From IMG/VR virus record IMGVR_UViG_3300027771_000009, positions 16,881 through 80,880 of that record: DNA of 64,000 nt, one strand, 5' to 3'. The notes under the pieces were generated by a model, which was not told the DNA's origin, did not search any database, and saw only the letters and a list, made by a program, of their open reading frames with translations. The DNA comes from a virus. Of this stretch, positions 1 through 64,000 are shown piece by piece (within the stretch, counting starts at the first letter, position 1; each line of letters starts with the position of its first letter). The translations under genes were made by a program, and so were the position numbers.

Positions 1-2
1 AA

Positions 3-2792
3 ATTGATTTTGTTTATGATTCAGTTAAATTGAATAGAGGATTTATTCAAAATGAAACTGTTGCGTTTGTAAACGCTAAATATCCAAACTTACAATACAA
101 TGAAGTAAGTTGTAGTAGAGATACTGGATTTATCGTAGATGCAGTAATAACTGATTTAAAATATGGTGGTAACCAAAGAACATTAACTGCTGGTGAATTC
201 TATTATAGATTCCCATCTAAAGCAACTAATGTTCAATTAGGTGAAACAACTGATGCAGTAACTTATATATCTGATTTAGTTAACGAAATTGTATTACAAA
301 ATACTTTAACAATTCCAACATTAACTGAGAATTCTGAAAATGTAATAAAAACTACATCAGAAACTCAAACATTAGGAAGTGGAACAACTGAAGTATCGGT
401 ATTAAACGCTGTAAGTTCATCATTTGGTATTGTAATGGATATTGTTGTAAATGGAACTGGTTCTTTACCAATAACATCTGAATATACATCATCAATTGGT
501 GATTCAGAAACGTTAGAAGCTTATTCATTGTTAAAATCAAACATACCATTTATACAATCGGAAACTATTGCATATTTATCATCGTCTTGGTCAGAAGCAT
601 CTTATAACGAATCAAGTTGTAGTAGAGATATTGGTTCAATCGTTAGTGGAGCAGCTGAAGATTTATTATTCGGTTCAGTTTCATCATCTGTATTTAATGG
701 AAAATATTATTATGATTTCCCATCACAAGCACAGGGTACTCAATTGAATCAAACATTAGATGGAATTCGATACGCTAGTAGGTTGGCTAACAACATAATA
801 CAAAGTGTAACATACGTTACCTCTTCAATAGAGAACGTTACATCACATAACTTAATTAGAGATAATAAAGAGTTCATTCAATCAGAATCAATCGCTTACA
901 TATCTTCTTCTTGGAGTTCATTCGGATACAACGAAGAAACTTGTAAGAGAGATGTGGGGCACATTGTAGATGCAGTTTCTACTGATATTTTATATGGTGG
1001 AAATGAGAGAAGTGTAACTGCTGGTGATTTCTATTATAGATACCCATCGAACGCTACAACTTCAGAATTAGAACCAACTACAACTGGTATTGAATATGCT
1101 GGTGATTTAGTAGAGAAGTTAATTGTAAATAAAATATTCGTTTCACCATCAGTTGAAAGAATTGCTGGTAATGAAACGATATTAAAGAATAGAGAATTTA
1201 TTCAGACGGAAGTTATATCATATGTTTCTTCTTCTTGGAGTAATTTTGAATATAACGAAGCGAGTTGTAGTAGAGATACTGGATATATCTTAGATGCAGT
1301 AGCAACTGATTTCCTATATGGTGGAAATGAGAGAAGTAGAACTGCTGGAGAATTTTATTACAAATATCCTTCATCGGCTACTGTTGCTGGTGATACATCG
1401 CCAACTGTAAACGCTCAATTATATCCTACTTTAGATGGTATAAAATACGCTAGTGGTATTTCGCAAGAATTGGTTCAAAATATAGAATTTGTAACAGCTT
1501 CAAATGAAGTATCATCTTCTTGGAACTCATTAAGAGAAAATAAAGAGTTTATTCAAAACGAAGTAATAGCATATGTTTCTTCTTCTTGGAGTGGTGTATT
1601 CTATAACGAAGATAAGTGTAAAAGAGATGTTGGTCATTTAATTGACGCAACTGCAACGGATTTATACTATGGTGGAAATGAACGAAGTGTAAATGCTGGT
1701 TCATTCTATTATTTATTCCCATCTGCAGCAACTGCAAAGGGAGTTCCTTCAACTACATCTCAATTAGACCCAACTGTTGATGGTATCAGATATGCTGGTA
1801 ACTTATCAACTAAGGTAATTAAGAATGAAACTTTCTTACAACCATCGGCATCCGTATTAGTAGGAGCTGATTTGTTAGTTGGTAATAAAACGTTTATTCA
1901 GAAAGAAACAATCGCATTCCTAAGTTCATCTTGGAGTGAGTTTGAATATAATGAAGCTAGTTGTAGTAGAGATATTGGATATATCATCGATGCAGTTAGA
2001 ACGGATTTAGTTTATGGTGGAAATGAAAGAAGTGTTCAGGCTGGAACATTCTATTACTATATTCCTTCAGTAGCAACTACTGAACAAAAGCCACAAACAA
2101 CTGATGGTATTGATTTTGCTAAAGGATTATCTGAAAAAGTAATCTTAAAAGAACAATTGACAAGAGCATCATTCCAAACTAGACAATCAGTTGATTATTT
2201 AAGAGCTAGTAAGAAAGAATTACAATCAATTGCAATTTCATATACAAATGCGGCATTTCCAAATTTCGAATATAACGAAGATAAGTGTTATAGAGATACT
2301 GGGTTTATCGTAGATGCAATCGCAACTGATTTATACTATGGTGGAAATGAAAGAAGTATTGCAGCTGCAGAATCGTATTACACTGGTGTATATGGTTCAG
2401 CCGCAGAGGTAATTAATAACCAACAATATGAAACTGCAGATGTTAACCGATATTTACGAACTCAATTCCAACGAATTGTGAGAAACTCACCTTTAGAAGA
2501 ATTTGGTTCATTAATTATTACAACTGGACATGATTTCTCATACGCTGGTGCTGGTGTAACTTATAAAGCATTACCTCCTAATCAGGGTGGTGCTGGTGTA
2601 CCTGACCCAACTAAAGAAATTACTGAAATAGCTGGTGGTAGAGTGTTCTTTACTTCAGGTAATGAACTTGGGGATTTTAGAATTGGTACGGGACTTGTAA
2701 TTAATCAGGCAACTGGTACATTGCAGGGTAGAACATTCTCTCGTTCACTATTTTCATTAGTTACACCATTCTCTCTTGCATTGGAAGGGTAA
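3..2792 (+). CDS. virion structural protein with seven YGGN repeats (5' end outside window)
   Basis: The frame is open to the left window edge, so the true start is missing; a TTG at 30 is only an internal codon. The visible part is about 930 residues built from seven tandem units of 110-140 residues. Each unit follows the pattern FIQ-E-IAY, SSSW, YNE-x2-C-x-RD, a D-A-x2-TD helix, then YGGNERS and A-G-x-FYY with PS-AT. Unit 2 is the most diverged and has lost YGGN. The end of unit 7 leads into a glycine-rich C-terminal domain. Similar repeats occur in structural proteins of marine T4-like phages. Its place next to fibre genes, upstream of a late-promoter-like motif, fits a baseplate or fibre role. 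The exact virion position is not known. Confidence 0.7.
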   Translation: MDFVYDSVKLNRGFIQNETVAFVNAKYPNLQYNEVSCSRDTGFIVDAVITDLKYGGNQRTLTAGEFYYRFPSKATNVQLGETTDAVTYISDLVNEIVLQNTLTIPTLTENSENVIKTTSETQTLGSGTTEVSVLNAVSSSFGIVMDIVVNGTGSLPITSEYTSSIGDSETLEAYSLLKSNIPFIQSETIAYLSSSWSEASYNESSCSRDIGSIVSGAAEDLLFGSVSSSVFNGKYYYDFPSQAQGTQLNQTLDGIRYASRLANNIIQSVTYVTSSIENVTSHNLIRDNKEFIQSESIAYISSSWSSFGYNEETCKRDVGHIVDAVSTDILYGGNERSVTAGDFYYRYPSNATTSELEPTTTGIEYAGDLVEKLIVNKIFVSPSVERIAGNETILKNREFIQTEVISYVSSSWSNFEYNEASCSRDTGYILDAVATDFLYGGNERSRTAGEFYYKYPSSATVAGDTSPTVNAQLYPTLDGIKYASGISQELVQNIEFVTASNEVSSSWNSLRENKEFIQNEVIAYVSSSWSGVFYNEDKCKRDVGHLIDATATDLYYGGNERSVNAGSFYYLFPSAATAKGVPSTTSQLDPTVDGIRYAGNLSTKVIKNETFLQPSASVLVGADLLVGNKTFIQKETIAFLSSSWSEFEYNEASCSRDIGYIIDAVRTDLVYGGNERSVQAGTFYYYIPSVATTEQKPQTTDGIDFAKGLSEKVILKEQLTRASFQTRQSVDYLRASKKELQSIAISYTNAAFPNFEYNEDKCYRDTGFIVDAIATDLYYGGNERSIAAAESYYTGVYGSAAEVINNQQYETADVNRYLRTQFQRIVRNSPLEEFGSLIITTGHDFSYAGAGVTYKALPPNQGGAGVPDPTKEITEIAGGRVFFTSGNELGDFRIGTGLVINQATGTLQGRTFSRSLFSLVTPFSLALEG

Positions 2793-2806
2793 TAATTAAA
2801 AAGATA

Positions 2807-2816
2807 ATATTTATAT
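2807..2816 (+). promoter_or_regulatory. putative late promoter motif ATATTTATAT
   Basis: An ATATTTATAT decamer lies 17 bases before the start codon at 2834. The same decamer, with A, T or G at the end, sits before most other structural transcription units in this window. It resembles the reverse complement of the T4 late promoter TATAAATA, but here it reads in the gene direction. Function is inferred from recurrence and position. Confidence 0.45.
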
Positions 2817-2833
2817 AGGAAAAAGACAATAAA

Positions 2834-3700
2834 ATGGCAGATGTATTTGTACCGCTAAATGCGTTTAAATCGATTGTAACAACTCTGACCGGTGAAGATG
2901 ATATTGTATATTCCACACCAAGTGGGGTTTCAACTATCGTTCTATCTGCTCAGATTACTAATAATAGTAATTCCAATACGGAAGAGGTTACTGTAAAATT
3001 AGATTCAAACCGGAAAATACCAGAACCACAATTACAAAATGTGGTAAATACTGGTAGTTTTTATAGTGCTTCGGCATTATTAGAAATTAATAGAACTTAT
3101 ATTGAAAAGGAAGCAGCAGCATACGTTGGATTCCAAAACAATTTACAAGATATACCATTTTCATTTACATCATCAATATTTGAGGAAAGAATACATACTG
3201 CATTTGATGGTATTGTGTTTGATATCGAAAATGGTGGTACATTGAGAACGAAAAAAGCAGCATTATCATTTTATGATAAAAACGGAGTTAGTTTAATCAT
3301 AGGTGATGCTCAATTGACATCATCATATGATGCTATCACTTACGCAAATACTCTAACCAATCAAATTTTACTAAATGAATCAGTAACTGGTTCAGCGGAT
3401 GTACTTAGATTATATCAAACTACATTTACTCAATCATACGATGAAAGTATAGTTCCTGAAAGTGGTTCTATTTCGTTAATAACAGATTTACTTACAATAG
3501 TAGCAGATACTGTATATAACCCAACAAGAGTACCACAAGAAAAAATTGAATTTATTAGTAACTTTCCTATACCAAAGGGAGATTCACTATCACCCGTTGT
3601 GGCCGGAAAATTAGTATTAGAGCAAGATTTTGGGTTAGTATTTTCTGGTTCGGAGGATTTAAAAGTTGTACTTTCTATTTTGGAAAGTGCAAATGAATAA
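2834..3700 (+). CDS. structural protein, diverged relative of the upstream repeat protein
   Basis: A 288-residue protein with an ATG start. Residues about 85-150 read like one degraded copy of the upstream repeat: a Y-I-E-K-E-A-A-A-Y segment, then F-D-G-I-V-F-D, then ENGGTLRT and a following A-x2-SFYD. This suggests common ancestry with the gene ending at 2792. The C-terminal 35 residues (GKLVLEQDFGLVFSGSEDL then VVLSILESAN) resemble the short beta-domain ends of cyanophage tail proteins. There are no cysteines, signal peptide or membrane segments. It lies 22 bases before the first giant fibre gene and is probably co-transcribed with it. The likely role is a fibre or baseplate adaptor, but this is inference from position. 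Confidence 0.6.
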   Translation: MADVFVPLNAFKSIVTTLTGEDDIVYSTPSGVSTIVLSAQITNNSNSNTEEVTVKLDSNRKIPEPQLQNVVNTGSFYSASALLEINRTYIEKEAAAYVGFQNNLQDIPFSFTSSIFEERIHTAFDGIVFDIENGGTLRTKKAALSFYDKNGVSLIIGDAQLTSSYDAITYANTLTNQILLNESVTGSADVLRLYQTTFTQSYDESIVPESGSISLITDLLTIVADTVYNPTRVPQEKIEFISNFPIPKGDSLSPVVAGKLVLEQDFGLVFSGSEDLKVVLSILESANE

Positions 3701-3722
3701 TAGTTAAGTTGAAAAATAATAG

Positions 3723-6700
3723 ATGAGTCAATTATTAAGCGGTAAGGTAAGAGTAGTTCGTCCGCAGGATGTATCGGATGATAGATATGAGTATTTATCG
3801 CTACAGGAAGCGGAACCTAATTTAGGTATTCCACTAAGTGGGAGTATCGCAAGTGGCTCGGTTGCACTTATTGCGTCAGATGTAGATGGAAATCGTTTAT
3901 TTATCACTAAAATCCAATTAGAAGAATTTAGTGGTTCATTTAGTGGTTCTTTTGCAGGTGATGGTTCCGAATTAAATAACCTACCTTTTTCAAGTCAATT
4001 AATAAGTGGGTCTGCATCCGCATCAATAGCACCAAACACTGGATTCTTAGTAAACGTATCTTCATCATTTGATGGTGATGTGGATGTGAATGGTGATGTT
4101 AGAGTTACTGGTGATTTATATGTAGATGATAGAATAGTAGCTAGGGAAATCTTAGTAGAAATAGTATCATCATCAATTATATTCTCATCTGGTTCAAACA
4201 AGTTTGGTAACACACCAGATGATTTGCAAGAATTTACTGGTTCAGTTGGAATGAATGGTTCGTTAAACGTAGAGGGTGATATCTCAACAACTAATGTAAC
4301 CGCTTCAATCGTATCATCTTCACTTTTTATCGGAGATGGTAGCCAATTATTCAACCTACCAGCCGCAGAGCAATCATCAAGAATAGCAGATGGTGCAGTA
4401 AGTGCTTCGGTAGATAACGAAACCGGATTTATTGTAATATCAAAAGAAAGTGGTTCACAATTCACTGGTTCATTATTTGTAAGTGGTGGTATATCACTTG
4501 GAAGTGGTAGTGTATTTAGTGGTAGTGGGGCAAATCTATTTGATATACCAAAAGCAGCATTAACCCCTGATGCATTATTATCATCATTCATTACAAGCGG
4601 GTCTGTTACCGCATCTGTTGACCCTAACTTTGGATTCAAATTAGAGGGTACCGATAGAGCAGAATTTAGTTCATCACTTTTCGTAAGTGGTGGAGTTTCA
4701 TTAGGAAGTGGTTCAGTATTTAGTGGTAGTGGTGCGGATTTATTTGATATACCCCGTTCAGCACTTACACAAGATGCTTTATTATCCAATGTAATAGTAA
4801 GTGGTTCCGTAACCGCATCTGTTTCACCAAGCAAGGGACTTGTGGTAACTTCAATAGAAAGTGGTTCAACATTCTTCGGAGATATAAAATTACAAACTGG
4901 TTCATTTAGTGGTAGTGGGGCAAATTTATTCAACATACCCAGATCAGCAATAACTGAAGATGCTGATTTATCAACATTTATAACAAGTGGTAGTATAACT
5001 GCTTCTGTAACACCTGATGATGGATTTGTTGTAACTTCAATAGAAAGTGGTTCAACTTTCTTTGGGGATGTTAGGGTAGAAAGTGGCTCAACCTTTAGTG
5101 GTAGTGGAGCAGATTTATTTGATATACCCCGTTCAGCATTTACTGGAGATGCATTTAGAATTGCTAGTGGTAGTGTAACTGCCTCTGTAACACCTAATGA
5201 CGGATTTGTTGTAACTTCAATAGAAAGTGGTTCAACTTTCTTCGGTGATGTTACATTATCATCTGGTTCAATATTTAGTGGTAGTGGTGAGGGGTTATTT
5301 GATATACCTCGGTCAGCACTTACTAACGATGCATTATTATCAACTGAAATTGTTACTGGTTCAATTACAGCATCGGTAACTCTTGAAGAAGGACTTGTAG
5401 TTACTTCAGTTGAGAGTGGTTCTACATTCTTTGGAGAAGTGAGAGTAGAAAGTGGCTCGGCATTTAGTGGTAGTGGTGAAAAGTTAAGAGATATACCATT
5501 TTCAGCACTTTCAACAGATGCACAAGATTCAATTACATCATTAGTATCTGATGAATCGAAAATATTAGTAAGTGGTTCGGTTTCTGCATCTGTTGATGCT
5601 GAAAATGGATTCATAGTAACATCAATCGCAAGTGGTTCAACTTTCTTTGGAAATGTAGGTGTAGCTAGCGGTTCTTCTTTTAGTGGTAGTGGTGCATTAT
5701 TAAACGATATACCATTCGCAGCTATCTCAACAACATCTGATGATACATTTTCTTCAATAATCTCAGGCGATTCAAAACGATTGATAACTGGTTCCATAAC
5801 GGCATCAGTTGATATAAATAAAGGATTCGTAATTGAATCGAAAGAAAAAGGAACTCAGATTACTGGTTCTGTTAATATTAGTGGTTCAATATCATCTTCA
5901 GTATTTGAAGGAGATGGTAGTGGATTAGTTAATATACCTCGCTCGGCACTTACTGAAGATGCACTTGTATCAACGGAAATTACTACTGGTTCCATAACGG
6001 CATCTGTAACACCAGAAAATGGATTTACAGTAACATCAGTAGAACTTGGTTCTACATTTAGTGGTTCTATAAATGTTGATTTAGCAGTAACTGCGTCTGG
6101 ATTCAAAGGTAGTGGTAGGGATTTAACTGATATAGTAACTACACAATTAGTTAGTGGAGCTGTAATTGCTGATGTATCACCTGACGCTGGATTTAGAGTA
6201 GTATCTCAAACAGTTGGTTCACAATTTACTGGTTCAGTAAGTGTGGATACATCAATGCAAGCTGTAACATTCGTATCAGCATCTACGTTTAAAGGTAGTG
6301 GTGCTGAATTAACTGATATAGTAATTACTGAAATAATAAGTGGAGCAGTTTCTGCAACGGTTACACCTGATGATGGATTTGTAGTAACCTCTAATGATAG
6401 TGGTTCTACATTTGTTGGTAGTGTTGATGTGGATGGTTTAGTTACTGTAACTGATTCAATTAACATAACAGGTAACGTATCCGCATCTATGTTTACTGGA
6501 AGTGGAGCTGGGTTATTCAATATACCTCGTTCGGCACTTACTGAGGAGGCTTTACTAATAAGTGAAATTGTAAGTGGTAGTATAACTGCATCTGTATCAC
6601 CTGATTCTGGGTTTACTGTTACTTCAATAGAAAGTGGCTCAACCTTCTTAGGTGAAGTTAGAGTAGAAAGTGGGTTTACATTTAGTGGTAGTGGGGCAAA

Positions 6701-9700
6701 TTTATTTAATATACCTCGCTCGGCACTTACTGAAGATGCTGATTTATCAACATTTATTACAAGTGGTAGTGTAACTGCATCTGTAACACCAGAAAATGGA
6801 TTTGTTGTAACTTCGATAGAAAGTGGTTCTACATTTAGTGGTTCTGTATTTTTATCATCCGGCTCATTCTTTAGTGGTAGTGGAGAACAGTTATTCGATA
6901 TACCAAAATCAGCAATATCTGATTTAGATACTTCATTAATATTTAGTGGTAGTGTATCTGCTTCAACTAGACCATCTACCGGTTTTACTGTTACTTCAAT
7001 AGAAAGTGGCTCAACCTTCTTAGGTGAAGTTAGAGTAGAAAGTGGTTCCGTATTTAGTGGTAGTGGAGAAAAGTTATTCGATATACCAAAATCAGCAATA
7101 TCTGATTTAGATAGTTCATTAATTTTTAGTGGAAGTGTAACCGCATCGGTTGAACCTACTGATGGATTTATTGTAACATCTATCGTAAGTGGTTCAACAT
7201 TCTTCGGAGATATAAAATTACAAACTGGTTCATTTAGTGGTAGTGGTGCTAAACTATTTGATATACCAAGAACAGCACTAACCCCTGATGCATTAGTTAG
7301 TACATTAATTACATCTGGTTCGGCAACGGCATCTATTTCACCAAACTTTGGGTTTGTTGTTAACACCTCATCATCTATTGAAGGTGATTTAACTGTTGAT
7401 AATGATTTATATGTAGGTGGAGCAATAAACGCAACTGAACTTAATGTAACATTCATAAACTCAGAAGTAATTTATTCTTCTGGTTCAAATCAGTTTGGTG
7501 ATAGTATTACTGATAGACAAGAATTTACTGGTTCTATAAACGTTAGTGGTTCACTTAACGTTGATGATGGAATCATTGGTGGTGATGGTAGTGGTCTATT
7601 TAATATACCACAATCAGCATTAACTGAAGCTGCAACCTTAATCGCAACTGGTAGTGTAACGGCATCAGTACATCCGATACGTGGGTTTGAAGTAAATTCA
7701 AAAAGTAAATTTGAAGATACTCTAACTATTACTGGTAGTTTAATTGTAAATAACCAAAATAGAGTAACAGATAATTTAACTAAAGTAATTACAGTACAAT
7801 CTACTGATGCTGGTAACAAATATTTTGTAGATGGTATTTTAAGACCTCTTATTTACTTAACTGTTGGTAACACTTATACGTTTAATCAATCAGATTCAAG
7901 TAATTCAACTCATGAAATAAGATTCTCCACTACCGATGATGGTACGCATGGTGGTGGTAGTTCATATACAACGGATGTAGATAATGGTAGTATAGCAGCT
8001 GGAACTAATGGTTCTGCAGTTACTATTGAAATAACTTCAGAGACACCAACAACTTTATATTATTATTGTTTAAATCACTCTGGAATGGGTGCTAGTACTT
8101 TACAATTAAATGTATTCCCATCATCAAATTCATTAATTGAAGATGATGTTAAAATAAGTGGTTCATTAATTGTAACTGAAAATATAACTGCAAATATAAT
8201 AAACGCTGAACAATATAGTGGTTCATTCTTTAGTGGTAGTGGACGGGATTTATTTGATATACCATTCTCTAATTTAACTGGAGATGCATTCAAAATCGTA
8301 AGTGGTTCAGTAACCGCATCAGTTTCACCAAATGATGGATTTGTAGTAACCTCAAAAGATAGTGGTTCACAATTTACTGGTTCATTATTTATAAGTGGTG
8401 GAGTTGAAATAAATAGTGGTTCATCGTTTAGTGGTAGTGGTGAGAATTTATTCAACATACCTTTAGCAGCATTTACACCGGCTGCACAAGATGCAGTTGA
8501 TGCTATCTTATCGTTCGAAGCTGGTAGAATATCAACTGGTAGTGTAACGGCATCGGTTGATGTTGAAAGAGGATTCATCGTAGATTCTGTAATTAGTGGT
8601 TCTACTTTTAGTGGTTCATTATTTGTAAGTGGTGGTATTAGTGTAATTAGTGGTTCTGTATTTAGTGGTAGTGGTGCTGATTTATTTGATATACCATTTA
8701 CCGCACTTTCGCAAGAAGCTATTAACGCACTTATATCTACCGAAATAAAAAGTGGTAGTGTTACAGCTTCAGTTGCACCTGATACTGGATTTGTAGTAAC
8801 TTCTATTGAAAGTGGTTCTACATTTACGGGTTCAGTTGATATTAGTGGTTCAATCTCAGCTTCATTATTTGAAGGAGATGGTAGTGGATTAACAAACATA
8901 CAATTGGCAAACTTATCGTTAGAGATAAGTCAAATAACATCTGGTTCTGTAACTGCATCGGTTGACCCAATTGAGGGATTTGTAGTAACATCATTAGATA
9001 GTGGTTCTACATTTACAGGCTCAGTTGATGTAAGTGGTTCATTTACTGTTACTGGTGGGATTATAACTGGTGATGGTAGTGGTATTACAAATATTGATTT
9101 GGCTAACTTATCGATTGATGCATCCAGTATCTTTACGGGTTCAGTTACTGCATCTGTAAAAGAAGATGGTCGATTTATAGTTGAAGATTCCACACACGTA
9201 GTTAAATCAGAATTTAGTGGTTCAATATTTGTATCAGAATCTGTAATAGCTAGAGCATTTATTGGTGATGGTAGCCAAATTACAAATGTACAAGCCGCAG
9301 CATCCCCAAAGATAGCTAGTGGTTCGGCAACCGCATCAGTTGAGAGTGGTGAGTTCTTCATTGTAAACTCATTTAGTGGTTCACAATTTACATCATCAGT
9401 TGATATTAGTGGTTCTGTATCAGCATCACTGTTCATTGGTGATGGTGGTGGTTTATTCAATATTCCATTAGATGCACTTGAAGATTTACAATTAGTAAAA
9501 ATTAACTCTGGTTCCGGTGAAGCAATAATTGACCCTGATAAGTTATTTGTGAATGTTCCAATAACCGCATCTCGATATGATGGTGATGGTAGTGGATTAT
9601 TTAACATACCAGCGGAATCATTACAAGATTTAAAATTAGATAAAATTGAAAGTGGTTCAGCTGTTGCAATTATTTCACCTGATAGAGGGTTAGAAATAAA

Positions 9701-12700
9701 TGTAGGAGTTAGTGTATCTCAATCACTTAGTGTAAGTGGTGGGTTATTCATAACTGGTAGTGATGTTATTGCTGCAAGTGGTTCAACATTCGTTGGTGAT
9801 GGTAGTGGGTTAAGTAATATTAACATCGCTAACTTAGCATTTGAAACTTCCTTATTAGAAAGTGGTAGTGCAACTGCAGAAATTTCACCAAACTTAGGAT
9901 TACAAATAAACACATCAGCATCCATTAGTGGAGGATTGAGTGTAGAAAAAAATATATACTCACCAATTATTAATGGTGGGCAAATTACTGGTTCACTTTA
10001 TGGTGGGTACTATGGTGAAGGCGATGCAGTAGATAGGGATATTCTTATTTATGATGATGCTCGTTCTAAATATGTACCTGTACCTGAATCAACACCAACA
10101 ATTGCTGAACCATTTACAAACGTAACTGAGGTAACTATTGTACACAACTTTGATGTTGAATATCCAATAGTACAGGTTTACGAAACTGGTTCAAATGGAA
10201 TGATTATTCCACAAGCTATTGAACCTCTTAATAGTAACTCTATTAAAGTAACCTTTAGTGGATTGACAAGTGGACACGTTGTTGTTGGTAGTGGAGGTTC
10301 TAAAATAAGTGGAGCAGTTAGTGGAGATAATGTAATTGGAATTGTACCATCGGCATCTAGAGCAAGTTCAGCACTTATTGCGGATACTGCAACAAATGTT
10401 GCTGGATTAGATTCAGCATCTATTGCTTTACTTAATAATTTAGAAAACTTTGTATTAAACGAACAAACCGCATCTATGACGGTGTTGAGTTCATCGTTCG
10501 CTCTTACCGCATCATATGCATTAAACGCAGCTTCATCTGATTCATCTGGTGATATTAGTAGTGATATAACTGCTTCTATGAGTGTTGCAACCGCATCATA
10601 CTCACATTACGCATTAACTGCTTCTTACGCATTAAATGCTGGAGAAGCTGGTGGGGGTGGAGATTTAACTTCGGCACAAACGGCATCGATGTATGTTTAC
10701 TCATCATCTTTTTCCTCAATTGCAGAATTTGCTTTAAACGCTGGTGGTAGTGGAGCTGGATTCCCATTTGAGGGATATGCTGAACTAACTGGTAGTTTAG
10801 ATATAAGTGGTAGTTTAATAATCACAGGTAGTACGTTTATACAAAACTTAGAAAGTGGTTCATCTGATTTCGTAGTAACATATAACGAAACAACTGGTAG
10901 ATTAGAAAAAAGAGATATAGAAGCAGCGCAAGGCGCCGATGGTACTTCTGGTAGTAGTGGTACATCTGGTAGTAGTGGTACATCTGGTTCATCGGGTACT
11001 TCTGGTTCATCTGGAACATCTGGTTCAGATGGTACATCTGGTTCATCTGGTACTTCTGGTACTTCTGGAACTTCTGGAACTTCTGGGACAAGTGGTACGA
11101 GTGGTACTTCTGGTTCTTCTGGTTCGTCTGGTTCAAGCGGAAGTAGTGGTAGTTCTGGAACGAGTGGTACAACTGGTACTTCTGGTTCATCTGGAACATC
11201 TGGTACTTCTGGAACATCTGGTACTTCTGGAACATCTGGTTCATCAGGCTCAAGCGGTAGTAGTGGAAGTAGTGGAAGTAGTGGTTCATCTGGTACAACT
11301 GGTTCGCATGGAACATCTGGTTCTTCTGGTTCTTCAGGCTCAAGCGGAAGTGGTGGTACATCTGGTTCATCTGGTAGTAGTGGAACATCTGGTTCATCTG
11401 GTAGTAGTGGTACATCTGGTTCATCCGGTTCATCTGGAACATCAGGTTCTTCTGGTTCTTCTGGTTCTTCTGGAACATCGGGTTCAACCGGTAGAGAAGG
11501 TGGTAGATTATACACAGTAACCAACAATGGCTTTAATTATTCTTTTGCTGGATATGTTGGAAATTTCCCAACATTAACATTAGTAAAGGGAGAACTTTAT
11601 TACTTCGATGTAAGTGGCGTAAGTATATCTCACCCATTCGCTATACGATTAGCAGATGGTGATTCAACATCAGTACCTGGTATTGATAATAATGATACTG
11701 TTAGTGGAAAGTATGGTACCGATGTATTAATAAAATATAGAGTTCCCGAAGATGCTCCTAATAGTATAGTTTATCAATGTGTTAATCATTCTGGGATGAT
11801 TGGAACGATTAGTATTGTAAATAAAAATGGTACTTCTGGTACATCTGGTTCATCTGGTACTTCTGGAACGAGTGGGAGTAGTGGTTCGTCTGGAACTTCT
11901 GGAACATCTGGTTCTTCTGGAACATCTGGTTCTTCTGGAACATCTGGAACTTCTGGTTCAGCAGGTTCAGCAGGAACGAGTGGAAGTAGTGGTACATCTG
12001 GTACAAGTGGTAGTAGTGGAAGTAGTGGAACATCTGGTTCTTCTGGAACGAGTGGTACATCAGGTTCATCTGGTTCGTCTGGAACGAGTGGAAGTAGTGG
12101 AACATCTGGAAGTAGTGGTTCATCTGGTTCATCTGGAAGTAGTGGTACTTCTGGTACATCTGGAACTTCTGGTAGTAGTGGAAGTAGTGGTTCTTCTGGA
12201 AGTAGTGGAACATCTGGAAGTAGTGGAACATCTGGTTCATCTGGTAGTAGTGGTAGTAGTGGAAGCAGTGGTTCTTCTGGAAGTAGTGGAACATCTGGAA
12301 GTAGTGGATTGAGTGGTAGTAATGGAACTTCTGGTTCTTCTGGTTCAAGTGGAACGAGTGGGGAGAGTGGTTCTTCTGGAACTTCTGGGACATCTGGAAC
12401 GTCTGGGACATCTGGGACAAGTGGAGAAGCTGGTTCATCGGGTACATCTGGAACAAGCGGTACATCTGGTGTAAGCGGTTCTTCTGGAACTTCTGGAACT
12501 TCTGGAACTTCTGGGACAAGTGGAACTTCTGGTGAAGCTGGTTCATCTGGAACGAGTGGTACGTCTGGTTCTTCTGGAACAAGCGGTACTTCTGGAACGA
12601 GTGGTAGTAGTGGTTCTTCTGGTACATCTGGTACTTCTGGTTCAAACGGAACATCTGGTACATCTGGTACATCTGGTAGTAGTGGTACATCTGGTTCATC

Positions 12701-15488
12701 TGGTTCATCTGGTTCATCGGGTACTTCTGGAACTTCAGGTTCAAATGGAACATCTGGAACGAGTGGGAGTAGTGGTTCTTCTGGTACATCTGGTACATCT
12801 GGTAGTAGTGGTAGTAGTGGTTCAACTGGTACATCTGGTACATCTGGTACATCAGGTTCATCTGGTTCGTCTGGAACTTCTGGTTCAACTGGTACTGATG
12901 GTACATCTGGAACAAGTGGTATAAGTGGTTCTTCTGGAACGAGTGGCACATCAGGTTCGTCTGGTTCATCTGGGACAAGTGGTAGTAGTGGTTCTTCTGG
13001 AACTTCTGGAACATCTGGTTCTTCTGGACAAGATGGTACATTATTTGGTAGTAGTGGTACATCTGGTAGTAGTGGTAGTAGTGGTACTTCTGGTTCTTCT
13101 GGTTCTTCTGGAACATCTGGTTCTTCTGGACAAGATGGTACATTATTTGGCTCATCTGGAACGGCTGGAACGAGTGGGAGTAGTGGTTCTTCTGGTACTT
13201 CTGGTTCTTCTGGTACAACTGGTACATCAGGTTCATCTGGGCAAGATGGAACTTTCTTTGGTTCATCTGGTTCATCTGGTACATCTGGTTCTTCTGGTAG
13301 TAGTGGTACTTCTGGTTCTTCTGGTACAACTGGTACATCAGGTTCGTCTGGGCAAGATGGTACTTTATTTGGAAGTAGTGGTACATCTGGAACGAGTGGA
13401 AGTAGTGGTTCTTCTGGAACTTCTGGAGAAAGTGGTTCAGCAGGTACATCTGGTTCATCTGGACAAGATGGAACTTTATTCGGTTCTTCTGGTACATCTG
13501 GAACGAGTGGAAGTAGTGGTTCTTCTGGAACTTCTGGAGAAAGTGGTTCAGCAGGTACATCTGGTCAAACTGGAACATCTGGGCAAGATGGTACTTTCTT
13601 TGGAAGTAGTGGTTCTTCTGGAACTGCTGGAATATCTGGTTCATCTGGAACATCTGGATTGGGTAGTAGTGGTACTTCGGGTATCTCTGGAACATCTGGG
13701 CAGGATGGTACTTTCTTTGGCTCATCTGGTTCATCTGGGACAAGTGGGGAGAGTGGTTCATCTGGGACATCTGGATTAGGAAGTAATGGAACATCTGGTA
13801 TTAGTGGAACATCTGGACAAGATGGTACTTTATTTGGTTCATCTGGTTCATCTGGAACTTCTGGTTCAAGCGGAAGTAGTGGTACATCTGGATTAGGGAG
13901 TAATGGTACATCTGGTATCTCTGGTTCATCTGGACAGGATGGTACTTTCTTTGGTTCATCTGGTTCGTCTGGGACAAGTGGGGAGAGTGGTTCGTCTGGT
14001 ACTTCTGGTTTAGGTTCAGATGGTACATCTGGAACTTCTGGTTCATCTGGACAAGATGGTACTTTATTTGGTTCATCTGGAACGGCTGGAACGAGCGGTG
14101 AGAGTGGTTCATCTGGAACATCTGGATTGGGTAGTAGTGGTACTTCGGGTATCTCTGGAACATCTGGGCAAGATGGAACTTTATTTGGAAGTAGTGGTAC
14201 ATCTGGAACGAGTGGAATAACTGGTTCATCTGGAACATCAGGATTAGGAACTAATGGTACATCTGGTTCTTCTGGACAAGATGGAACTTTATTCGGTTCT
14301 TCTGGTTCTTCTGGTACGAGTGGAATAACTGGTTCTTCTGGAACATCGGGATTAGGAACTAATGGTACATCTGGTTCTTCTGGGCAAGATGGAACTTTAT
14401 TTGGAAGTAGTGGTTCTTCTGGTACTTCTGGTGAAAGCGGTTCTTCTGGAACATCTGGGTTAGGAAGTAGTGGTACTTCTGGTGTTAGTGGAACATCTGG
14501 GCAAGATGGTACTTTATTTGGGAGTAGTGGTTCTTCTGGTACTTCTGGTGAAAGTGGTTCTTCTGGAACGTCTGGATTAGGTTCATCGGGTACATCTGGT
14601 ATCTCTGGAACATCTGGGCAAGATGGTACTTTATTTGGTTCATCTGGTTCATCTGGAACTTCTGGAGCTGGTTCATCTGGAACTTCTGGATTATCAGGTT
14701 CATTTGGTACATCTGGTATCTCTGGAACATCTGGATTGGATGGTACAAACTTCGGAACATCTGGTACTGCTGGAACATCTGGAGCTGGTTCATCTGGAAC
14801 GTCTGGTGTAGATGGAGTACTTGGTTCAAATGGAACATCTGGAATATCCGGATTGGATGGTACAAACTTCGGTTCAGCTGGTAGTAGTGGTTCGTCTGGT
14901 ACTTCTGGAGAAAGTGGAAGTAGTGGTACTTCTGGAGCTGGTTCTTCTGGAACTTCTGGTGAGAGTATAACCCAATTTGGTACAGCTAATGATGGTGTAG
15001 TTCGTTGGGATAATGATTTAGAATCTAATTACGTTAATACTGATTTAGTATATAATGGAACTTTACTAAGTGTAACTGGTAGTGTTAACACAACTGTGGA
15101 TTTAATCGCTGGTGGTGATTTAATAGCAAGTGGTGAAGTTAGTGGTTCTACATCAATACATACGAAAAACTTTGTTGAACTTTATTCAACATTGGGAACA
15201 GGTGGTAGTACATCAATTGATTTAACATCAGCAAATAATTTTGAATATACTGTAAACGCAACTTCTACAATAGCATTCGCAAACTCACCAACGGCTCCGA
15301 AAGCATTTGGATTTACATTGGTATTAAACAATGGTGGTTCACAGGCGATAACGTGGCCAACTGGTACATTATGGGCAGGTGGAATAGCACCAGCATTAAC
15401 TGCTAGTGGAACGGATATCTTGGTATTCTATACTTATGATGGAGGGGTAAGTTATTACGGATTCCTAACGGCAGTAAATTTAAGTTAA
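3723..15488 (+). CDS. giant collagen-like tail fibre protein with cupredoxin domains
   Basis: A 3,921-residue fibre protein. Residues 1 to about 2,150 hold about 27 units of roughly 65 residues, each with an FxGSG/GDGSGL-x-NIP core, a GSVTASV strand and a GSTFxGxV strand; such GDGSGL repeats are common in marine phage fibres. A first cupredoxin-like domain (about 1353-1464) interrupts them, with H1397, C1449, H1452 and M1455. Residues about 2402-2594 and 2702-3746 are Gly-X-Y arrays made of Ser and Thr, without proline. A second cupredoxin-like domain between them has H2637, C2686, H2689 and M2692. The C-terminal beta domain (QAITWPTGTLW, then ASGTDILVFYT) matches phage fibre tips. The ATG at 3723 follows closely on the gene ending at 3700. 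It probably forms trimers and contacts the host surface. Confidence 0.85.
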   Translation: MSQLLSGKVRVVRPQDVSDDRYEYLSLQEAEPNLGIPLSGSIASGSVALIASDVDGNRLFITKIQLEEFSGSFSGSFAGDGSELNNLPFSSQLISGSASASIAPNTGFLVNVSSSFDGDVDVNGDVRVTGDLYVDDRIVAREILVEIVSSSIIFSSGSNKFGNTPDDLQEFTGSVGMNGSLNVEGDISTTNVTASIVSSSLFIGDGSQLFNLPAAEQSSRIADGAVSASVDNETGFIVISKESGSQFTGSLFVSGGISLGSGSVFSGSGANLFDIPKAALTPDALLSSFITSGSVTASVDPNFGFKLEGTDRAEFSSSLFVSGGVSLGSGSVFSGSGADLFDIPRSALTQDALLSNVIVSGSVTASVSPSKGLVVTSIESGSTFFGDIKLQTGSFSGSGANLFNIPRSAITEDADLSTFITSGSITASVTPDDGFVVTSIESGSTFFGDVRVESGSTFSGSGADLFDIPRSAFTGDAFRIASGSVTASVTPNDGFVVTSIESGSTFFGDVTLSSGSIFSGSGEGLFDIPRSALTNDALLSTEIVTGSITASVTLEEGLVVTSVESGSTFFGEVRVESGSAFSGSGEKLRDIPFSALSTDAQDSITSLVSDESKILVSGSVSASVDAENGFIVTSIASGSTFFGNVGVASGSSFSGSGALLNDIPFAAISTTSDDTFSSIISGDSKRLITGSITASVDINKGFVIESKEKGTQITGSVNISGSISSSVFEGDGSGLVNIPRSALTEDALVSTEITTGSITASVTPENGFTVTSVELGSTFSGSINVDLAVTASGFKGSGRDLTDIVTTQLVSGAVIADVSPDAGFRVVSQTVGSQFTGSVSVDTSMQAVTFVSASTFKGSGAELTDIVITEIISGAVSATVTPDDGFVVTSNDSGSTFVGSVDVDGLVTVTDSINITGNVSASMFTGSGAGLFNIPRSALTEEALLISEIVSGSITASVSPDSGFTVTSIESGSTFLGEVRVESGFTFSGSGANLFNIPRSALTEDADLSTFITSGSVTASVTPENGFVVTSIESGSTFSGSVFLSSGSFFSGSGEQLFDIPKSAISDLDTSLIFSGSVSASTRPSTGFTVTSIESGSTFLGEVRVESGSVFSGSGEKLFDIPKSAISDLDSSLIFSGSVTASVEPTDGFIVTSIVSGSTFFGDIKLQTGSFSGSGAKLFDIPRTALTPDALVSTLITSGSATASISPNFGFVVNTSSSIEGDLTVDNDLYVGGAINATELNVTFINSEVIYSSGSNQFGDSITDRQEFTGSINVSGSLNVDDGIIGGDGSGLFNIPQSALTEAATLIATGSVTASVHPIRGFEVNSKSKFEDTLTITGSLIVNNQNRVTDNLTKVITVQSTDAGNKYFVDGILRPLIYLTVGNTYTFNQSDSSNSTHEIRFSTTDDGTHGGGSSYTTDVDNGSIAAGTNGSAVTIEITSETPTTLYYYCLNHSGMGASTLQLNVFPSSNSLIEDDVKISGSLIVTENITANIINAEQYSGSFFSGSGRDLFDIPFSNLTGDAFKIVSGSVTASVSPNDGFVVTSKDSGSQFTGSLFISGGVEINSGSSFSGSGENLFNIPLAAFTPAAQDAVDAILSFEAGRISTGSVTASVDVERGFIVDSVISGSTFSGSLFVSGGISVISGSVFSGSGADLFDIPFTALSQEAINALISTEIKSGSVTASVAPDTGFVVTSIESGSTFTGSVDISGSISASLFEGDGSGLTNIQLANLSLEISQITSGSVTASVDPIEGFVVTSLDSGSTFTGSVDVSGSFTVTGGIITGDGSGITNIDLANLSIDASSIFTGSVTASVKEDGRFIVEDSTHVVKSEFSGSIFVSESVIARAFIGDGSQITNVQAAASPKIASGSATASVESGEFFIVNSFSGSQFTSSVDISGSVSASLFIGDGGGLFNIPLDALEDLQLVKINSGSGEAIIDPDKLFVNVPITASRYDGDGSGLFNIPAESLQDLKLDKIESGSAVAIISPDRGLEINVGVSVSQSLSVSGGLFITGSDVIAASGSTFVGDGSGLSNINIANLAFETSLLESGSATAEISPNLGLQINTSASISGGLSVEKNIYSPIINGGQITGSLYGGYYGEGDAVDRDILIYDDARSKYVPVPESTPTIAEPFTNVTEVTIVHNFDVEYPIVQVYETGSNGMIIPQAIEPLNSNSIKVTFSGLTSGHVVVGSGGSKISGAVSGDNVIGIVPSASRASSALIADTATNVAGLDSASIALLNNLENFVLNEQTASMTVLSSSFALTASYALNAASSDSSGDISSDITASMSVATASYSHYALTASYALNAGEAGGGGDLTSAQTASMYVYSSSFSSIAEFALNAGGSGAGFPFEGYAELTGSLDISGSLIITGSTFIQNLESGSSDFVVTYNETTGRLEKRDIEAAQGADGTSGSSGTSGSSGTSGSSGTSGSSGTSGSDGTSGSSGTSGTSGTSGTSGTSGTSGTSGSSGSSGSSGSSGSSGTSGTTGTSGSSGTSGTSGTSGTSGTSGSSGSSGSSGSSGSSGSSGTTGSHGTSGSSGSSGSSGSGGTSGSSGSSGTSGSSGSSGTSGSSGSSGTSGSSGSSGSSGTSGSTGREGGRLYTVTNNGFNYSFAGYVGNFPTLTLVKGELYYFDVSGVSISHPFAIRLADGDSTSVPGIDNNDTVSGKYGTDVLIKYRVPEDAPNSIVYQCVNHSGMIGTISIVNKNGTSGTSGSSGTSGTSGSSGSSGTSGTSGSSGTSGSSGTSGTSGSAGSAGTSGSSGTSGTSGSSGSSGTSGSSGTSGTSGSSGSSGTSGSSGTSGSSGSSGSSGSSGTSGTSGTSGSSGSSGSSGSSGTSGSSGTSGSSGSSGSSGSSGSSGSSGTSGSSGLSGSNGTSGSSGSSGTSGESGSSGTSGTSGTSGTSGTSGEAGSSGTSGTSGTSGVSGSSGTSGTSGTSGTSGTSGEAGSSGTSGTSGSSGTSGTSGTSGSSGSSGTSGTSGSNGTSGTSGTSGSSGTSGSSGSSGSSGTSGTSGSNGTSGTSGSSGSSGTSGTSGSSGSSGSTGTSGTSGTSGSSGSSGTSGSTGTDGTSGTSGISGSSGTSGTSGSSGSSGTSGSSGSSGTSGTSGSSGQDGTLFGSSGTSGSSGSSGTSGSSGSSGTSGSSGQDGTLFGSSGTAGTSGSSGSSGTSGSSGTTGTSGSSGQDGTFFGSSGSSGTSGSSGSSGTSGSSGTTGTSGSSGQDGTLFGSSGTSGTSGSSGSSGTSGESGSAGTSGSSGQDGTLFGSSGTSGTSGSSGSSGTSGESGSAGTSGQTGTSGQDGTFFGSSGSSGTAGISGSSGTSGLGSSGTSGISGTSGQDGTFFGSSGSSGTSGESGSSGTSGLGSNGTSGISGTSGQDGTLFGSSGSSGTSGSSGSSGTSGLGSNGTSGISGSSGQDGTFFGSSGSSGTSGESGSSGTSGLGSDGTSGTSGSSGQDGTLFGSSGTAGTSGESGSSGTSGLGSSGTSGISGTSGQDGTLFGSSGTSGTSGITGSSGTSGLGTNGTSGSSGQDGTLFGSSGSSGTSGITGSSGTSGLGTNGTSGSSGQDGTLFGSSGSSGTSGESGSSGTSGLGSSGTSGVSGTSGQDGTLFGSSGSSGTSGESGSSGTSGLGSSGTSGISGTSGQDGTLFGSSGSSGTSGAGSSGTSGLSGSFGTSGISGTSGLDGTNFGTSGTAGTSGAGSSGTSGVDGVLGSNGTSGISGLDGTNFGSAGSSGSSGTSGESGSSGTSGAGSSGTSGESITQFGTANDGVVRWDNDLESNYVNTDLVYNGTLLSVTGSVNTTVDLIAGGDLIASGEVSGSTSIHTKNFVELYSTLGTGGSTSIDLTSANNFEYTVNATSTIAFANSPTAPKAFGFTLVLNNGGSQAITWPTGTLWAGGIAPALTASGTDILVFYTYDGGVSYYGFLTAVNLS
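7780..8115 (+). other. cupredoxin-like domain 1 of the giant fibre
   Basis: The encoded domain has a His in NSTHEIRF (H1397) and the C-terminal loop YYYCLNHSGMG, giving C1449, H1452 and M1455. The Cys-x2-His-x2-Met spacing is that of the short amicyanin-type ligand loop. All four type-1 copper ligands are present. Copper binding itself is inferred. Confidence 0.6.
10930..11505 (+). repeat. collagen-like Gly-X-Y array 1 of fibre 1
   Basis: About 190 residues in which glycine falls at every third position, with the other two filled by Thr or Ser (GTSGSSG and variants) and no proline. The DNA mixes TCT, TCA, TCG and AGT serine codons, so it is not a simple DNA microsatellite; the protein pattern is what is conserved. 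Confidence 0.85.
11506..11824 (+). other. cupredoxin-like domain 2 of the giant fibre
   Basis: A folded domain between the two collagen-like arrays. It carries ISHPFAIR (H2637) and YQCVNHSGM (C2686, H2689, M2692), the same ligand set and loop length as domain 1. Sequence outside the ligand regions has diverged strongly between the two copies. Confidence 0.6.
11827..14965 (+). repeat. collagen-like Gly-X-Y array 2 with QDGTLFG interruptions
   Basis: About 1,040 residues of Gly-X-Y. The first half is almost uninterrupted GTS/GSS. From about 13,030 a longer unit of 31-40 residues is repeated, each beginning QDGT(L/F)FGSSG. There are 15 such units, then two LDGTNFG variants. The four-residue Gly spacing at QDGTLFG, and GLG in later units, break the triplet register at regular intervals. 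Confidence 0.85.
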
Positions 15489-15508
15489 AAAGGTAATAGT
15501 TATGAATT

Positions 15509-16384
15509 ATGAGTATAGCAAGGAGATTAATCGCATCATCAGGAGGAGGAGAAGTGGAACCATTTAAATTTCAATTAACATTATCCTCTGGTCAAACCTA
15601 TGGGTTACCATTATTCTCAGTAGCTGGTACTCAACCTAACATTATAGTAGATTGGGGTGATAGTTCTGAAAGTACTGTAACAAATGTAAATGATGCAAAT
15701 CGTTTTCATACATATACATCTGGTGGAACTTATACAGTTTCAATCATCGGTTCATTACCTGGATTTAGAGTAGATAACGATACCTATAAATTATTGTATA
15801 GTGCAATATTAGACTGGGGTAATGTTGGACTTCGTAGTTTAAATTTCTACGGATGTGTAAACATAACATCAATACCATCTGCAACGAATGGATTAAGTAG
15901 GGTAACTCAATGGAACAATACATTTAGAGGTACAAGTATAACATCGATACCATCTGGTTTATTTGCTTTTTCAACATCTGCATACGAATTTGTGGATACT
16001 TTTTCATTTACAAAGATAACATCAGTTCCTAACAATTTATTTGATAATAATACGGGTGTATCTTCATTCGCATCTACATTCAATGCATGTACATCTTTAG
16101 TGACTGTACCAAATGAGTTGTTTAGATATAATACAATTGTAATTAACTTTTCATCAACATTCAGAAACAATAGAGCATTAACAAACATACCAACATTTCA
16201 GTATAATCAAAATGTTAGTATCTTTTTAAATGTATTTAATATGTCATCGACTAATAATGGTTCCTCAAATTGGGGAACTGTTGAAGCATTATGGAGTAGA
16301 AACCCCGAACCTTTAGGTGTAAACGCATTTAACAATTGTACTGGGGCAACAAATTTTAGTTCAATACCTATAAATTGGAAATAA
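15509..16384 (+). CDS. leucine-rich-repeat (BspA/DUF285-like) adhesin
   Basis: A 291-residue protein. Residues about 17-80 resemble a PKD-type beta domain (VDWGDSSEST, then HTYTSGGTYTVSI). From about 95 on it has short repeats of the form F-x-STF-x2-C-TSL-x-x-VPNELF, the pattern of BspA-like/DUF285 leucine-rich repeats found in bacterial surface proteins and some phage adhesins. The ATG at 15509 was chosen over an ATG at 15502, which is in another frame. It follows the giant fibre by 20 bases, so it is probably co-transcribed and could be a receptor-binding tip. No signal peptide, as expected for a virion protein. Confidence 0.65.
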   Translation: MSIARRLIASSGGGEVEPFKFQLTLSSGQTYGLPLFSVAGTQPNIIVDWGDSSESTVTNVNDANRFHTYTSGGTYTVSIIGSLPGFRVDNDTYKLLYSAILDWGNVGLRSLNFYGCVNITSIPSATNGLSRVTQWNNTFRGTSITSIPSGLFAFSTSAYEFVDTFSFTKITSVPNNLFDNNTGVSSFASTFNACTSLVTVPNELFRYNTIVINFSSTFRNNRALTNIPTFQYNQNVSIFLNVFNMSSTNNGSSNWGTVEALWSRNPEPLGVNAFNNCTGATNFSSIPINWK

Positions 16385-16386
16385 TT

Positions 16387-16836
16387 ATGTATTTAAAGAT
16401 AGACAACGAAAATATAATATATCCATATACAATTAGTGATTTAAAAGCTGAAAATAGTAATATAAGCTTTCCTACATCACTTACTAATGATTCTTTGGAA
16501 GATTTTAACGTATATCCAGTCACTTCAATTAATTGTGGTAGTGATTATACAAAAAACTACGAAGAGGATACTCCGATACTATCTGGTTCGGTATATATCC
16601 AAGTTTGGAACGAAACAAACGCTTCAGATGAAGAAATTTCAACAAAAGTTGAAGAAAAGTGGTTAGAAATTAGAGAACTTAGAGATACTTTACTTACACA
16701 ATCGGATTGGACTCAATTCCAAGATTCACCAATAACAGGTTCTACTCTAACTGAGTGGCAAACTTACAGACAATCCCTAAGAGATATAACATCTCAATCA
16801 AATCCATTTTCTTTGAGCTGGCCAGCTCGACCTTAG
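16387..16836 (+). CDS. tail assembly chaperone-like protein (Phage_tail_APC-like)
   Basis: A 149-residue protein from the ATG at 16387; a TTG at 16375 in the same frame is less likely and would overlap the previous stop. The N-terminus (MYLKIDNENIIYPYTISDLK, then SFPTSL) is typical of short proteins next to tail fibres in marine phages. The C-terminus (LLTQSDWTQFQDSPI, then W-x2-YRQSLRDIT and a final WPARP) matches the Phage_tail_APC family. Such proteins are thought to help fibres fold or attach. Its place directly after fibre and adhesin genes fits that role. Confidence 0.65.
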   Translation: MYLKIDNENIIYPYTISDLKAENSNISFPTSLTNDSLEDFNVYPVTSINCGSDYTKNYEEDTPILSGSVYIQVWNETNASDEEISTKVEEKWLEIRELRDTLLTQSDWTQFQDSPITGSTLTEWQTYRQSLRDITSQSNPFSLSWPARP

Positions 16837-16857
16837 AAGGTAAAAGATAAATACTTT

Positions 16858-16867
16858 ATATTTATAT
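16858..16867 (+). promoter_or_regulatory. putative late promoter motif ATATTTATAT
   Basis: Identical in its ten bases to the motif at 2807. It lies in the 56-base gap after the gene ending at 16836 and 25 bases before the ATG at 16893, and would start the unit that includes the second giant fibre. Confidence 0.45.
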
Positions 16868-16892
16868 CTAAATAGAATAGATTTAAAGTGAT

Positions 16893-17213
16893 ATGAGAAT
16901 AGATTCACCAAGTTTTTCGGGTTCAATCAACCAAGCACCATCGGCATACGCTGATTTGAGTGGTTCCTTTACTGGTTCCTTTACTGGAAGTTTTAAAGGT
17001 GATATATCAGTAGATACAGCGGAGTTTACTAACCTAAGTGTAAAGGATTCCCTTCAAATTGGGTATGAGAAAGATAATACAACTGAATTTGTATTAGTAT
17101 CAAGTGGTTCAATAAATGTTTCTGGTTCAATTGATTTACAGGGTGGTTCATATAATGTGGATGGGGTAAGTGTATTAGATTCAGCAATAGCATTCGCAAT
17201 AGCATTAGGATAA
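16893..17213 (+). CDS. small SGS-rich fibre-associated protein
   Basis: A 106-residue protein. The N-terminus contains SGSFTGSFTGSFKGD, the same SGS/GSF style as the repeat units of the two giant fibres, followed by a short beta-rich segment (FTNLSVKDSLQIG, SGSINVSGSIDLQGG). It may be a stand-alone fibre repeat or an adaptor. It is first after a late-type motif and 10 bases before the next gene, so it is expected to be translated with the fibre unit. No enzymatic motif is visible. Confidence 0.55.
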   Translation: MRIDSPSFSGSINQAPSAYADLSGSFTGSFTGSFKGDISVDTAEFTNLSVKDSLQIGYEKDNTTEFVLVSSGSINVSGSIDLQGGSYNVDGVSVLDSAIAFAIALG

Positions 17214-17223
17214 AACATAAAAT

Positions 17224-17556
17224 ATGGCAAATACATTTAAAAATAGTATAAAAGGACCCGCTGGAACCAGTGGGTTATCAGTTTATTCCTGTCCAGCGGC
17301 AACATCTGCAACTGTGATTGGTGTGAATGTAGCTAATATCGTAGCACAAAATATAGAAATTGATGTTGAAATAACTGATAATTCGGCTGGGGTAACAAAA
17401 TATTTAGTAAAGGGGGCAACACTCCCACAAGGTTCATCAACTATTTTAGTAGGTGGTGACCAAAAAGTAGTATTAGAAGCAAATGATTCAATAACTGTAA
17501 CATCTTCGGTAAATTCATCGGTAGATGTTGTAGTATCGGTATTGGAAATTACATAA
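17224..17556 (+). CDS. small beta-sandwich virion protein
   Basis: A 110-residue protein starting MANTFKNSIKGPAGTSG, a short collagen-like tag, followed by an all-beta domain: YSCPAATSATVIGVNVAN, then YLVKGATLPQGSS, VGGDQKVVLEANDSITV and a final VVVSVLEIT. Domains of this outline occur in many tail-associated phage proteins. It is co-linear with the fibre genes on both sides. Role unknown beyond a probable virion component. Confidence 0.55.
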   Translation: MANTFKNSIKGPAGTSGLSVYSCPAATSATVIGVNVANIVAQNIEIDVEITDNSAGVTKYLVKGATLPQGSSTILVGGDQKVVLEANDSITVTSSVNSSVDVVVSVLEIT

Positions 17557-17569
17557 AATAAAAAAGTGA

Positions 17570-20500
17570 ATGAAATACACAGGTAAAAACCCAAATGGTT
17601 TAAATCAAATCAGTCAAAGTTTACTATCATTAGATGTAAATGGAGTTGAGCAACTAAATATTTCAACTGATTCGGTTATTATTAACACCGAATTATCAGT
17701 TGAGAAAGGTATTTCTGCCGTTTCATATACTGGTTCGGTATTTAGTGGAAGTGAGGTGGTTACATCCACACTTACTGCAGATGGTATCGTTGTAGGTACG
17801 ATAGATGGTACAATTATTAGTGGTACTGAATTTAGTGGCTCATTTAGTGGGTCTTTTGAAGGTGACGGAAATTCTATAACCAATATACCTACATCAGCAT
17901 TGGTTGGTGATATCAATAGAATTGCTGAAGGTGATTCTAACGCAACTATAACTGATGATAAACTTTCAATAAATGTTGATACTGATATAACTGGTTCAGT
18001 ATTAGTAACAAACACACTTTCAGCATCTTTTGTAGAAGGTGATGGTAGTAGGTTGTTTAATATATCAGCTGATTCGGTTGGTGATATTAATAGATTACAA
18101 TCTGGTTCCGCAACAGCTATAATCTCTCCTAATGAAGGTTTAGTTACCAATGTAGGAATTGTAACTCAAAAGTATTTGGGTGTGTCTGGTTCTGCTAATA
18201 TAGCTGGAGACTTAGATGTAGAAGGAACTGCAACAATCCAAAACTTAAATGTTGAGGGAATAATTACAACAACTGAGTTAAAGGCAACTTACATTTCATC
18301 ATCAATAATTTACGCAACTGGTTCAAACAAATTTGGAGATGATTCTTCAGCTGTTCAAGAGTTTACTGGTTCGGTTAGAATAAAAGATACAATACAAATA
18401 CCAAAATATTCATCAGACCCTGCATCTGGTAGAGTTGGTGAAATATATTACAACGATACTGATACTAACATATATCGATATACAGGTACCGAATGGTTAG
18501 AGGCAGCTGGAACGGCTGGTTCTTCTGGAACATCTGGAACATCTGGAACATCTGGTACTTCTGGTTCTTCTGGTACATCTGGTACATCTGGTTCTTCTGG
18601 AACATCTGGTGAAGATGGTACTGATGGAAGCGGTGGTACTTCTGGTACTTCTGGTACTTCTGGTACATCTGGAACATCTGGTTCTGGTGGTACATCTGGT
18701 TCTGGAGGCACATCAGGAACTTCTGGTACATCTGGAACGTCTGGTTCTGGTGGTACATCTGGTACTTCTGGAAGTAGTGGTACAAGTGGTACATCTGGTT
18801 CTTCTGGTGAAGATGGTACTGATGGTAGTGAGGGTACTTCTGGTACTTCTGGAACAAGCGGTACTTCTGGTACTTCTGGTTCTTCTGGTACAAAGGGAAC
18901 TGCTGGTAGTGGAGGAACATCTGGTTCATCTGGATTTGGTTCGTCTGGTACAAGTGGTAGTGGTGGAACTGCTGGAACTGGTGGTAGTGGTGGTACTTCT
19001 GGTACTTCTGGTACTTCTGGTACTTCTGGTACTTCTGGTACTTCTGGTGAAGATGGTACTGGTGGAACATCTGGGACAAGTGGAACATCTGGGACAAGTG
19101 GAACAAACGGAACTGCTGGAACTGGTGGTAGTGGAGGTACTTCTGGTACTTCTGGTACATCGGGAACTTCAGGTACATCTGGTACATCTGGTACATCCGG
19201 ATTGGATGGAGCTACTGGAACTGGTGGAGCTACTGGTACATCTGGGACAAGTGGAACATCTGGAACATCTGGAACATCTGGAACAACCGGTACTTCTGGA
19301 ACAAGCGGTACTTCTGGAACATCTGGAACTAACGCAACGGCTGGTTCTGGTGGAACGGCAGGTACTTCTGGAACTTCTGGAACTTCTGGTACTTCTGGAA
19401 CAAGCGGTGTTGATGGTACATCAGGAACATCTGGGACAAGTGGAACATCTGGAACATCTGGAACTAACGGAACTGCTGGTAGTGGTGGTACAAATGGAAC
19501 TGCTGGAACTGGAGGAACTTCAGGAACGAACGGAACTGCAGGAACTGGTGGTACAAATGGAACTGCTGGTAGTGGAGGTACATCTGGTAGTGGTGGTACA
19601 AATGGAACTGCTGGAACTGGAGGAACTTCAGGAACGAACGGAACTGCAGGAACTGCTGGAACTGGTGGTACAAATGGAACTGCTGGTAGTGGGGGTACAT
19701 CTGGTACATCTGGGACAAGTGGAACATCTGGAACATCTGGAACATCTGGAACAACCGGTACTTCTGGAACAAGCGGTACTTCTGGAACATCTGGAACGAA
19801 CGGAACTGCTGGTAGTGGTGGTACAAATGGAACTGCTGGTAGTGGAGGTACATCAGGAACAAATGGAACTGCTGGTAGTGGAGGTACATCCGGAGCATTA
19901 GCATTAACTGGTACTACTAACAATGGTTTACTTACCTATGATGGTACTGGGGCAAACGTTGAGAGTAATCTTACTTTCGATGGAACAACATTAAACTTAA
20001 CTGGTAACTTAAATGTTACTGGTACACAAACAACTGTCAATACTGAAATAATTCAATTGGCAGATAATATTATAACTCTTAATTCAAACTTTACAACTGG
20101 TACTCCATCGGAGAATGCAGGTATTGAAGTATTAAGAGGTTCATCATCAACAAAATCATTTTATTGGAAAGAATCATCAGATAGATGGTATTCAGATTCA
20201 AACTTTGAAGTGTTTGGTGATTTATATACACAACGCATAAATACTGGACAAGGACTTACTGAGGTTTACAATATGAACCAAAACGTTCGTTCAACTGATT
20301 CACCTACATTCGATGGATTAACCATTGGTGATAGTGGTAACACAGGTACAACTCTAAACATTATAGCAACAAATACTGCTGGTTCTGGTGCACAAACCGC
20401 TATGATTAATATGAGTGGTTATGAAGGTAGAGCAATTGGTACTATGTTTACTGATGTATCTTATAGTGGTAGAGAATGGTTTGCTGGTTTACGATATAGT

Positions 20501-23500
20501 GGTGGATTCGCAAATTACCAAATTGGATACGATTTAACTGGTGGACAAGCTGAATACGCAACGAACTCAATGCTTACCATAAACGATAGTGGAAACGCAT
20601 TTTTCAAAGGGTATGTATCAGCTACGAGTTTTAGACCAACTAACATAGTAACAAATAGAATTGTTAAATTTGATGGAACTGATTTAGATGATTCTATAAT
20701 GAGTGATGATGGTTCTACTGTAACTCTTAGTGGTAATTTAAGTGTAACTGGTAACATTGTTGGTGACCTAAGTGGTGTTGCTAATGATGCAAATAGATTA
20801 AAAGCCGAAGATAATAGAACTATCTCACCATCGGAATTAGGTGTAGGTAGATTAAAATTTGGATTCACATCATACAATAATAATAATTCAGGTCCTTGGG
20901 CTGATTTCTTACATCTACGTTCGTACACCGATTCATCTGGTGGCTCGGATAACTTAGTGATGTTTAATAAGAGTGGTATTGGAATGAGAATCTGGCAACA
21001 AAGCTTCGGTTCTGCAACCGCATACTCATCTTATGTAGATGTGTTAGATACTGGTGCTGGTAACCAAACAAAGAGTGGATATATACAATCCAATTCTTCG
21101 TTAAGAGCACCGATATTCTACGATTCAAACAATACTGGGTATTATGTAAATCCAGGAGCTACTGATTATTCAGCTGTATTTAGACAGCACGTTACAATAG
21201 GGGATAGTTCACAATATAAACCTAACTCAGGTAATTGGGGAGCAAGATTGAACGTAGTAGATAATGTCCATGCTAAAATAACAGTTGGGCAAGATGCTAA
21301 CGATATGTTGAGTGTATGGTATGCTCATACAGGACAATCATCTGCTAAATTTGGAATGGAATCAAACCATAACTTAGAATTTATTACAAATAATAGTACT
21401 AAGTTAACAATTGATACTAACGGTAACACCCAAGCAACAACCTCGTTAAGAGCACCGATTTTCTATGATTCAAATGATACTGGAAGATATGTAAATCCAA
21501 ATGGTACATCACAACTGGGTACTATCAATATGAACAATGGTAATTTAACCGGAGTTAATCATATTACTATTAATGACCCTGGCCCAACTGAAGGTATTTC
21601 TTGGGCTGGTGGCAATCTTTGGAGAATTGTAGAATCACCTGATAATATATCAACTAATAGCGGTGGTAATTTACAAATAATTCAAAACTCTACCCGTAGA
21701 GCAACATTTAGAACTGATGGAAGTTTAAATTTACCATCTGGTGTGTTATTATCAAATGTAACAACAAATTGGCAACAATCTGCTAATAAAACAAACTTAT
21801 TAAGAGGAGGTTCTTTTAGTAATACATTAAGCAACGATACATCAACCATAAAAATATTCCCAGCAACTGCTGGTAGAGGAATTGGAAACTATTGGGGTGG
21901 TATGTACTTCATGCACTTAGACCCTCAGAATTCTGGATGGGGCTCATCTTATACTGGTGGGCAAATGTGGATTGGTGGTAGAGTAATTGACCAACCTGGT
22001 CAAGAACGAAGTGCATTAGTATTCGCTACAAATAATTCAACAAGTGCAGGTTCACATCCATCTGAGAGAATGACTATTTTACCTGATGGTAATGTGTTAA
22101 TCGGACAAACTTCGGTATCATATACAAATTCAGATAATACTCCGTTAGTGGGTGCTAAAACAAATAGTAAGTTACACATCAACGGTGGGATACAATTAAC
22201 TAACGACAACGATGCTATCGTATTTGGTAGAGGTACTTCTACCTTTATGAAAGATGAAGAGCTTGGCTTCGGATGGGGTGGTGGTTTATATATGACCGAT
22301 ACTACTTACCTAAGAATCCGAAATAATAAAATTGTTTACAATACTAATGAATTTAGAGGTAATTTATTTAGAGATGTTAATAATTCCGCATACTATGTAG
22401 ACCCAGCATCAACATCAAACTTAAATTCAATTACCGCTCAAGCAATAACTGTAAAGGGTAATCAGGTAAGAACTTATAAGCATTCTGGTTCTGATTTTAC
22501 AAATGGTACATTAGTACAAACTGATATACCATCATCATCAACTTCAGGAGCATCATTTGTGTTAGAGGCAACTGGTAAAAGTTATAGTGCGGATACTCCA
22601 TTCTCATTTATGGCACAGGGGTATTTGTATAATAACACTATTATAAATTCAAGTGGTGTACACTTTGGTAAACCAGGGTTCACTCAAATGAAGGTATTTA
22701 ATAATGGTGGAACATTAGCATTCTGGTGGCCAAGAGTATCTTATTGGAATTCATTCTCAGTTAACGTTAGAGATGCTGGTGGTAGTGAGTTTAATAGAGT
22801 AACCTCTATTGGTAACTCAACTGAACCAACTGGTACTAAGAAGGTAACGATAACAATGAAGGTATCGACTGTGTATAACCAAAACATCAATACTGGTGAT
22901 TTATACGCAACTCGTTATTATGATTCAAATAGTACTGGTTATTATTTAGACCCTGCTTCTACATCATACTTAAATGATGTAAGAGCTGATATATTTTACG
23001 ATAGGAATGATACAAACTATTACACAAACCCAGCTTCAACTTCTAGGTTAAATACTGCTAATATAACAACATTAAATACCTATGGTACAACTACTTTAGG
23101 TAATGGTAACAATGATACAACTAATATCAATGATACTCTTAAATTATGGGCTACCGATAGTGGTGATGCTCACTTCTACTTTGGTGAAAGTTCATCTAGT
23201 GGATATGGTGACCATTATTATTGGGATAGTAGTTATACAACATATCATTACAGTAGAAATGCTGGAACTGATTCATTAATATCGAAACATGATACTCGTA
23301 ATACCGATAGGATAACATATGGTAGAAATATTTCGTTTGATGATTATGGTAAGGGAATTACAGGTAGATACTCAGCAAGTAGATACCAATTACTATTCTC
23401 TATGGGGGATGCATATCAACTGCCTGATAGTGGTACAAGTACTGGTAACTTATATGGTGTAGCTTGGTCACATCCAAACGCTGGAGGTGCTGCAAGTAAC

Positions 23501-26500
23501 CTAAATGACCACGGTATGTTAATTCTACTGAATGGTACTTTTAAGGCAGCAATATCAAGTAGAGCAGTATTTACAGATGAAGTAAGAGGAACATTATTCA
23601 GAGATTATAATAGTAGTGGATATTACTTAGACCCTGCATCAACATCAAACTTAAATGTTGTAAATGCAAATACATTTAATGGTACTTTTAATGGTACATT
23701 AACTGGTACGGCTCAAAACGCAAATCATTTAAATACAACGAGAGATACTCCTGAGAACTCATTACAATATTGGCAAGCATCTGGTCTTGGTATTACTGAG
23801 GCACCAACAACGGATTGGCATAATACTATAAGAATGGGACATGGTTCACCATTATCCTATTATAGTAATACATTGGCAATTCGTATGACTGGTTCTAATG
23901 TGGGTGATATCTACACCCAAACCATTCAGAGTGGTAATAGACAAGGTTGGAAAAGACATTGGAATGATGGTATAGCTATTAATTCAACATATGATATATC
24001 GGCACCAATATTCTATGATATAAATAATACTGGATATTATGTAAACGCTGCTTCAACTTCTAGATTTAATAGATTAGACTTCGGTAATAGTTCGTATTAC
24101 ATTCACTCTGGTGATTGGGGTATGCGAAACACAACACCATCTGGTTGGATTCAATTTGGACCTGCTAATACAAGTCATGCACACATTTATACTGATAGAA
24201 GTAACTTCTACTTTAATAAACAGATTAATGTATTGGGTGGTTCTCAGATGAATCAAAGTGATGTTAGAGGTAACATATTCTATACTAAGAATAATACTGC
24301 ATATTATATTGATGGTGACGGTCAATCTAGATTAAATACGCTTACCTTAGTTGGTAATCGGATTGGATTCGTTAACACATCATTTGATGCTGAAATTAGA
24401 GTAAGTGATGATAATCCAAACGGAACTGGAGCTGAATTTGTATTCTATGGTGATACTCTTGCTGGACATGCACAACTTACTGCTAAGGTTGGTAACTTTA
24501 CATCAAATGTAAGAACTCCGATAATGTACGATTCAAATGATACTTCGTATTATATAAATGCAGCATCCGATAGTAGACTGAATGGAAAATTACAAGTAGA
24601 TGGTTCACATGGTGATACACAAATAGGTCTTAGATTACCTGCGGCTAGCAACGGAGCTGGTACTGGTGATGTAAATTTACAAATGTGGGTTTCTGAACCA
24701 GGTAATACTTGGGATTGGGCTGGATTTGGATATAACGTTAGTAATAGTATTAATGGTGGTGGTGGTGCACCAAACTTTGGTAGACATAATACTTCACATG
24801 GACAGGGGTATATGAGATTCAGTACTGGTGGTGATATCTATTTCTATAACACAAATACATCAGGTACTCGTTATCAGACGATGTCGTGGAACGCAAATAA
24901 CACTGTTACTGCTAACAACTATTTAACTGGAACAAATTCATTAAGAGCACCAATTTTCTATGATTCAAATGATACTGGACATTACTTAAATCCTGCATCT
25001 ACTTCTAGACTTAATAGAATAGATGTTGATATAATGTATGATAGAGATAATACATCATATTATGTTAGACCTGGTTCAACATCGTTATTTAATGATGCAA
25101 GAGCTAACATATTCTATTCTCGTAGTAATACTGGATACTATTCAGATCCTGAATCGACATCACGTCTAAATCAGGTAACTGCTAACTCAATTGATGCAAC
25201 TAACATTAACAATACGGATGTATGGTCTGGTGATATTAATGTTGGGGGTGATGCAAATACATATTATCCTGTAACGTGGTATGGTGGAAATCAAGCTATT
25301 GTTTGTGAGATAGAAATTTATAGAAATTACAATGAAACCGCACCTTGGGACCCAATCGGAACAGGATCTCATAAAGGTGGATTAACGTTCAGACATACTA
25401 CCAACTTTGGTGGATGGGGTGGAGCATCCTATGAAAGCAATATTGAAGATTTTAGAGAATCATATACAACAATGGTAGCTGATGTACAAAGATTCGCTAA
25501 TAGTAGAGGATGGTGTATATGGTTAAGAGGTGGTGGAGCAGTATATCACGTTAGAATTAAAGGTAGAAGTGTTGGACCAACTGTAACCCTTGGAGCTTAT
25601 GACCCTGGTGGTAATGGTACTGGTGTTACATCAAGAACTGATACACCTAAAACTAATTTATATAGTAGATTTCATTTACGTAATCAATACGTATATGCTG
25701 ATAGATTTTATGATAACAATAATACTGGATATTACTTAGACCCTGCATCTACATCGTATTTAAATGATGTAAGGGCTAACATTTACTATGAAAGAGAAAA
25801 CACCGCATACTACTTTGGTAGTTCGCAAGGTGATTTCAGAATGAGAAATGGTAGAATGGGTAGTGTTACCATTGAAAATGGTTCAACTCTTACATCGGTT
25901 AATGGAAATGGTAGAATTTATATGGGTGGTAACTTCCATATTGATGCATATAATGGAAACGATATCTATGTAAACTATTATTCTAATAGAAGATTCAGAG
26001 TATTCAATGGTTCATCTAATGAATCGTTTAGAGTAGATACTGATAGAATTGTTTACGCATACTCACAACTTCGTACTCCAATTGTTTACGATTATAATGA
26101 TACTGGATATTATTCAGACCCTAGAAGTACATCTAGATTCAATGAGATGCGTGCAACGTATAGATTACACATTGGTGATGAATCTAATTTATACAATGGT
26201 GTAGTTGGTGAAGCTCGTAGACCTGACTTAACTATTAAAGGACAGTATCCTCAGTTAAACTTAATGTCATCTGAGATTAACAATAGTACTCATGGACCTA
26301 CTCTTAGATTTGTTGCATATGATGGTGCAAACGCATCTTCTGGTAACAAAAAACATTGGGTAATTGGTACTGCTGGTACAAACGCAACCGCATTACACTT
26401 TGGATACACTCCAAATAACAATAATCCTCATTATGGAATTGGACAAGGTTGGAGTAGTGGAAACAATGTTTCTATGTTCTGGTTACAAAACGATAGACAT

Positions 26501-29485
26501 GTTTACGCTCAAAATGATGTAAGAGCTGGATTATTCAGAGATAGAAATAATACTGGATATTACGTAGACCCGGCATCTAATTCTGTTTTAAACACAGCAA
26601 CTTATAATGGTACGATACGACTTAATACTCGTCATGGTACGGTAGCAACTAACTATGGTTATGGTAACTATGGTGTATATAGTGCTTCTAGGTATCAATT
26701 ATTATGGTCAATGGGTACTTCATACAATTTACCGAATGGTGGTGAAAACACTGGTAACTTATATGGTGTAGCTTGGTCACATCCAAACGCTGGAGGTGCT
26801 GCAAGTAACCTAAATGACCACGGTATGTTAATTCTACTGAATGGTACTTTTAAGGCAGCAATATCAAGTAGAGCAGTATTTACAAATGAAGTAAGAGGAA
26901 CATTATTCAGAGATTATAATAGTAGTGGATATTACTTAGACCCTGCATCAACATCAAACTTAAATGCAGTAAATGCCAACTCTATGAATGTTGGTGGTTC
27001 ACCGGTTGTAACTGGTACGTCTATTCAAAACTACACTCGTAATGTAGATGATGGTAATTTCTTCAATATTACGGATGATATGAACGCTACTGAAGTTGCT
27101 CGTCAAGTTTCTGGTGGAGGTGGAACTTCTAGACTTACTAAAGTGGATGATAACACCGCACCAGCTGCTGGTTGTTTCGAAGTAAACGGACAGTGGTCCC
27201 CAACTCATTCGGATTACATCAAAATTGATGCAAACTCCGAATATGTGTTCGAAGTTTGGATAAAATATGTTGCAGGTACTGATAGTAGTTGTGCATTGTA
27301 TATGGGTGGTTCCGCATATAACGCTTCAAAATCATACTTTGGTAATACAAATAGATATTGGGCAGCATCTTATGTAGAAGTCGATTCTAATACTAGAAAC
27401 AATGGTTGGTATAAAATAAGTGGTAAAATTGGTGGTATTGGTGGAACGGCATTTACGGCAGGAACTGAATACATCAGACCGTTATTCTTATTTAACTATG
27501 CTGGTAATAGTACACATAGAACGAGGTATTGTGGATTAAAACTTTACAAATCGGAAAAGACAGTTAGTAAATTACACTTCCATAGTCAAGGTAGATATGT
27601 ACACACCGAATCGGATGAATTGTATCCATTCTTACGTGGAGAAGGTAATCAATCTCTAGTAATCCAATCTGGTACAGGTTGGGCTAAAATGGGTTCTAGA
27701 AACACATCACATTTACATATGGAAACGGATAGAAGTTCTTGGTACTTCTATAATCGTATTGAAACTCCATCTGATATTAGAGCAGGTTTATTCTACGATA
27801 GAAATAATACTGCTTATGTAGCAAATCCCGCTTCTACATCGTACTTTAACGATATGAGGGCAAATATCTTCTATGATAGAAACAATGCTTCATATTATGG
27901 ACATTTCGATTCTACATCTCGATTTAATAGAGCAGATTTAAACGATACTCGTTCAGATATATTCTACGATAGAAATGACACTGGTTATTATATAAATCCT
28001 GCTAGTGTTAACTCTTCTCGATTCGAAGGAGTTAATGATAGAACGAGAGCACAATTAGGAAACGCCGCATCACGTCATAGTAGTGCAGCTACATTCATGC
28101 GTAGACCAAACTATACATCTGACCAAAACTATTGGGTAGGTTCAATGGGGTGGGGTACTCAGAATATGAACAACGTATTCAATTGGGGTTCTGGATTTAC
28201 TGATTCTTGGTCTAATCCAGGTAATCAACCATCTGGTACATCGCATTGGGTAGGTATACAATCACTACACTATACTAATGGTTCAACTCGTTATGGTTGG
28301 CAAATGACTGGTGGTCCAATTGATAACCTACGATTCAGAAATCAATGGGGTGGTTCACCAAAAGCTTGGAGAACTATTCCTGTACTTGATATCAATAACG
28401 GTAATGGTGGTTCAATGTATGCGGGCAGATATTATGATTCAAATAATACTGGATATTACGCAGACCCTGCATCTACATCTGTATTTAATGCATTAACTGT
28501 AAACGGAACATTATCAGCAAATTTACCTTGGAGTAGAGTTACTTCAAAACCTGATGGTTGGTTAAATGCAGGAACTCTAACCAGAAATGCGGCACCAACT
28601 GGAATTAAGCCAAGTGGGTTCTATGATTCATATCAAGGTTCTGGAAATCCTACTGGTACTTGGATGTCTTACTATAATGTACGACATACCAACAGCGGCA
28701 ACAACTACGGTCATCAGGCTGGTATGAGTTTCTATGATGATACCTTTTGGTTTAGAGCGTTTACAAACAATAGTTATAGACAATGGCAATTTGTACTATC
28801 ATCTAATGGCACTGCACAAACAAAATCAGGTGTATTACAATCCAACTCATCTTTAAGAGCACCGATATTCTACGATAAGGATAATACTGGGTATTATACA
28901 AAGCAAAGTGGTGTATCGGAAATGTCAAATATAGCTATTGATAGTTACATCAGACATAGAGGTGATACTAACACATATATGCAGTTCCATGCGGCTGACC
29001 AATGGAGAGTTGTAACTGGTGGTACTGAAAGATTTGAGGTGAATAACTCTCAAATCTATATGACTAGAGAATTGAGATGTACACAAGATGTTATCGCATT
29101 TTATTCTGATGAAAGATTAAAAGAAAAGACTGGTAAGATTGAATCTCCATTAGATAAGATTTCTCAATTGGATGCATTCTATTATGTAAATAATGATTTA
29201 GCAAAATCAGTTGGATATGAAGATGATAAACAACAAATAGGTTTATCAGCTCAGCAAGTTAAAGAAGTAATGCCTGAGGTTGTTCATTCAGCACCATTCG
29301 ATACTGATTTTGATGAGGATGGTAATATGTTCTCTACATCTGGTGAAGATTACTTAACTCTTAAATACGATAGATTAGTTCCATTATTAGTTGAAGGTAT
29401 TAAAGAACAAACTGAAATTGTGAAATCTCAACAAAGAGAAATAGATGAATTGAAGGAAATGGTAAAACTTTTACTAAATAAATAA
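17570..29485 (+). CDS. giant collagen-like tail fibre with S74 chaperone
   Basis: A 3,971-residue fibre. Residues 1-310 hold a few SGS/GDGS units like those of the first giant. Residues about 312-775 are proline-free Gly-X-Y. The next 3,000 residues carry about 22 copies of FYDxN-x-TGYYxxPASTSxLN separated by variable beta domains, including a possible carbohydrate-binding domain at nt 27,000-27,550. The C-terminus has YSDERLKE (S3846-D3847), IGLSAQQVKEVMPEVV and YLTLKYDRLVPLLVEGIKEQ, then a coiled coil, which is the peptidase S74 intramolecular chaperone. In that family the chaperone trimerises the fibre and cuts itself off at the Ser-Asp. Probably the main distal host-recognition fibre. Confidence 0.85.
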   Translation: MKYTGKNPNGLNQISQSLLSLDVNGVEQLNISTDSVIINTELSVEKGISAVSYTGSVFSGSEVVTSTLTADGIVVGTIDGTIISGTEFSGSFSGSFEGDGNSITNIPTSALVGDINRIAEGDSNATITDDKLSINVDTDITGSVLVTNTLSASFVEGDGSRLFNISADSVGDINRLQSGSATAIISPNEGLVTNVGIVTQKYLGVSGSANIAGDLDVEGTATIQNLNVEGIITTTELKATYISSSIIYATGSNKFGDDSSAVQEFTGSVRIKDTIQIPKYSSDPASGRVGEIYYNDTDTNIYRYTGTEWLEAAGTAGSSGTSGTSGTSGTSGSSGTSGTSGSSGTSGEDGTDGSGGTSGTSGTSGTSGTSGSGGTSGSGGTSGTSGTSGTSGSGGTSGTSGSSGTSGTSGSSGEDGTDGSEGTSGTSGTSGTSGTSGSSGTKGTAGSGGTSGSSGFGSSGTSGSGGTAGTGGSGGTSGTSGTSGTSGTSGTSGEDGTGGTSGTSGTSGTSGTNGTAGTGGSGGTSGTSGTSGTSGTSGTSGTSGLDGATGTGGATGTSGTSGTSGTSGTSGTTGTSGTSGTSGTSGTNATAGSGGTAGTSGTSGTSGTSGTSGVDGTSGTSGTSGTSGTSGTNGTAGSGGTNGTAGTGGTSGTNGTAGTGGTNGTAGSGGTSGSGGTNGTAGTGGTSGTNGTAGTAGTGGTNGTAGSGGTSGTSGTSGTSGTSGTSGTTGTSGTSGTSGTSGTNGTAGSGGTNGTAGSGGTSGTNGTAGSGGTSGALALTGTTNNGLLTYDGTGANVESNLTFDGTTLNLTGNLNVTGTQTTVNTEIIQLADNIITLNSNFTTGTPSENAGIEVLRGSSSTKSFYWKESSDRWYSDSNFEVFGDLYTQRINTGQGLTEVYNMNQNVRSTDSPTFDGLTIGDSGNTGTTLNIIATNTAGSGAQTAMINMSGYEGRAIGTMFTDVSYSGREWFAGLRYSGGFANYQIGYDLTGGQAEYATNSMLTINDSGNAFFKGYVSATSFRPTNIVTNRIVKFDGTDLDDSIMSDDGSTVTLSGNLSVTGNIVGDLSGVANDANRLKAEDNRTISPSELGVGRLKFGFTSYNNNNSGPWADFLHLRSYTDSSGGSDNLVMFNKSGIGMRIWQQSFGSATAYSSYVDVLDTGAGNQTKSGYIQSNSSLRAPIFYDSNNTGYYVNPGATDYSAVFRQHVTIGDSSQYKPNSGNWGARLNVVDNVHAKITVGQDANDMLSVWYAHTGQSSAKFGMESNHNLEFITNNSTKLTIDTNGNTQATTSLRAPIFYDSNDTGRYVNPNGTSQLGTINMNNGNLTGVNHITINDPGPTEGISWAGGNLWRIVESPDNISTNSGGNLQIIQNSTRRATFRTDGSLNLPSGVLLSNVTTNWQQSANKTNLLRGGSFSNTLSNDTSTIKIFPATAGRGIGNYWGGMYFMHLDPQNSGWGSSYTGGQMWIGGRVIDQPGQERSALVFATNNSTSAGSHPSERMTILPDGNVLIGQTSVSYTNSDNTPLVGAKTNSKLHINGGIQLTNDNDAIVFGRGTSTFMKDEELGFGWGGGLYMTDTTYLRIRNNKIVYNTNEFRGNLFRDVNNSAYYVDPASTSNLNSITAQAITVKGNQVRTYKHSGSDFTNGTLVQTDIPSSSTSGASFVLEATGKSYSADTPFSFMAQGYLYNNTIINSSGVHFGKPGFTQMKVFNNGGTLAFWWPRVSYWNSFSVNVRDAGGSEFNRVTSIGNSTEPTGTKKVTITMKVSTVYNQNINTGDLYATRYYDSNSTGYYLDPASTSYLNDVRADIFYDRNDTNYYTNPASTSRLNTANITTLNTYGTTTLGNGNNDTTNINDTLKLWATDSGDAHFYFGESSSSGYGDHYYWDSSYTTYHYSRNAGTDSLISKHDTRNTDRITYGRNISFDDYGKGITGRYSASRYQLLFSMGDAYQLPDSGTSTGNLYGVAWSHPNAGGAASNLNDHGMLILLNGTFKAAISSRAVFTDEVRGTLFRDYNSSGYYLDPASTSNLNVVNANTFNGTFNGTLTGTAQNANHLNTTRDTPENSLQYWQASGLGITEAPTTDWHNTIRMGHGSPLSYYSNTLAIRMTGSNVGDIYTQTIQSGNRQGWKRHWNDGIAINSTYDISAPIFYDINNTGYYVNAASTSRFNRLDFGNSSYYIHSGDWGMRNTTPSGWIQFGPANTSHAHIYTDRSNFYFNKQINVLGGSQMNQSDVRGNIFYTKNNTAYYIDGDGQSRLNTLTLVGNRIGFVNTSFDAEIRVSDDNPNGTGAEFVFYGDTLAGHAQLTAKVGNFTSNVRTPIMYDSNDTSYYINAASDSRLNGKLQVDGSHGDTQIGLRLPAASNGAGTGDVNLQMWVSEPGNTWDWAGFGYNVSNSINGGGGAPNFGRHNTSHGQGYMRFSTGGDIYFYNTNTSGTRYQTMSWNANNTVTANNYLTGTNSLRAPIFYDSNDTGHYLNPASTSRLNRIDVDIMYDRDNTSYYVRPGSTSLFNDARANIFYSRSNTGYYSDPESTSRLNQVTANSIDATNINNTDVWSGDINVGGDANTYYPVTWYGGNQAIVCEIEIYRNYNETAPWDPIGTGSHKGGLTFRHTTNFGGWGGASYESNIEDFRESYTTMVADVQRFANSRGWCIWLRGGGAVYHVRIKGRSVGPTVTLGAYDPGGNGTGVTSRTDTPKTNLYSRFHLRNQYVYADRFYDNNNTGYYLDPASTSYLNDVRANIYYERENTAYYFGSSQGDFRMRNGRMGSVTIENGSTLTSVNGNGRIYMGGNFHIDAYNGNDIYVNYYSNRRFRVFNGSSNESFRVDTDRIVYAYSQLRTPIVYDYNDTGYYSDPRSTSRFNEMRATYRLHIGDESNLYNGVVGEARRPDLTIKGQYPQLNLMSSEINNSTHGPTLRFVAYDGANASSGNKKHWVIGTAGTNATALHFGYTPNNNNPHYGIGQGWSSGNNVSMFWLQNDRHVYAQNDVRAGLFRDRNNTGYYVDPASNSVLNTATYNGTIRLNTRHGTVATNYGYGNYGVYSASRYQLLWSMGTSYNLPNGGENTGNLYGVAWSHPNAGGAASNLNDHGMLILLNGTFKAAISSRAVFTNEVRGTLFRDYNSSGYYLDPASTSNLNAVNANSMNVGGSPVVTGTSIQNYTRNVDDGNFFNITDDMNATEVARQVSGGGGTSRLTKVDDNTAPAAGCFEVNGQWSPTHSDYIKIDANSEYVFEVWIKYVAGTDSSCALYMGGSAYNASKSYFGNTNRYWAASYVEVDSNTRNNGWYKISGKIGGIGGTAFTAGTEYIRPLFLFNYAGNSTHRTRYCGLKLYKSEKTVSKLHFHSQGRYVHTESDELYPFLRGEGNQSLVIQSGTGWAKMGSRNTSHLHMETDRSSWYFYNRIETPSDIRAGLFYDRNNTAYVANPASTSYFNDMRANIFYDRNNASYYGHFDSTSRFNRADLNDTRSDIFYDRNDTGYYINPASVNSSRFEGVNDRTRAQLGNAASRHSSAATFMRRPNYTSDQNYWVGSMGWGTQNMNNVFNWGSGFTDSWSNPGNQPSGTSHWVGIQSLHYTNGSTRYGWQMTGGPIDNLRFRNQWGGSPKAWRTIPVLDINNGNGGSMYAGRYYDSNNTGYYADPASTSVFNALTVNGTLSANLPWSRVTSKPDGWLNAGTLTRNAAPTGIKPSGFYDSYQGSGNPTGTWMSYYNVRHTNSGNNYGHQAGMSFYDDTFWFRAFTNNSYRQWQFVLSSNGTAQTKSGVLQSNSSLRAPIFYDKDNTGYYTKQSGVSEMSNIAIDSYIRHRGDTNTYMQFHAADQWRVVTGGTERFEVNNSQIYMTRELRCTQDVIAFYSDERLKEKTGKIESPLDKISQLDAFYYVNNDLAKSVGYEDDKQQIGLSAQQVKEVMPEVVHSAPFDTDFDEDGNMFSTSGEDYLTLKYDRLVPLLVEGIKEQTEIVKSQQREIDELKEMVKLLLNK
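18505..19895 (+). repeat. collagen-like Gly-X-Y array of fibre 2
   Basis: About 460 residues of Gly-X-Y with Thr, Ser, Ala and Asn and no proline. Composition differs from the arrays of fibre 1: GTNGTAGSGGTNG units are frequent towards the end. A block of roughly 100 bases starting near 19,490 is repeated almost exactly starting near 19,595, a sign of slippage or recombination. Confidence 0.8.
23441..23657 (+). repeat. 217-bp near-identical direct repeat, copy 1
   Basis: This segment matches 26750-26966 at 216 of 217 bases by direct reading; the one difference is G at 23576 against A at 26885 (Asp to Asn). The copies are 3,309 bases apart, exactly 1,103 codons, so they are in the same frame. 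The flanks encode similar protein but differ clearly at the DNA level. Confidence 0.9.
26750..26966 (+). repeat. 217-bp near-identical direct repeat, copy 2
   Basis: Second copy of the segment at 23441-23657. Both encode the run from TGNLYGVAWSHPNAGG to YYLDPASTSNLN. Silent sites are conserved too, so the identity is recent or maintained by gene conversion. Confidence 0.9.
29076..29485 (+). other. peptidase S74 intramolecular chaperone domain
   Basis: The last ~130 residues of the second giant fibre. The predicted self-cleavage point is at S3846-D3847 in FYSDERLK, which would release about 126 residues. The coiled coil SQQREIDELKEMVKLLLNK ends the protein. Confidence 0.8.
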
Positions 29486-29501
29486 AAAAAACACCTATGA
29501 C

Positions 29502-29537
29502 TATAACCAATTTACTCTTTTGAGTTTTTTGGTTATA
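29502..29537 (+). terminator. hairpin after the giant fibre gene
   Basis: TATAACCAA (29502-29510) pairs perfectly with TTGGTTATA (29529-29537). Inside, ACTC pairs with GAGT around a TTTT loop. The T-rich sequence that follows is short, so termination is plausible but weak. The stem overlaps the start of the late-type motif at 29535. Confidence 0.4.
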
Positions 29538-29544
29538 TTTATAG
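29535..29544 (+). promoter_or_regulatory. putative late promoter motif ATATTTATAG
   Basis: Late-type decamer 47 bases before the tail sheath ATG, partly inside the 3' arm of the hairpin that follows the fibre gene. Confidence 0.45.
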
Positions 29545-29591
29545 TTGTATTTGGTATAAAATCAAAATAAACTTATTGGAGAAATAAAAAT

Positions 29592-31856
29592 ATGGCAGAA
29601 AGAATTGTATCACCTGGAGTATTTACGAGAGAAAACGATTTATCGTTCTTGGCTCAAGGTATCGGAGAGATTGGAGCAGCATTTGTAGGACCTTTTAAAC
29701 AAGGACCAGCATTCGTTCCAACAATTATTAGAACTCAATCAGAATTTGAGGATAAATTTGGTAAACCAGACGGAACTTACTACACAGAATATGCAGTACA
29801 AAACTATCTTAGAGAAGCTGGTACTGTAACAGTTGTAAGAGTAATGAGTGAAGGTGGATATACACAAACAACACCTATTGGTTTAGTTGTTAGTGGTTCA
29901 TTGATTTCATCTATTCATTCAACCAACGCTGGTGATGAAGAAGTTGGATTTGGAGCATTTACTGTAAATAGTGGAACGGCATCTGGTTCGTTTGTGGTTA
30001 GTGGAAGTGGTATCGGAAACGTATCATCATCATTAAAACCATCAGACACTAATGATGTTAGTGATGTATTTGGTGAATCACCATTTGGTTCAAAGGATGG
30101 ATATGTATATTCTTACTTTGAGAATGTAGCAACATCAGCTGATTATTCAGGTGGAGTATCTGCGGTAGTATTACCATCGCAAGTATTTGGAGGCGCTTCG
30201 GCAGCATCTACACCATTTGTAAAATCACAATTGATTTCTGGTGTAAGAAGTGAATTATTTAAGTTCCATACGTTGGGTTATGGTACTAATGAAAATAAAA
30301 GATTTAAAGTATCTATCTCAAACGTAAAAGCAGCCGGAGAAGATGGTGGAACTGATTACTCATCGTTCTCAGTAACTATTAGAGGATTCGCTGATACTGA
30401 TAAGAGAAAAGTTGTATTAGAATCATTTAATAACGTAAACTTAGACCCAGCATCACCTAATTTCATCGCAAGAAGAATTGGTGATATGTATAGAACAATT
30501 GATTCTAATGGTAAGGTTACCGATAATGGTGATTGGTTAAATAACTCTAAATACCTAAGAGTGGAAGTTAAAGCAGAAGGTTCATACCCTGTTTCAGCTG
30601 CACCTTTCGGACATGGAGCTTATTCTAACCCTATTAAAGCTACGGATGCAACTATTATACCTGCAGCTGTTTACCAAACAAACTCATCAGATAATACTGC
30701 TGGTTCATCAGCAAAATATGCTGGTTTCGATTTCGAAACAATTGGTGTAAAAGGAGATAACGCTCATTATTTGAACGCAATCCCAACAACATCTGGAGTT
30801 GGTAACAACGTAGATTTCGGATTTGATTCTCAACTATCTTATGTAATGAGTGGTTCAGATTCTTCTGATATGGTTAAGAGACAGTTTACTTTAGGATTCC
30901 AAGAAGGTTTTGATGGAAAATCTCCATCTATTCCAAATAACTTAGGAGCAGATATAAATGGAGCTAACACTCAAGGGTTTGATTGTTCAACTTCAGTATC
31001 AGCTGGTTCGGTAGGATACATTAAAGCATTGAACGCAATTTCAAATGTGGATGAGTATGATATCAATATGTTGGTAACACCAGGTATTGTTAGAAAATTC
31101 CACCCATCAGTAACTACAAAAGCAATTGATGTTTGTGAAGCTCGTTCTGATGCATTTTACATCGCTGATTTCAACGGAGTTAGTGATACTATAAGTGAAG
31201 CAACTACTCAATCATCGGCAGTAGATACAAACTACGCAGCATCTTATTACCCTTGGGTTAAGACTGTTGATAGTAATACTAACAAACTAATTTCAGTTCC
31301 ACCATCAGTATTGATGCCGGCTGTATTCGCAGCGAATGACGCTATCGGAGCAGAATGGTTCGCACCTGCTGGTTTGAATAGAGGTGGTATTGTTGGAGCA
31401 GTTAGTGTATTGAATAGATTAACACACTCTGAAAGAGATACTTTATATGAAAACAAAGTAAATCCAATCGCTTCTTTCCCTGGGCAAGGTATTGTAGCAT
31501 TTGGACAGAAAACGTTGCAAGATAAAGCATCGGCATTGGATAGAATCAACGTAAGAAGATTACTAATCACTGTTAAGAAGTTTGTGGCATCTACATCTCG
31601 ATTCTTAGTATTTGAACAAAATACGGCTCAGACAAGAGGTAGATTCATAAATACTGTACAACCTTACTTAGAAGCAATTCAACAAAGACAAGGGTTATAC
31701 GCATTTAAAGTAGTAATGGATGAATCTAATAACGGCGCTGATGTTGTTGATAGAAACATACTTGCTGGACAAATATTCTTACAACCGGCTAAGACCGCTG
31801 AATTCATTGTAATAGATTTCAACATCTTACCAACTGGAGCAGCTTTTTCAGCATAA
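29592..31856 (+). CDS. gp18: contractile tail sheath protein (T4 gp18-like)
   Basis: A 754-residue protein. The N-terminus (MAERIVSPGVFTRENDLSFL, then GAAFVGPFKQGPAFVPT) and the C-terminal domain (KKFVASTSRFLVFEQNT, then R-x-RFINTVQPYLEAIQ, ending DRNILAGQIFLQPAKTAEFI and a final FNILPTG) are characteristic of the T4 gp18 family. The length is close to T4 gp18, with a variable central region that would form the outward domains. The protein polymerises around the tail tube and contracts to drive injection. A GGAG lies just upstream of the ATG. It is followed directly by the tube gene, the usual sheath-tube order. Confidence 0.93.
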   Translation: MAERIVSPGVFTRENDLSFLAQGIGEIGAAFVGPFKQGPAFVPTIIRTQSEFEDKFGKPDGTYYTEYAVQNYLREAGTVTVVRVMSEGGYTQTTPIGLVVSGSLISSIHSTNAGDEEVGFGAFTVNSGTASGSFVVSGSGIGNVSSSLKPSDTNDVSDVFGESPFGSKDGYVYSYFENVATSADYSGGVSAVVLPSQVFGGASAASTPFVKSQLISGVRSELFKFHTLGYGTNENKRFKVSISNVKAAGEDGGTDYSSFSVTIRGFADTDKRKVVLESFNNVNLDPASPNFIARRIGDMYRTIDSNGKVTDNGDWLNNSKYLRVEVKAEGSYPVSAAPFGHGAYSNPIKATDATIIPAAVYQTNSSDNTAGSSAKYAGFDFETIGVKGDNAHYLNAIPTTSGVGNNVDFGFDSQLSYVMSGSDSSDMVKRQFTLGFQEGFDGKSPSIPNNLGADINGANTQGFDCSTSVSAGSVGYIKALNAISNVDEYDINMLVTPGIVRKFHPSVTTKAIDVCEARSDAFYIADFNGVSDTISEATTQSSAVDTNYAASYYPWVKTVDSNTNKLISVPPSVLMPAVFAANDAIGAEWFAPAGLNRGGIVGAVSVLNRLTHSERDTLYENKVNPIASFPGQGIVAFGQKTLQDKASALDRINVRRLLITVKKFVASTSRFLVFEQNTAQTRGRFINTVQPYLEAIQQRQGLYAFKVVMDESNNGADVVDRNILAGQIFLQPAKTAEFIVIDFNILPTGAAFSA

Positions 31857-31876
31857 ACTAAAAATAATAATTACTA

Positions 31877-31886
31877 ATATTTATTA
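31877..31886 (+). promoter_or_regulatory. putative late promoter motif ATATTTATTA
   Basis: Variant of the late-type decamer, 24 bases before the tail tube ATG; an AAGGAG ribosome-binding site lies between. Confidence 0.4.
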
Positions 31887-31910
31887 GTATAAAAGGAGAA
31901 AAACAAAAAA

Positions 31911-32399
31911 ATGGCAGAAGTATTAGAATTTAACGAAATGATGTTCACCAACTTCGAACCGAAGATGAAGAACCGATTTATAATGGAGATTGATGGAATT
32001 CAATCTTACCTTATAAAAACTGCGGCAAGACCTTCAATCAACTTCGAAACTGTGAAACTAGACCATATCAATACTTACCGCAAATTGCAAGGTAAGGGAG
32101 AGTGGCAAGATATAACAATCTCACTATATGACCCAATTGTACCTTCAGGTGCACAGCAGGTTATGGAATGGGTACGTTTAGGATATGAATCTTTAACTGG
32201 TAGAAAAGGTTACGCCGATTTCTACAAAAAGGATATTGATTTTTATATGTTAGGACCTGTTGGTGATAAGATAGAGCAGTGGAAGTTAAAAGGAGCATTT
32301 ATTACTTCGGCAAACTTCAATGATTTAGATTTCTCTTCTAATGATGCAGCTGATATCGAATTAACGTTATCTTATGATTACGCGATTTTAGAATTCTAA
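31911..32399 (+). CDS. gp19: tail tube protein (T4 gp19-like)
   Basis: A 162-residue protein matching the T4 gp19 family in length and pattern: an N-terminal EPKMKNRFIMEIDGIQSYLI, a central WQDITISLYDPIVPSG-x-Q-x2-MEWVRL and a C-terminal WKLKGAFITSANFNDLDFSS then IELTLSYDYAIL. It stacks as hexamers to form the tube inside the sheath. It lies directly downstream of the sheath gene, has a clear AAGGAG ribosome-binding site, and ends at a strong terminator. High expression of a major virion protein is expected. Confidence 0.93.
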   Translation: MAEVLEFNEMMFTNFEPKMKNRFIMEIDGIQSYLIKTAARPSINFETVKLDHINTYRKLQGKGEWQDITISLYDPIVPSGAQQVMEWVRLGYESLTGRKGYADFYKKDIDFYMLGPVGDKIEQWKLKGAFITSANFNDLDFSSNDAADIELTLSYDYAILEF

Positions 32400-32425
32400 A
32401 ATATAACACATATTTTATATAATAG

Positions 32426-32458
32426 AAAGGTTCCCTTGATTGGGAACCTTTTTTTTAT
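32426..32458 (+). terminator. Rho-independent terminator after tail tube
   Basis: Perfect stem AAGGTTCCC (32427-32435) / GGGAACCTT (32442-32450) with a six-base loop, followed by a run of T. It is the strongest terminator in the window and ends the sheath-tube unit. Confidence 0.9.
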
Positions 32459-32475
32459 TCTTTTTTAACTTTTAT

Positions 32476-32485
32476 ATATTTATAT
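32476..32485 (+). promoter_or_regulatory. putative late promoter motif ATATTTATAT
   Basis: Late-type decamer directly after the tube terminator and 21 bases before the ATG at 32507. A strong terminator with a new gene right behind it makes a promoter here necessary, which supports the motif. Confidence 0.55.
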
Positions 32486-32506
32486 ACGAACAAATAAAGG
32501 TTAAAT

Positions 32507-33265
32507 ATGACAAAGCATGACTTTCCAACTGAAGTGATTAGTTTACCATCTGAAGGTAAATGTTATCCTTCTACAAATCCACTTTCTTCCGGTCAAATTG
32601 AAATAAAATATATGACAGCAAGGGAAGAAGAAATACTAACATCGCAAAACTTAATCAAAAAAGGTGTAGTTTTAGATAAATTATTTGAAGCTATTATAGT
32701 TGATAAGGGTGTTAATCCAGACGATATCATATTGGGTGATAAGAACGCTATTATGTTAGCAACTCGATTATTGGGATATGGTAAGGAATATACTGTTGAG
32801 ATGTTAGATTCCGAAGAAACCAAACATAAGGTTGTAGTTGATTTATCAACAGTACAAACAAAGGAGATTGATATAACAACTTTAAACCCAGAAAATACGT
32901 ACAAATTCACAACACCATTTGGTAAAAATGAACTTGAGTTCAAATACCTAACACATGGTGATGAAAAGGCAGTTGATATTGATGTAAAGGCATTAGCTAA
33001 GTTTAATAAAGGTGGCACTTCATCAGAATTAACAACTCGATATAGATATATGATTAAATCAGTAGATGGTGAATCGGATACTAAATCAATAGTTCATTTT
33101 ATAAACAATAAGTTTTTAGCTAGAGATACAAGAGCATTTAGAGATTTCGTAAAGGCAAATCAACCTGATATGAAAATGGAGTTTAACTATATAGACCCAG
33201 AATCGGGAGAAGAGGAGGTACGCTCGATTCCTATGGGCGTAGGGTTTTTTTGGCCTTCCGAGTAA
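32507..33265 (+). CDS. tail assembly chaperone / gp26-like baseplate protein
   Basis: A 252-residue protein. The N-terminus (FPTEVISLPSEGKCYPSTNP, then IEIKYMTAREEEIL) and the later SVDGESDTKSIVHFINNKF and GVGFFWPSE match the family that contains T4 gp26 (T4 baseplate protein family). Its place between tail tube and tape measure is where long-tailed phages keep the tail assembly chaperone gene, often expressed in two forms by frameshifting. The zero-frame stop is 12 bases past a seven-T run, and another frame opens exactly there (see the next two entries). In the shorter form the protein ends with WPSE. It is likely a scaffold for tape measure and hub assembly and absent from the mature virion. 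Confidence 0.7.
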   Translation: MTKHDFPTEVISLPSEGKCYPSTNPLSSGQIEIKYMTAREEEILTSQNLIKKGVVLDKLFEAIIVDKGVNPDDIILGDKNAIMLATRLLGYGKEYTVEMLDSEETKHKVVVDLSTVQTKEIDITTLNPENTYKFTTPFGKNELEFKYLTHGDEKAVDIDVKALAKFNKGGTSSELTTRYRYMIKSVDGESDTKSIVHFINNKFLARDTRAFRDFVKANQPDMKMEFNYIDPESGEEEVRSIPMGVGFFWPSE

Positions 33266-33458
33266 CTATTCTAAGTTATTGCACACACAAATTTTTGAAT
33301 TATGTTACTATGGTAATGGATTCATTCAATCGGATGTGTATAGATTACCGGTCCACCTACGAAACTTCTACTATAAAAGTTTGTTAGATACAAAGAAAAA
33401 AGAGAAGGAATCGCAAGAGAAATCAGAAAGACAATCAAAAGTGAAGGTTAGAAAATAA
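33243..33458 (+). CDS. second half of tail assembly chaperone, probably frameshift-expressed
   Basis: A 68-residue extension read from GGC at 33252: it includes SKLLHTQIFELCYYGNGF, DVYRLPVHLRNFYYKSLL and a lysine/glutamate-rich tail ending KVKVRK. No ATG or GTG lies in this frame before the conserved part; only a TTG at 33279 could start it independently. Joined to the upstream gene by a +1 or -2 shift it gives about 316 residues, like the long form of gpG/gpGT-type chaperones. The alternatives are a separate TTG-started gene or a base-count error in the T run. It ends inside the next terminator. Confidence 0.6.
   Translation, partial: GFFGLPSNYSKLLHTQIFELCYYGNGFIQSDVYRLPVHLRNFYYKSLLDTKKKEKESQEKSERQSKVKVRK
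33245..33251 (+). other. candidate programmed frameshift site (GGG TTT TTT T GG)
   Basis: The seven-T run is read as TTT TTT TGG in the zero frame, and TAA follows at 33263. Slipping +1 (or -2) at this run enters a frame that is closed by TAG at 33240 and open from 33243 to 33458. The opening of the second frame right at the run is the main evidence. A homopolymer sequencing error would look the same. Confidence 0.6.
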
Positions 33459-33472
33459 TCTTCACTTTTTTT
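33439..33472 (+). terminator. Rho-independent terminator after the chaperone pair
   Basis: AAGTGAAG (33439-33446) pairs with CTTCACTT (33460-33467), followed by T residues. The stop codon of the shifted frame lies in the loop. Confidence 0.75.
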
Positions 33473-33479
33473 ATATCTA

Positions 33480-33489
33480 ATATTTATAA
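33480..33489 (+). promoter_or_regulatory. putative late promoter motif ATATTTATAA
   Basis: Late-type decamer directly after a terminator and 20 bases before the ATG at 33510. It would drive the tape measure and baseplate operon, which runs to about 40,990. Confidence 0.55.
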
Positions 33490-33509
33490 GAGTACAAATA
33501 GAAACATTT

Positions 33510-33773
33510 ATGAAAATAACAGAAAATCAAAAGAAACGATTAGTTTCAGCTGTTGCCAAACAACATAATATGAATGAAGGAATTGTAAGTACACTTCTAA
33601 AGTATGTATTGGCAAAAAAGCTTATGAGGGACCCTGATATTAAACGAATAGCTAAAAACTTAGATAAAGTAACTAAGGATGCTAGAGCTAAGTTTGATGA
33701 TATGGAGGCTAAGGGTGAAGTAAAACGAACACCTGAATTAATTGCATTGAGAAAATCATTGGGTATAGAATAA
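33510..33773 (+). CDS. small basic helical protein, unknown function
   Basis: An 87-residue, lysine-rich protein predicted to be almost entirely helical (NQKKRLVSAVAKQHNM, then LLKYVLAKKLMRDPDIKRIA and DARAKFDDMEAKGEV). It lies first in the tape-measure operon, 9 bases before the tape measure start. No family was recognised. Position suggests a tail-assembly helper, but nothing in the sequence proves that. Confidence 0.55.
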   Translation: MKITENQKKRLVSAVAKQHNMNEGIVSTLLKYVLAKKLMRDPDIKRIAKNLDKVTKDARAKFDDMEAKGEVKRTPELIALRKSLGIE

Positions 33774-33782
33774 TAACTACAA

Positions 33783-36299
33783 ATGGCCGATAACTTAGAT
33801 AAAAACGCAGCTAAACAAAGGGAATCTATTAGATTAGAGAAAGAATACCAGGAAGCACTAAAGATGTCATCATCTTTATCTAATCAAATTACCAGTGCGT
33901 TAAGTTCCCAAGTCGATTTTAGAACTAAGTTAGGTAAAAAAGTTAAGGAGTATTATAAGGATTTGGAATCCAATATTTCTAATTTGGAATCATCGGACGA
34001 TATTGCAAAGGAACTTTTAAGAATAGAAGAAGAAAAGGCTAAGGTTAGTAAAAACTACTTTGGTACAAATGAAAAGGTTGGTAAGCAAAAATTACAAGCA
34101 TTAAGTATAACCGAAGAAAGTTTAAAAGTTGAACAAGGTAGGGTAGGTGCAATTGAAGAAGTTGCTAAACGAACTGAAGCATTTACTGATTCTTTAGGAA
34201 GTGGTTTAGATAGTGCTTTATCTGGATTTGATGCAATACCTGGTATAGGTAGTTCATTAAAAAATATGGCACAGGGCCCAATTAACGGATTAAAGAGTAG
34301 TTTCAAAGAAGTTGGTAAATCATTTACAACCAACTTCGCTACAAATTTAAGAGGTGGAGCTGGTATGATGAAATCTCTACAAATGGCCGGTGGTATCGCT
34401 GGTAAGGGTTTAATTGCTGCATTAACCGGACCACAAGCTATTATAGCTCTTATAGTTGCCGGAATTGCAGTAGGTATAGCTAGATTTGTGGCAATAGAAG
34501 CAGCAGCTAAAAAGTTTAGAGAGGAAACTGGTTTATTAAATTCCCAAATGGGTAATTTAAAGAAGGATATAAATAGTGTATCTACATCTATGGCAGATTT
34601 GGGTGTAGATGCATCCGATGTTGCTGGAGCGGCAGCAGCTTTCTCCAATGAAATGAAGGGAACTTCTATGGCTAGTAAAGGTGTACTAACATCAATGGTT
34701 GCTATGGAAAAGAGTTTTGGGGTATCTGCCGCAACTCAAGCAAAAGTAAATAATACATTCCAATTAATGTCTGGGGCATCTGATACAACTGCCCAAAAAA
34801 TGATTCAAACCACTATTGCAGCTGCAGAATTAGCTGGAGTAGCACCAGCAGCAGTTATGCAAGATATTGCAGAAAATGCTGAAGCTGGATTGATGCACTT
34901 TAGGGGTTCTACGAAAGCATTAGCAAACGCAGCAATTGAGGCTAGGAGAATGGGTACATCTATTGGAGAAACTACTAAAGTAGCCGAAGGTTTATTAGAT
35001 TTTGAATCATCAATTACAAAAGAATTGGAATTGGGTGCTATGTTGGGTACTCGTGTTAACTTCAATAAGGCAAGAGCGTTAGCATTTGAAGGTAAGACTG
35101 TTGAAGCTCAAAAAGCTGTAAACGCAGAAGTAAGTAAGTTAGGTGATATCAACAAAATGAATATGTATCAGAAGCAGGCCTTAATGGGTGCAACTAATAT
35201 GGATTTAAAGAGTTTGATTAAACAACAATCAATAGCTAAAAAATTCAAAGGTATCGATGGAGACCGATTAGCAGCAGTAAATTCATTATTGGATGCTGGG
35301 ATGTCAATCGAAGCTATAAGTGATAAGGCACTTGAAAACGAAGCTAAGAAATTGGGTGCACAAAAGGCAATGCAATCTGAAACTGATAAGATGGGAAATA
35401 CATTTAGTGCTCTTGGGACAGCTGTATCAGATATGTTCATGCCACTTGGTACATTCTTAATGCCATTACTTAGCGATGTATTTGAAATGGTTAATAATGT
35501 TTTACTACCGGTATTTAGTATGATAGGAACTGTGCTTAGAATTGCATTTGGAGTATTATCAGCAGTACTAAGACCTGTATTTGCTCTAATAAAAACATTA
35601 GCAGCTGCATTAATGGAACCATTCAGAGCTATTAGTGAGGCAATTAGACCAATTGGTGATAAATTTGAAGAAATAGGTCCAAGAATATTAAAAGCTATGG
35701 CACCTGTATTATCATTCATAAAAGTATTAGGTAAAGTAATTGGTGAAATAGTTGGGTTTGTGGTTGGTGGTCTTGTAGATGGGTTTATATTCGCATTTGA
35801 TATAATATTTAGTATATTTGAAGGCGCCTACAATTTTGTAGATACCTATTTAATATCACCACTTATGAGTATGATTGATATGATTCAAACGGGAATTGAT
35901 GCATTAGCATCTTTAAATCCATTTGGTAGTAGTGATGATGAACTTGTAAGTGAAGCTAGCCAACTACAATCAGGTGGAAGTATAGATGATGGTATTGTAC
36001 AAGATGGTAAGATTATATCAACACATCCAGAAGATACGTTAATAGCAACAAAAACTCCAGAAAGCTTATTTAATGAATCAACGGGTGGTGGTGTTTCTAA
36101 CGTTGTAGGTGGTATTGGTGAAATGATGGGTGGTCTTTTTGGTGGTGATAGTGGTGATTCGCAAATTGGTACTAAATTGGATGAACTAATCATTGTGATG
36201 AAAGCTAACAAAGATTTTTATATAGATGGTAAGAAAGTAACAGCATCCGTTTCAAGCACTGTTGATAAGATAGGTTCTAACTCATACGCAATAGTTTAA
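33783..36299 (+). CDS. tail tape measure protein
   Basis: An 838-residue protein. The N-terminal 160 residues are coiled-coil-like, followed by an Ala/Gly-rich hydrophobic stretch (about 215-245) and a second hydrophobic, membrane-like region (about 540-700: MPLGTFLMPLLSDVFEMV, VIGEIVGFVVGGLVDGF). Near the end is the DGIVQDGKIISTHPEDTL motif common in phage tape measure proteins. It sits right after the chaperone genes, as in most contractile and non-contractile tailed phages. It would fill the tube lumen, set tail length and leave with the DNA. At 838 residues it is longer than T4 gp29. Confidence 0.8.
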   Translation: MADNLDKNAAKQRESIRLEKEYQEALKMSSSLSNQITSALSSQVDFRTKLGKKVKEYYKDLESNISNLESSDDIAKELLRIEEEKAKVSKNYFGTNEKVGKQKLQALSITEESLKVEQGRVGAIEEVAKRTEAFTDSLGSGLDSALSGFDAIPGIGSSLKNMAQGPINGLKSSFKEVGKSFTTNFATNLRGGAGMMKSLQMAGGIAGKGLIAALTGPQAIIALIVAGIAVGIARFVAIEAAAKKFREETGLLNSQMGNLKKDINSVSTSMADLGVDASDVAGAAAAFSNEMKGTSMASKGVLTSMVAMEKSFGVSAATQAKVNNTFQLMSGASDTTAQKMIQTTIAAAELAGVAPAAVMQDIAENAEAGLMHFRGSTKALANAAIEARRMGTSIGETTKVAEGLLDFESSITKELELGAMLGTRVNFNKARALAFEGKTVEAQKAVNAEVSKLGDINKMNMYQKQALMGATNMDLKSLIKQQSIAKKFKGIDGDRLAAVNSLLDAGMSIEAISDKALENEAKKLGAQKAMQSETDKMGNTFSALGTAVSDMFMPLGTFLMPLLSDVFEMVNNVLLPVFSMIGTVLRIAFGVLSAVLRPVFALIKTLAAALMEPFRAISEAIRPIGDKFEEIGPRILKAMAPVLSFIKVLGKVIGEIVGFVVGGLVDGFIFAFDIIFSIFEGAYNFVDTYLISPLMSMIDMIQTGIDALASLNPFGSSDDELVSEASQLQSGGSIDDGIVQDGKIISTHPEDTLIATKTPESLFNESTGGGVSNVVGGIGEMMGGLFGGDSGDSQIGTKLDELIIVMKANKDFYIDGKKVTASVSSTVDKIGSNSYAIV

Positions 36300-36303
36300 G
36301 ATT

Positions 36304-38100
36304 ATGCCAACATTACAAGAATTATTTAAAACTAAACAATTACCATCTCAGAATGGTAAGACTGCCGAAGAGGCTTATGATATCCAAAATTCAAAGGATA
36401 TCCGTATTTCATCGTCTGACCCCTTAGTAAATAATACTGGATTTGCGGCAGCAAGATTGTTAAGAAAAGGATTAGGTGTAAGAGGGAGTGAAACTCTCTT
36501 AGAAGAAGAGGTAGTAGGTGTAAGAATCATACGAGGATTATCAATCCCAGTTATATATGGTTCGGATTTACCAAGACTCCTACTTAGAACTACTCCATTA
36601 TTAGATGCAATGAAATCTAATGCAGGTGGTACTGAAGGTGATGGTGGATTAATTGGTGGAGCAATCTCAGGAGCAACCGCAGCAGTTAGTAAATTTTTAG
36701 GATTACCACAAACTATAATACCAACCAGAGTACATAAATACGAAAAAGTTGGAGGCTTAGAGAAATTTAATAGAAAGGGTGAAACTCAAAATATAATGGT
36801 TGAGTTGGCTAAGATTAAACAATCTGGTGAAGGTTCTCTATTAGGTAAATTCTTAAAAGATGGTGGTGGTGGAAACCTTAAAACTATTGGTAAGCAAGCA
36901 GTTGGTGGAGCAATCAATTTATTAAAAGATAAAATAAGAGGTAAATTATTTGGAGACCGTTCAAAGACTGGATTCAACACAGCTGGCTCAAATAAAGATG
37001 GTTCAAATACAAGTGTAAACTATGGTAGTTATGATAATGAACTTGGTGTAACTATTAAGACCAACAAAGAAACTGGTGTAAGAGATGTAGGTGGTTTGAT
37101 GTATTCAAAAACATTTAACCTAACCTTCAGAGATGATGATGAGCCTGGTAAATTAAACTTCATAGATTCAACTGATGAAGGTGAAGGTGGATTAGCAGCT
37201 AAAACCCCACAAGTAGTAAAACGTAGATTACAGGTACCCTCTATAATGGGTTTACCAGCCGATGAATATGACCTACCATTATATAGTACGTTGTATAACA
37301 CAATTGTAAGAAAAACGATTGAGGATGCTGCAAATGAAGATGGTACCCTTAAAGAAACTGAAAAAGTTGGGTTTAAATCAATCGATGAGGCAATTGATGA
37401 GGGTGAAGAAAATAGTGCTATTTTTGGTGAAAACGGAACACAAAAGTTTACTGATAAGTTAGAATTAACAATTGAACGAAATCGATTATCACCTGAAATT
37501 GATAAAGAAGGTAAATCATTAGTTAGTAAATACAAAATTGATACTAAATCAGATGGTGTTAATCAATTAGCAGTTGGTAGTGAAGATGATGCTTTAGATG
37601 TAGCACCCTTAAAATTTAAATCAATCGCTGGTGGAAAGACTGTTCAATTTAGACCAACCATAAGTGGATTAAGTGAAACCTTATCTCCATCTTGGGATAG
37701 TAATAAATTTGTGGGTAACCCATTTAGTTATCATACATACAGTGGTATTGAACGAAGTATTAGTTTTAACTTTAAAGTGTTTTCTTTAAATTTAGATGAG
37801 CATAAAATAGCATGGGATAAATTAAACTTTCTAACAGGATTAGTTTACCCACAATACTATTTTGATAATTCAGCAGTAGCACCACCATTTATTCAATTTA
37901 CATTGGGTGATTTATATAAAAATAAATATTCATTTATAGATTCATTATCATACACATTTGATGATAGTACTCCTTGGGAAATTGATGAGAAGAATTTTAG
38001 ATTACCTATGGTTATAGATGTAGCAGTAGGATTGAAATTTTTAGAAAGTAGAGGAAATACTTCTGGTAAGAAATTCTATTCATTTGACGTAACAACATAA
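36304..38100 (+). CDS. baseplate protein, tube-initiator-like
   Basis: A 598-residue protein starting 4 bases after the tape measure stop. The last ~170 residues have the clearest pattern: VQFRPTISGLSETLSPSW, then HTYSGIERSISFNFKVFSLN, W-x-KLNFLTGLVYPQYY and PPFIQFTLGDLYKN. This resembles tail-tube-like domains of baseplate proteins that cap or start the tube (gp48/gp54 class in T4). The N-terminal half is glycine-rich and poorly conserved in appearance. Order (tape measure, this gene, LysM-like, hub) supports a baseplate role. Assignment to a particular T4 gene is not secure. Confidence 0.55.
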   Translation: MPTLQELFKTKQLPSQNGKTAEEAYDIQNSKDIRISSSDPLVNNTGFAAARLLRKGLGVRGSETLLEEEVVGVRIIRGLSIPVIYGSDLPRLLLRTTPLLDAMKSNAGGTEGDGGLIGGAISGATAAVSKFLGLPQTIIPTRVHKYEKVGGLEKFNRKGETQNIMVELAKIKQSGEGSLLGKFLKDGGGGNLKTIGKQAVGGAINLLKDKIRGKLFGDRSKTGFNTAGSNKDGSNTSVNYGSYDNELGVTIKTNKETGVRDVGGLMYSKTFNLTFRDDDEPGKLNFIDSTDEGEGGLAAKTPQVVKRRLQVPSIMGLPADEYDLPLYSTLYNTIVRKTIEDAANEDGTLKETEKVGFKSIDEAIDEGEENSAIFGENGTQKFTDKLELTIERNRLSPEIDKEGKSLVSKYKIDTKSDGVNQLAVGSEDDALDVAPLKFKSIAGGKTVQFRPTISGLSETLSPSWDSNKFVGNPFSYHTYSGIERSISFNFKVFSLNLDEHKIAWDKLNFLTGLVYPQYYFDNSAVAPPFIQFTLGDLYKNKYSFIDSLSYTFDDSTPWEIDEKNFRLPMVIDVAVGLKFLESRGNTSGKKFYSFDVTT

Positions 38101-38105
38101 ATATA

Positions 38106-38396
38106 ATGGCGAGTAGATATAAAAATAATGAAATAAAAAACACTAATGATGGTAGGAGAGTATATCGTTCTAAGATATATCCTCAGATACCATTAAGAGA
38201 TGATGATAAATATGTAGCTAGTGAAACTGGTGATAGATTAGATACACTTGCTTATCAGTATTATGATGATGCATCACTTTGGTGGATTATTGCATCTGCA
38301 AATAACATACACAATGCACCATTTGGATTAACCGATGGTACAATTCTAAGAATACCACAAAACTATATACAAATATTATCAAACTTCAACCAATAA
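38106..38396 (+). CDS. LysM/gpX-like baseplate protein
   Basis: A 96-residue protein. Residues about 37-85 read as a LysM-like fold: TGDRLDTLAYQYYDDASLWW, then IIASANN and LTDGTILRIPQNY. The pattern is close to the tail protein X/LysM family found in many contractile baseplates. In those it joins the hub to surrounding wedges and is not a free cell-wall binder. It lies between a baseplate gene and the hub gene, with four- and three-base gaps, so it is in one translation-coupled operon. Confidence 0.7.
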   Translation: MASRYKNNEIKNTNDGRRVYRSKIYPQIPLRDDDKYVASETGDRLDTLAYQYYDDASLWWIIASANNIHNAPFGLTDGTILRIPQNYIQILSNFNQ

Positions 38397-38399
38397 GTT

Positions 38400-40613
38400 A
38401 TGTCAGATTTTCCAAATTTTACTCAAGTCCCGCCGCATGTAAATGCTCGTATTTCGGAAAGAATTGGAAACCCTAAGAAAGTTTCCAGTTTAAATTCTTG
38501 GATAAGAGTATCATCAGCTAATGGAACGGGTTTAATGTTATATTCAAATCCAAATATATCTACATTCAAAAAAGCTGGTGACAATAATATGGCATCAATC
38601 TATGGTAATGGTAAGGTATCTGGTATATTGGGTACCGATTGGTCTGGTGGAGCTGTTTATGCAAATGAGGGACAGGGATTCAAACCATCGCCAATTATTT
38701 CATCAATAGAAGTTGATGAAGGAGCTGGTGATTTATCAAGAAAGGCAAGCTTTTCCATAACTGCATTTACAAAAGAGCAGATGGAAAAATTATTAGAATA
38801 TTTTCTTGAGCCCGGATATACTGTATTTTTAGAATGGGGATGGAATACTGCAAATTCAGTAAGTGGTTGGGAAAGTAGCTTGTCTGGTCCAAGTGTTGCT
38901 AAATTTCAATCATTTAAAGAAGTAAATAAACGAAGAGCTGCTACTGGTGGTGAATATGATAATTATTTAGGATTTATTACTGGTGGAGGACTTTCACAAG
39001 ATGGTGATAAATGGACAATAAGTGTACAACTTACTGGATTTACTGAATTGCCAGGTTATATGATGTCAACTGAAAATGCAGAAGATGAGATAACTATCGA
39101 TGGTAAATCAGACCCTAAGATTGACCCGGCTGACCCTTTCGGAGCTAATTTAATCGAAAACGCTGGTAAAGCTGGTGAATTAGGTAAGGAACGTTTTATG
39201 CGAATGTTCAATGCTCTACCTGATAGTAGAAAAACACCAAGAGTACAAGAGTTAATAACAACATTATCTAACATTGAAAATTTTATTAATTGGGATGAAG
39301 ATGTTTCGGAACAAATTAATGGAGAAACTGAAGGTGGGTTTTGGTCTGGTAAATCTAAGAAAGATGTAGGTGGGACTGCGGTAGAGTTACCGAAAGGAAC
39401 CCAATTAATATCAGAAAACAAATTTATAAAATTTGGTGCAATGATGGAGATTGTGTTTGCAATTGGTTGCAATGGATTTAAATTATCAAATAAAAAAACT
39501 GTAAATTTCAGAGTAAATACATCAAGCACATATTGTATGGCATTTGACCATATGTATAGTTTAGACCCTACTATATTATACATACCAAATCCAAATACAC
39601 CTAAATTTAAAGTAGGAAAAGATAAAGTTGGATTAGATATAACCGATGTAAGTGATAATAGTAAAGGATTAAATGGAATTAAATTTCCAAATCAAGATCC
39701 ATTAGAAGTAACTACTAAAGGTGGTGCTCAAATTAAACAGGCAGGTAAATTTTGGGGCAAGTTAGATGACTTATATGTTAATTTTGACTTTGTTAAAGGA
39801 ATTTTAGAAACAAAAAACAATACAACAAAGGATGCACTTTATCAAATACTTAATGGTATGTCATCTGCGGTAAACGGATTATGGGATTTTCAAATAGTAG
39901 AAAAGGAATCTGAATTAGATGAAGGTGTAACCGAACTAACAGTTATAGATTTAAATTTCGTATCATCAGCACCTGGTGCAATTAACCTTACTATGAATAC
40001 TCAAGGTGAACAATCTATACTAATCGATTCATCATTAGATTTAGGAATTTCATCTGCAAAGATGAACTCAATAATTGGACAACGATTAAGTACAAGTTTA
40101 AATGGGAATGGTAAAGCAGTTCCATCTACATTATTTTCTGGAAACAAAGACATGGTGTTGAATCAAATGGATAAAAAAACTGATGCACAAAAACAACTAA
40201 CAGCAGCAGCAGCTGATGCAGCTGATGCTAAAAAGCAAGAAGCATTGGATGTTTTATTAGGTAAGTTATTCTTATACCCGCTTGTAACATTCAAAGAAGC
40301 ATCTGAGGTAAAGGATAAAGACTTATATGATATATGTTATATAGGTGCATATAAGGATGTTGAGACATTTGCAAAGATAAAGAAAAAGGAATTGGGTGAG
40401 ATAGTTGGTTCTGGTGCATTAATGCCAATTAACTTTTCATTTAAAATACATGGTATTAGTGGTATAAAGAGAGGGGATATGTTTAGAGTGAATGGATTAC
40501 CCTCTATGTATGAAAAAGTGGGTTCATTTTTCCAAACACTTTCTGTAAAGCATGTTATTGATGGTATGCAATGGACAACTGAAATAACTGGAGGATTTAG
40601 ACCTAAAAATTAA
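38400..40613 (+). CDS. baseplate hub protein (gp27/gpD-like role)
   Basis: A 737-residue protein. Early on it has SSIEVDEGAGDLSRKASFSI, then KLLEYFLEPGYTVFLEWGWN. The C-terminus (FSFKIHGISGIKRGDMFRVN, then GLPSMYEKVGSFFQTLSVKH and WTTEITGGFRP) matches the end of late-control/hub proteins, where a beta-barrel domain closes the tube. The role is inferred from this ending and from its place at the end of the baseplate operon. A lysozyme domain like that of T4 gp5 is not visible. A short Ala/Asp helix near 600 may be a linker. Confidence 0.6.
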   Translation: MSDFPNFTQVPPHVNARISERIGNPKKVSSLNSWIRVSSANGTGLMLYSNPNISTFKKAGDNNMASIYGNGKVSGILGTDWSGGAVYANEGQGFKPSPIISSIEVDEGAGDLSRKASFSITAFTKEQMEKLLEYFLEPGYTVFLEWGWNTANSVSGWESSLSGPSVAKFQSFKEVNKRRAATGGEYDNYLGFITGGGLSQDGDKWTISVQLTGFTELPGYMMSTENAEDEITIDGKSDPKIDPADPFGANLIENAGKAGELGKERFMRMFNALPDSRKTPRVQELITTLSNIENFINWDEDVSEQINGETEGGFWSGKSKKDVGGTAVELPKGTQLISENKFIKFGAMMEIVFAIGCNGFKLSNKKTVNFRVNTSSTYCMAFDHMYSLDPTILYIPNPNTPKFKVGKDKVGLDITDVSDNSKGLNGIKFPNQDPLEVTTKGGAQIKQAGKFWGKLDDLYVNFDFVKGILETKNNTTKDALYQILNGMSSAVNGLWDFQIVEKESELDEGVTELTVIDLNFVSSAPGAINLTMNTQGEQSILIDSSLDLGISSAKMNSIIGQRLSTSLNGNGKAVPSTLFSGNKDMVLNQMDKKTDAQKQLTAAAADAADAKKQEALDVLLGKLFLYPLVTFKEASEVKDKDLYDICYIGAYKDVETFAKIKKKELGEIVGSGALMPINFSFKIHGISGIKRGDMFRVNGLPSMYEKVGSFFQTLSVKHVIDGMQWTTEITGGFRPKN

Positions 40614-40631
40614 ATATAAGGTTTTGTGATT

Positions 40632-40988
40632 ATGACAAATAACGATAATTATAATAATATTAAGAAATTACCAAATGGTTTGGAAAAGTTAAAAATATTA
40701 ACTTATATCCCTAAGCCAACAAAAGGTGATTATTTAACTGGTTACATAACTCGATTTTTTATACAAAAGGTAAATGATAAAAGTTCACCTATATATGAGA
40801 TTAAAGCAAGTTATGCATCTAATATAGAATCCAAAGTTTATTATGCGTTAACATCATTGGATTGGAGATTAAATGGAACACCCGAACAAATTAAGAAATC
40901 AAACGCAGCATCGGTGAAGTTAGCATCAGCTGATATTCCTAAGATTGGCTTATATTTACCAAACCTATTACAATTTCATAAGAAATAA
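40632..40988 (+). CDS. small virion-cluster protein, unknown function
   Basis: A 118-residue protein from the ATG at 40632; a GTG at 40626 in frame would add two residues. The visible pattern, YIPKPTKGDYLTGYITRFFI then NDKSSPIYEIKASY and YYALTSLDWRLNG, appears conserved rather than random. No family name can be given. It lies 18 bases after the hub gene and is the last gene before a host-type promoter, so it probably ends the tape-measure/baseplate operon. Confidence 0.55.
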   Translation: MTNNDNYNNIKKLPNGLEKLKILTYIPKPTKGDYLTGYITRFFIQKVNDKSSPIYEIKASYASNIESKVYYALTSLDWRLNGTPEQIKKSNAASVKLASADIPKIGLYLPNLLQFHKK

Positions 40989-40990
40989 TT

Positions 40991-41020
40991 TTGTAATTCA
41001 ATATATTTTTTGTATATTTG
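40991..41020 (+). promoter_or_regulatory. Bacteroidetes-type promoter
   Basis: TTG at 40991 and TATATTTG at 41013-41020, with 19 bases between. This matches the Bacteroidetes housekeeping consensus (TTG, 17-23 bases, TAnnTTTG). It sits in the gap before the glycosyltransferase gene. Confidence 0.75.
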
Positions 41021-41039
41021 GTATCAAACTAACAAATAG

Positions 41040-41996
41040 ATGAAAGTTACCATAGTAGTAAGAACATTCAAAAGAGCAGAATTCTTAAAACAAGCATTAT
41101 CTTCAATCCAATTACAAACGTATAAAGATTGGGAAGTTATTTTGTTTGATGATAGTGGTTCGACTGAAAATCTTAACATCTATAATACTTTCAAAGCTTA
41201 CAATCCCACTAAACGTATAGTTTACATCACATCAGCAACTCCTTATGATATGTTTAAGGATTCTTGGACTATTTCACCTAAGTTATCAAAGGGAGAATTG
41301 ATAGTAAGGCTAGATGATGATGATTTATTGACTGAAACCTCAATTGAATTTATTGTTAGTACCTATATAAAGAACCCATCATTGGATTTTAGTTATGGTT
41401 CGGCTACATTCTTTGAAAATGATGAACTACGAAGTAAGATAACCACACAAACACCAATAGAGGCACCAAAGACAGTTGATATATGGGAAGGTTACTTACA
41501 TGAACACCCATATAACATACCTTGGAGGTTTAAGCACAATCATTTTGATGAACCACAGCATCATAGTTCAATAATTCATTGTTCTAAGGCTAATCATATG
41601 TGCGTATATCATACATACGTAATGCGAGTATCATCTATATTGAAGGTTATTGATAAAGTGGAGGTAACATCCAACTTTGTTGATGATTTGGAAGCAATGG
41701 GTATAATGGATTATTTGGGATTATCACATACTTCCATAAAAAAGACATTAACTTACGCTAGAATCCATAATAATGGTAGAGTTACTGATAGTAAAGGAAA
41801 TGGTGAAGATACGTTATGGAACAACATACTCAGAATCAGAGATGATGTAGAAAATTATAGAACTAAAGGATTTCAATCTAATATTTACCCTAACTCAATA
41901 GAGGGTGATGAGAATGATGAAATAACGGATTATCAAAGACAGAGATTTAGTGAATATCTAAGTAAAATAAAAAATAATTCAAAAACATTGGGATAA
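41040..41996 (+). CDS. family 2 (GT-A) glycosyltransferase
   Basis: A 318-residue protein. The N-terminus MKVTIVVRTFKRAEFLKQAL, then QTYKDWEVILFDDSGS and KGELIVRLDDDDLLT, gives the nucleotide-sugar-binding fold and the metal-binding DxD-type motif of GT2 enzymes. There is no membrane anchor, so it acts in the cytoplasm on a soluble acceptor. Candidate acceptors are the Ser/Thr-rich fibres or modified DNA; neither is proven. It has its own host-type promoter although it lies in the late structural block, suggesting an inserted accessory gene. Confidence 0.8.
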   Translation: MKVTIVVRTFKRAEFLKQALSSIQLQTYKDWEVILFDDSGSTENLNIYNTFKAYNPTKRIVYITSATPYDMFKDSWTISPKLSKGELIVRLDDDDLLTETSIEFIVSTYIKNPSLDFSYGSATFFENDELRSKITTQTPIEAPKTVDIWEGYLHEHPYNIPWRFKHNHFDEPQHHSSIIHCSKANHMCVYHTYVMRVSSILKVIDKVEVTSNFVDDLEAMGIMDYLGLSHTSIKKTLTYARIHNNGRVTDSKGNGEDTLWNNILRIRDDVENYRTKGFQSNIYPNSIEGDENDEITDYQRQRFSEYLSKIKNNSKTLG

Positions 41997-42019
41997 TCCA
42001 ATTATTATTCGTATATTTG
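41988..42019 (+). promoter_or_regulatory. Bacteroidetes-type promoter
   Basis: TTG at 41988-41990, inside the end of the glycosyltransferase gene, and TATATTTG at 42012-42019, with 21 bases between. The TATATTTG ends only 4 bases before the next ATG, so the leader would be very short or translation may begin at a later codon. Confidence 0.7.
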
Positions 42020-42023
42020 TAGG

Positions 42024-43292
42024 ATGGTAATAGTTGAATCGCAAAGTGAAGTAAATGAGTTCCTGCAAATGTGGGAAACAACTCCATCTACAATAATTCC
42101 GATTTGGAATGATTTGGATAAGCATCCTATGAATAATGAGTTATCATTTCTATTCATTAGGTTGGGAAATACTGACTTTATCCTTATATACAACCATATT
42201 GATGGTAAATCCCAACAAATAGACCTTTCAACCTCTACACAACCAAAATGGGTATTGAATAAGAAGGGTTTACTACAAATGGATACCAACATCCAAAACT
42301 TATTTGATATATCTACACATACCTTCTTTGAGGAGAGTAAATTATTAGAATTAAAAAACGAAGAGAAGCAATTCATCAACCATTATAGTAGAATGGGTAT
42401 ACGAGATAATTTAGGTAAGATAGCACCTTTAATGAAATGGGGTGAACACCTTAAATCATTTGTAGACTCTCTTACATTACCTACTCCAACTCCTTCTTGG
42501 ATGAATAACGATGTGATTCCCCTTCTCTCAGATATAGAACGTTTTGGGGTTCGGGTCGATGAGAAAAAATTTATTGATAGATGGCCTCAAGCTACTAAAC
42601 ACTTAAAAGATACAACCCTTTATACCGAATACAACCCATACACCATTACATCCCGTCCATCCAACCGATACGGAGGTATTAACTTTTCGGCGTTGAACAA
42701 AAAGGATGGTACGAGAGATGTGTTTGTACCAAAAGAGAATAGTATCTTTCTACAAATGGATTATGATGCATATCACCCAAGAATCATTGGTAAGTTGATT
42801 GATTACGAATTACCGAAAACTTCCGTTCACCAATGGTTGGCAGACCAATATGGAGTTCCATACGATGAATCAAAGGGAATTACCTTTCAATTACTATATG
42901 GTGGTATACCTGAGGAGTTTGATGAAATACCTTATTATAAGGGTGTTAGAGAGTTTATTGAGAAATTATGGAGTAAGAGTAGTGAAGTGGGTTATCTTCA
43001 AACACAACATAGGAGAATCCCTCTGAGTAGTATAGAAGGAGTGAATCCGCAGAAGTTATTTAATTATTTACTACAAGCGACTGAAACTGAGTTGAATATG
43101 GGTATAATGAAGAAAGTTGTTGAGTTTATTAAACAAACAAAAATTGAGCTTACTCTTTATACTTATGATTCATTTTTATTTAGTTATCCATTAGATACTC
43201 CTAAAGAAGATGCAAAAAAATTAAAAGAAATTATAGAATCCTTTGGATTTCCTATTAAAGCTGATTGGGGAACCGATTATGGAAAACTTTAA
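42024..43292 (+). CDS. family A DNA polymerase-like protein without exonuclease domain
   Basis: A 422-residue protein whose C-terminal ~220 residues follow the PolA palm/fingers order. A TGR-like segment (SRPSNRYGGINFSAL, ~210-224) is followed by motif A DYDAYHPRI (D246 for the catalytic Asp), motif B KGITFQLLYG (K284, F288, Y292, matching Pol I K758, F762, Y766) and motif C YTYDSFLF (D382; the usual HDE is YDS). The Pol I R754 position is Tyr. No 3'-5' or 5'-3' exonuclease motifs are visible. The phage also encodes a family B replicase at 62,425, so this would be a second, small polymerase or a regulatory relative. It has its own host-type promoter. Confidence 0.7.
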   Translation: MVIVESQSEVNEFLQMWETTPSTIIPIWNDLDKHPMNNELSFLFIRLGNTDFILIYNHIDGKSQQIDLSTSTQPKWVLNKKGLLQMDTNIQNLFDISTHTFFEESKLLELKNEEKQFINHYSRMGIRDNLGKIAPLMKWGEHLKSFVDSLTLPTPTPSWMNNDVIPLLSDIERFGVRVDEKKFIDRWPQATKHLKDTTLYTEYNPYTITSRPSNRYGGINFSALNKKDGTRDVFVPKENSIFLQMDYDAYHPRIIGKLIDYELPKTSVHQWLADQYGVPYDESKGITFQLLYGGIPEEFDEIPYYKGVREFIEKLWSKSSEVGYLQTQHRRIPLSSIEGVNPQKLFNYLLQATETELNMGIMKKVVEFIKQTKIELTLYTYDSFLFSYPLDTPKEDAKKLKEIIESFGFPIKADWGTDYGKL

Positions 43293-43301
43293 TATTTATA
43301 A
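43292..43301 (+). promoter_or_regulatory. putative late promoter motif ATATTTATAA
   Basis: Late-type decamer starting at the last base of the previous stop codon and 26 bases before the ATG at 43328. It marks the return from the host-promoter insert to a late unit. Confidence 0.45.
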
Positions 43302-43327
43302 GATATAGGGATTGAAAACACCACATT

Positions 43328-45481
43328 ATGAATAAAAATGAATTTATTGACGAGTTATTATCAGAGTTATCTTATCGTTCAGATGAGGGATATCCTATAT
43401 TAACTAAGTCTACGCATATAACTCTAATATCTGAAATATTGGATGAATGGGATATGAGTGGAATAAAAAATATACTAATTGAGAATCTTATTGAAGCTGA
43501 TAAAAATCCAGATGATGATAAATATTCAGGTATTGGTGGTAATCCTTCTAGATATGTAAAAAAATCCGATTACGCAAAGTGGCAACAAAACCCAGACGAA
43601 TTTACAGGTGATAAATTTGATAAATCTGATAATGGTAAGTATTCGCAAGTAGAAGATGATGGTACTAAGCAAGAACCTGAAGTAGAAAAAAAATCAACTA
43701 CATATGATGCATCAACTCCAGATGGACTAGCTTATATAAAATCATTAGGACCAAACGATGCTGCATATAAAGCGGCAGTTAAGGCTGGTCATATAACGGA
43801 TGATGGTGAAGAAGTTAAAACATCAAAAGTTATAAAATCTCCAAACGTAACAGATAAGGTTTATGGTAAGGTAGGTGAAGGCGATACTGATGTGAAGAAC
43901 AATATGTTCAAATATGGGTTCAAAGGATACCTAAAAGGAACAGGTTCAAAACCAGCTCCGGGTTCCGCAGGTTCAGCATTTAATGAGATAGCATCAGGTG
44001 AGGGGGTTCATATGATAGATGAAAATCCAAATATAACTGAAGAGGAATTAGCTCGTAAGATGTATGAAGAATACAAAGAAACTAAATTAGGTAAAGAGCA
44101 AAGTAAATCATCTGGTGTTGGTAAAATACCAAAGGATATCAAAAATGCTAAGTTATGGTCTAAGTGTGTAATATCAGCTCGTTCAGCTAGAACAAAATAC
44201 AACACAACTCAACAAAGAGTTAAAAATCTTCAAAAAGATGGTAAATTCGGTACTATTGATAAGATAAACACTTACTATGGAGCAGCCGAATCCATAGACG
44301 CACAAGTTTTAGCTATCAATGATTCTAACAAAGTTATTTTACCAAATGGTACTGAAGTATCTAAAGAAGATGCTATTAAGTTTGTTAAAGCTGGTGGTGG
44401 TGGAATCAATCCATCTGATACTGCTACATTTGTAAACGATAAAAGTGGTAACTTGTTGATTCAATTTCATTCTGATAAAACATCAACTTCTGATATTCAA
44501 GACAACTCTACGTTAGCTCAAGAAGGAGAAAATTATAAAAACTCTATTGATAATAGTAACTTATCTGATGAAGATAAGGTGGAATCTAAATCTATTGTAG
44601 ATGGGTATTCAACTAAAATGGTAGCTATCGAAGAAAACTATAACAAACAAGCAGCTATTATTGCTGGTAGATTATCTGAATTACCAGTAGATACCCAAGT
44701 AGACATTATAGAAAAGGATACCCAAACCCTAAAACAAAACATTGAGGTAGCTATATTTGGTAAGGATGGTAGCCCTAAAAAACAATTTAAGAAATATCTA
44801 CCTGTTGATTCTACTACAACTTCGTTATCAATGCAGGAAAAATACGAAGCTATTCGTAGGCTGGTTGCCGATGGTAATGGTAAAACAAATGAAGTTAAGG
44901 TAATAACAAAAGTAGGACTTATTTTACAATCAAAAGATTCATCCATTGAAGGTATTGATGTAAAAAAACTTATATCTGATGAAAGAGCAGAAGTTGTAAA
45001 TTTACAAAGAGAAAGAGTTGATGTACTTAATAAAAAATCGGTAGATGTAGATGGTGTCCCAGTACCATTGGGTAGATTAATGGAAGCTGAAGAAACAATT
45101 AGAGGATTTCATTTATCACTTATGGATTATCCACCTAAGAAATATGAAAGTGGAAATCCATCATCTATGGTTGGTTCATCATTGGATGTAAATATGGGTG
45201 GTGCTACAGTTAATGGTGAAGTACTTAGGGGGTGTATTGGTGTAAATAGTACAACTGAATTTAAACAAAAGTTTAGATTAAAGGAGTCTGAAGAATTAGT
45301 TAAAGATGATGAGGGTAATGTAACTGGAAAAACTGTATTTGTTTACGCTATTGATTCCGATGGAAAAGAAATTGAAATTGGTAAAAAAAGTTATCGTTCA
45401 AAAGCTGGTGCAACTGGAAAAACAAATAACACATTCCAATATAGTAAAGGAATGCAAGATTGTTTTAAATCCAAATCTTAA
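43328..45481 (+). CDS. large hydrophilic protein, unknown, possibly virion-internal
   Basis: A 717-residue, charged, low-cysteine protein with no membrane segment. The N-terminal 60 residues are helical and acidic (NEFIDELLSELSYR), followed by a disordered-looking linker (about 65-130). A central helical region (about 420-480) and a final domain with LRGCIGVNSTTEFKQKF, then KTVFVYAIDSDGKEIEIGKK, look folded. No catalytic motif or family was recognised. A late-type motif upstream and its position between structural genes and the cell-wall enzyme suggest a packaged or head-associated protein, but this is inference. Confidence 0.55.
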   Translation: MNKNEFIDELLSELSYRSDEGYPILTKSTHITLISEILDEWDMSGIKNILIENLIEADKNPDDDKYSGIGGNPSRYVKKSDYAKWQQNPDEFTGDKFDKSDNGKYSQVEDDGTKQEPEVEKKSTTYDASTPDGLAYIKSLGPNDAAYKAAVKAGHITDDGEEVKTSKVIKSPNVTDKVYGKVGEGDTDVKNNMFKYGFKGYLKGTGSKPAPGSAGSAFNEIASGEGVHMIDENPNITEEELARKMYEEYKETKLGKEQSKSSGVGKIPKDIKNAKLWSKCVISARSARTKYNTTQQRVKNLQKDGKFGTIDKINTYYGAAESIDAQVLAINDSNKVILPNGTEVSKEDAIKFVKAGGGGINPSDTATFVNDKSGNLLIQFHSDKTSTSDIQDNSTLAQEGENYKNSIDNSNLSDEDKVESKSIVDGYSTKMVAIEENYNKQAAIIAGRLSELPVDTQVDIIEKDTQTLKQNIEVAIFGKDGSPKKQFKKYLPVDSTTTSLSMQEKYEAIRRLVADGNGKTNEVKVITKVGLILQSKDSSIEGIDVKKLISDERAEVVNLQRERVDVLNKKSVDVDGVPVPLGRLMEAEETIRGFHLSLMDYPPKKYESGNPSSMVGSSLDVNMGGATVNGEVLRGCIGVNSTTEFKQKFRLKESEELVKDDEGNVTGKTVFVYAIDSDGKEIEIGKKSYRSKAGATGKTNNTFQYSKGMQDCFKSKS

Positions 45482-45524
45482 AAAATAATTATACCTATAA
45501 AACATCCCTTTGTGTAAGTAGTTT

Positions 45525-45534
45525 ATATTTATAT
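45525..45534 (+). promoter_or_regulatory. putative late promoter motif ATATTTATAT within an inverted repeat
   Basis: Late-type decamer 36 bases before the ATG at 45571. It lies in the loop between CCTTTGT (45507-45513) and ACAAAGG (45538-45544), which could form a hairpin. Confidence 0.45.
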
Positions 45535-45570
45535 TCAACAAAGGAATTCTCATTATAGAGAAATATAAAT

Positions 45571-45972
45571 ATGAAAACACAATTACTGTGTACATTTACA
45601 ACAAAGGCTGAGTTACAGAAGGTTCTACAAGATATTAGAGAGACTTATGTAATCGTATATAACTACATCTACATCTTGCAAAACAAAGCAGATTTAGATG
45701 AATTATACATTACATATAATATCAATACTGAATATAGACCAACCCAACCATTGAGAGATACGATATTGATTCATCGTAAAAAAGAATCAAACTCACTATA
45801 TACAATTAATGCTTTAAATCAACTTGTAAGAGAGGAGAATGGTGGAGTATTGGATAAATCCTTTATCATTGATTGGCAGAAATTTAGAAACTCAATAATA
45901 CTTACAAATACAGAGGGTACTAAGAAAATCCAAACTCGTATCTTTGAGGTTATAGAATTTAATCAAAAATAA
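45571..45972 (+). CDS. small conserved-looking phage protein, unknown
   Basis: A 133-residue protein: MKTQLLCTFTTKAELQKVLQ, then YVIVYNYIYILQNKADLDEL and YITYNINTEY, ending DWQKFRNSIILTNTEGTKK. It is basic and aromatic-rich with mixed alpha and beta segments. No family name is certain. It is the first gene after a late-type motif and lies 11 bases before the cell-wall enzyme, so the two are probably made together late in infection. Confidence 0.5.
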   Translation: MKTQLLCTFTTKAELQKVLQDIRETYVIVYNYIYILQNKADLDELYITYNINTEYRPTQPLRDTILIHRKKESNSLYTINALNQLVREENGGVLDKSFIIDWQKFRNSIILTNTEGTKKIQTRIFEVIEFNQK

Positions 45973-45983
45973 CAGAGTAACAA

Positions 45984-46595
45984 ATGGCAAAATTTACAAG
46001 AGAACAAATCGAAGAAACATTAAAAGGTAAAGGTTATAAGTACTTTACAAATGATAAGGGGTATGATGTTAACATTGTTGGTATTAGAAATTCCGATACA
46101 CATGGTGAGGTAACAAATAAGTTTGATGATACTTTAACAATATCATATAAGGATTCAGATGGTAAGTGGATTTATAATGAATATAAAGCAACAACTGACC
46201 CTGGTTCACATTGGGAAAAGAACTTATTGAACAAAGATGGTGTTGCAATTCTAAAACCAGGTCAATATAGAGGTTCACATAAAATTGGATTACACCAAGG
46301 TAAGTATGAAGCACTAAGACAACAAAAGCCCGTTAAAGTTTATAGAGATAAAAACAAAGATGGTAAGTATGATATGATTGAAGAGAATGTACAAGAGGGT
46401 ATATTTGGAATCAACATTCATAAAGCTGGTAAGTTTGAAAATGGTTCAACTCAAATTGATAAATGGTCTGCTGGTTGTCAAGTATTTTCTAAACAATCCG
46501 ATTTCTATGAATTTATGGAAATATGTAATAAGGCTAAAGATGTATGGGGAAACTCTTTCACATACACATTAATAGAATCTACCGATATCGTATAG
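45984..46595 (+). CDS. cell-wall enzyme with L,D-transpeptidase-like motif and EF-hand loop (putative endolysin)
   Basis: A 203-residue protein. The C-terminal part has GIFGINIHKAGKFENGS, then WSAGCQVF. The His and the S-x-G-C arrangement are those of the YkuD/L,D-transpeptidase catalytic site. Before it is a canonical EF-hand loop, DKNKDGKYDMIEE, with D1, N3, D5, G6, D9 and E12, suggesting calcium binding. A GSHKIGLHQGKY segment precedes that. Proteins with this outline in phages of Bacteroidetes are thought to cut or remodel peptidoglycan. No signal peptide is seen, so release would need a holin not found in this window. It ends just before a strong terminator. Confidence 0.65.
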   Translation: MAKFTREQIEETLKGKGYKYFTNDKGYDVNIVGIRNSDTHGEVTNKFDDTLTISYKDSDGKWIYNEYKATTDPGSHWEKNLLNKDGVAILKPGQYRGSHKIGLHQGKYEALRQQKPVKVYRDKNKDGKYDMIEENVQEGIFGINIHKAGKFENGSTQIDKWSAGCQVFSKQSDFYEFMEICNKAKDVWGNSFTYTLIESTDIV

Positions 46596-46620
46596 ATACA
46601 TAAAAACAAAACAAATTTAA

Positions 46621-46650
46621 AAAGGGGGAAAGAAATTTCCCTCTTTTGTT
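46621..46650 (+). terminator. Rho-independent terminator
   Basis: AAAGGGGGAAA (46621-46631), a GAAA loop and TTTCCCTCTTT (46636-46646) form an 11-base-pair stem with one G-U pair. It ends the late unit and separates it from the gp32 promoters. Confidence 0.85.
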
Positions 46651-46679
46651 GTTTATACCAATTATTTTTTGTATATTTG
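46649..46679 (+). promoter_or_regulatory. Bacteroidetes-type promoter, tandem copy 1 of 3
   Basis: TTG at 46649-46651, 20 bases, TATATTTG at 46672-46679. It overlaps the tail of the terminator. A start codon followed at once by a stop (ATG TAG, 46688-46693) lies just downstream. Confidence 0.8.
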
Positions 46680-46739
46680 TTTAACAAATGTAGAAAGATA
46701 CACATTACACGTCTATTATTAAAAAACTTTCAAAAACAT

Positions 46740-46770
46740 TTGGTAGTATCAATTATTTTTCGTATATTTG
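46740..46770 (+). promoter_or_regulatory. Bacteroidetes-type promoter, tandem copy 2 of 3
   Basis: TTG at 46740-46742, 20 bases, TATATTTG at 46763-46770. The stretch from GGTAGTATCAATTATTTTTC to TATATTTG is identical in copy 3. Confidence 0.85.
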
Positions 46771-46778
46771 TTTAACAA

Positions 46779-46826
46779 ATGGAGAAAGATACCAAAATAC
46801 TGCCACTCAAAAAGTTTTTCAAATAA
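46779..46826 (+). CDS. possible leader peptide MEKDTKILPLKKFFK
   Basis: A 15-codon frame in unit 2 of the tandem promoter array, starting 9 bases after TATATTTG. Its KDTKI-x-PL core also occurs in a second short frame in unit 3. It may be a translated leader peptide or only a by-product of the DNA repeat. Too short to judge by itself. Confidence 0.3.
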   Translation: MEKDTKILPLKKFFK

Positions 46827-46829
46827 TGT

Positions 46830-46860
46830 TTGGTAGTATCAATTATTTTTCGTATATTTG
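46830..46860 (+). promoter_or_regulatory. Bacteroidetes-type promoter, tandem copy 3 of 3
   Basis: TTG at 46830-46832, 20 bases, TATATTTG at 46853-46860, 90 bases after copy 2 and about 115 bases before the gp32 ATG. Confidence 0.85.
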
Positions 46861-46889
46861 TGAAACAAACCATCAGGAAGTACCTTAAA

Positions 46890-46955
46890 ATGAGGTTTCT
46901 TGATATTTATATGTGGTGTAGGAAAGACACCAAAATAAAACCATTAAATAAATAA
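46890..46955 (+). CDS. possible leader peptide with RKDTKIKPLNK end
   Basis: A 21-residue frame in unit 3, ending 19 bases before the gp32 ATG. It shares KDTKI-x-PL with the frame at 46779, including silent differences (GAT/GAC, CTC/TTA). A GTG at 46860 is in the same frame and would lengthen it. Confidence 0.3.
   Translation: MRFLDIYMWCRKDTKIKPLNK
46903..46912 (+). promoter_or_regulatory. putative late promoter motif ATATTTATAT before gp32
   Basis: Late-type decamer 62 bases before the gp32 ATG, downstream of three host-type promoters. It would give gp32 both early and late transcription, as is known for T4 gene 32. Confidence 0.4.
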
Positions 46956-46974
46956 ACACTTAAATTTTTAAAAC

Positions 46975-47787
46975 ATGGGACTAGATTTATCCGCAATCAG
47001 AGGTAGACTGAACAAACTACAAAACACTGGAAACTCAAAGAGTAATCTTTGGAAACCATCACCTGGTAAACATCAAGTACGTATCGTACCTTACCTATTT
47101 AACAAAGAGAATCCTTTCATCGAATTGTATTTTCACTACAACATCAACAACAAAACTTATTTATCTCCATCATCATTTGGAAGACCAGACCCTATTGTAG
47201 AGTTTGCTGACAAATTAAAGAGAATGGGTGATAAGGAAGATTGGAAAGCAGCTAAGAAAATGGAACCGAAATTAAGAACTTTCGTACCTGTATTAGTTAG
47301 AGGTGAAGAAGGTGAAGGTGTAAAGTTTTGGGGATTTGGTAAAACTGTTTATCAAGAAATCTTAGGTTACATTGCTGACCCTGATTATGGTGATATTACT
47401 GAACCAACAACTGGTAGAGATATTACTATTGAGTACACATCAGCAGAAGATGCTGGAACATCTTACCCTGTTACTACTATTAGAGTTAAACCATCAGTAT
47501 CACCAATCACAAATGATGCGGCTCAGGTTAAACAATTATTAGAAGGACAGACTAATATTACTGATATTTATTCTGAATTATCTTATGATGAATTGAAAAG
47601 TGTATTAGAAGGTTGGTTAAATCCATCAGCAGAAGGAGCAAATGATACGGCATCTCAACAAACCTTATCAACTCCAACAGCAGCACCAACACCAACTCCA
47701 ACAGCAGCACCTGTACAAGCAGCACCTGTTGATAGAAAGAAGTTGGATGATGTTGCTAACGCATTCGATGATTTATTCAACTCATAA
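46975..47787 (+). CDS. gp32: single-stranded DNA-binding protein (T4 gp32-like)
   Basis: A 270-residue protein. The N-terminus is short and basic (GLDLSAIRGRLNKLQNTGNS), the core has WKPSPGKHQVRIVPY, then NPFIELYFHYNINNKTYLSP and FVPVLVRGEEGEGVKFWGFG, which follow the gp32 family. A Pro/Ala/Thr linker precedes the acidic end LDDVANAFDDLFNS, the kind of tail that contacts replisome partners. It coats single-stranded DNA in replication and recombination. There is no cysteine in the whole protein, so the zinc site of T4 gp32 is absent. Three tandem promoters upstream suggest high output. Confidence 0.88.
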   Translation: MGLDLSAIRGRLNKLQNTGNSKSNLWKPSPGKHQVRIVPYLFNKENPFIELYFHYNINNKTYLSPSSFGRPDPIVEFADKLKRMGDKEDWKAAKKMEPKLRTFVPVLVRGEEGEGVKFWGFGKTVYQEILGYIADPDYGDITEPTTGRDITIEYTSAEDAGTSYPVTTIRVKPSVSPITNDAAQVKQLLEGQTNITDIYSELSYDELKSVLEGWLNPSAEGANDTASQQTLSTPTAAPTPTPTAAPVQAAPVDRKKLDDVANAFDDLFNS

Positions 47788-47799
47788 TACTAAATTTTA

Positions 47800-48924
47800 A
47801 TGGCAAAAAAGATAACAAAAGAAGATGATTTGGCAAGTTTACTTGCCGAATCTCTTAACAAAAAAGCAAAAGACCAAAAAGTGGCATTCTTTTTGGATGG
47901 TGGGGATTCTCCTACTGATGTATCTGATTGGGTATCCTCTGGAGCATCTATGCTAGACGTTGCCATTTCGAACCGACCTTATGGTGGGTTCCCTGTTGGT
48001 AGAATTGCTGAAATTACTGGACTAGAACAATCTGGAAAATCATTAGTATCTGCACACCTTTTGGCTGAAACACAAAAGAAAGGTGGAGTAGCTGTACTAA
48101 TCGATACTGAAAATGCAGTAAGTAGAGAGTTCTTAGAAGTAATTGGAGTGGATGTATCTAAATTATTATATGTAGCAGCTGAGACAGTAGAACAATGTTT
48201 CGAAATCACCGAAACTATTATTGAAAATGTAAGAGTAGCATCGAAAGATAGACTTGTAACAATCGTAGTAGATTCAGTAGCAGCAGCATCAACTGAAAAG
48301 GAGATGGATGCAGATTATGGTAAAGATGGATACGCAACCGATAAAGCAATTATCATATCAAAGGCTATGCGTAAGATTACTAACTTAATTGGTAGACAGA
48401 AAATCACATTGGTTTTTACAAATCAGTTAAGACAGAAAATGAACGCAATGCCATTCTCTGACCCTTGGACTACTTCAGGTGGTAAAGCTATCGCTTTCCA
48501 CGCTTCAGTACGTTTAAGATTAAAAGGAATGGGAAGTATCAAAGCCAAAGTAAATGGTGTTGATAGAATCGTAGGTATTAAAGTGAGAGCACAGGTTGTT
48601 AAAAACCGAATGGGACCACCACTTAGACACGCTGATTTTGAGGTTATGTTTGATAGAGGAATTGATAACTGCGGTTCGTGGTTGAATATTATGAAAGAAA
48701 ACAAAATCGTTACGCAAGGTGGAGCTTGGTATAAGTATGTTGATACTGAAACTGGTGAGGAACATAAATTCCAATCCAAAGAATTCCCTGAGTTGTTGAA
48801 AAATGACCCTAAATTAGAAGAACAAATTTATAATAAAATTTGTGAAGCTACTATTAGAGAATACAAATCAGCATCAGAGGATATCGATAACTTAGTAGTA
48901 GATGACCAAGTTATTGGAGATTAA
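47800..48924 (+). CDS. uvsX: UvsX/RecA-like recombinase
   Basis: A 374-residue protein with the RecA fold. Walker A is GLEQSGKS (residues 74-81) and Walker B ends in VVDS (D158). FTNQLRQKMNAMPFSDPWTT then GGKAIAFHASVRLRLK matches the L1/L2 DNA-binding region. The glutamine-rich Walker A (E-Q-S instead of P-E-S) and the length are typical of phage UvsX-type enzymes. It catalyses strand exchange and recombination-dependent replication. It lies 12 bases after gp32, a T4-like functional grouping. Confidence 0.9.
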   Translation: MAKKITKEDDLASLLAESLNKKAKDQKVAFFLDGGDSPTDVSDWVSSGASMLDVAISNRPYGGFPVGRIAEITGLEQSGKSLVSAHLLAETQKKGGVAVLIDTENAVSREFLEVIGVDVSKLLYVAAETVEQCFEITETIIENVRVASKDRLVTIVVDSVAAASTEKEMDADYGKDGYATDKAIIISKAMRKITNLIGRQKITLVFTNQLRQKMNAMPFSDPWTTSGGKAIAFHASVRLRLKGMGSIKAKVNGVDRIVGIKVRAQVVKNRMGPPLRHADFEVMFDRGIDNCGSWLNIMKENKIVTQGGAWYKYVDTETGEEHKFQSKEFPELLKNDPKLEEQIYNKICEATIREYKSASEDIDNLVVDDQVIGD

Positions 48925-48944
48925 AAATTAAAAAATAATAAGTT

Positions 48945-49199
48945 ATGAGTAAATTAGCAAATATGTTACGCACATCAGCGGAAGCTGATAAAGCAAAAGC
49001 ACTCCTTACGTTGGAGTTGTTGGAAAACCATCCTGCCGGAATTGGTGACCATTCTACAAAAGATTTCTATTCAAACGCTGAAGAAGCTCTTCAGATGTTG
49101 GTAGATGCAGATGATAGATTGGGAGCAATCCAAAAGTACCTATCTCCACAAAATGTGGGATTGGTTAATGGTAATGGTTATACAACAACAACAACATAA
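48945..49199 (+). CDS. small helical protein between uvsX and rnh, unknown
   Basis: An 84-residue protein: KLANMLRTSAEADKAKALLT, then LELLENHPAGIGDHS, and EEALQMLVDADDRLGAIQKY, ending with NGYTTTTT. Predicted mostly helical. Its stop codon shares a base with the next ATG (TAATG), so translation is coupled with RNase H. The position suggests a partner of the recombinase or nuclease, but no family was recognised. Confidence 0.6.
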   Translation: MSKLANMLRTSAEADKAKALLTLELLENHPAGIGDHSTKDFYSNAEEALQMLVDADDRLGAIQKYLSPQNVGLVNGNGYTTTTT

Positions 49200-50245
49200 T
49201 GAAGAAACTCTACAAAGAAATCCTCAACGAAGTAAGTGAGGAACACAAAACGAATCATTTACGAGATAGGAACAGTAGAGTTCTTATTATTGATGGACTA
49301 AACACCTTTATCCGTAGCTGGACAACCAACCCTACAATGAATGAGGATGGTGACCATACGGGTGGGGTGATTGGTTCACTCAAATCCATCGGATATCAAA
49401 TCAGAGAATTTAACCCAACGAGAGTTGTGGTTACATTCGATGGTAAAGATGGTTCTAAATCCAGAAAAGATATTCACGAAGGATATAAGGCTGGTAGAGA
49501 AAAGAATCGTTTCAGAGTTAATCGAGCCTATGGTGCTCCATTATCTGAAGAAGATGAAAGATTATCAATGAGGCAACAATTTGTGTGGCTGAATGATATA
49601 TTGGATTTCCTACCTGTACAAACTATGGTTTATGATGGTATTGAGGCTGATGATACAATTGCATATGTAACCAATCACGTTCAAAATCAATTAGATGGGC
49701 AAGTTATAATTGTTTCAACTGATAAAGATTTTCTACAATTGGTTTCAGATAAAGTGACTGTATTCTCACCAACCAAAAAGAAACTATATAATAGACAACT
49801 CGTTTTTGATGAGTGGGGTATTTGGCCTGAAAATCTTTTAGTATATCGTACGTTGGATGGAGATAAATCCGATTGTATTCCAGGCATCAGAGGATGTGGT
49901 ATTAAAACCACTTTAAAGAGGTTTCCTGAACTATCGGAAGATAGGCTAGTAACACATGAGGAATTGTTCCAATTGTGTGAGGAGAAGAAGGGGAAGATAA
50001 AACTGTATGATGATATCTTAGGAGCAAAAGAACAACTTTTGATGAATAAGAGATTAATGGAGTTAGATGTACCACATATCCCAACCAATAAGAAATTAAA
50101 GATTATGGATAGATTCGCTGAAGATGATATCCAATTCAATAAACTTGATTTCCTTAAAGTTGGTGCTAAATATAAGGTACTTCAAAATTGGAGAGATATA
50201 AATGATTGGTTACAATCAACATTTCACAACATTATTACAAAATAG
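49199..50245 (+). CDS. rnh: RNase H / 5'-3' exonuclease (T4 rnh-like, FEN family)
   Basis: A 348-residue protein with the metal-binding carboxylates of FEN-type nucleases in order: IIDGLNTF (D32), VVTFDGKDGSKSR (D81), IEADDTIA (E149, D151, D152), STDKDFLQL (D175, D177) and GDKSDCIPGI (D222, D225), followed by the helix-hairpin-helix RGCGIKTTLKRF. It removes RNA primers and flaps from lagging-strand fragments. The length is slightly above T4 RNase H. It is translationally coupled to the small gene upstream. Confidence 0.88.
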   Translation: MKKLYKEILNEVSEEHKTNHLRDRNSRVLIIDGLNTFIRSWTTNPTMNEDGDHTGGVIGSLKSIGYQIREFNPTRVVVTFDGKDGSKSRKDIHEGYKAGREKNRFRVNRAYGAPLSEEDERLSMRQQFVWLNDILDFLPVQTMVYDGIEADDTIAYVTNHVQNQLDGQVIIVSTDKDFLQLVSDKVTVFSPTKKKLYNRQLVFDEWGIWPENLLVYRTLDGDKSDCIPGIRGCGIKTTLKRFPELSEDRLVTHEELFQLCEEKKGKIKLYDDILGAKEQLLMNKRLMELDVPHIPTNKKLKIMDRFAEDDIQFNKLDFLKVGAKYKVLQNWRDINDWLQSTFHNIITK

Positions 50246-50246
50246 A

Positions 50247-50278
50247 TTAGGTTATATCATAAATATATTGTATATTTG
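50247..50278 (+). promoter_or_regulatory. Bacteroidetes-type promoter, weak -33
   Basis: TATATTTG at 50271-50278, with TTAG instead of TTG about 20 bases upstream. It lies in the gap before the helicase gene. Confidence 0.6.
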
Positions 50279-50300
50279 TGATTCAAATCAAAAGTTATAG

Positions 50301-51659
50301 ATGCAAAATATAGATACTCTTTCTAAATACGGACAATCATTTCAAACAAAGGTATTATCTTCGTTGATTACGGATGTTCGTTTGTTAGATACATTAAATG
50401 AGATTATACATCCAAAGTTCTTCGAAGCTGAATCCAACAAATGGATTGCTGATGAGATAAAAAACTATTATAATGACTTTAAGAAATCACCTACACTTGA
50501 TGTATTTAAAGTGGAAGTATCTAAATTAGATGATAAGGGATTTCAGAAAACTGTAATAGAACAATTGAAATTAGTATTTACCAACATTGGTGATTCTGAT
50601 ATGGACTTTGTTAAGAAGGAATTCTCTTCATTTTGTATTAATCAAAACTTAAAACAGGCAATTGTTGAATCAATTGATTTACTTAAAGCTGGAAACTACG
50701 ATAAAATCAAAGATTTAGTAGATAAGGCAATGAAAGTGGGTATTGATAATGATTTAGGACATGATTATGTTTTAGATTTTGAAGAACGAACTACCGAAAT
50801 TAATAGAAATTCAGTTCCAACTGGTTGGGATTGTATTGATGAGATAATGGATGGTGGATTGGGACCTGGTGAATTGGGAGTTGCAGTTGCACCTTCTGGT
50901 GTTGGTAAGACTTGGGTATTATGTGCATTAGGTGCCGCAGCAGTAAAAGCTGGACTTAATGTGGTACATTATTCCTTAGAACTTTCAGAACATTATGTAG
51001 GACAACGTTACGATACTGTTTTTACTCAAATTCCATCATCTGAAGTGAAGGAAAATAAAGAGCAGGTATTTAGTAAGATTAACAAACTTAATGGAAAGTT
51101 ATTAATTAAATACTACCCACCAAAGGGAGTATCTTCAAAGAAGATTGAAGCCCATATTGAGAAAATGACCGCAGCTGGTAATAAACCTGATTTGGTTATT
51201 ATCGATTACGCTGATTTACTTCTATCTCACTCAAATAATTCTGATTCTACGTATGGAGAGCAGGGTGGTATTTACATTGAGTTGAGAGGTATGGGTGGTG
51301 AATTAGGACTTCCAATATGGACAGCATCTCAAACCAATCGTTCGGCAATTGATTCTGAAGTTATTGAAGCTGATAAGATTGCAGATTCTTACGCTAAAGT
51401 AATGAATGCAGATTTTATTATGAGTATTAGTAGGAAAGCAAAAGATAAATTGAATAATACTGCTAGGTTTCACGTAATGAAGAATAGATTTGGACCTGAT
51501 GGAATAACATTCCCATCTAAAATGGATACCAACACTGGATTCATTGAAGTATTTGATGGTAATTCATCAGATGGAATCATCACTCAGAAGGAATCCGCTA
51601 ATGGTCAGAACATGGAGCAGCAATTGCTACATAAAAAGTATGTAGAAAACTTCGGATAA
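50301..51659 (+). CDS. gp41: replicative DNA helicase (T4 gp41/DnaB-like)
   Basis: A 452-residue protein with an N-terminal helical domain (about 1-140) and a RecA-like motor. Walker A is APSGVGKT (197-204), Walker B is LVIIDYAD (D302), and a later TASQTNRSA matches DnaB motif 3. It is expected to form a hexamer that unwinds DNA ahead of the polymerase on the lagging strand. The residue order and length match T4 gp41. A separate primase (gp61) is not in the window and no primase domain is fused here. Confidence 0.88.
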   Translation: MQNIDTLSKYGQSFQTKVLSSLITDVRLLDTLNEIIHPKFFEAESNKWIADEIKNYYNDFKKSPTLDVFKVEVSKLDDKGFQKTVIEQLKLVFTNIGDSDMDFVKKEFSSFCINQNLKQAIVESIDLLKAGNYDKIKDLVDKAMKVGIDNDLGHDYVLDFEERTTEINRNSVPTGWDCIDEIMDGGLGPGELGVAVAPSGVGKTWVLCALGAAAVKAGLNVVHYSLELSEHYVGQRYDTVFTQIPSSEVKENKEQVFSKINKLNGKLLIKYYPPKGVSSKKIEAHIEKMTAAGNKPDLVIIDYADLLLSHSNNSDSTYGEQGGIYIELRGMGGELGLPIWTASQTNRSAIDSEVIEADKIADSYAKVMNADFIMSISRKAKDKLNNTARFHVMKNRFGPDGITFPSKMDTNTGFIEVFDGNSSDGIITQKESANGQNMEQQLLHKKYVENFG

Positions 51660-51850
51660 TAATTACAATCTATAAAATTACCACTAAGGTATTTTAATAC
51701 CTGATTTGGTGTTGTACATACAATATCAAAAAGTAATTTATAAAAAATACTATCCAAACTGTATTCACTTTTGAATATATAAGATAGTTATATTCACCCA
51801 ACTCAAATAAGGGTTGGTTAACATTAATAATAATAATAAAAATTAAATTT
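51660..51850 (+). promoter_or_regulatory. 191-base leader region before the histone-like gene
   Basis: Non-coding. It holds two hairpins: AGGTAT-TTTA-ATACCT near 51,685-51,701, and CCAAC / GTTGG near 51,800-51,820. A possible weak promoter has TTG at 51712 and TAATTTAT at 51734. No clear TATATTTG is present, so how the histone-like gene and nrdB are transcribed is open. Confidence 0.4.
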
Positions 51851-52021
51851 ATGGCAACATCGCAAGAGATTTTCGAACAAATTGAAGAGTTATATACTCA
51901 ATTCGAAGCAGAACACAATGGAACTACTAAAGCAGCTAAATCAAGAGCTCGTAAACATATTGGGGAAATCAAAAAATTGGTTACCGATTATAGAAAAGTT
52001 TCAGTAGAAGAATCAAAATAA
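51851..52021 (+). CDS. small histone H1-like protein
   Basis: A 56-residue protein: MATSQEIFEQIEELYTQFEA, then TTKAAKSRARKHIGEIKKL and a final DYRKVSVEESK. Lysine and arginine cluster in the middle. The KAA-x-RARK-x3-EIKKL-x4-RKVSVEES pattern is that of the short Bacteroidetes histone-H1-like proteins, which here appear in reduced form. It would bind DNA, perhaps compacting the phage genome or competing with host nucleoid proteins. It lies 13 bases before nrdB. Confidence 0.65.
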   Translation: MATSQEIFEQIEELYTQFEAEHNGTTKAAKSRARKHIGEIKKLVTDYRKVSVEESK

Positions 52022-52034
52022 GAAAAATTCAAAC

Positions 52035-53030
52035 ATGAGCAAATTATTTAAAGAAAGAATTCCTTACAAGCCTTTTGAATATCCCGAATATTACACCGAA
52101 GGGTGGTTAAAGCAAGCACAAGCATTTTGGTTACATACCGAAATACCTATGCAGGGTGATGTGAAAGATTGGAATGAACACCTTACAAAAGAAGAAAAAA
52201 ACTTAGTTGGAAATATTCTTTTGGGGTTTGCTCAAACTGAATGTGCAGTTTCTGATTATTGGACTACTATGGTTACCAATTGGTTTCCAAAGTATGAAAT
52301 AAAGCAGATGGCAATGATGTTTGGTTCCCAAGAAACAATACATGCTACCGCATATTCATATTTAAATGAAACATTAGGGTTGGATGATTTCTCAGCATTT
52401 TTGCATGAACCTGCAATTGCTGAGAAATTCGAACTCTTAACAGAAACCACAAACGAGTGGAAACATACTGATTTAGAAGTAAACGCTGAGGCTAGAAAAG
52501 AAGTAGGACGTTCTCTTGCTATCTTCTCAGCATTTAGTGAAGGAGTATCGTTATACTCTTCATTTGCAGTACTTTACTCATTTCAAATGAGAAATCTATT
52601 GAAAGGTATAGGACAACAAATGAAATGGAGTATACGGGATGAATCCTTACATTCTAAAATGGGTTGCCAATTGTTTAGAGATATGTGTAGTGAATTTACT
52701 ACACTAAAAGATGATAGTAAACAATCTATTGAAGAAGCTGCGAGACTTATCGTAGAATTAGAATCAAAATTCATTGATAAAATGTTTGAGATGGGTGAAT
52801 TAGAAAACCTATCTTCATCAGATTTGAAAGAATTTATCAAAGCTAGAACTAATATAAAATTAGTTGAGTTGGGATATGAGAGTATATTCGAATATGATAA
52901 AGATGCAGTTGAACGTTTAGACTGGTTCTATCAACTATCAGGTGGAGTTACACATACCGATTTCTTTGCAGTAAGACCTACTGACTATTCCAAAGCTGGA
53001 GAAGGTGAAAATTGGGATGATATGTTTTAG
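52035..53030 (+). CDS. nrdB: ribonucleotide reductase beta subunit (NrdB, class I)
   Basis: A 331-residue protein with the diiron carboxylate pattern: E69 (in AQTEC), E100 and H103 (QETIHATAY), E169 (SEGVSLY), E203 and H206 (RDESLHSK). The radical tyrosine is present as Y107, four residues after H103. The first ligand is Glu where most NrdB proteins have Asp. The C-terminal end (GENWDDMF) would dock onto NrdA. It makes the radical used by the NrdA encoded at 53,795. The SET-like and MazG-like genes lie between the two subunits, an uncommon arrangement. Confidence 0.92.
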   Translation: MSKLFKERIPYKPFEYPEYYTEGWLKQAQAFWLHTEIPMQGDVKDWNEHLTKEEKNLVGNILLGFAQTECAVSDYWTTMVTNWFPKYEIKQMAMMFGSQETIHATAYSYLNETLGLDDFSAFLHEPAIAEKFELLTETTNEWKHTDLEVNAEARKEVGRSLAIFSAFSEGVSLYSSFAVLYSFQMRNLLKGIGQQMKWSIRDESLHSKMGCQLFRDMCSEFTTLKDDSKQSIEEAARLIVELESKFIDKMFEMGELENLSSSDLKEFIKARTNIKLVELGYESIFEYDKDAVERLDWFYQLSGGVTHTDFFAVRPTDYSKAGEGENWDDMF

Positions 53031-53037
53031 TAAACCC

Positions 53038-53068
53038 TTGTTAAATTCAATTAAATTTCGTATATTTG
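53038..53068 (+). promoter_or_regulatory. Bacteroidetes-type promoter
   Basis: TTG at 53038-53040, 20 bases, TATATTTG at 53061-53068; ATG at 53073, so the leader is very short. Confidence 0.75.
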
Positions 53069-53072
53069 TAAT

Positions 53073-53483
53073 ATGAAACCATTTACATATTTAAATGAAT
53101 ATTTGAAAACTGATATAGCACCCTCATCAACACATGGAATCGGAACTTTCGCTCTTAGAGACCTAAAAGTTGGTGAGGATGTTTTCATCAGATGGAAAGG
53201 TGAAACCAAATCATATATAGTATCTAATGATGAATTTGATACTTTACCGGAATCATCTAAATTTCTTATTTTAAAATCATATGAAAATAGAAATGAATAT
53301 CCATTTATTTGGTTTAGATTGTTCAAAGATTCGTACTTTAATTTATCGAACCCTTGGGCATACGTTAACACAAAAGAAACTGATGGCAATATTGATTCTG
53401 TAACAAAGAAAGTAATAAAACCCATTAAACAAGGTGAAGAACTATTCGGAACCTATAACTTAAAAAATACAATATTAAAATGA
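53073..53483 (+). CDS. SET-domain-like protein
   Basis: A 136-residue protein. The N-terminal IAPSSTHGIGTFALRDLKVG then E-D-V-F-I matches the first strand and loop of SET domains (S-x2-HGxGxFA-x-RDIxxGE). The end, WAYVNTKETDGNID, then KPIKQGEELFGTY, corresponds to the N-x-N/GEEL-x-x-Y part. The classical NHS is replaced by NTK. If active it would methylate lysines using S-adenosylmethionine. The partner is unknown; the histone-like protein encoded 1 kb upstream is one candidate. The four-base overlap (ATGA) with the next gene implies coupled translation. Confidence 0.6.
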   Translation: MKPFTYLNEYLKTDIAPSSTHGIGTFALRDLKVGEDVFIRWKGETKSYIVSNDEFDTLPESSKFLILKSYENRNEYPFIWFRLFKDSYFNLSNPWAYVNTKETDGNIDSVTKKVIKPIKQGEELFGTYNLKNTILK

Positions 53484-53788
53484 CATTTGATAAATTAATA
53501 GATAATGTGAAGGGTTGGGCTGATGCAAAGGATATCCTTAAATCAGAAAACGCACCTAAGCAATTAATGAAAGTAATGGAAGAGTTGGGTGAAACCGCTG
53601 GAGCTATTGCTAAAAATAAAGCAACTGATGAAATTCAAGATGGAATTGGTGATACGTTCGTAACTTTGATAATTTTGGCTTACCAATTAGGATTGGACCC
53701 AACTGAATGTTTAGAGCATGCTTGGAACGAAATAAAAGATAGAACAGGTAATACTGTTAATGGAGTATTTGTAAAAGATGAAAATTAA
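53480..53788 (+). CDS. MazG-like nucleotide pyrophosphohydrolase
   Basis: A 102-residue protein with the MazG pattern: MKVMEELGETAGAIAKNKA (EExxE), then EIQDGIGDTFVTLIILAYQL (ExxD metal site), ending EHAWNEIKDRTG. It would hydrolyse a nucleoside triphosphate or an alarmone, as proposed for phage MazG proteins that adjust host metabolism. It overlaps the SET-like gene by four bases and lies 6 bases before nrdA, so it belongs to the nucleotide-metabolism operon. Confidence 0.8.
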   Translation: MTFDKLIDNVKGWADAKDILKSENAPKQLMKVMEELGETAGAIAKNKATDEIQDGIGDTFVTLIILAYQLGLDPTECLEHAWNEIKDRTGNTVNGVFVKDEN

Positions 53789-53794
53789 TATATA

Positions 53795-55576
53795 ATGGCT
53801 AAGAATCACGGAGAATATTTAGGTTGGGAATTAGGAGTAGATTTCCCAGAGTGGGGTAACACCGATATATATGTAAAAACGATATCTAAGGGGTATCTAC
53901 TTGTTGGTGAAAAACCAAAAGATGCATATTGGAGAGTAGCAACTAAAGTTGCACAACGTTTGAATAAACCTCAAATGGCTAGTAAGTTTTTTGATTATAT
54001 ATGGAAAGGGTGGTTGAATCTAGCTTCACCTGTTCTTTCAAACACTGGAACCGATAGAGGTTTACCTATTTCTTGCTTCGGGATTGATGTAGCTGATTCT
54101 ATACATGATATTGGTTCTAAAAACTTAGAATTAATGTTATTGGCTAAGCATGGTGGTGGAGTTGGTATTGGTATCAATCAAATCAGACCTGCTGGAGCTA
54201 AGATTACTGGTAATGGAACATCGGATGGTGTAATTCCATTCGCTAAAATATACGATTCAACTATACTTGCAACAAATCAAGGTTCAGTAAGAAGGGGAGC
54301 AGCATCTGTAAACCTAAACATTGACCATAAAGATTTTGAAGAGTGGTTGGAAATTAGAGAACCTAAAGGAGATGTAAATAGACAATCATTAAATCTACAC
54401 CAATGTGCAGTAGTGGGTGATAAGTTTATGAGAAAACTTCAAGATGGTGAAGAAGATGCTCGTAGAAAATGGGGTAAATTACTTCAGAAACGTAAAGCAA
54501 CTGGTGAACCTTATATTATGTACAAAGGGAATGTTAACAAACAAAACCCAGATATGTACAAAGTTAATGGGTTGAAAGTACATATGACGAACATTTGTTC
54601 TGAAATTACGTTACACACCGATGAATCACATTCATTTGTATGTTGTTTAAGTTCATTAAATCTATCAAAGTACGATGAGTGGAAAGATACTGACTTAGTA
54701 TATACTGCAACTTGGTTCTTAGATGGTGTAATGGAAGAGTTTATTCAAAAAGCTAAGAACTTAAAAGGATTTGAAAATTCAATACGTTCAGCAGAAAAGG
54801 GTAGAGCATTAGGATTAGGTGTATTGGGATGGCACACCTATTTACAAAAGAATGGTATTCCATTTGAGGGTATGACTGCGCAATTCGAAACTCGTAAGAT
54901 TTTCTCTCAGTTAAAGATTGAATCTGAAAGAGCTAGTAGAGATATGGCTGTTGAGATGGGAGAACCATTGTGGTGTAGAGATAGTGGGATGAGAAACACT
55001 CACCTAAGAGCAATTGCACCAACTGTATCTAACTCTAAATTGAGTGGTGATGTATCAGCTGGTATTGAACCTTGGGCAGCCAACATATTTACTGAACAAA
55101 CTGCTAAAGGTACATTTATTCGTAGAAACTCTGAGTTGGAAAAGGTACTTCGTAAAGCTGGACTTAATAACAAAGAAACTTGGGATAAGATTATAGCTGA
55201 TGGTGGTTCAATTCAGGATATCAAAGAGTTGGATGAATATTGTTTCTTAAATAGTAAAGTAGTTAAAGTAGCTGATTTAAATGAAGATGATACCACTAAA
55301 ACATTTACTATTAAAAGTGTATTTAAAACATTCAAAGAAATAAACCAATTGGATTTAGTTAGACAGGCTGGTATTAGACAACAATACATCGACCAAGGTG
55401 TATCATTGAATTTGGCATTTCCTGCAACGGCTACACCAAAGTGGATTAATCAGGTAACTATGGAAGCTTGGAAGCAAGGGGTTAAAACTCTTTACTATAT
55501 GAGAACCGAATCAGTACTTAGAGGTGATATTGCATCTCAAGCAATGGATCCTGATTGTGCGGCGTGTGATGGATAA
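53795..55576 (+). CDS. nrdA: ribonucleotide reductase alpha subunit (NrdA, class I)
   Basis: A 593-residue protein. Catalytic features: PISCFG (C94), MTNICSEI (N266, C268, E270), CCLSSLNLS (C283/C284; one pairs with C94), the tyrosine pair in KTLYYMRTESV for radical transfer, and the C-terminal redox pair in DCAACDG (C588, C591). It is short because the N-terminal ATP-cone regulatory domain is missing. It reduces ribonucleotides to deoxyribonucleotides with NrdB, and the thioredoxin encoded 34 bases downstream is the likely reductant. Confidence 0.93.
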   Translation: MAKNHGEYLGWELGVDFPEWGNTDIYVKTISKGYLLVGEKPKDAYWRVATKVAQRLNKPQMASKFFDYIWKGWLNLASPVLSNTGTDRGLPISCFGIDVADSIHDIGSKNLELMLLAKHGGGVGIGINQIRPAGAKITGNGTSDGVIPFAKIYDSTILATNQGSVRRGAASVNLNIDHKDFEEWLEIREPKGDVNRQSLNLHQCAVVGDKFMRKLQDGEEDARRKWGKLLQKRKATGEPYIMYKGNVNKQNPDMYKVNGLKVHMTNICSEITLHTDESHSFVCCLSSLNLSKYDEWKDTDLVYTATWFLDGVMEEFIQKAKNLKGFENSIRSAEKGRALGLGVLGWHTYLQKNGIPFEGMTAQFETRKIFSQLKIESERASRDMAVEMGEPLWCRDSGMRNTHLRAIAPTVSNSKLSGDVSAGIEPWAANIFTEQTAKGTFIRRNSELEKVLRKAGLNNKETWDKIIADGGSIQDIKELDEYCFLNSKVVKVADLNEDDTTKTFTIKSVFKTFKEINQLDLVRQAGIRQQYIDQGVSLNLAFPATATPKWINQVTMEAWKQGVKTLYYMRTESVLRGDIASQAMDPDCAACDG

Positions 55577-55609
55577 GATAATAAATTAATAAACAAAAAA
55601 TAAACAATT

Positions 55610-55879
55610 ATGATAGAAGTAAAAAAGTTCTTTGGAGAATGGTGCGGCCCTTGTAAGGCATTGGCACCAACAATTACAAAATTAAAAGAACAACATGGGG
55701 ATGTAACCTTTACGGATTACGATGTTGATAAAGATTTTGAACAAGCACAAAAATATAACGTTCGTAGTATTCCATTAGTTGTTATTGAACACAATGGTAA
55801 AGAAATCCATAGATTTTCGGGATTACAATCGGAAATGGCATATAACAACGCAATTAATGAAGTAAAACAAAAAGCTTAA
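55610..55879 (+). CDS. thioredoxin-like protein
   Basis: An 89-residue protein with the WCGPC active site (C12, C15), a DYDVDKDFEQAQKY segment and the cis-proline loop VRSIPLVVI. It is shorter than typical bacterial thioredoxin (about 105 residues). It follows nrdA directly and is probably the electron donor that re-reduces the C-terminal cysteines of NrdA. It starts from an ATG. Confidence 0.88.
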   Translation: MIEVKKFFGEWCGPCKALAPTITKLKEQHGDVTFTDYDVDKDFEQAQKYNVRSIPLVVIEHNGKEIHRFSGLQSEMAYNNAINEVKQKA

Positions 55880-55880
55880 A

Positions 55881-56084
55881 ATGCCAATACTAAGAGGTCA
55901 GTCTCATCCATCTTCAAAGTTGACAGATGAGCAGGTTATACAAATAAGAAAGTTATGGAAAATGGGACATAGAAATTGTAGAGTTATGGCTCGCAACAAC
56001 AAATGTTCTTCAGCCAATATTCTAAGAATTGTTCGAAATGAAACGTGGACACATTTAAATGAATTCTGGTCTGGTAGTGTATGA
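55881..56084 (+). CDS. small helix-turn-helix DNA-binding protein
   Basis: A 67-residue, basic protein: GQSHPSSKLTDEQVIQIRKL, then GHRNCRVMARNNKCSSANIL and RIVRNETWTHL. The pattern (KLT-x-EQV-x-IR, a helix-turn-helix, R-N-x-TW) is that of small DNA-binding domains often linked to phage homing or modification genes. It begins one base after thioredoxin and overlaps the Mom-like gene by four bases. It may guide or regulate the modification genes; that is inference. Confidence 0.6.
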   Translation: MPILRGQSHPSSKLTDEQVIQIRKLWKMGHRNCRVMARNNKCSSANILRIVRNETWTHLNEFWSGSV

Positions 56085-56848
56085 AAGAAGATAAAACATA
56101 CTGTGATACATCAAAACTATCCGTTAGATTAATAACTAAATCAGTAGCAAAAGATATCATTGTTAACAACCATTATAGTGGATTGTGGACAAAAGTATCT
56201 TACGCTATTGGTTTATTTACTACTGATGTAGAAGAACACCCATTCTTTAGTGGTGTTGAAGATAAGTTAATAGGAGTTGCTTGTTATGGTGACCCAATTG
56301 GTAGAAGCGCAGGTCAATCTATAACACCTTTATTAGAAAGAGATGAGGTATTGGAACTTACTAGATTATTCGTATTTGATGATTATGGTTCAAATATAGA
56401 GAGTTGGTTTCTATCTCAAACATTTGATTGGTTACGAACCAACGTTCCTAAGATAAAAGGATTGATATCATATTCAGACCCTAAAGAAGGTCATTGTGGT
56501 ACAATATACCAAGCAACCAATTGGTTGTATCAGGGTAACAAACTACGATTTAACGATAGTTGGGATTTCCGTTGGGAAGAAAATGGTAATTGGCATCACC
56601 AAAGAACTTCATATGTGAAGTTTGGAACAAATAATCCCAAAGAAATCCAAAAGATATCAGCATCCACATTTTGGATAAGAAAGAATCCAAGAAAGCATAG
56701 ATATGTGTACATCTTATCAAAAGGTGGAATACGTAGGAAGTTAATGAAAACTATAAAGCACCCAATATTACCTTATCCAAAGGAAAACGAGCAATTTGTA
56801 GAAGAAATTATAAAAATGTCACCAATAAATTTGGTAGAATCAAATTAA
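56081..56848 (+). CDS. Mom-like DNA-modification protein, copy 1
   Basis: A 255-residue GNAT-fold-like protein of the Mom family: NHYSGLW near the N-terminus, LIGVACYGDPIG (about 63-74), LELTRLFV (91-98), SNIES, and the signature SYSDPKEGHCGTIYQATNW (130-148), then LYQG. The end has KHRYVYIL and a YPK motif, also found in phage Mom-like proteins. Mu Mom converts adenine to a bulky derivative that blocks restriction enzymes. By analogy this protein may modify phage DNA. It is 42% or so like the gene at 57,247 by eye and is joined to the small HTH gene by a four-base overlap. Confidence 0.72.
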   Translation: MKEDKTYCDTSKLSVRLITKSVAKDIIVNNHYSGLWTKVSYAIGLFTTDVEEHPFFSGVEDKLIGVACYGDPIGRSAGQSITPLLERDEVLELTRLFVFDDYGSNIESWFLSQTFDWLRTNVPKIKGLISYSDPKEGHCGTIYQATNWLYQGNKLRFNDSWDFRWEENGNWHHQRTSYVKFGTNNPKEIQKISASTFWIRKNPRKHRYVYILSKGGIRRKLMKTIKHPILPYPKENEQFVEEIIKMSPINLVESN

Positions 56849-56861
56849 TTTCGTATATTTG
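56831..56861 (+). promoter_or_regulatory. Bacteroidetes-type promoter
   Basis: TTG at 56831-56833 inside the end of Mom-like copy 1, 20 bases, TATATTTG at 56854-56861. It drives the two small genes and Mom-like copy 2. Confidence 0.8.
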
Positions 56862-56878
56862 TTTTATAAATAAAATAT

Positions 56879-57091
56879 ATGGCAATCAAACCTAAGTTTT
56901 TTCCGTTAACTGGTGATTTAAGAAACCTTTTACTTCTTATAAAAAGTATTGGTGGCGATTATCCACATCAATCATTAGTTGATATGACACTAAGTTCAAA
57001 TCAGTATCATAAAAATGATAGACAGTGGTTGAATAAAGTAAGGGAATGGCATATCGTAGTTAATATAACACTCAACTCAAATTTATTATGA
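56879..57091 (+). CDS. small protein of the Mom-like cassette, unknown
   Basis: A 70-residue, basic protein: AIKPKFFPLTGDLRNLLLLI, then GGDYPHQSLVDMTLSSN and DRQWLNKVREWHIVV. No family recognised. It starts 18 bases after a host-type promoter and overlaps the next small gene by four bases (ATGA), so both are probably made in fixed ratio with Mom-like copy 2. Confidence 0.5.
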   Translation: MAIKPKFFPLTGDLRNLLLLIKSIGGDYPHQSLVDMTLSSNQYHKNDRQWLNKVREWHIVVNITLNSNLL

Positions 57092-57246
57092 CTGAATCAC
57101 AAGAAATAGAAGAAATCCTTTTTGAAGCACATGCACACAATATTCGTAGAGAAGTTATGGATTTAGCAAGTACTGAGTTAAAGGAAAACCCAAAAATGAG
57201 AAAAGTAGATGCTTATCAAAAAGCATACCTAACTCTAACAAAATAA
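57088..57246 (+). CDS. 52-residue protein of the Mom-like cassette, unknown
   Basis: A short acidic-to-neutral helical protein: MTESQEIEEILFEAHAHNIR, then REVMDLASTELKEN and KVDAYQKAYLTLTK. Its stop codon is directly followed by the ATG of Mom-like copy 2, and its start overlaps the previous stop. The tight packing supports a real gene in spite of its length. Function unknown. Confidence 0.5.
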   Translation: MTESQEIEEILFEAHAHNIRREVMDLASTELKENPKMRKVDAYQKAYLTLTK

Positions 57247-58050
57247 ATGAAAGAAGAAGGAAAACATTATGTTGATGCTAGTAAAGTAAGTGTAGCTCCA
57301 ATTGCTAAATCTATCGCTAAAGATATGATTATCAAAAAGCACTATACTCACGCTTGGACTGCTTGTAGGTATTCATTAGGTATATACCACACAATGGAAG
57401 AGAAGGATATATTCGGAAATGACCAACAATTGGTTGGTGTGGCAGTTTATGGGTTCCCTGTTGGAGCAAAAGCACCTACATCGGTATGTGATGGTTTAAC
57501 AAAAGATAACATCTTAGAACTCACTAGATTGTATGTAGATGATGGGTTTGGTTCAAACATAGAGAGTTGTGCATTAGGTAAAACTTTCCAATGGATAAAG
57601 GATAATGATAAAAACATTAAAGTGTTACTTTCATATGCTAATAATGGACAAGGACACGTTGGTGGAATCTACAAAGCTACCAATTGGATTTATCAGGGTT
57701 TGAACACGGATATCGCCTTGATGCCAAATTGGGGAATATCATTAAGTGATGACCCACATGATTGGATTCATAGTAGGACAGTTTATAATAATTGGGGAAG
57801 TGGTAACTTAGAACATCTTAGAAAAGAAATTGGTAAAGATGGTTATAGTGAATTTTGGAGAAGGGAAGAACCACCTAAACATAGATACATTCAGATACTT
57901 GCTACCAACAAAAAGGAAAAGAAAGATTTGATGAAACGTTTAAAACATCCAATCAGAGATTATCCGAAAGATTTAAACGCATACAATACTGATGTTATAC
58001 ATCACACAACATATTCACCTGAAGAATCAAACGAAATAAACTTTTGGTAA
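57247..58050 (+). CDS. Mom-like DNA-modification protein, copy 2
   Basis: A 267-residue paralogue of the gene at 56,081. Both begin MKE and share KS-x-AKD at about residue 21, HY at 32-33, LVGVAVYGFPVG, ILELTRLYV, SNIES, and GQGHVGGIYKATNWIYQG. The motif SYSD of copy 1 is SYAN here, so the Asp is replaced by Asn, and C-G-T by V-G-G. The C-terminal KHRYIQIL and YPK are kept. It may act on another substrate or form a pair with copy 1. Whether it is active is open. Confidence 0.72.
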   Translation: MKEEGKHYVDASKVSVAPIAKSIAKDMIIKKHYTHAWTACRYSLGIYHTMEEKDIFGNDQQLVGVAVYGFPVGAKAPTSVCDGLTKDNILELTRLYVDDGFGSNIESCALGKTFQWIKDNDKNIKVLLSYANNGQGHVGGIYKATNWIYQGLNTDIALMPNWGISLSDDPHDWIHSRTVYNNWGSGNLEHLRKEIGKDGYSEFWRREEPPKHRYIQILATNKKEKKDLMKRLKHPIRDYPKDLNAYNTDVIHHTTYSPEESNEINFW

Positions 58051-58067
58051 AATAAGTGAAATAAAGC

Positions 58068-58098
58068 TTGTGTAATCCAAATAGAAATCGTATATTAG
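58068..58098 (+). promoter_or_regulatory. variant promoter (TTG...TATATTAG), copy 1
   Basis: AAAGCTTGTGTA contains the TTG at 58068-58070; 20 bases later is TATATTAG (58091-58098). The final TTAG and the AAGCTTGTGTA box are shared only with the promoters at 58,633 and 59,637. Confidence 0.7.
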
Positions 58099-58157
58099 AG
58101 GGTAGTTGATTAGGAGATTTCATATCAACTCACTAACCCTTTAAAATAGATAAAAGT
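58099..58157 (+). promoter_or_regulatory. structured 5' leader, copy 1
   Basis: After the promoter the RNA begins about GGGTAGTTGAT. AGTTGAT (58104-58110) pairs perfectly with ATCAACT (58124-58130); GGGT may extend the stem with ACCC (about 58136-58139). The start GTAGTTGA is shared with the two other leaders. CTAACCCTTT lies before the ATG. Confidence 0.6.
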
Positions 58158-58598
58158 ATGATTGGTTCATTTAATGTAGTAAGTGTTAAAGAAGTACAAG
58201 GATTTGTAAATGGATTGGATAGATATCCAAATCAGTATAATTCGGGTAGAGTAGTTTCTTATAGTAATAGTGCAAAATCACTCTTAGTAAGGGGATTTCT
58301 CAACGGAATTGATACAAGTTTCTTTTCTCCAAGTGTAATTGTTAAAGAGGCAAAAGGATATGTAAATTATTCATCAATGAAGGAGAACGATTGGTTCTCA
58401 CAAACCGAAGGTGAAACTATATCTGCAAAAGGAAATCCAATGTTCGATAACGGACCTACGCCAAATGTGGCAATTGCAACACCTTCCACAATTACTCCTA
58501 AGATAAGTAAAGGTGATGTTATAAACATCTCATATCAACCAAAGGGTGAATTCAATGGTACCACTACTATTAAATCAGTAAAAATCAAATCCACCTAA
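58158..58598 (+). CDS. unknown early protein with internal repeats
   Basis: A 146-residue protein from ATG at 58158. It has two clear related segments, VKEVQGFVNGLD and VRGFLNGID, and a third, VKEAKGYVN, suggesting a small internal duplication. The C-terminal part is Thr/Pro/Lys-rich (TPSTITPKISKGDVINISY, then EFNGTTTIKSVKIKS) and looks like a small beta domain. No family name. Directly under the first hairpin leader and ended by a terminator, it is a one-gene unit, probably expressed early. Confidence 0.5.
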   Translation: MIGSFNVVSVKEVQGFVNGLDRYPNQYNSGRVVSYSNSAKSLLVRGFLNGIDTSFFSPSVIVKEAKGYVNYSSMKENDWFSQTEGETISAKGNPMFDNGPTPNVAIATPSTITPKISKGDVINISYQPKGEFNGTTTIKSVKIKST

Positions 58599-58612
58599 GA
58601 GTGGGTTTTTTT
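58590..58612 (+). terminator. Rho-independent terminator
   Basis: TCCAC, six-base loop, GTGGG and a run of seven T. The stop codon of the gene above is in the loop. Confidence 0.7.
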
Positions 58613-58632
58613 GAAAATAAATACGAAAAAGC

Positions 58633-58663
58633 TTGTGTATGTCAATTGTATTTCGTATATTAG
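58633..58663 (+). promoter_or_regulatory. variant promoter (TTG...TATATTAG), copy 2
   Basis: AAAGCTTGTGTA with TTG at 58633-58635; TATATTAG at 58656-58663; 20 bases between. The segment TTTCGTATATTAG is shared with copy 3. Confidence 0.75.
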
Positions 58664-58719
58664 GTGTGTAGTTGAGGTGGTTGTTCCACCACTACGTTAA
58701 CCCTTTTAAATTGAAAAAT
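58664..58719 (+). promoter_or_regulatory. structured 5' leader, copy 2
   Basis: GTAGT (58668-58672) pairs with ACTAC (58691-58695), GGTGG (58676-58680) with CCACC (58686-58690), with a TGA bulge and a TTGTT loop: ten base pairs. GTTAACCCTTTTAAATT follows before the ATG. Confidence 0.7.
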
Positions 58720-58851
58720 ATGATATTATTAAATCCTATCCTTAGTGAAGTAAAAGAAATGATGGCTGCACAAGATACACCATCATCTTATGTATATTAT
58801 GAATATACTCAGGAAGAACTATGGGATGATGAAGATTTAGGAGACTTCTAA
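58720..58851 (+). CDS. 43-residue acidic protein under hairpin leader 2
   Basis: A short, strongly acidic protein: MILLNPILSEVKEMMAAQDT, then SSYVYYEYTQEELWDDEDL and GDF. The hydrophobic N-terminal helix and acidic tail resemble phage proteins that imitate DNA or bind host enzymes, but that is only a resemblance. Strong leader and promoter and the following gene at 58,899 with a similar pre-ATG sequence suggest one operon. Confidence 0.5.
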   Translation: MILLNPILSEVKEMMAAQDTPSSYVYYEYTQEELWDDEDLGDF

Positions 58852-58898
58852 TTTTCCAATAACTTTACAAAATAATTAACCCACTTAAATTAAACAAT

Positions 58899-59624
58899 AT
58901 GTTACAAATCGGATTTTCAACAAAGTACTTTACATTATGGGATGTTCAAAATGAAACGGAATATTCCGGTTCGGAAGGGCAGTACTCTTATAACGTTACA
59001 CGTTTCACATACCTTCAGAACCTCTCTTTAGTAGAGGAAAAGGCTGTTGCTAAAGCAAAAGAAAAGGGATGTACTCAATTGGGTATTAACGATGAGTTAC
59101 GTGGTAGAAGTGGTAGAAGTTTCGAAAAAAGAACTCGTATAGAAAAGGTATTCGAATTACACCAATTTACATATGGTAAGTATGAAGGTGATGATATCAG
59201 AGAAAATACTGATGTTAATTATCTAAAGTGGTACTTTAATGAAACTGAACTAATGTTAGTAGCAGAACGTGTTTGTGAGTTGGATTCTGATTATAGTATC
59301 TATGAGAATGGAATAGTTACTTCAGAGCAATTAGATAATATAACCAAAACAAATACTATTGAGGCTGGGTTAAAAAAGACTGGAACTATTCAACTACAAA
59401 TGGAACGAAACCTTGATACTTATGGGTTTGTTCAAATAGATGGTATTCCTTACAGTTTTGAAAACTATTGTACTAGAAGTTACAATGGGTATGGGTATGG
59501 GTTACCGACCTTAAATGGTAAAGCAAAAAGAGTTAAAAACAAACTCATTGAAGTGAAAGCAGAATTTGGTGTAGTTGGTGACTGGGAGATGTGGAAAGTA
59601 ACTGAGTGGGATTTCGTAAAATAA
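58899..59624 (+). CDS. unknown early protein
   Basis: A 241-residue protein: LQIGFSTKYFTLWDVQNETE at the start, then SYNVTRFTYLQNLSLVEEKA, a basic stretch GRSGRSFEKRTRIEKVF, and a C-terminal VKAEFGVVGDWEMWKVTEWD. It is mixed alpha/beta with many aromatic residues and no cysteine cluster. No catalytic motif recognised. The pre-ATG sequence TTAACCCACTTAAATT is close to that before 58,720. It is co-transcribed with the 43-residue gene. Confidence 0.55.
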   Translation: MLQIGFSTKYFTLWDVQNETEYSGSEGQYSYNVTRFTYLQNLSLVEEKAVAKAKEKGCTQLGINDELRGRSGRSFEKRTRIEKVFELHQFTYGKYEGDDIRENTDVNYLKWYFNETELMLVAERVCELDSDYSIYENGIVTSEQLDNITKTNTIEAGLKKTGTIQLQMERNLDTYGFVQIDGIPYSFENYCTRSYNGYGYGLPTLNGKAKRVKNKLIEVKAEFGVVGDWEMWKVTEWDFVK

Positions 59625-59636
59625 ATAATAAAAAGC

Positions 59637-59667
59637 TTGTGTACGTTAATTCAATTTCGTATATTAG
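59637..59667 (+). promoter_or_regulatory. variant promoter (TTG...TATATTAG), copy 3
   Basis: AAAGCTTGTGTA with TTG at 59637-59639; TATATTAG at 59660-59667; 20 bases between. Confidence 0.75.
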
Positions 59668-59755
59668 TATGGTAGTTGAGTGAGGAAGTTCTCACCAACT
59701 CACAACGGAGGTTCGAATACCTCAATTAATAATTAATAACTTAAAAGAAAAGTTT
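59668..59755 (+). promoter_or_regulatory. structured 5' leader, copy 3
   Basis: AGTTG (59674-59678) pairs with CAACT (59696-59700), GTGAG (59680-59684) with CTCAC (59691-59695), with one bulged A and a GAAGTT loop. A second hairpin, GAGGT / ACCTC around TCGAAT (59708-59723), follows. The first stem differs in sequence from copies 1 and 2 but keeps the pairing. Confidence 0.7.
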
Positions 59756-61030
59756 ATGTTAAACACACAAAACACGCCCCCATCAATCAAAGAGGTACAA
59801 CTTGGGGATGTACCTAAAATTTATGAAGGATATCTTTATCGCTACACTAATTTAGATAACAACAAAGTTTATGTTGGTGTTCATAAAGGATATGTTGGTG
59901 ATGGGTATTGGCACTCATCTACAAATAAGGAATTTGGTAAAGAATTTCAAAGTTCCGATGGAAACTTTAAATTTGAGATTTTAGAATATGGTAATTACGC
60001 TGAGATGACAGTATCTGAAAGAAAGATTCTAAAAGATAACGATGCTAGAAATAATCCTATGTTTTACAACAAATCAAATGGCTCCGCTAAGTTTTCTCAG
60101 CCTGATAATGAGTTGATGTTAGAACTTTACACTAAGATATCAAACAAAGAGTTTCCAATTACGTATGAATCAATTGATGATGTGTATGAATTGGCGAGAT
60201 TACAAGTTCGTTCTGAGGAGATAAAGGAACATCGTTTAGAAATCAAAGAAAAAATTGATGATGCTGGTGGTAATACTGATGGGTGTAATCCTATCGTAAT
60301 TTACGAAGGTAGACAATCTGGTAAAGATATTATTGGTGATGGTAACCATACAGTGGGTGGGGCTAAGGATGCTAAACATTCTACTGTTGTTCCTGTAATT
60401 AGAATTCCAAAAGAGGTTCATGAACAATATACGAATGATGAACTTAAAGGTGTTAGTAACTTTCAAAACAAAAGACCTGAAACCATCAAAAGGGCAATGA
60501 GTGCTGATGATGCAGTTAAGTACATAGTAGGTGTTTATACAAATGGTACTCCATACGATTCAATTGGAAATAAAGAGTATTTAGGGCTTTGTGGTTTTAC
60601 CAAACGAAGAATCACTACAATTCTTAAAAAAGCAAAAGTGGAAATTGATAAGAACAATTTGGCTTTGGCTAACAAACTTTGGATTGATTATACTGATAAA
60701 GTTCACATTAAAACTAAAGATGCAGTTGTTGAGGGATTCAGAGATAGTAACACAATTTCAATGGCTTTCACATCAGCTATGTTTAAGTGGGATAATATTT
60801 TTAATACTATATTTGCTCACACCGAATACAATGAAACGACTAAAACATATAAACCCACTAAAACCAATGTAATGATTACGATATATCATCCTAATCCAGA
60901 CGCTGAAGAGAATTGGAAAACAATTCATCAACCTGTTGTCTGGTCCAAATTGAAATATTACCTATCACCATTGGGTTATACATTTAACGTACATGAGCTG
61001 GTTTCAACAATGGTAAATAAATTAGATTAA
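59756..61030 (+). CDS. GIY-YIG nuclease / ParB-like fusion protein
   Basis: A 424-residue protein. Residues about 25-100 look like a GIY-YIG nuclease: GYLYRYTNLDNNKVYVGVHK, then GYWHSS and MTVSERKILK with the acidic residue of that family. Residues about 180-222 resemble the ParB/sulfiredoxin-type domain: IVIYEGRQSGKDIIGDGNHT, then VVPVIRIPKE. A helix-turn-helix-like region follows (about 245-305). The last 120 residues are not recognised. It may be a homing or host-DNA-degrading nuclease or a regulator. It shares one base with the next gene (TAATG). Confidence 0.55.
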   Translation: MLNTQNTPPSIKEVQLGDVPKIYEGYLYRYTNLDNNKVYVGVHKGYVGDGYWHSSTNKEFGKEFQSSDGNFKFEILEYGNYAEMTVSERKILKDNDARNNPMFYNKSNGSAKFSQPDNELMLELYTKISNKEFPITYESIDDVYELARLQVRSEEIKEHRLEIKEKIDDAGGNTDGCNPIVIYEGRQSGKDIIGDGNHTVGGAKDAKHSTVVPVIRIPKEVHEQYTNDELKGVSNFQNKRPETIKRAMSADDAVKYIVGVYTNGTPYDSIGNKEYLGLCGFTKRRITTILKKAKVEIDKNNLALANKLWIDYTDKVHIKTKDAVVEGFRDSNTISMAFTSAMFKWDNIFNTIFAHTEYNETTKTYKPTKTNVMITIYHPNPDAEENWKTIHQPVVWSKLKYYLSPLGYTFNVHELVSTMVNKLD

Positions 61031-62169
61031 TGAATTTTTGGGAAGCAATTGATTACAAAAACGCTAGGAAAGTGTTGGTAATTCCAAATATAACGAATAG
61101 TTCTAACATTGAAAAGGATTCCTTTATTGATGTATTGTATAATCACATAAAAGCTTTGGATAGTCGTGGTGACTACTATTGGAATGTGTTAGTTCCAAAA
61201 GGTAATGTTACTAAGAAATTAAATCTACCTAATGTTAAGCAAATTGAGATTCACATTCCCGGTGATATGATGAATCAAAGAGCATTCCCATCGGTTGATT
61301 TAATGAAGGTATTGCGAGATGTTGAGTATGATGTTATATATTCACATCTACCAGATTGGCCACAAGTTGGTAGATATGCTAAGTTTGGAACTAAGATTAT
61401 TGGTTATACACATTGGTTTGAGGGTGCAAAGCATCTACCTTGTAATGGTATCGATAGACGGGCTGGTAAGGCAAAGTGGTTGTGGTTACCAATTGAACTT
61501 TTGGGAATTTCTCAAATGGAAACCTGCTATCTAAATACACAGGACCAAAAGAATAGAGTTCTTGCTGAAGCAAAGGAACTATTCAATGATGAGTTTGTTC
61601 AAAAATTAGATAATATACTTACAGTCTGGAATTTGGGTGTTGAGAAATCTAAGATTGTACATACACCATCAACTGATAAGCAAAACATCATTGTGTTTAA
61701 TCATAGACCCGCTGCATATAAAGGATATCCTAAATTCATTGAGTTAATGAGAGAATATCGTAAACAAAGACAAGATTTCACAGTATGGGTTCCTCAGTTA
61801 AGTGGACAATCACCTGAAAGTTGGATTGATAACTCCAAATCACCAAAGCATGAATATTACCAAAGATTGCAAGATTGTATTGTTGGTATTCAAATGAGGC
61901 AATCGAATTATGGTTGGTCTGTAAGTGGTACTGATTGTATGATGAACGGAACTCCAATGGTTTGGCAAGAATCTGATTGTTATAGAGAAATAGACCCAAA
62001 TGGTTTATTTTGGAATAAGAAAGTAGATTTCTTCAATATCTTAGATAAGATATTAGATGATACTACGTATCGTAATGAATTGGATTTGAAAGCAATTCAA
62101 AGAGCAACTGAACTCTCACAAAATGAAGCTACGATGATTGATAAATTACATAAAAAACTAAATTCATAA
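61030..62169 (+). CDS. GT-B glycosyltransferase (GT4-like)
   Basis: A 379-residue protein. The C-terminal half carries IIVFNHRPAAYKGYPKFIEL, VPQLSG and then SNYGWSVSGTDCMMNGTPMV, the donor-binding pattern of GT4-type enzymes. The N-terminal Rossmann half includes VIYSHLPDWPQVGRYAK. No membrane or signal sequence. It could glycosylate modified DNA, like T4 glucosyltransferases, or fibre Ser/Thr residues. Its neighbours (nuclease-like gene, DNA polymerase) slightly favour DNA. It is coupled to the gene upstream by a one-base overlap. Confidence 0.7.
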   Translation: MNFWEAIDYKNARKVLVIPNITNSSNIEKDSFIDVLYNHIKALDSRGDYYWNVLVPKGNVTKKLNLPNVKQIEIHIPGDMMNQRAFPSVDLMKVLRDVEYDVIYSHLPDWPQVGRYAKFGTKIIGYTHWFEGAKHLPCNGIDRRAGKAKWLWLPIELLGISQMETCYLNTQDQKNRVLAEAKELFNDEFVQKLDNILTVWNLGVEKSKIVHTPSTDKQNIIVFNHRPAAYKGYPKFIELMREYRKQRQDFTVWVPQLSGQSPESWIDNSKSPKHEYYQRLQDCIVGIQMRQSNYGWSVSGTDCMMNGTPMVWQESDCYREIDPNGLFWNKKVDFFNILDKILDDTTYRNELDLKAIQRATELSQNEATMIDKLHKKLNS

Positions 62170-62176
62170 AATAGAC

Positions 62177-62359
62177 ATGAAAAAATTAAATAAGATGTTA
62201 GCGGAGTTTGACTCCAAAGGAGTATTCCCATATGATAAAGAATTATCTGAGGTAGCTAAAGAAAAAAACGGATTAGATTCAGAATATGATGTGGAGATGA
62301 TGTTAATTGAGAGAGCTAGGAGCGATGAATCGCATCCCTACCATAAGATGGTAATATAA
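62177..62359 (+). CDS. 60-residue protein, unknown
   Basis: A short charged protein: MKKLNKMLAEFDSKGVFPYD, then KELSEVAKEKNGLDSEYDVE and a C-terminal ERARSDESHPYHKMVI. It starts seven bases after the glycosyltransferase stop and ends before the polymerase promoter, so it closes that operon. No family recognised. Confidence 0.5.
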   Translation: MKKLNKMLAEFDSKGVFPYDKELSEVAKEKNGLDSEYDVEMMLIERARSDESHPYHKMVI

Positions 62360-62372
62360 ATCAAAAAATTAA

Positions 62373-62404
62373 TTAGGAATAATCAAATATATTTTGTATA
62401 TTTG
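62373..62404 (+). promoter_or_regulatory. Bacteroidetes-type promoter before DNA polymerase
   Basis: TATATTTG at 62397-62404; the upstream element is TTAG rather than TTG (from 62373). It lies 20 bases before the polymerase ATG. Confidence 0.65.
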
Positions 62405-62424
62405 AATAAATCAAAAAACACTTA

Positions 62425-64000
62425 ATGTACCAAAATATATATTATCAAAGAGAACGAAACCTTATCCACTTATGGGATGATAAATTGGGCTATCGTACAT
62501 TCCCATACACTCGTTATGCTTATGAAAAAGCAGAAAATGGGGAATGTATTTCATTGTATGGTGAACGATGTACAAAAATTTACAAATATAGTAAAGATGA
62601 TTTAAATTTATTAGAATCCGATGTACCTGAAACTACGAGAGTTTTAGTTGATACATATACTGATTCTGATTTACCATCAGAGGGACACGTTATCCTTACA
62701 TATGATATTGAGTGTGAAATGGAAAGTGGCTTACCCGATCCTGAAGAAGCTACCAATGAATTAACATCAATCGCTTTACATGATTCGGCAACTAAGCAAG
62801 CTTGGGTATTGGTTATGGATAAAGCTGGTGAGATGTTGGAAAAAACAACTGATAAAGCAATAGTACTTCCATTCAGAACCGAAGAAGATATGTTGATGAA
62901 GTATTTAGAGTTGTATGAGATGATTAATCCAACTATTGTAACTGGATGGAACATTGATTACTTTGATACACCTATGTTATACAATCGTATCAAACGATTA
63001 TTAGGTAAACAACACGCTAATAGATTATCACCTATTGGGGAATGTTTCTGGTCACCTTATCGCAAAAGATTCTTTATGGCTGGTGTATCTTACTTAGATT
63101 ATATGGCTCTTTACAAAAACTTTACATATTCTGAATTAGATTCATATCGATTGGATAGTATCGCTCAGAAAGAATTAGGTAGAGGTAAGATTGAATATGA
63201 AGGAAACTTAGATTTACTTTTTAAAGATGATATTGAGAAATTCATTGAGTATAACTTAGTGGATGTTGAATTGGTAGTTGATTTTGAAGCAAAGTTACAA
63301 TTTATTGATACTGCTAGAGGTATCTGTCATGCTGGACACGTTCCATATGAAGATTTTGTATATTCATCAAAATACCTTGAGGGAGCACTACTTTGTTATC
63401 TAAAAAGAAAGAGTATCGTAGCACCTAACAAACCTGCTGATAGAAGAGAACGAATGGAAGCTCTTAAAGAAAATAAGCAAGAGAAGTTCATTGGGGCATA
63501 CGTAAAAGCACCAATTGTTGGAAAGTATGATTGGATATATGATTTAGATTTAACATCTCTATATCCATCTATTATTATGACTATCAATATTTCACCTGAA
63601 ACTAAGATGGGTAAGATTGAAGATTGGGATGCACAGGATTTCGTAAAAGATAAGAGAGAACTTTGGAAAATCAATGGAGATACTATTAAGCAAGAGAATT
63701 TAAAGTTATTCTTAGAACGTAGTAAGTATTCAGTTGCATCCAATGGTGTTTTGTATAGAACCGATATAGTAGGTTGTATTCCTGATATCTTAGACTTGTG
63801 GTTCTCACAAAGGGTAGAGTTTAGAAAGTTAGAGAAGAAGTATGGTGAAAGTGGAGAAAAAGAAAAGTACGCATTCTATAAGAAGAGGCAATTAGTACAA
63901 AAGATTCTGCTTAACTCACTTTATGGCGTCCTCGGTCTTCCTGCCTTCCGCTTCTATGATGTGGATAACGCTACCGCAGTAACAACAACTGGACAGACTG
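62425..64000 (+). CDS. gp43: family B DNA polymerase (T4 gp43-like), 3' end outside window
   Basis: The first 525 codons from ATG at 62425 are visible and open to the window edge. The 3'-5' exonuclease is complete: Exo I YDIEC (D94, E96), Exo II GWNIDYFD (N176, D178), Exo III YNLVDVEL (D280). The polymerase part shows motif A DLTSLYPSIIM (D375) and motif B KILLNSLYGVLG near the edge. Motif C (DTDS) lies beyond the window. The order and spacing follow T4 gp43. This is the replicative polymerase that works with the gp32 and gp41 homologues encoded upstream. A host-type promoter precedes it. Confidence 0.92.
   Translation, partial: MYQNIYYQRERNLIHLWDDKLGYRTFPYTRYAYEKAENGECISLYGERCTKIYKYSKDDLNLLESDVPETTRVLVDTYTDSDLPSEGHVILTYDIECEMESGLPDPEEATNELTSIALHDSATKQAWVLVMDKAGEMLEKTTDKAIVLPFRTEEDMLMKYLELYEMINPTIVTGWNIDYFDTPMLYNRIKRLLGKQHANRLSPIGECFWSPYRKRFFMAGVSYLDYMALYKNFTYSELDSYRLDSIAQKELGRGKIEYEGNLDLLFKDDIEKFIEYNLVDVELVVDFEAKLQFIDTARGICHAGHVPYEDFVYSSKYLEGALLCYLKRKSIVAPNKPADRRERMEALKENKQEKFIGAYVKAPIVGKYDWIYDLDLTSLYPSIIMTINISPETKMGKIEDWDAQDFVKDKRELWKINGDTIKQENLKLFLERSKYSVASNGVLYRTDIVGCIPDILDLWFSQRVEFRKLEKKYGESGEKEKYAFYKKRQLVQKILLNSLYGVLGLPAFRFYDVDNATAVTTTGQT

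Follow-up and report, generated by a model that had tools for sequence, protein, structure and literature searches.

The stretch of DNA analyzed here (64,000 nt, hereafter the window) covers bases 16881 to 80880 of an 80.9 kb virus record with PHROG profile matches to a tail sheath, a tail tube, and a baseplate hub. The tail sheath matches T4-type sheaths, i.e., the gp18-type proteins of immuto, RM378, and cyanophages, and by its sequence the record is a T4-like myovirus. Two giant ORFs in the window (3723-15488, 3921 aa, and 17570-29485, 3971 aa) both contain many collagen-like repeats, the second with a Peptidase_S74 (endosialidase chaperone) end, and a search of the window for tRNA and tmRNA genes returned none.

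Three cassettes consisting of a promoter and a leader, all on the + strand, sit between a Mom-like DNA modification gene (57247-58050, +), which forms the 5' anchor of a variable locus, and a homing-endonuclease-like gene (59756-61030, +). A further Mom-like gene is found at 56081-56848, the two sharing ~66% DNA identity over a 199-bp stretch. Each cassette has the order AAAGCTTGTGTA-N16-TATATTAG, 3 to 4 nt, GTAGTTGA, hairpin, and ATG. The 64 kb window holds AAAGCTTGTGTA at three sites only (58063, 58628, and 59632, all +), with TATATTAG at 58091, 58656, and 59660, each 16 nt 3' of it, and the combined promoter pattern is restricted to these three sites in the whole 80.9 kb record (reversed control, 0). 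The corresponding ATGs at 58158, 58720, and 59756 lie 59, 56, and 88 nt past the -7 element. At the remaining promoters of the window, TATATTTG is combined with a TTTG-type -33 element, and the leaders are different and have no 5' hairpin of the cassette kind. The original prediction, which had assigned a variant promoter to these three sites alone, is borne out in this respect, and its sequences and coordinates are right. Upstream of a single-strand-binding protein gene, three of the TATATTTG promoters stand in tandem at intervals of ~91 and 90 bp (46648-46860).

The promoter of cassette 1 (58063-58098) is composed of AAAGCTTGTGTA as the -33-type and TATATTAG as the -7-type element (58091-58098). 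Its leader (58099-58157), with GTAGTTGA at 58102-58109 and CTAACCC at 58133-58139, forms an inner stem (AGTTGAT, 58104-58110, with ATCAACT, 58124-58130) and an outer stem (AGGGT, 58099-58103, with ACCCT, 58136-58140), and precedes a 146-aa ORF (58158-58598, +) that matches no known family. Just 5' of promoter 2 lies a terminator-like hairpin followed by a T run (AATCCAC-CTAAGA-GTGGGTT, 58588-58612, +). The second promoter (58628-58663, with TATATTAG at 58656-58663) is followed by leader 2 (58664-58719), whose stems pair GTAGT (58668-58672) with ACTAC (58691-58695) and GGTGG (58676-58680) with CCACC (58686-58690), with GTTAACCC at 58696-58703. Behind it are a 43-aa ORF (58720-58851, +), a TTAACCCACTTAAATTAAACAAT motif without its own promoter (58876-58898, +), and a 241-aa ORF (58899-59624, +) with a weak match to phrog_3628 (function unknown). 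Promoter 3 (59632-59667, with TATATTAG at 59660-59667) and leader 3 (59668-59755), in which AGTTG (59674-59678) pairs with CAACT (59696-59700) and GTGAGG (59680-59685) with TCTCAC (59690-59695), precede a 424-aa homing-endonuclease-like (GIY) ORF (59756-61030; phrog_314). Leader 3 holds a second hairpin (GAGGT, 59708-59712, with ACCTC, 59719-59723) whose TTCGAAT loop resembles that of a tRNA T arm but has 8 nt; in two relatives (L210/L241), the orthologous gene has leaders that lack this second hairpin.

The promoter consensus of Bacteroidota is TTTG / TAnnTTTG (PMC7366714), and the cassette promoters match this -33/-7 pattern save for the A in TATATTAG, a variant -7. Among isolated phages of Bacteroidota, the best tail-sheath match is Flavobacterium phage immuto. 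Based on the tail-sheath match and the fit of the promoters, the host is probably a member of Bacteroidota.

The three window hairpins compared with chance

By themselves, the three hairpins of the window only modestly beat chance. The 56-88 nt leaders fold into the stems that had been described, with minimum free energies of -11.5, -12.4, and -21.5 kcal/mol for leaders 1 to 3 (z = -1.7, -1.8, and -3.0). When the first 8 nt are fixed and the rest is shuffled, the joint p is ~0.0015 for three leaders that had been picked by eye as hairpins. The stem registers differ among the three, which are not one shared helix, and the window leaders alone therefore show no column-by-column compensatory change. 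The compensatory change that the original prediction read from these three copies thus does not hold for them, but it is recovered in the wider family described below.

A family of promoter-leader cassettes in viral contigs

By pattern scans of viral contigs, in which parts of the promoter or leader were used as the pattern and whole contigs were then searched, we collected 51 distinct cassettes. The family consensus is TATRTTAG-N4-GTARTTGAG-(optional hairpin)-TTAAACCC-A-rich-ATG. Its promoter part has a (C/T)TTG-type element, then TATATTAG or TATGTTAG, four nt, and GTAATTGAG or GTAGTTGAG, after which TTAAACCC and ATG are reached through a short leader rich in A or through a hairpin, e.g., TGGGGATAGAACCCCA, TTGGAGATAAAGCTCCAA, TGGGAGAGAAACTCCCA, or AGTGGGTGAGTTCCCACT. 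Multiple copies are present per contig, nearly always on the same strand, with reversed-pattern controls near zero. The cassette recurs ahead of unrelated genes, and the genes behind it are mostly small, without an assigned family, and variable between relatives.

A DNA similarity search of 57200-60600 against isolated phages gave no match, and no Rfam family reaches its gathering score in the window. None of the isolated phages searched has the cassette leader: a query with the consensus cassette retrieved short promoter-level matches only, e.g., in Tenacibaculum pT24, Chryseobacterium MA9V-1, and crAss-like phages, and the leader is absent from these records. Within the scope of these comparisons, the cassette family is widespread and apparently undescribed. 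Of the undescribed RNA family proposed originally, what stands is a promoter-plus-leader family in related phages whose hairpin appears to be selected.

Bacterial genome contigs with GCTTGTGTA-N-TATATTAG were also considered, and these matches fall mostly in coding or unrelated sequence. In L205, L267, L268, and L295-L297, a TATATTAG-GTAATTGAG leader is found together with a terminator-like hairpin (CCGACATTTTTTTATGTCGGG plus a T run) that replaces the -33 region and abuts the -7 element. Mucilaginibacter genomes (L080, L082, L093, L097, L098, L100, and others) have a common element, CTTGTGTAACCTATACACTCTATTTATATTAG followed by GCATTACCAATTATAAAC, often with a short hairpin, and this element could be a small RNA or a promoter of the host.

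Pairing, occurrence, and position of the leader hairpin

With respect to pairing, promoter leaders were picked by GTARTTGAG, 1 to 2 nt, and GG, leaving the 3' side unconstrained. A complementary 3' arm is present in 16/16 leaders picked in this way on the 5' arm alone, and their total stem score is 145; shuffling the 3' part 200 times gave 109.9 ± 8.2 and at most 131. The leaders in these pairing tests are related to one another. In an alignment of 20 leaders with the loops trimmed, which was fitted to the stem by hand and is biased towards structure (the 16-leader test is free of this bias), 88% of cells pair, compared to 61% with the 3' letters re-dealt. Two-sided changes occur in 6/6 pairs of this alignment, and the signal is lost when the partner is slid by one to three columns. 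The real-minus-swapped energy difference of an arm-swap test was equalled in 12/100 same-procedure controls and, lying within the controls, is left out of the evidence. Across the family, loops and stem sequences vary freely.

The hairpin is missing from about half of the leaders, some of them ahead of orthologous genes, which indicates that its benefit would be modest or replaceable. Clustering of the proteins behind the leaders revealed orthologous genes whose leaders differ between phages in having or lacking a hairpin (e.g., the MTYSELSTMT, MSKYGNSSYWL, MKTKFEFWLEK, and MNYLIHPETL genes), as well as some orthologous genes whose leaders carry a different hairpin. In hairpin leaders, the ATG lies at a median of 57 nt from the -7 element (interquartile range, 55-58.5), while hairpin-less leaders are shorter and more varied (35 nt; 29-41), with a few of the start sites behind these lengths set by homology. 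Counted from the presumed start of the RNA, the hairpin begins within ~10 nt, and ~25 nt separate its end from the ATG. Taken together, the matched arms, the two-sided changes, and the narrow leader length lead us to argue that the hairpin is kept by selection.

It could be that only the promoter and start region are conserved and that the hairpin, having no function itself, arose as a by-product, e.g., when short inverted sequences recombined or were duplicated. Such an origin would agree with the presence/absence polymorphism in orthologous leaders and with the modest performance of the window hairpins, but not with the complementarity of every leader in the one-arm test, the two-sided changes, or the narrow length distribution, and we regard it as doubtful. 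Slightly less credible is a specific cis-regulatory RNA, in which a phage or host protein would bind the hairpin and GTARTTGAG/TTAAACCC, in the manner of nut/boxB or put sites, and govern a regulon at the level of elongation or translation. Constant linear strings do flank a stem with two-sided changes, and each phage has several cassette copies. However, loops and stems have no conserved sequence, a protein reading no loop or stem base would be unusual, and the flanking strings persist without a hairpin ahead of orthologous genes, so that this kind of regulation seems improbable. The optional hairpin and the unconserved loops also make both an obligatory switch and a site dedicated to a single protein unlikely, which weakens the suggestion that the leaders are recognition sites or control elements.

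A T run does not follow the leader hairpin in any of the 51 leaders (0/51; none on the + strand), and a separate terminator-like hairpin upstream, as seen 5' of promoter 2, is present in 4/51 cassettes. These upstream hairpins, together with the setting in a variable region of a T4-like phage, are what would be expected if the leader hairpins were intrinsic terminators or attenuators (strict T4 PeSLs; see below) shielding the next gene from upstream read-through. The absence of T runs and the position of the hairpin 3' of the promoter, where a terminator would stop its own transcript, make this very unlikely. A processing site for RNase III was ruled out since the stems, with only 5-8 bp, are too short.

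Apparent gene exchange at the cassettes

In close relatives, the same locus differs in gene content and holds between one and three cassettes. After the Mom-like gene, the window has promoter and leader 1, the 146-aa ORF, promoter and leader 2, the 43-aa and 241-aa ORFs, promoter and leader 3, and the GIY gene, and this arrangement is identical in G002. In G007 (97.6% identical upstream), hairpin 1 is joined to the conserved 43-aa gene, with the join inside TAACCCTTT, and in G004 (89%) a near-identical hairpin 2 is joined to the 241-aa gene, the junction point being the motif that precedes this ORF in the window. Both joins fall at TTAACCC. In L210/L241 (80-85%), a single cassette after the Mom-like gene leads straight into the GIY endonuclease gene. 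These are four arrangements of one locus, with their junctions within the cassette. The 146-aa ORF is missing from this locus in G007, G004, and G019/G022, and G001 has the promoter half of G007's cassette ahead of another leader. In the stretches compared, only cassettes are common to the window and the more distant contigs G001, G003, and G005 at the DNA level (73-85% over 50-128 bp). The likeness of cassettes between distant phages could partly reflect conserved promoter sequence instead of transfer.

That phage-to-phage junctions fall within cassettes would also fit inverted repeats acting as DNA, either as operators or as recombination sites. The arm sequences, however, vary among the copies, although recognition by a DNA-binding protein or recombinase would require them to be shared, and the junctions lie outside the hairpin, at TTAACCC and around TATATTAG. 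We therefore consider a DNA-level function of the repeats extremely unlikely.

Proposed role of the cassettes

By comparison of these phages, we show that a cassette family exists, that its arms are matched, that the cassette stands before unrelated genes, and that relatives differ in entire gene modules, with the joins lying inside the cassette. Going beyond the hairpin emphasized originally, the conserved mobile unit, as judged from these comparisons, is the whole cassette, i.e., promoter, leader, and TTAACCC motif. In our preferred reading, to which we assign a probability of about 0.62, the three sites represent copies of one mobile cassette, a promoter with its 5' leader, that is PeSL-like and has a structural, non-terminating hairpin. 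Such a cassette would open with a promoter of the host's TTG/TATATTnG type, from which GTARTTGAG is transcribed first. A small hairpin, which varies in sequence and may be missing, would come next, and TTAACCC and a start region rich in A would lead to the ATG ~57 nt from the -7 element. The cassettes may fire early, and each newly acquired gene would receive from them a ready promoter and a start region free of a Shine-Dalgarno (SD) sequence. They would further provide enough homology for cassettes to recombine with one another, as the comparative evidence suggests. The hairpin near the 5' end may hinder 5'-dependent mRNA decay and may keep the SD-less, A-rich start region unpaired.

A more far-reaching possibility is that the leaders constitute a widespread, undescribed 5'-leader RNA family of T4-like Bacteroidota phages. 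A phage or host factor would then recognize the hairpin, set between two constant strings, irrespective of its sequence and coordinate early expression, and the cassette would also be the main gene-exchange joint; we hold this to be unlikely. As a mobile promoter-leader cassette, the family offers a signature, TATRTTAG-N4-GTARTTGAG...TTAAACCC, by which uncultured phages can be searched for probable early genes and probable sites of gene exchange. In addition, the natural leader pairs with and without a hairpin before orthologous genes provide a test of a 5' hairpin where ribosomes skip Shine-Dalgarno pairing.

Comparison with known systems

The nut/put antitermination leaders of lambdoid phages combine a promoter-proximal linear motif with a small hairpin and have conserved sequence or loops. 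The cassettes resemble them in having a linear motif and a small hairpin near the promoter but differ in that their stems and loops are unconserved. In the haloarchaeal virus HGTV-1, a repeated TATA box with an inverted repeat precedes most genes of one arm, for which a role in both regulation and shuffling has been proposed (PMC3950731). A promoter-like motif with an inverted repeat upstream of genes is common to both systems, the HGTV-1 promoter being, however, archaeal. Immuto (MW353175), a T4-like relative judged by its tail sheath, has a region of many small genes from 66.4 to 77 kb (L277 16445-27000). Many of these genes are preceded by a recurring unit, AAAGTTG...TATATTTAG...ATCAATAATTAAAAC-ATG, several copies of which contain a hairpin. 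The immuto hairpin, in contrast, is placed between the -33-like and -7-like parts, and GTARTTGAG leaders are absent there. These hairpin units of immuto suggest that phages of this kind may commonly combine a promoter and a hairpin in one unit.

The promoter-early stem-loop (PeSL) cassettes of T4-type phages are reportedly described by Arbiol et al. (2010) and Comeau et al. (2014); a second-hand description is given in PMC4503421. PeSLs are composite promoter and stem-loop units, several per genome, that lie between small variable genes in a hyperplastic region and at which gene modules are exchanged. A PeSL has a strong early promoter for the host polymerase and a terminator stem-loop, and exchange between neighboring PeSLs is reported to yield small DNA circles. 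Set against this second-hand description, PeSL is the nearest known system: the cassettes are found in a T4-like myovirus among small non-core genes, and gene modules appear from the comparisons to be exchanged there. By the same description, the cassettes of the window differ in having a Bacteroidota-type promoter, a stem-loop that lies inside the 5' leader and is optional and not terminator-like, and a junction motif, TTAACCC, next to the start codon. Given the lack of a terminator, we call the cassette PeSL-like in its working rather than a PeSL. Exchange cassettes made of a promoter and a stem-loop, which are known from Proteobacteria phages, would thereby be extended to T4-like phages that probably infect Bacteroidota.
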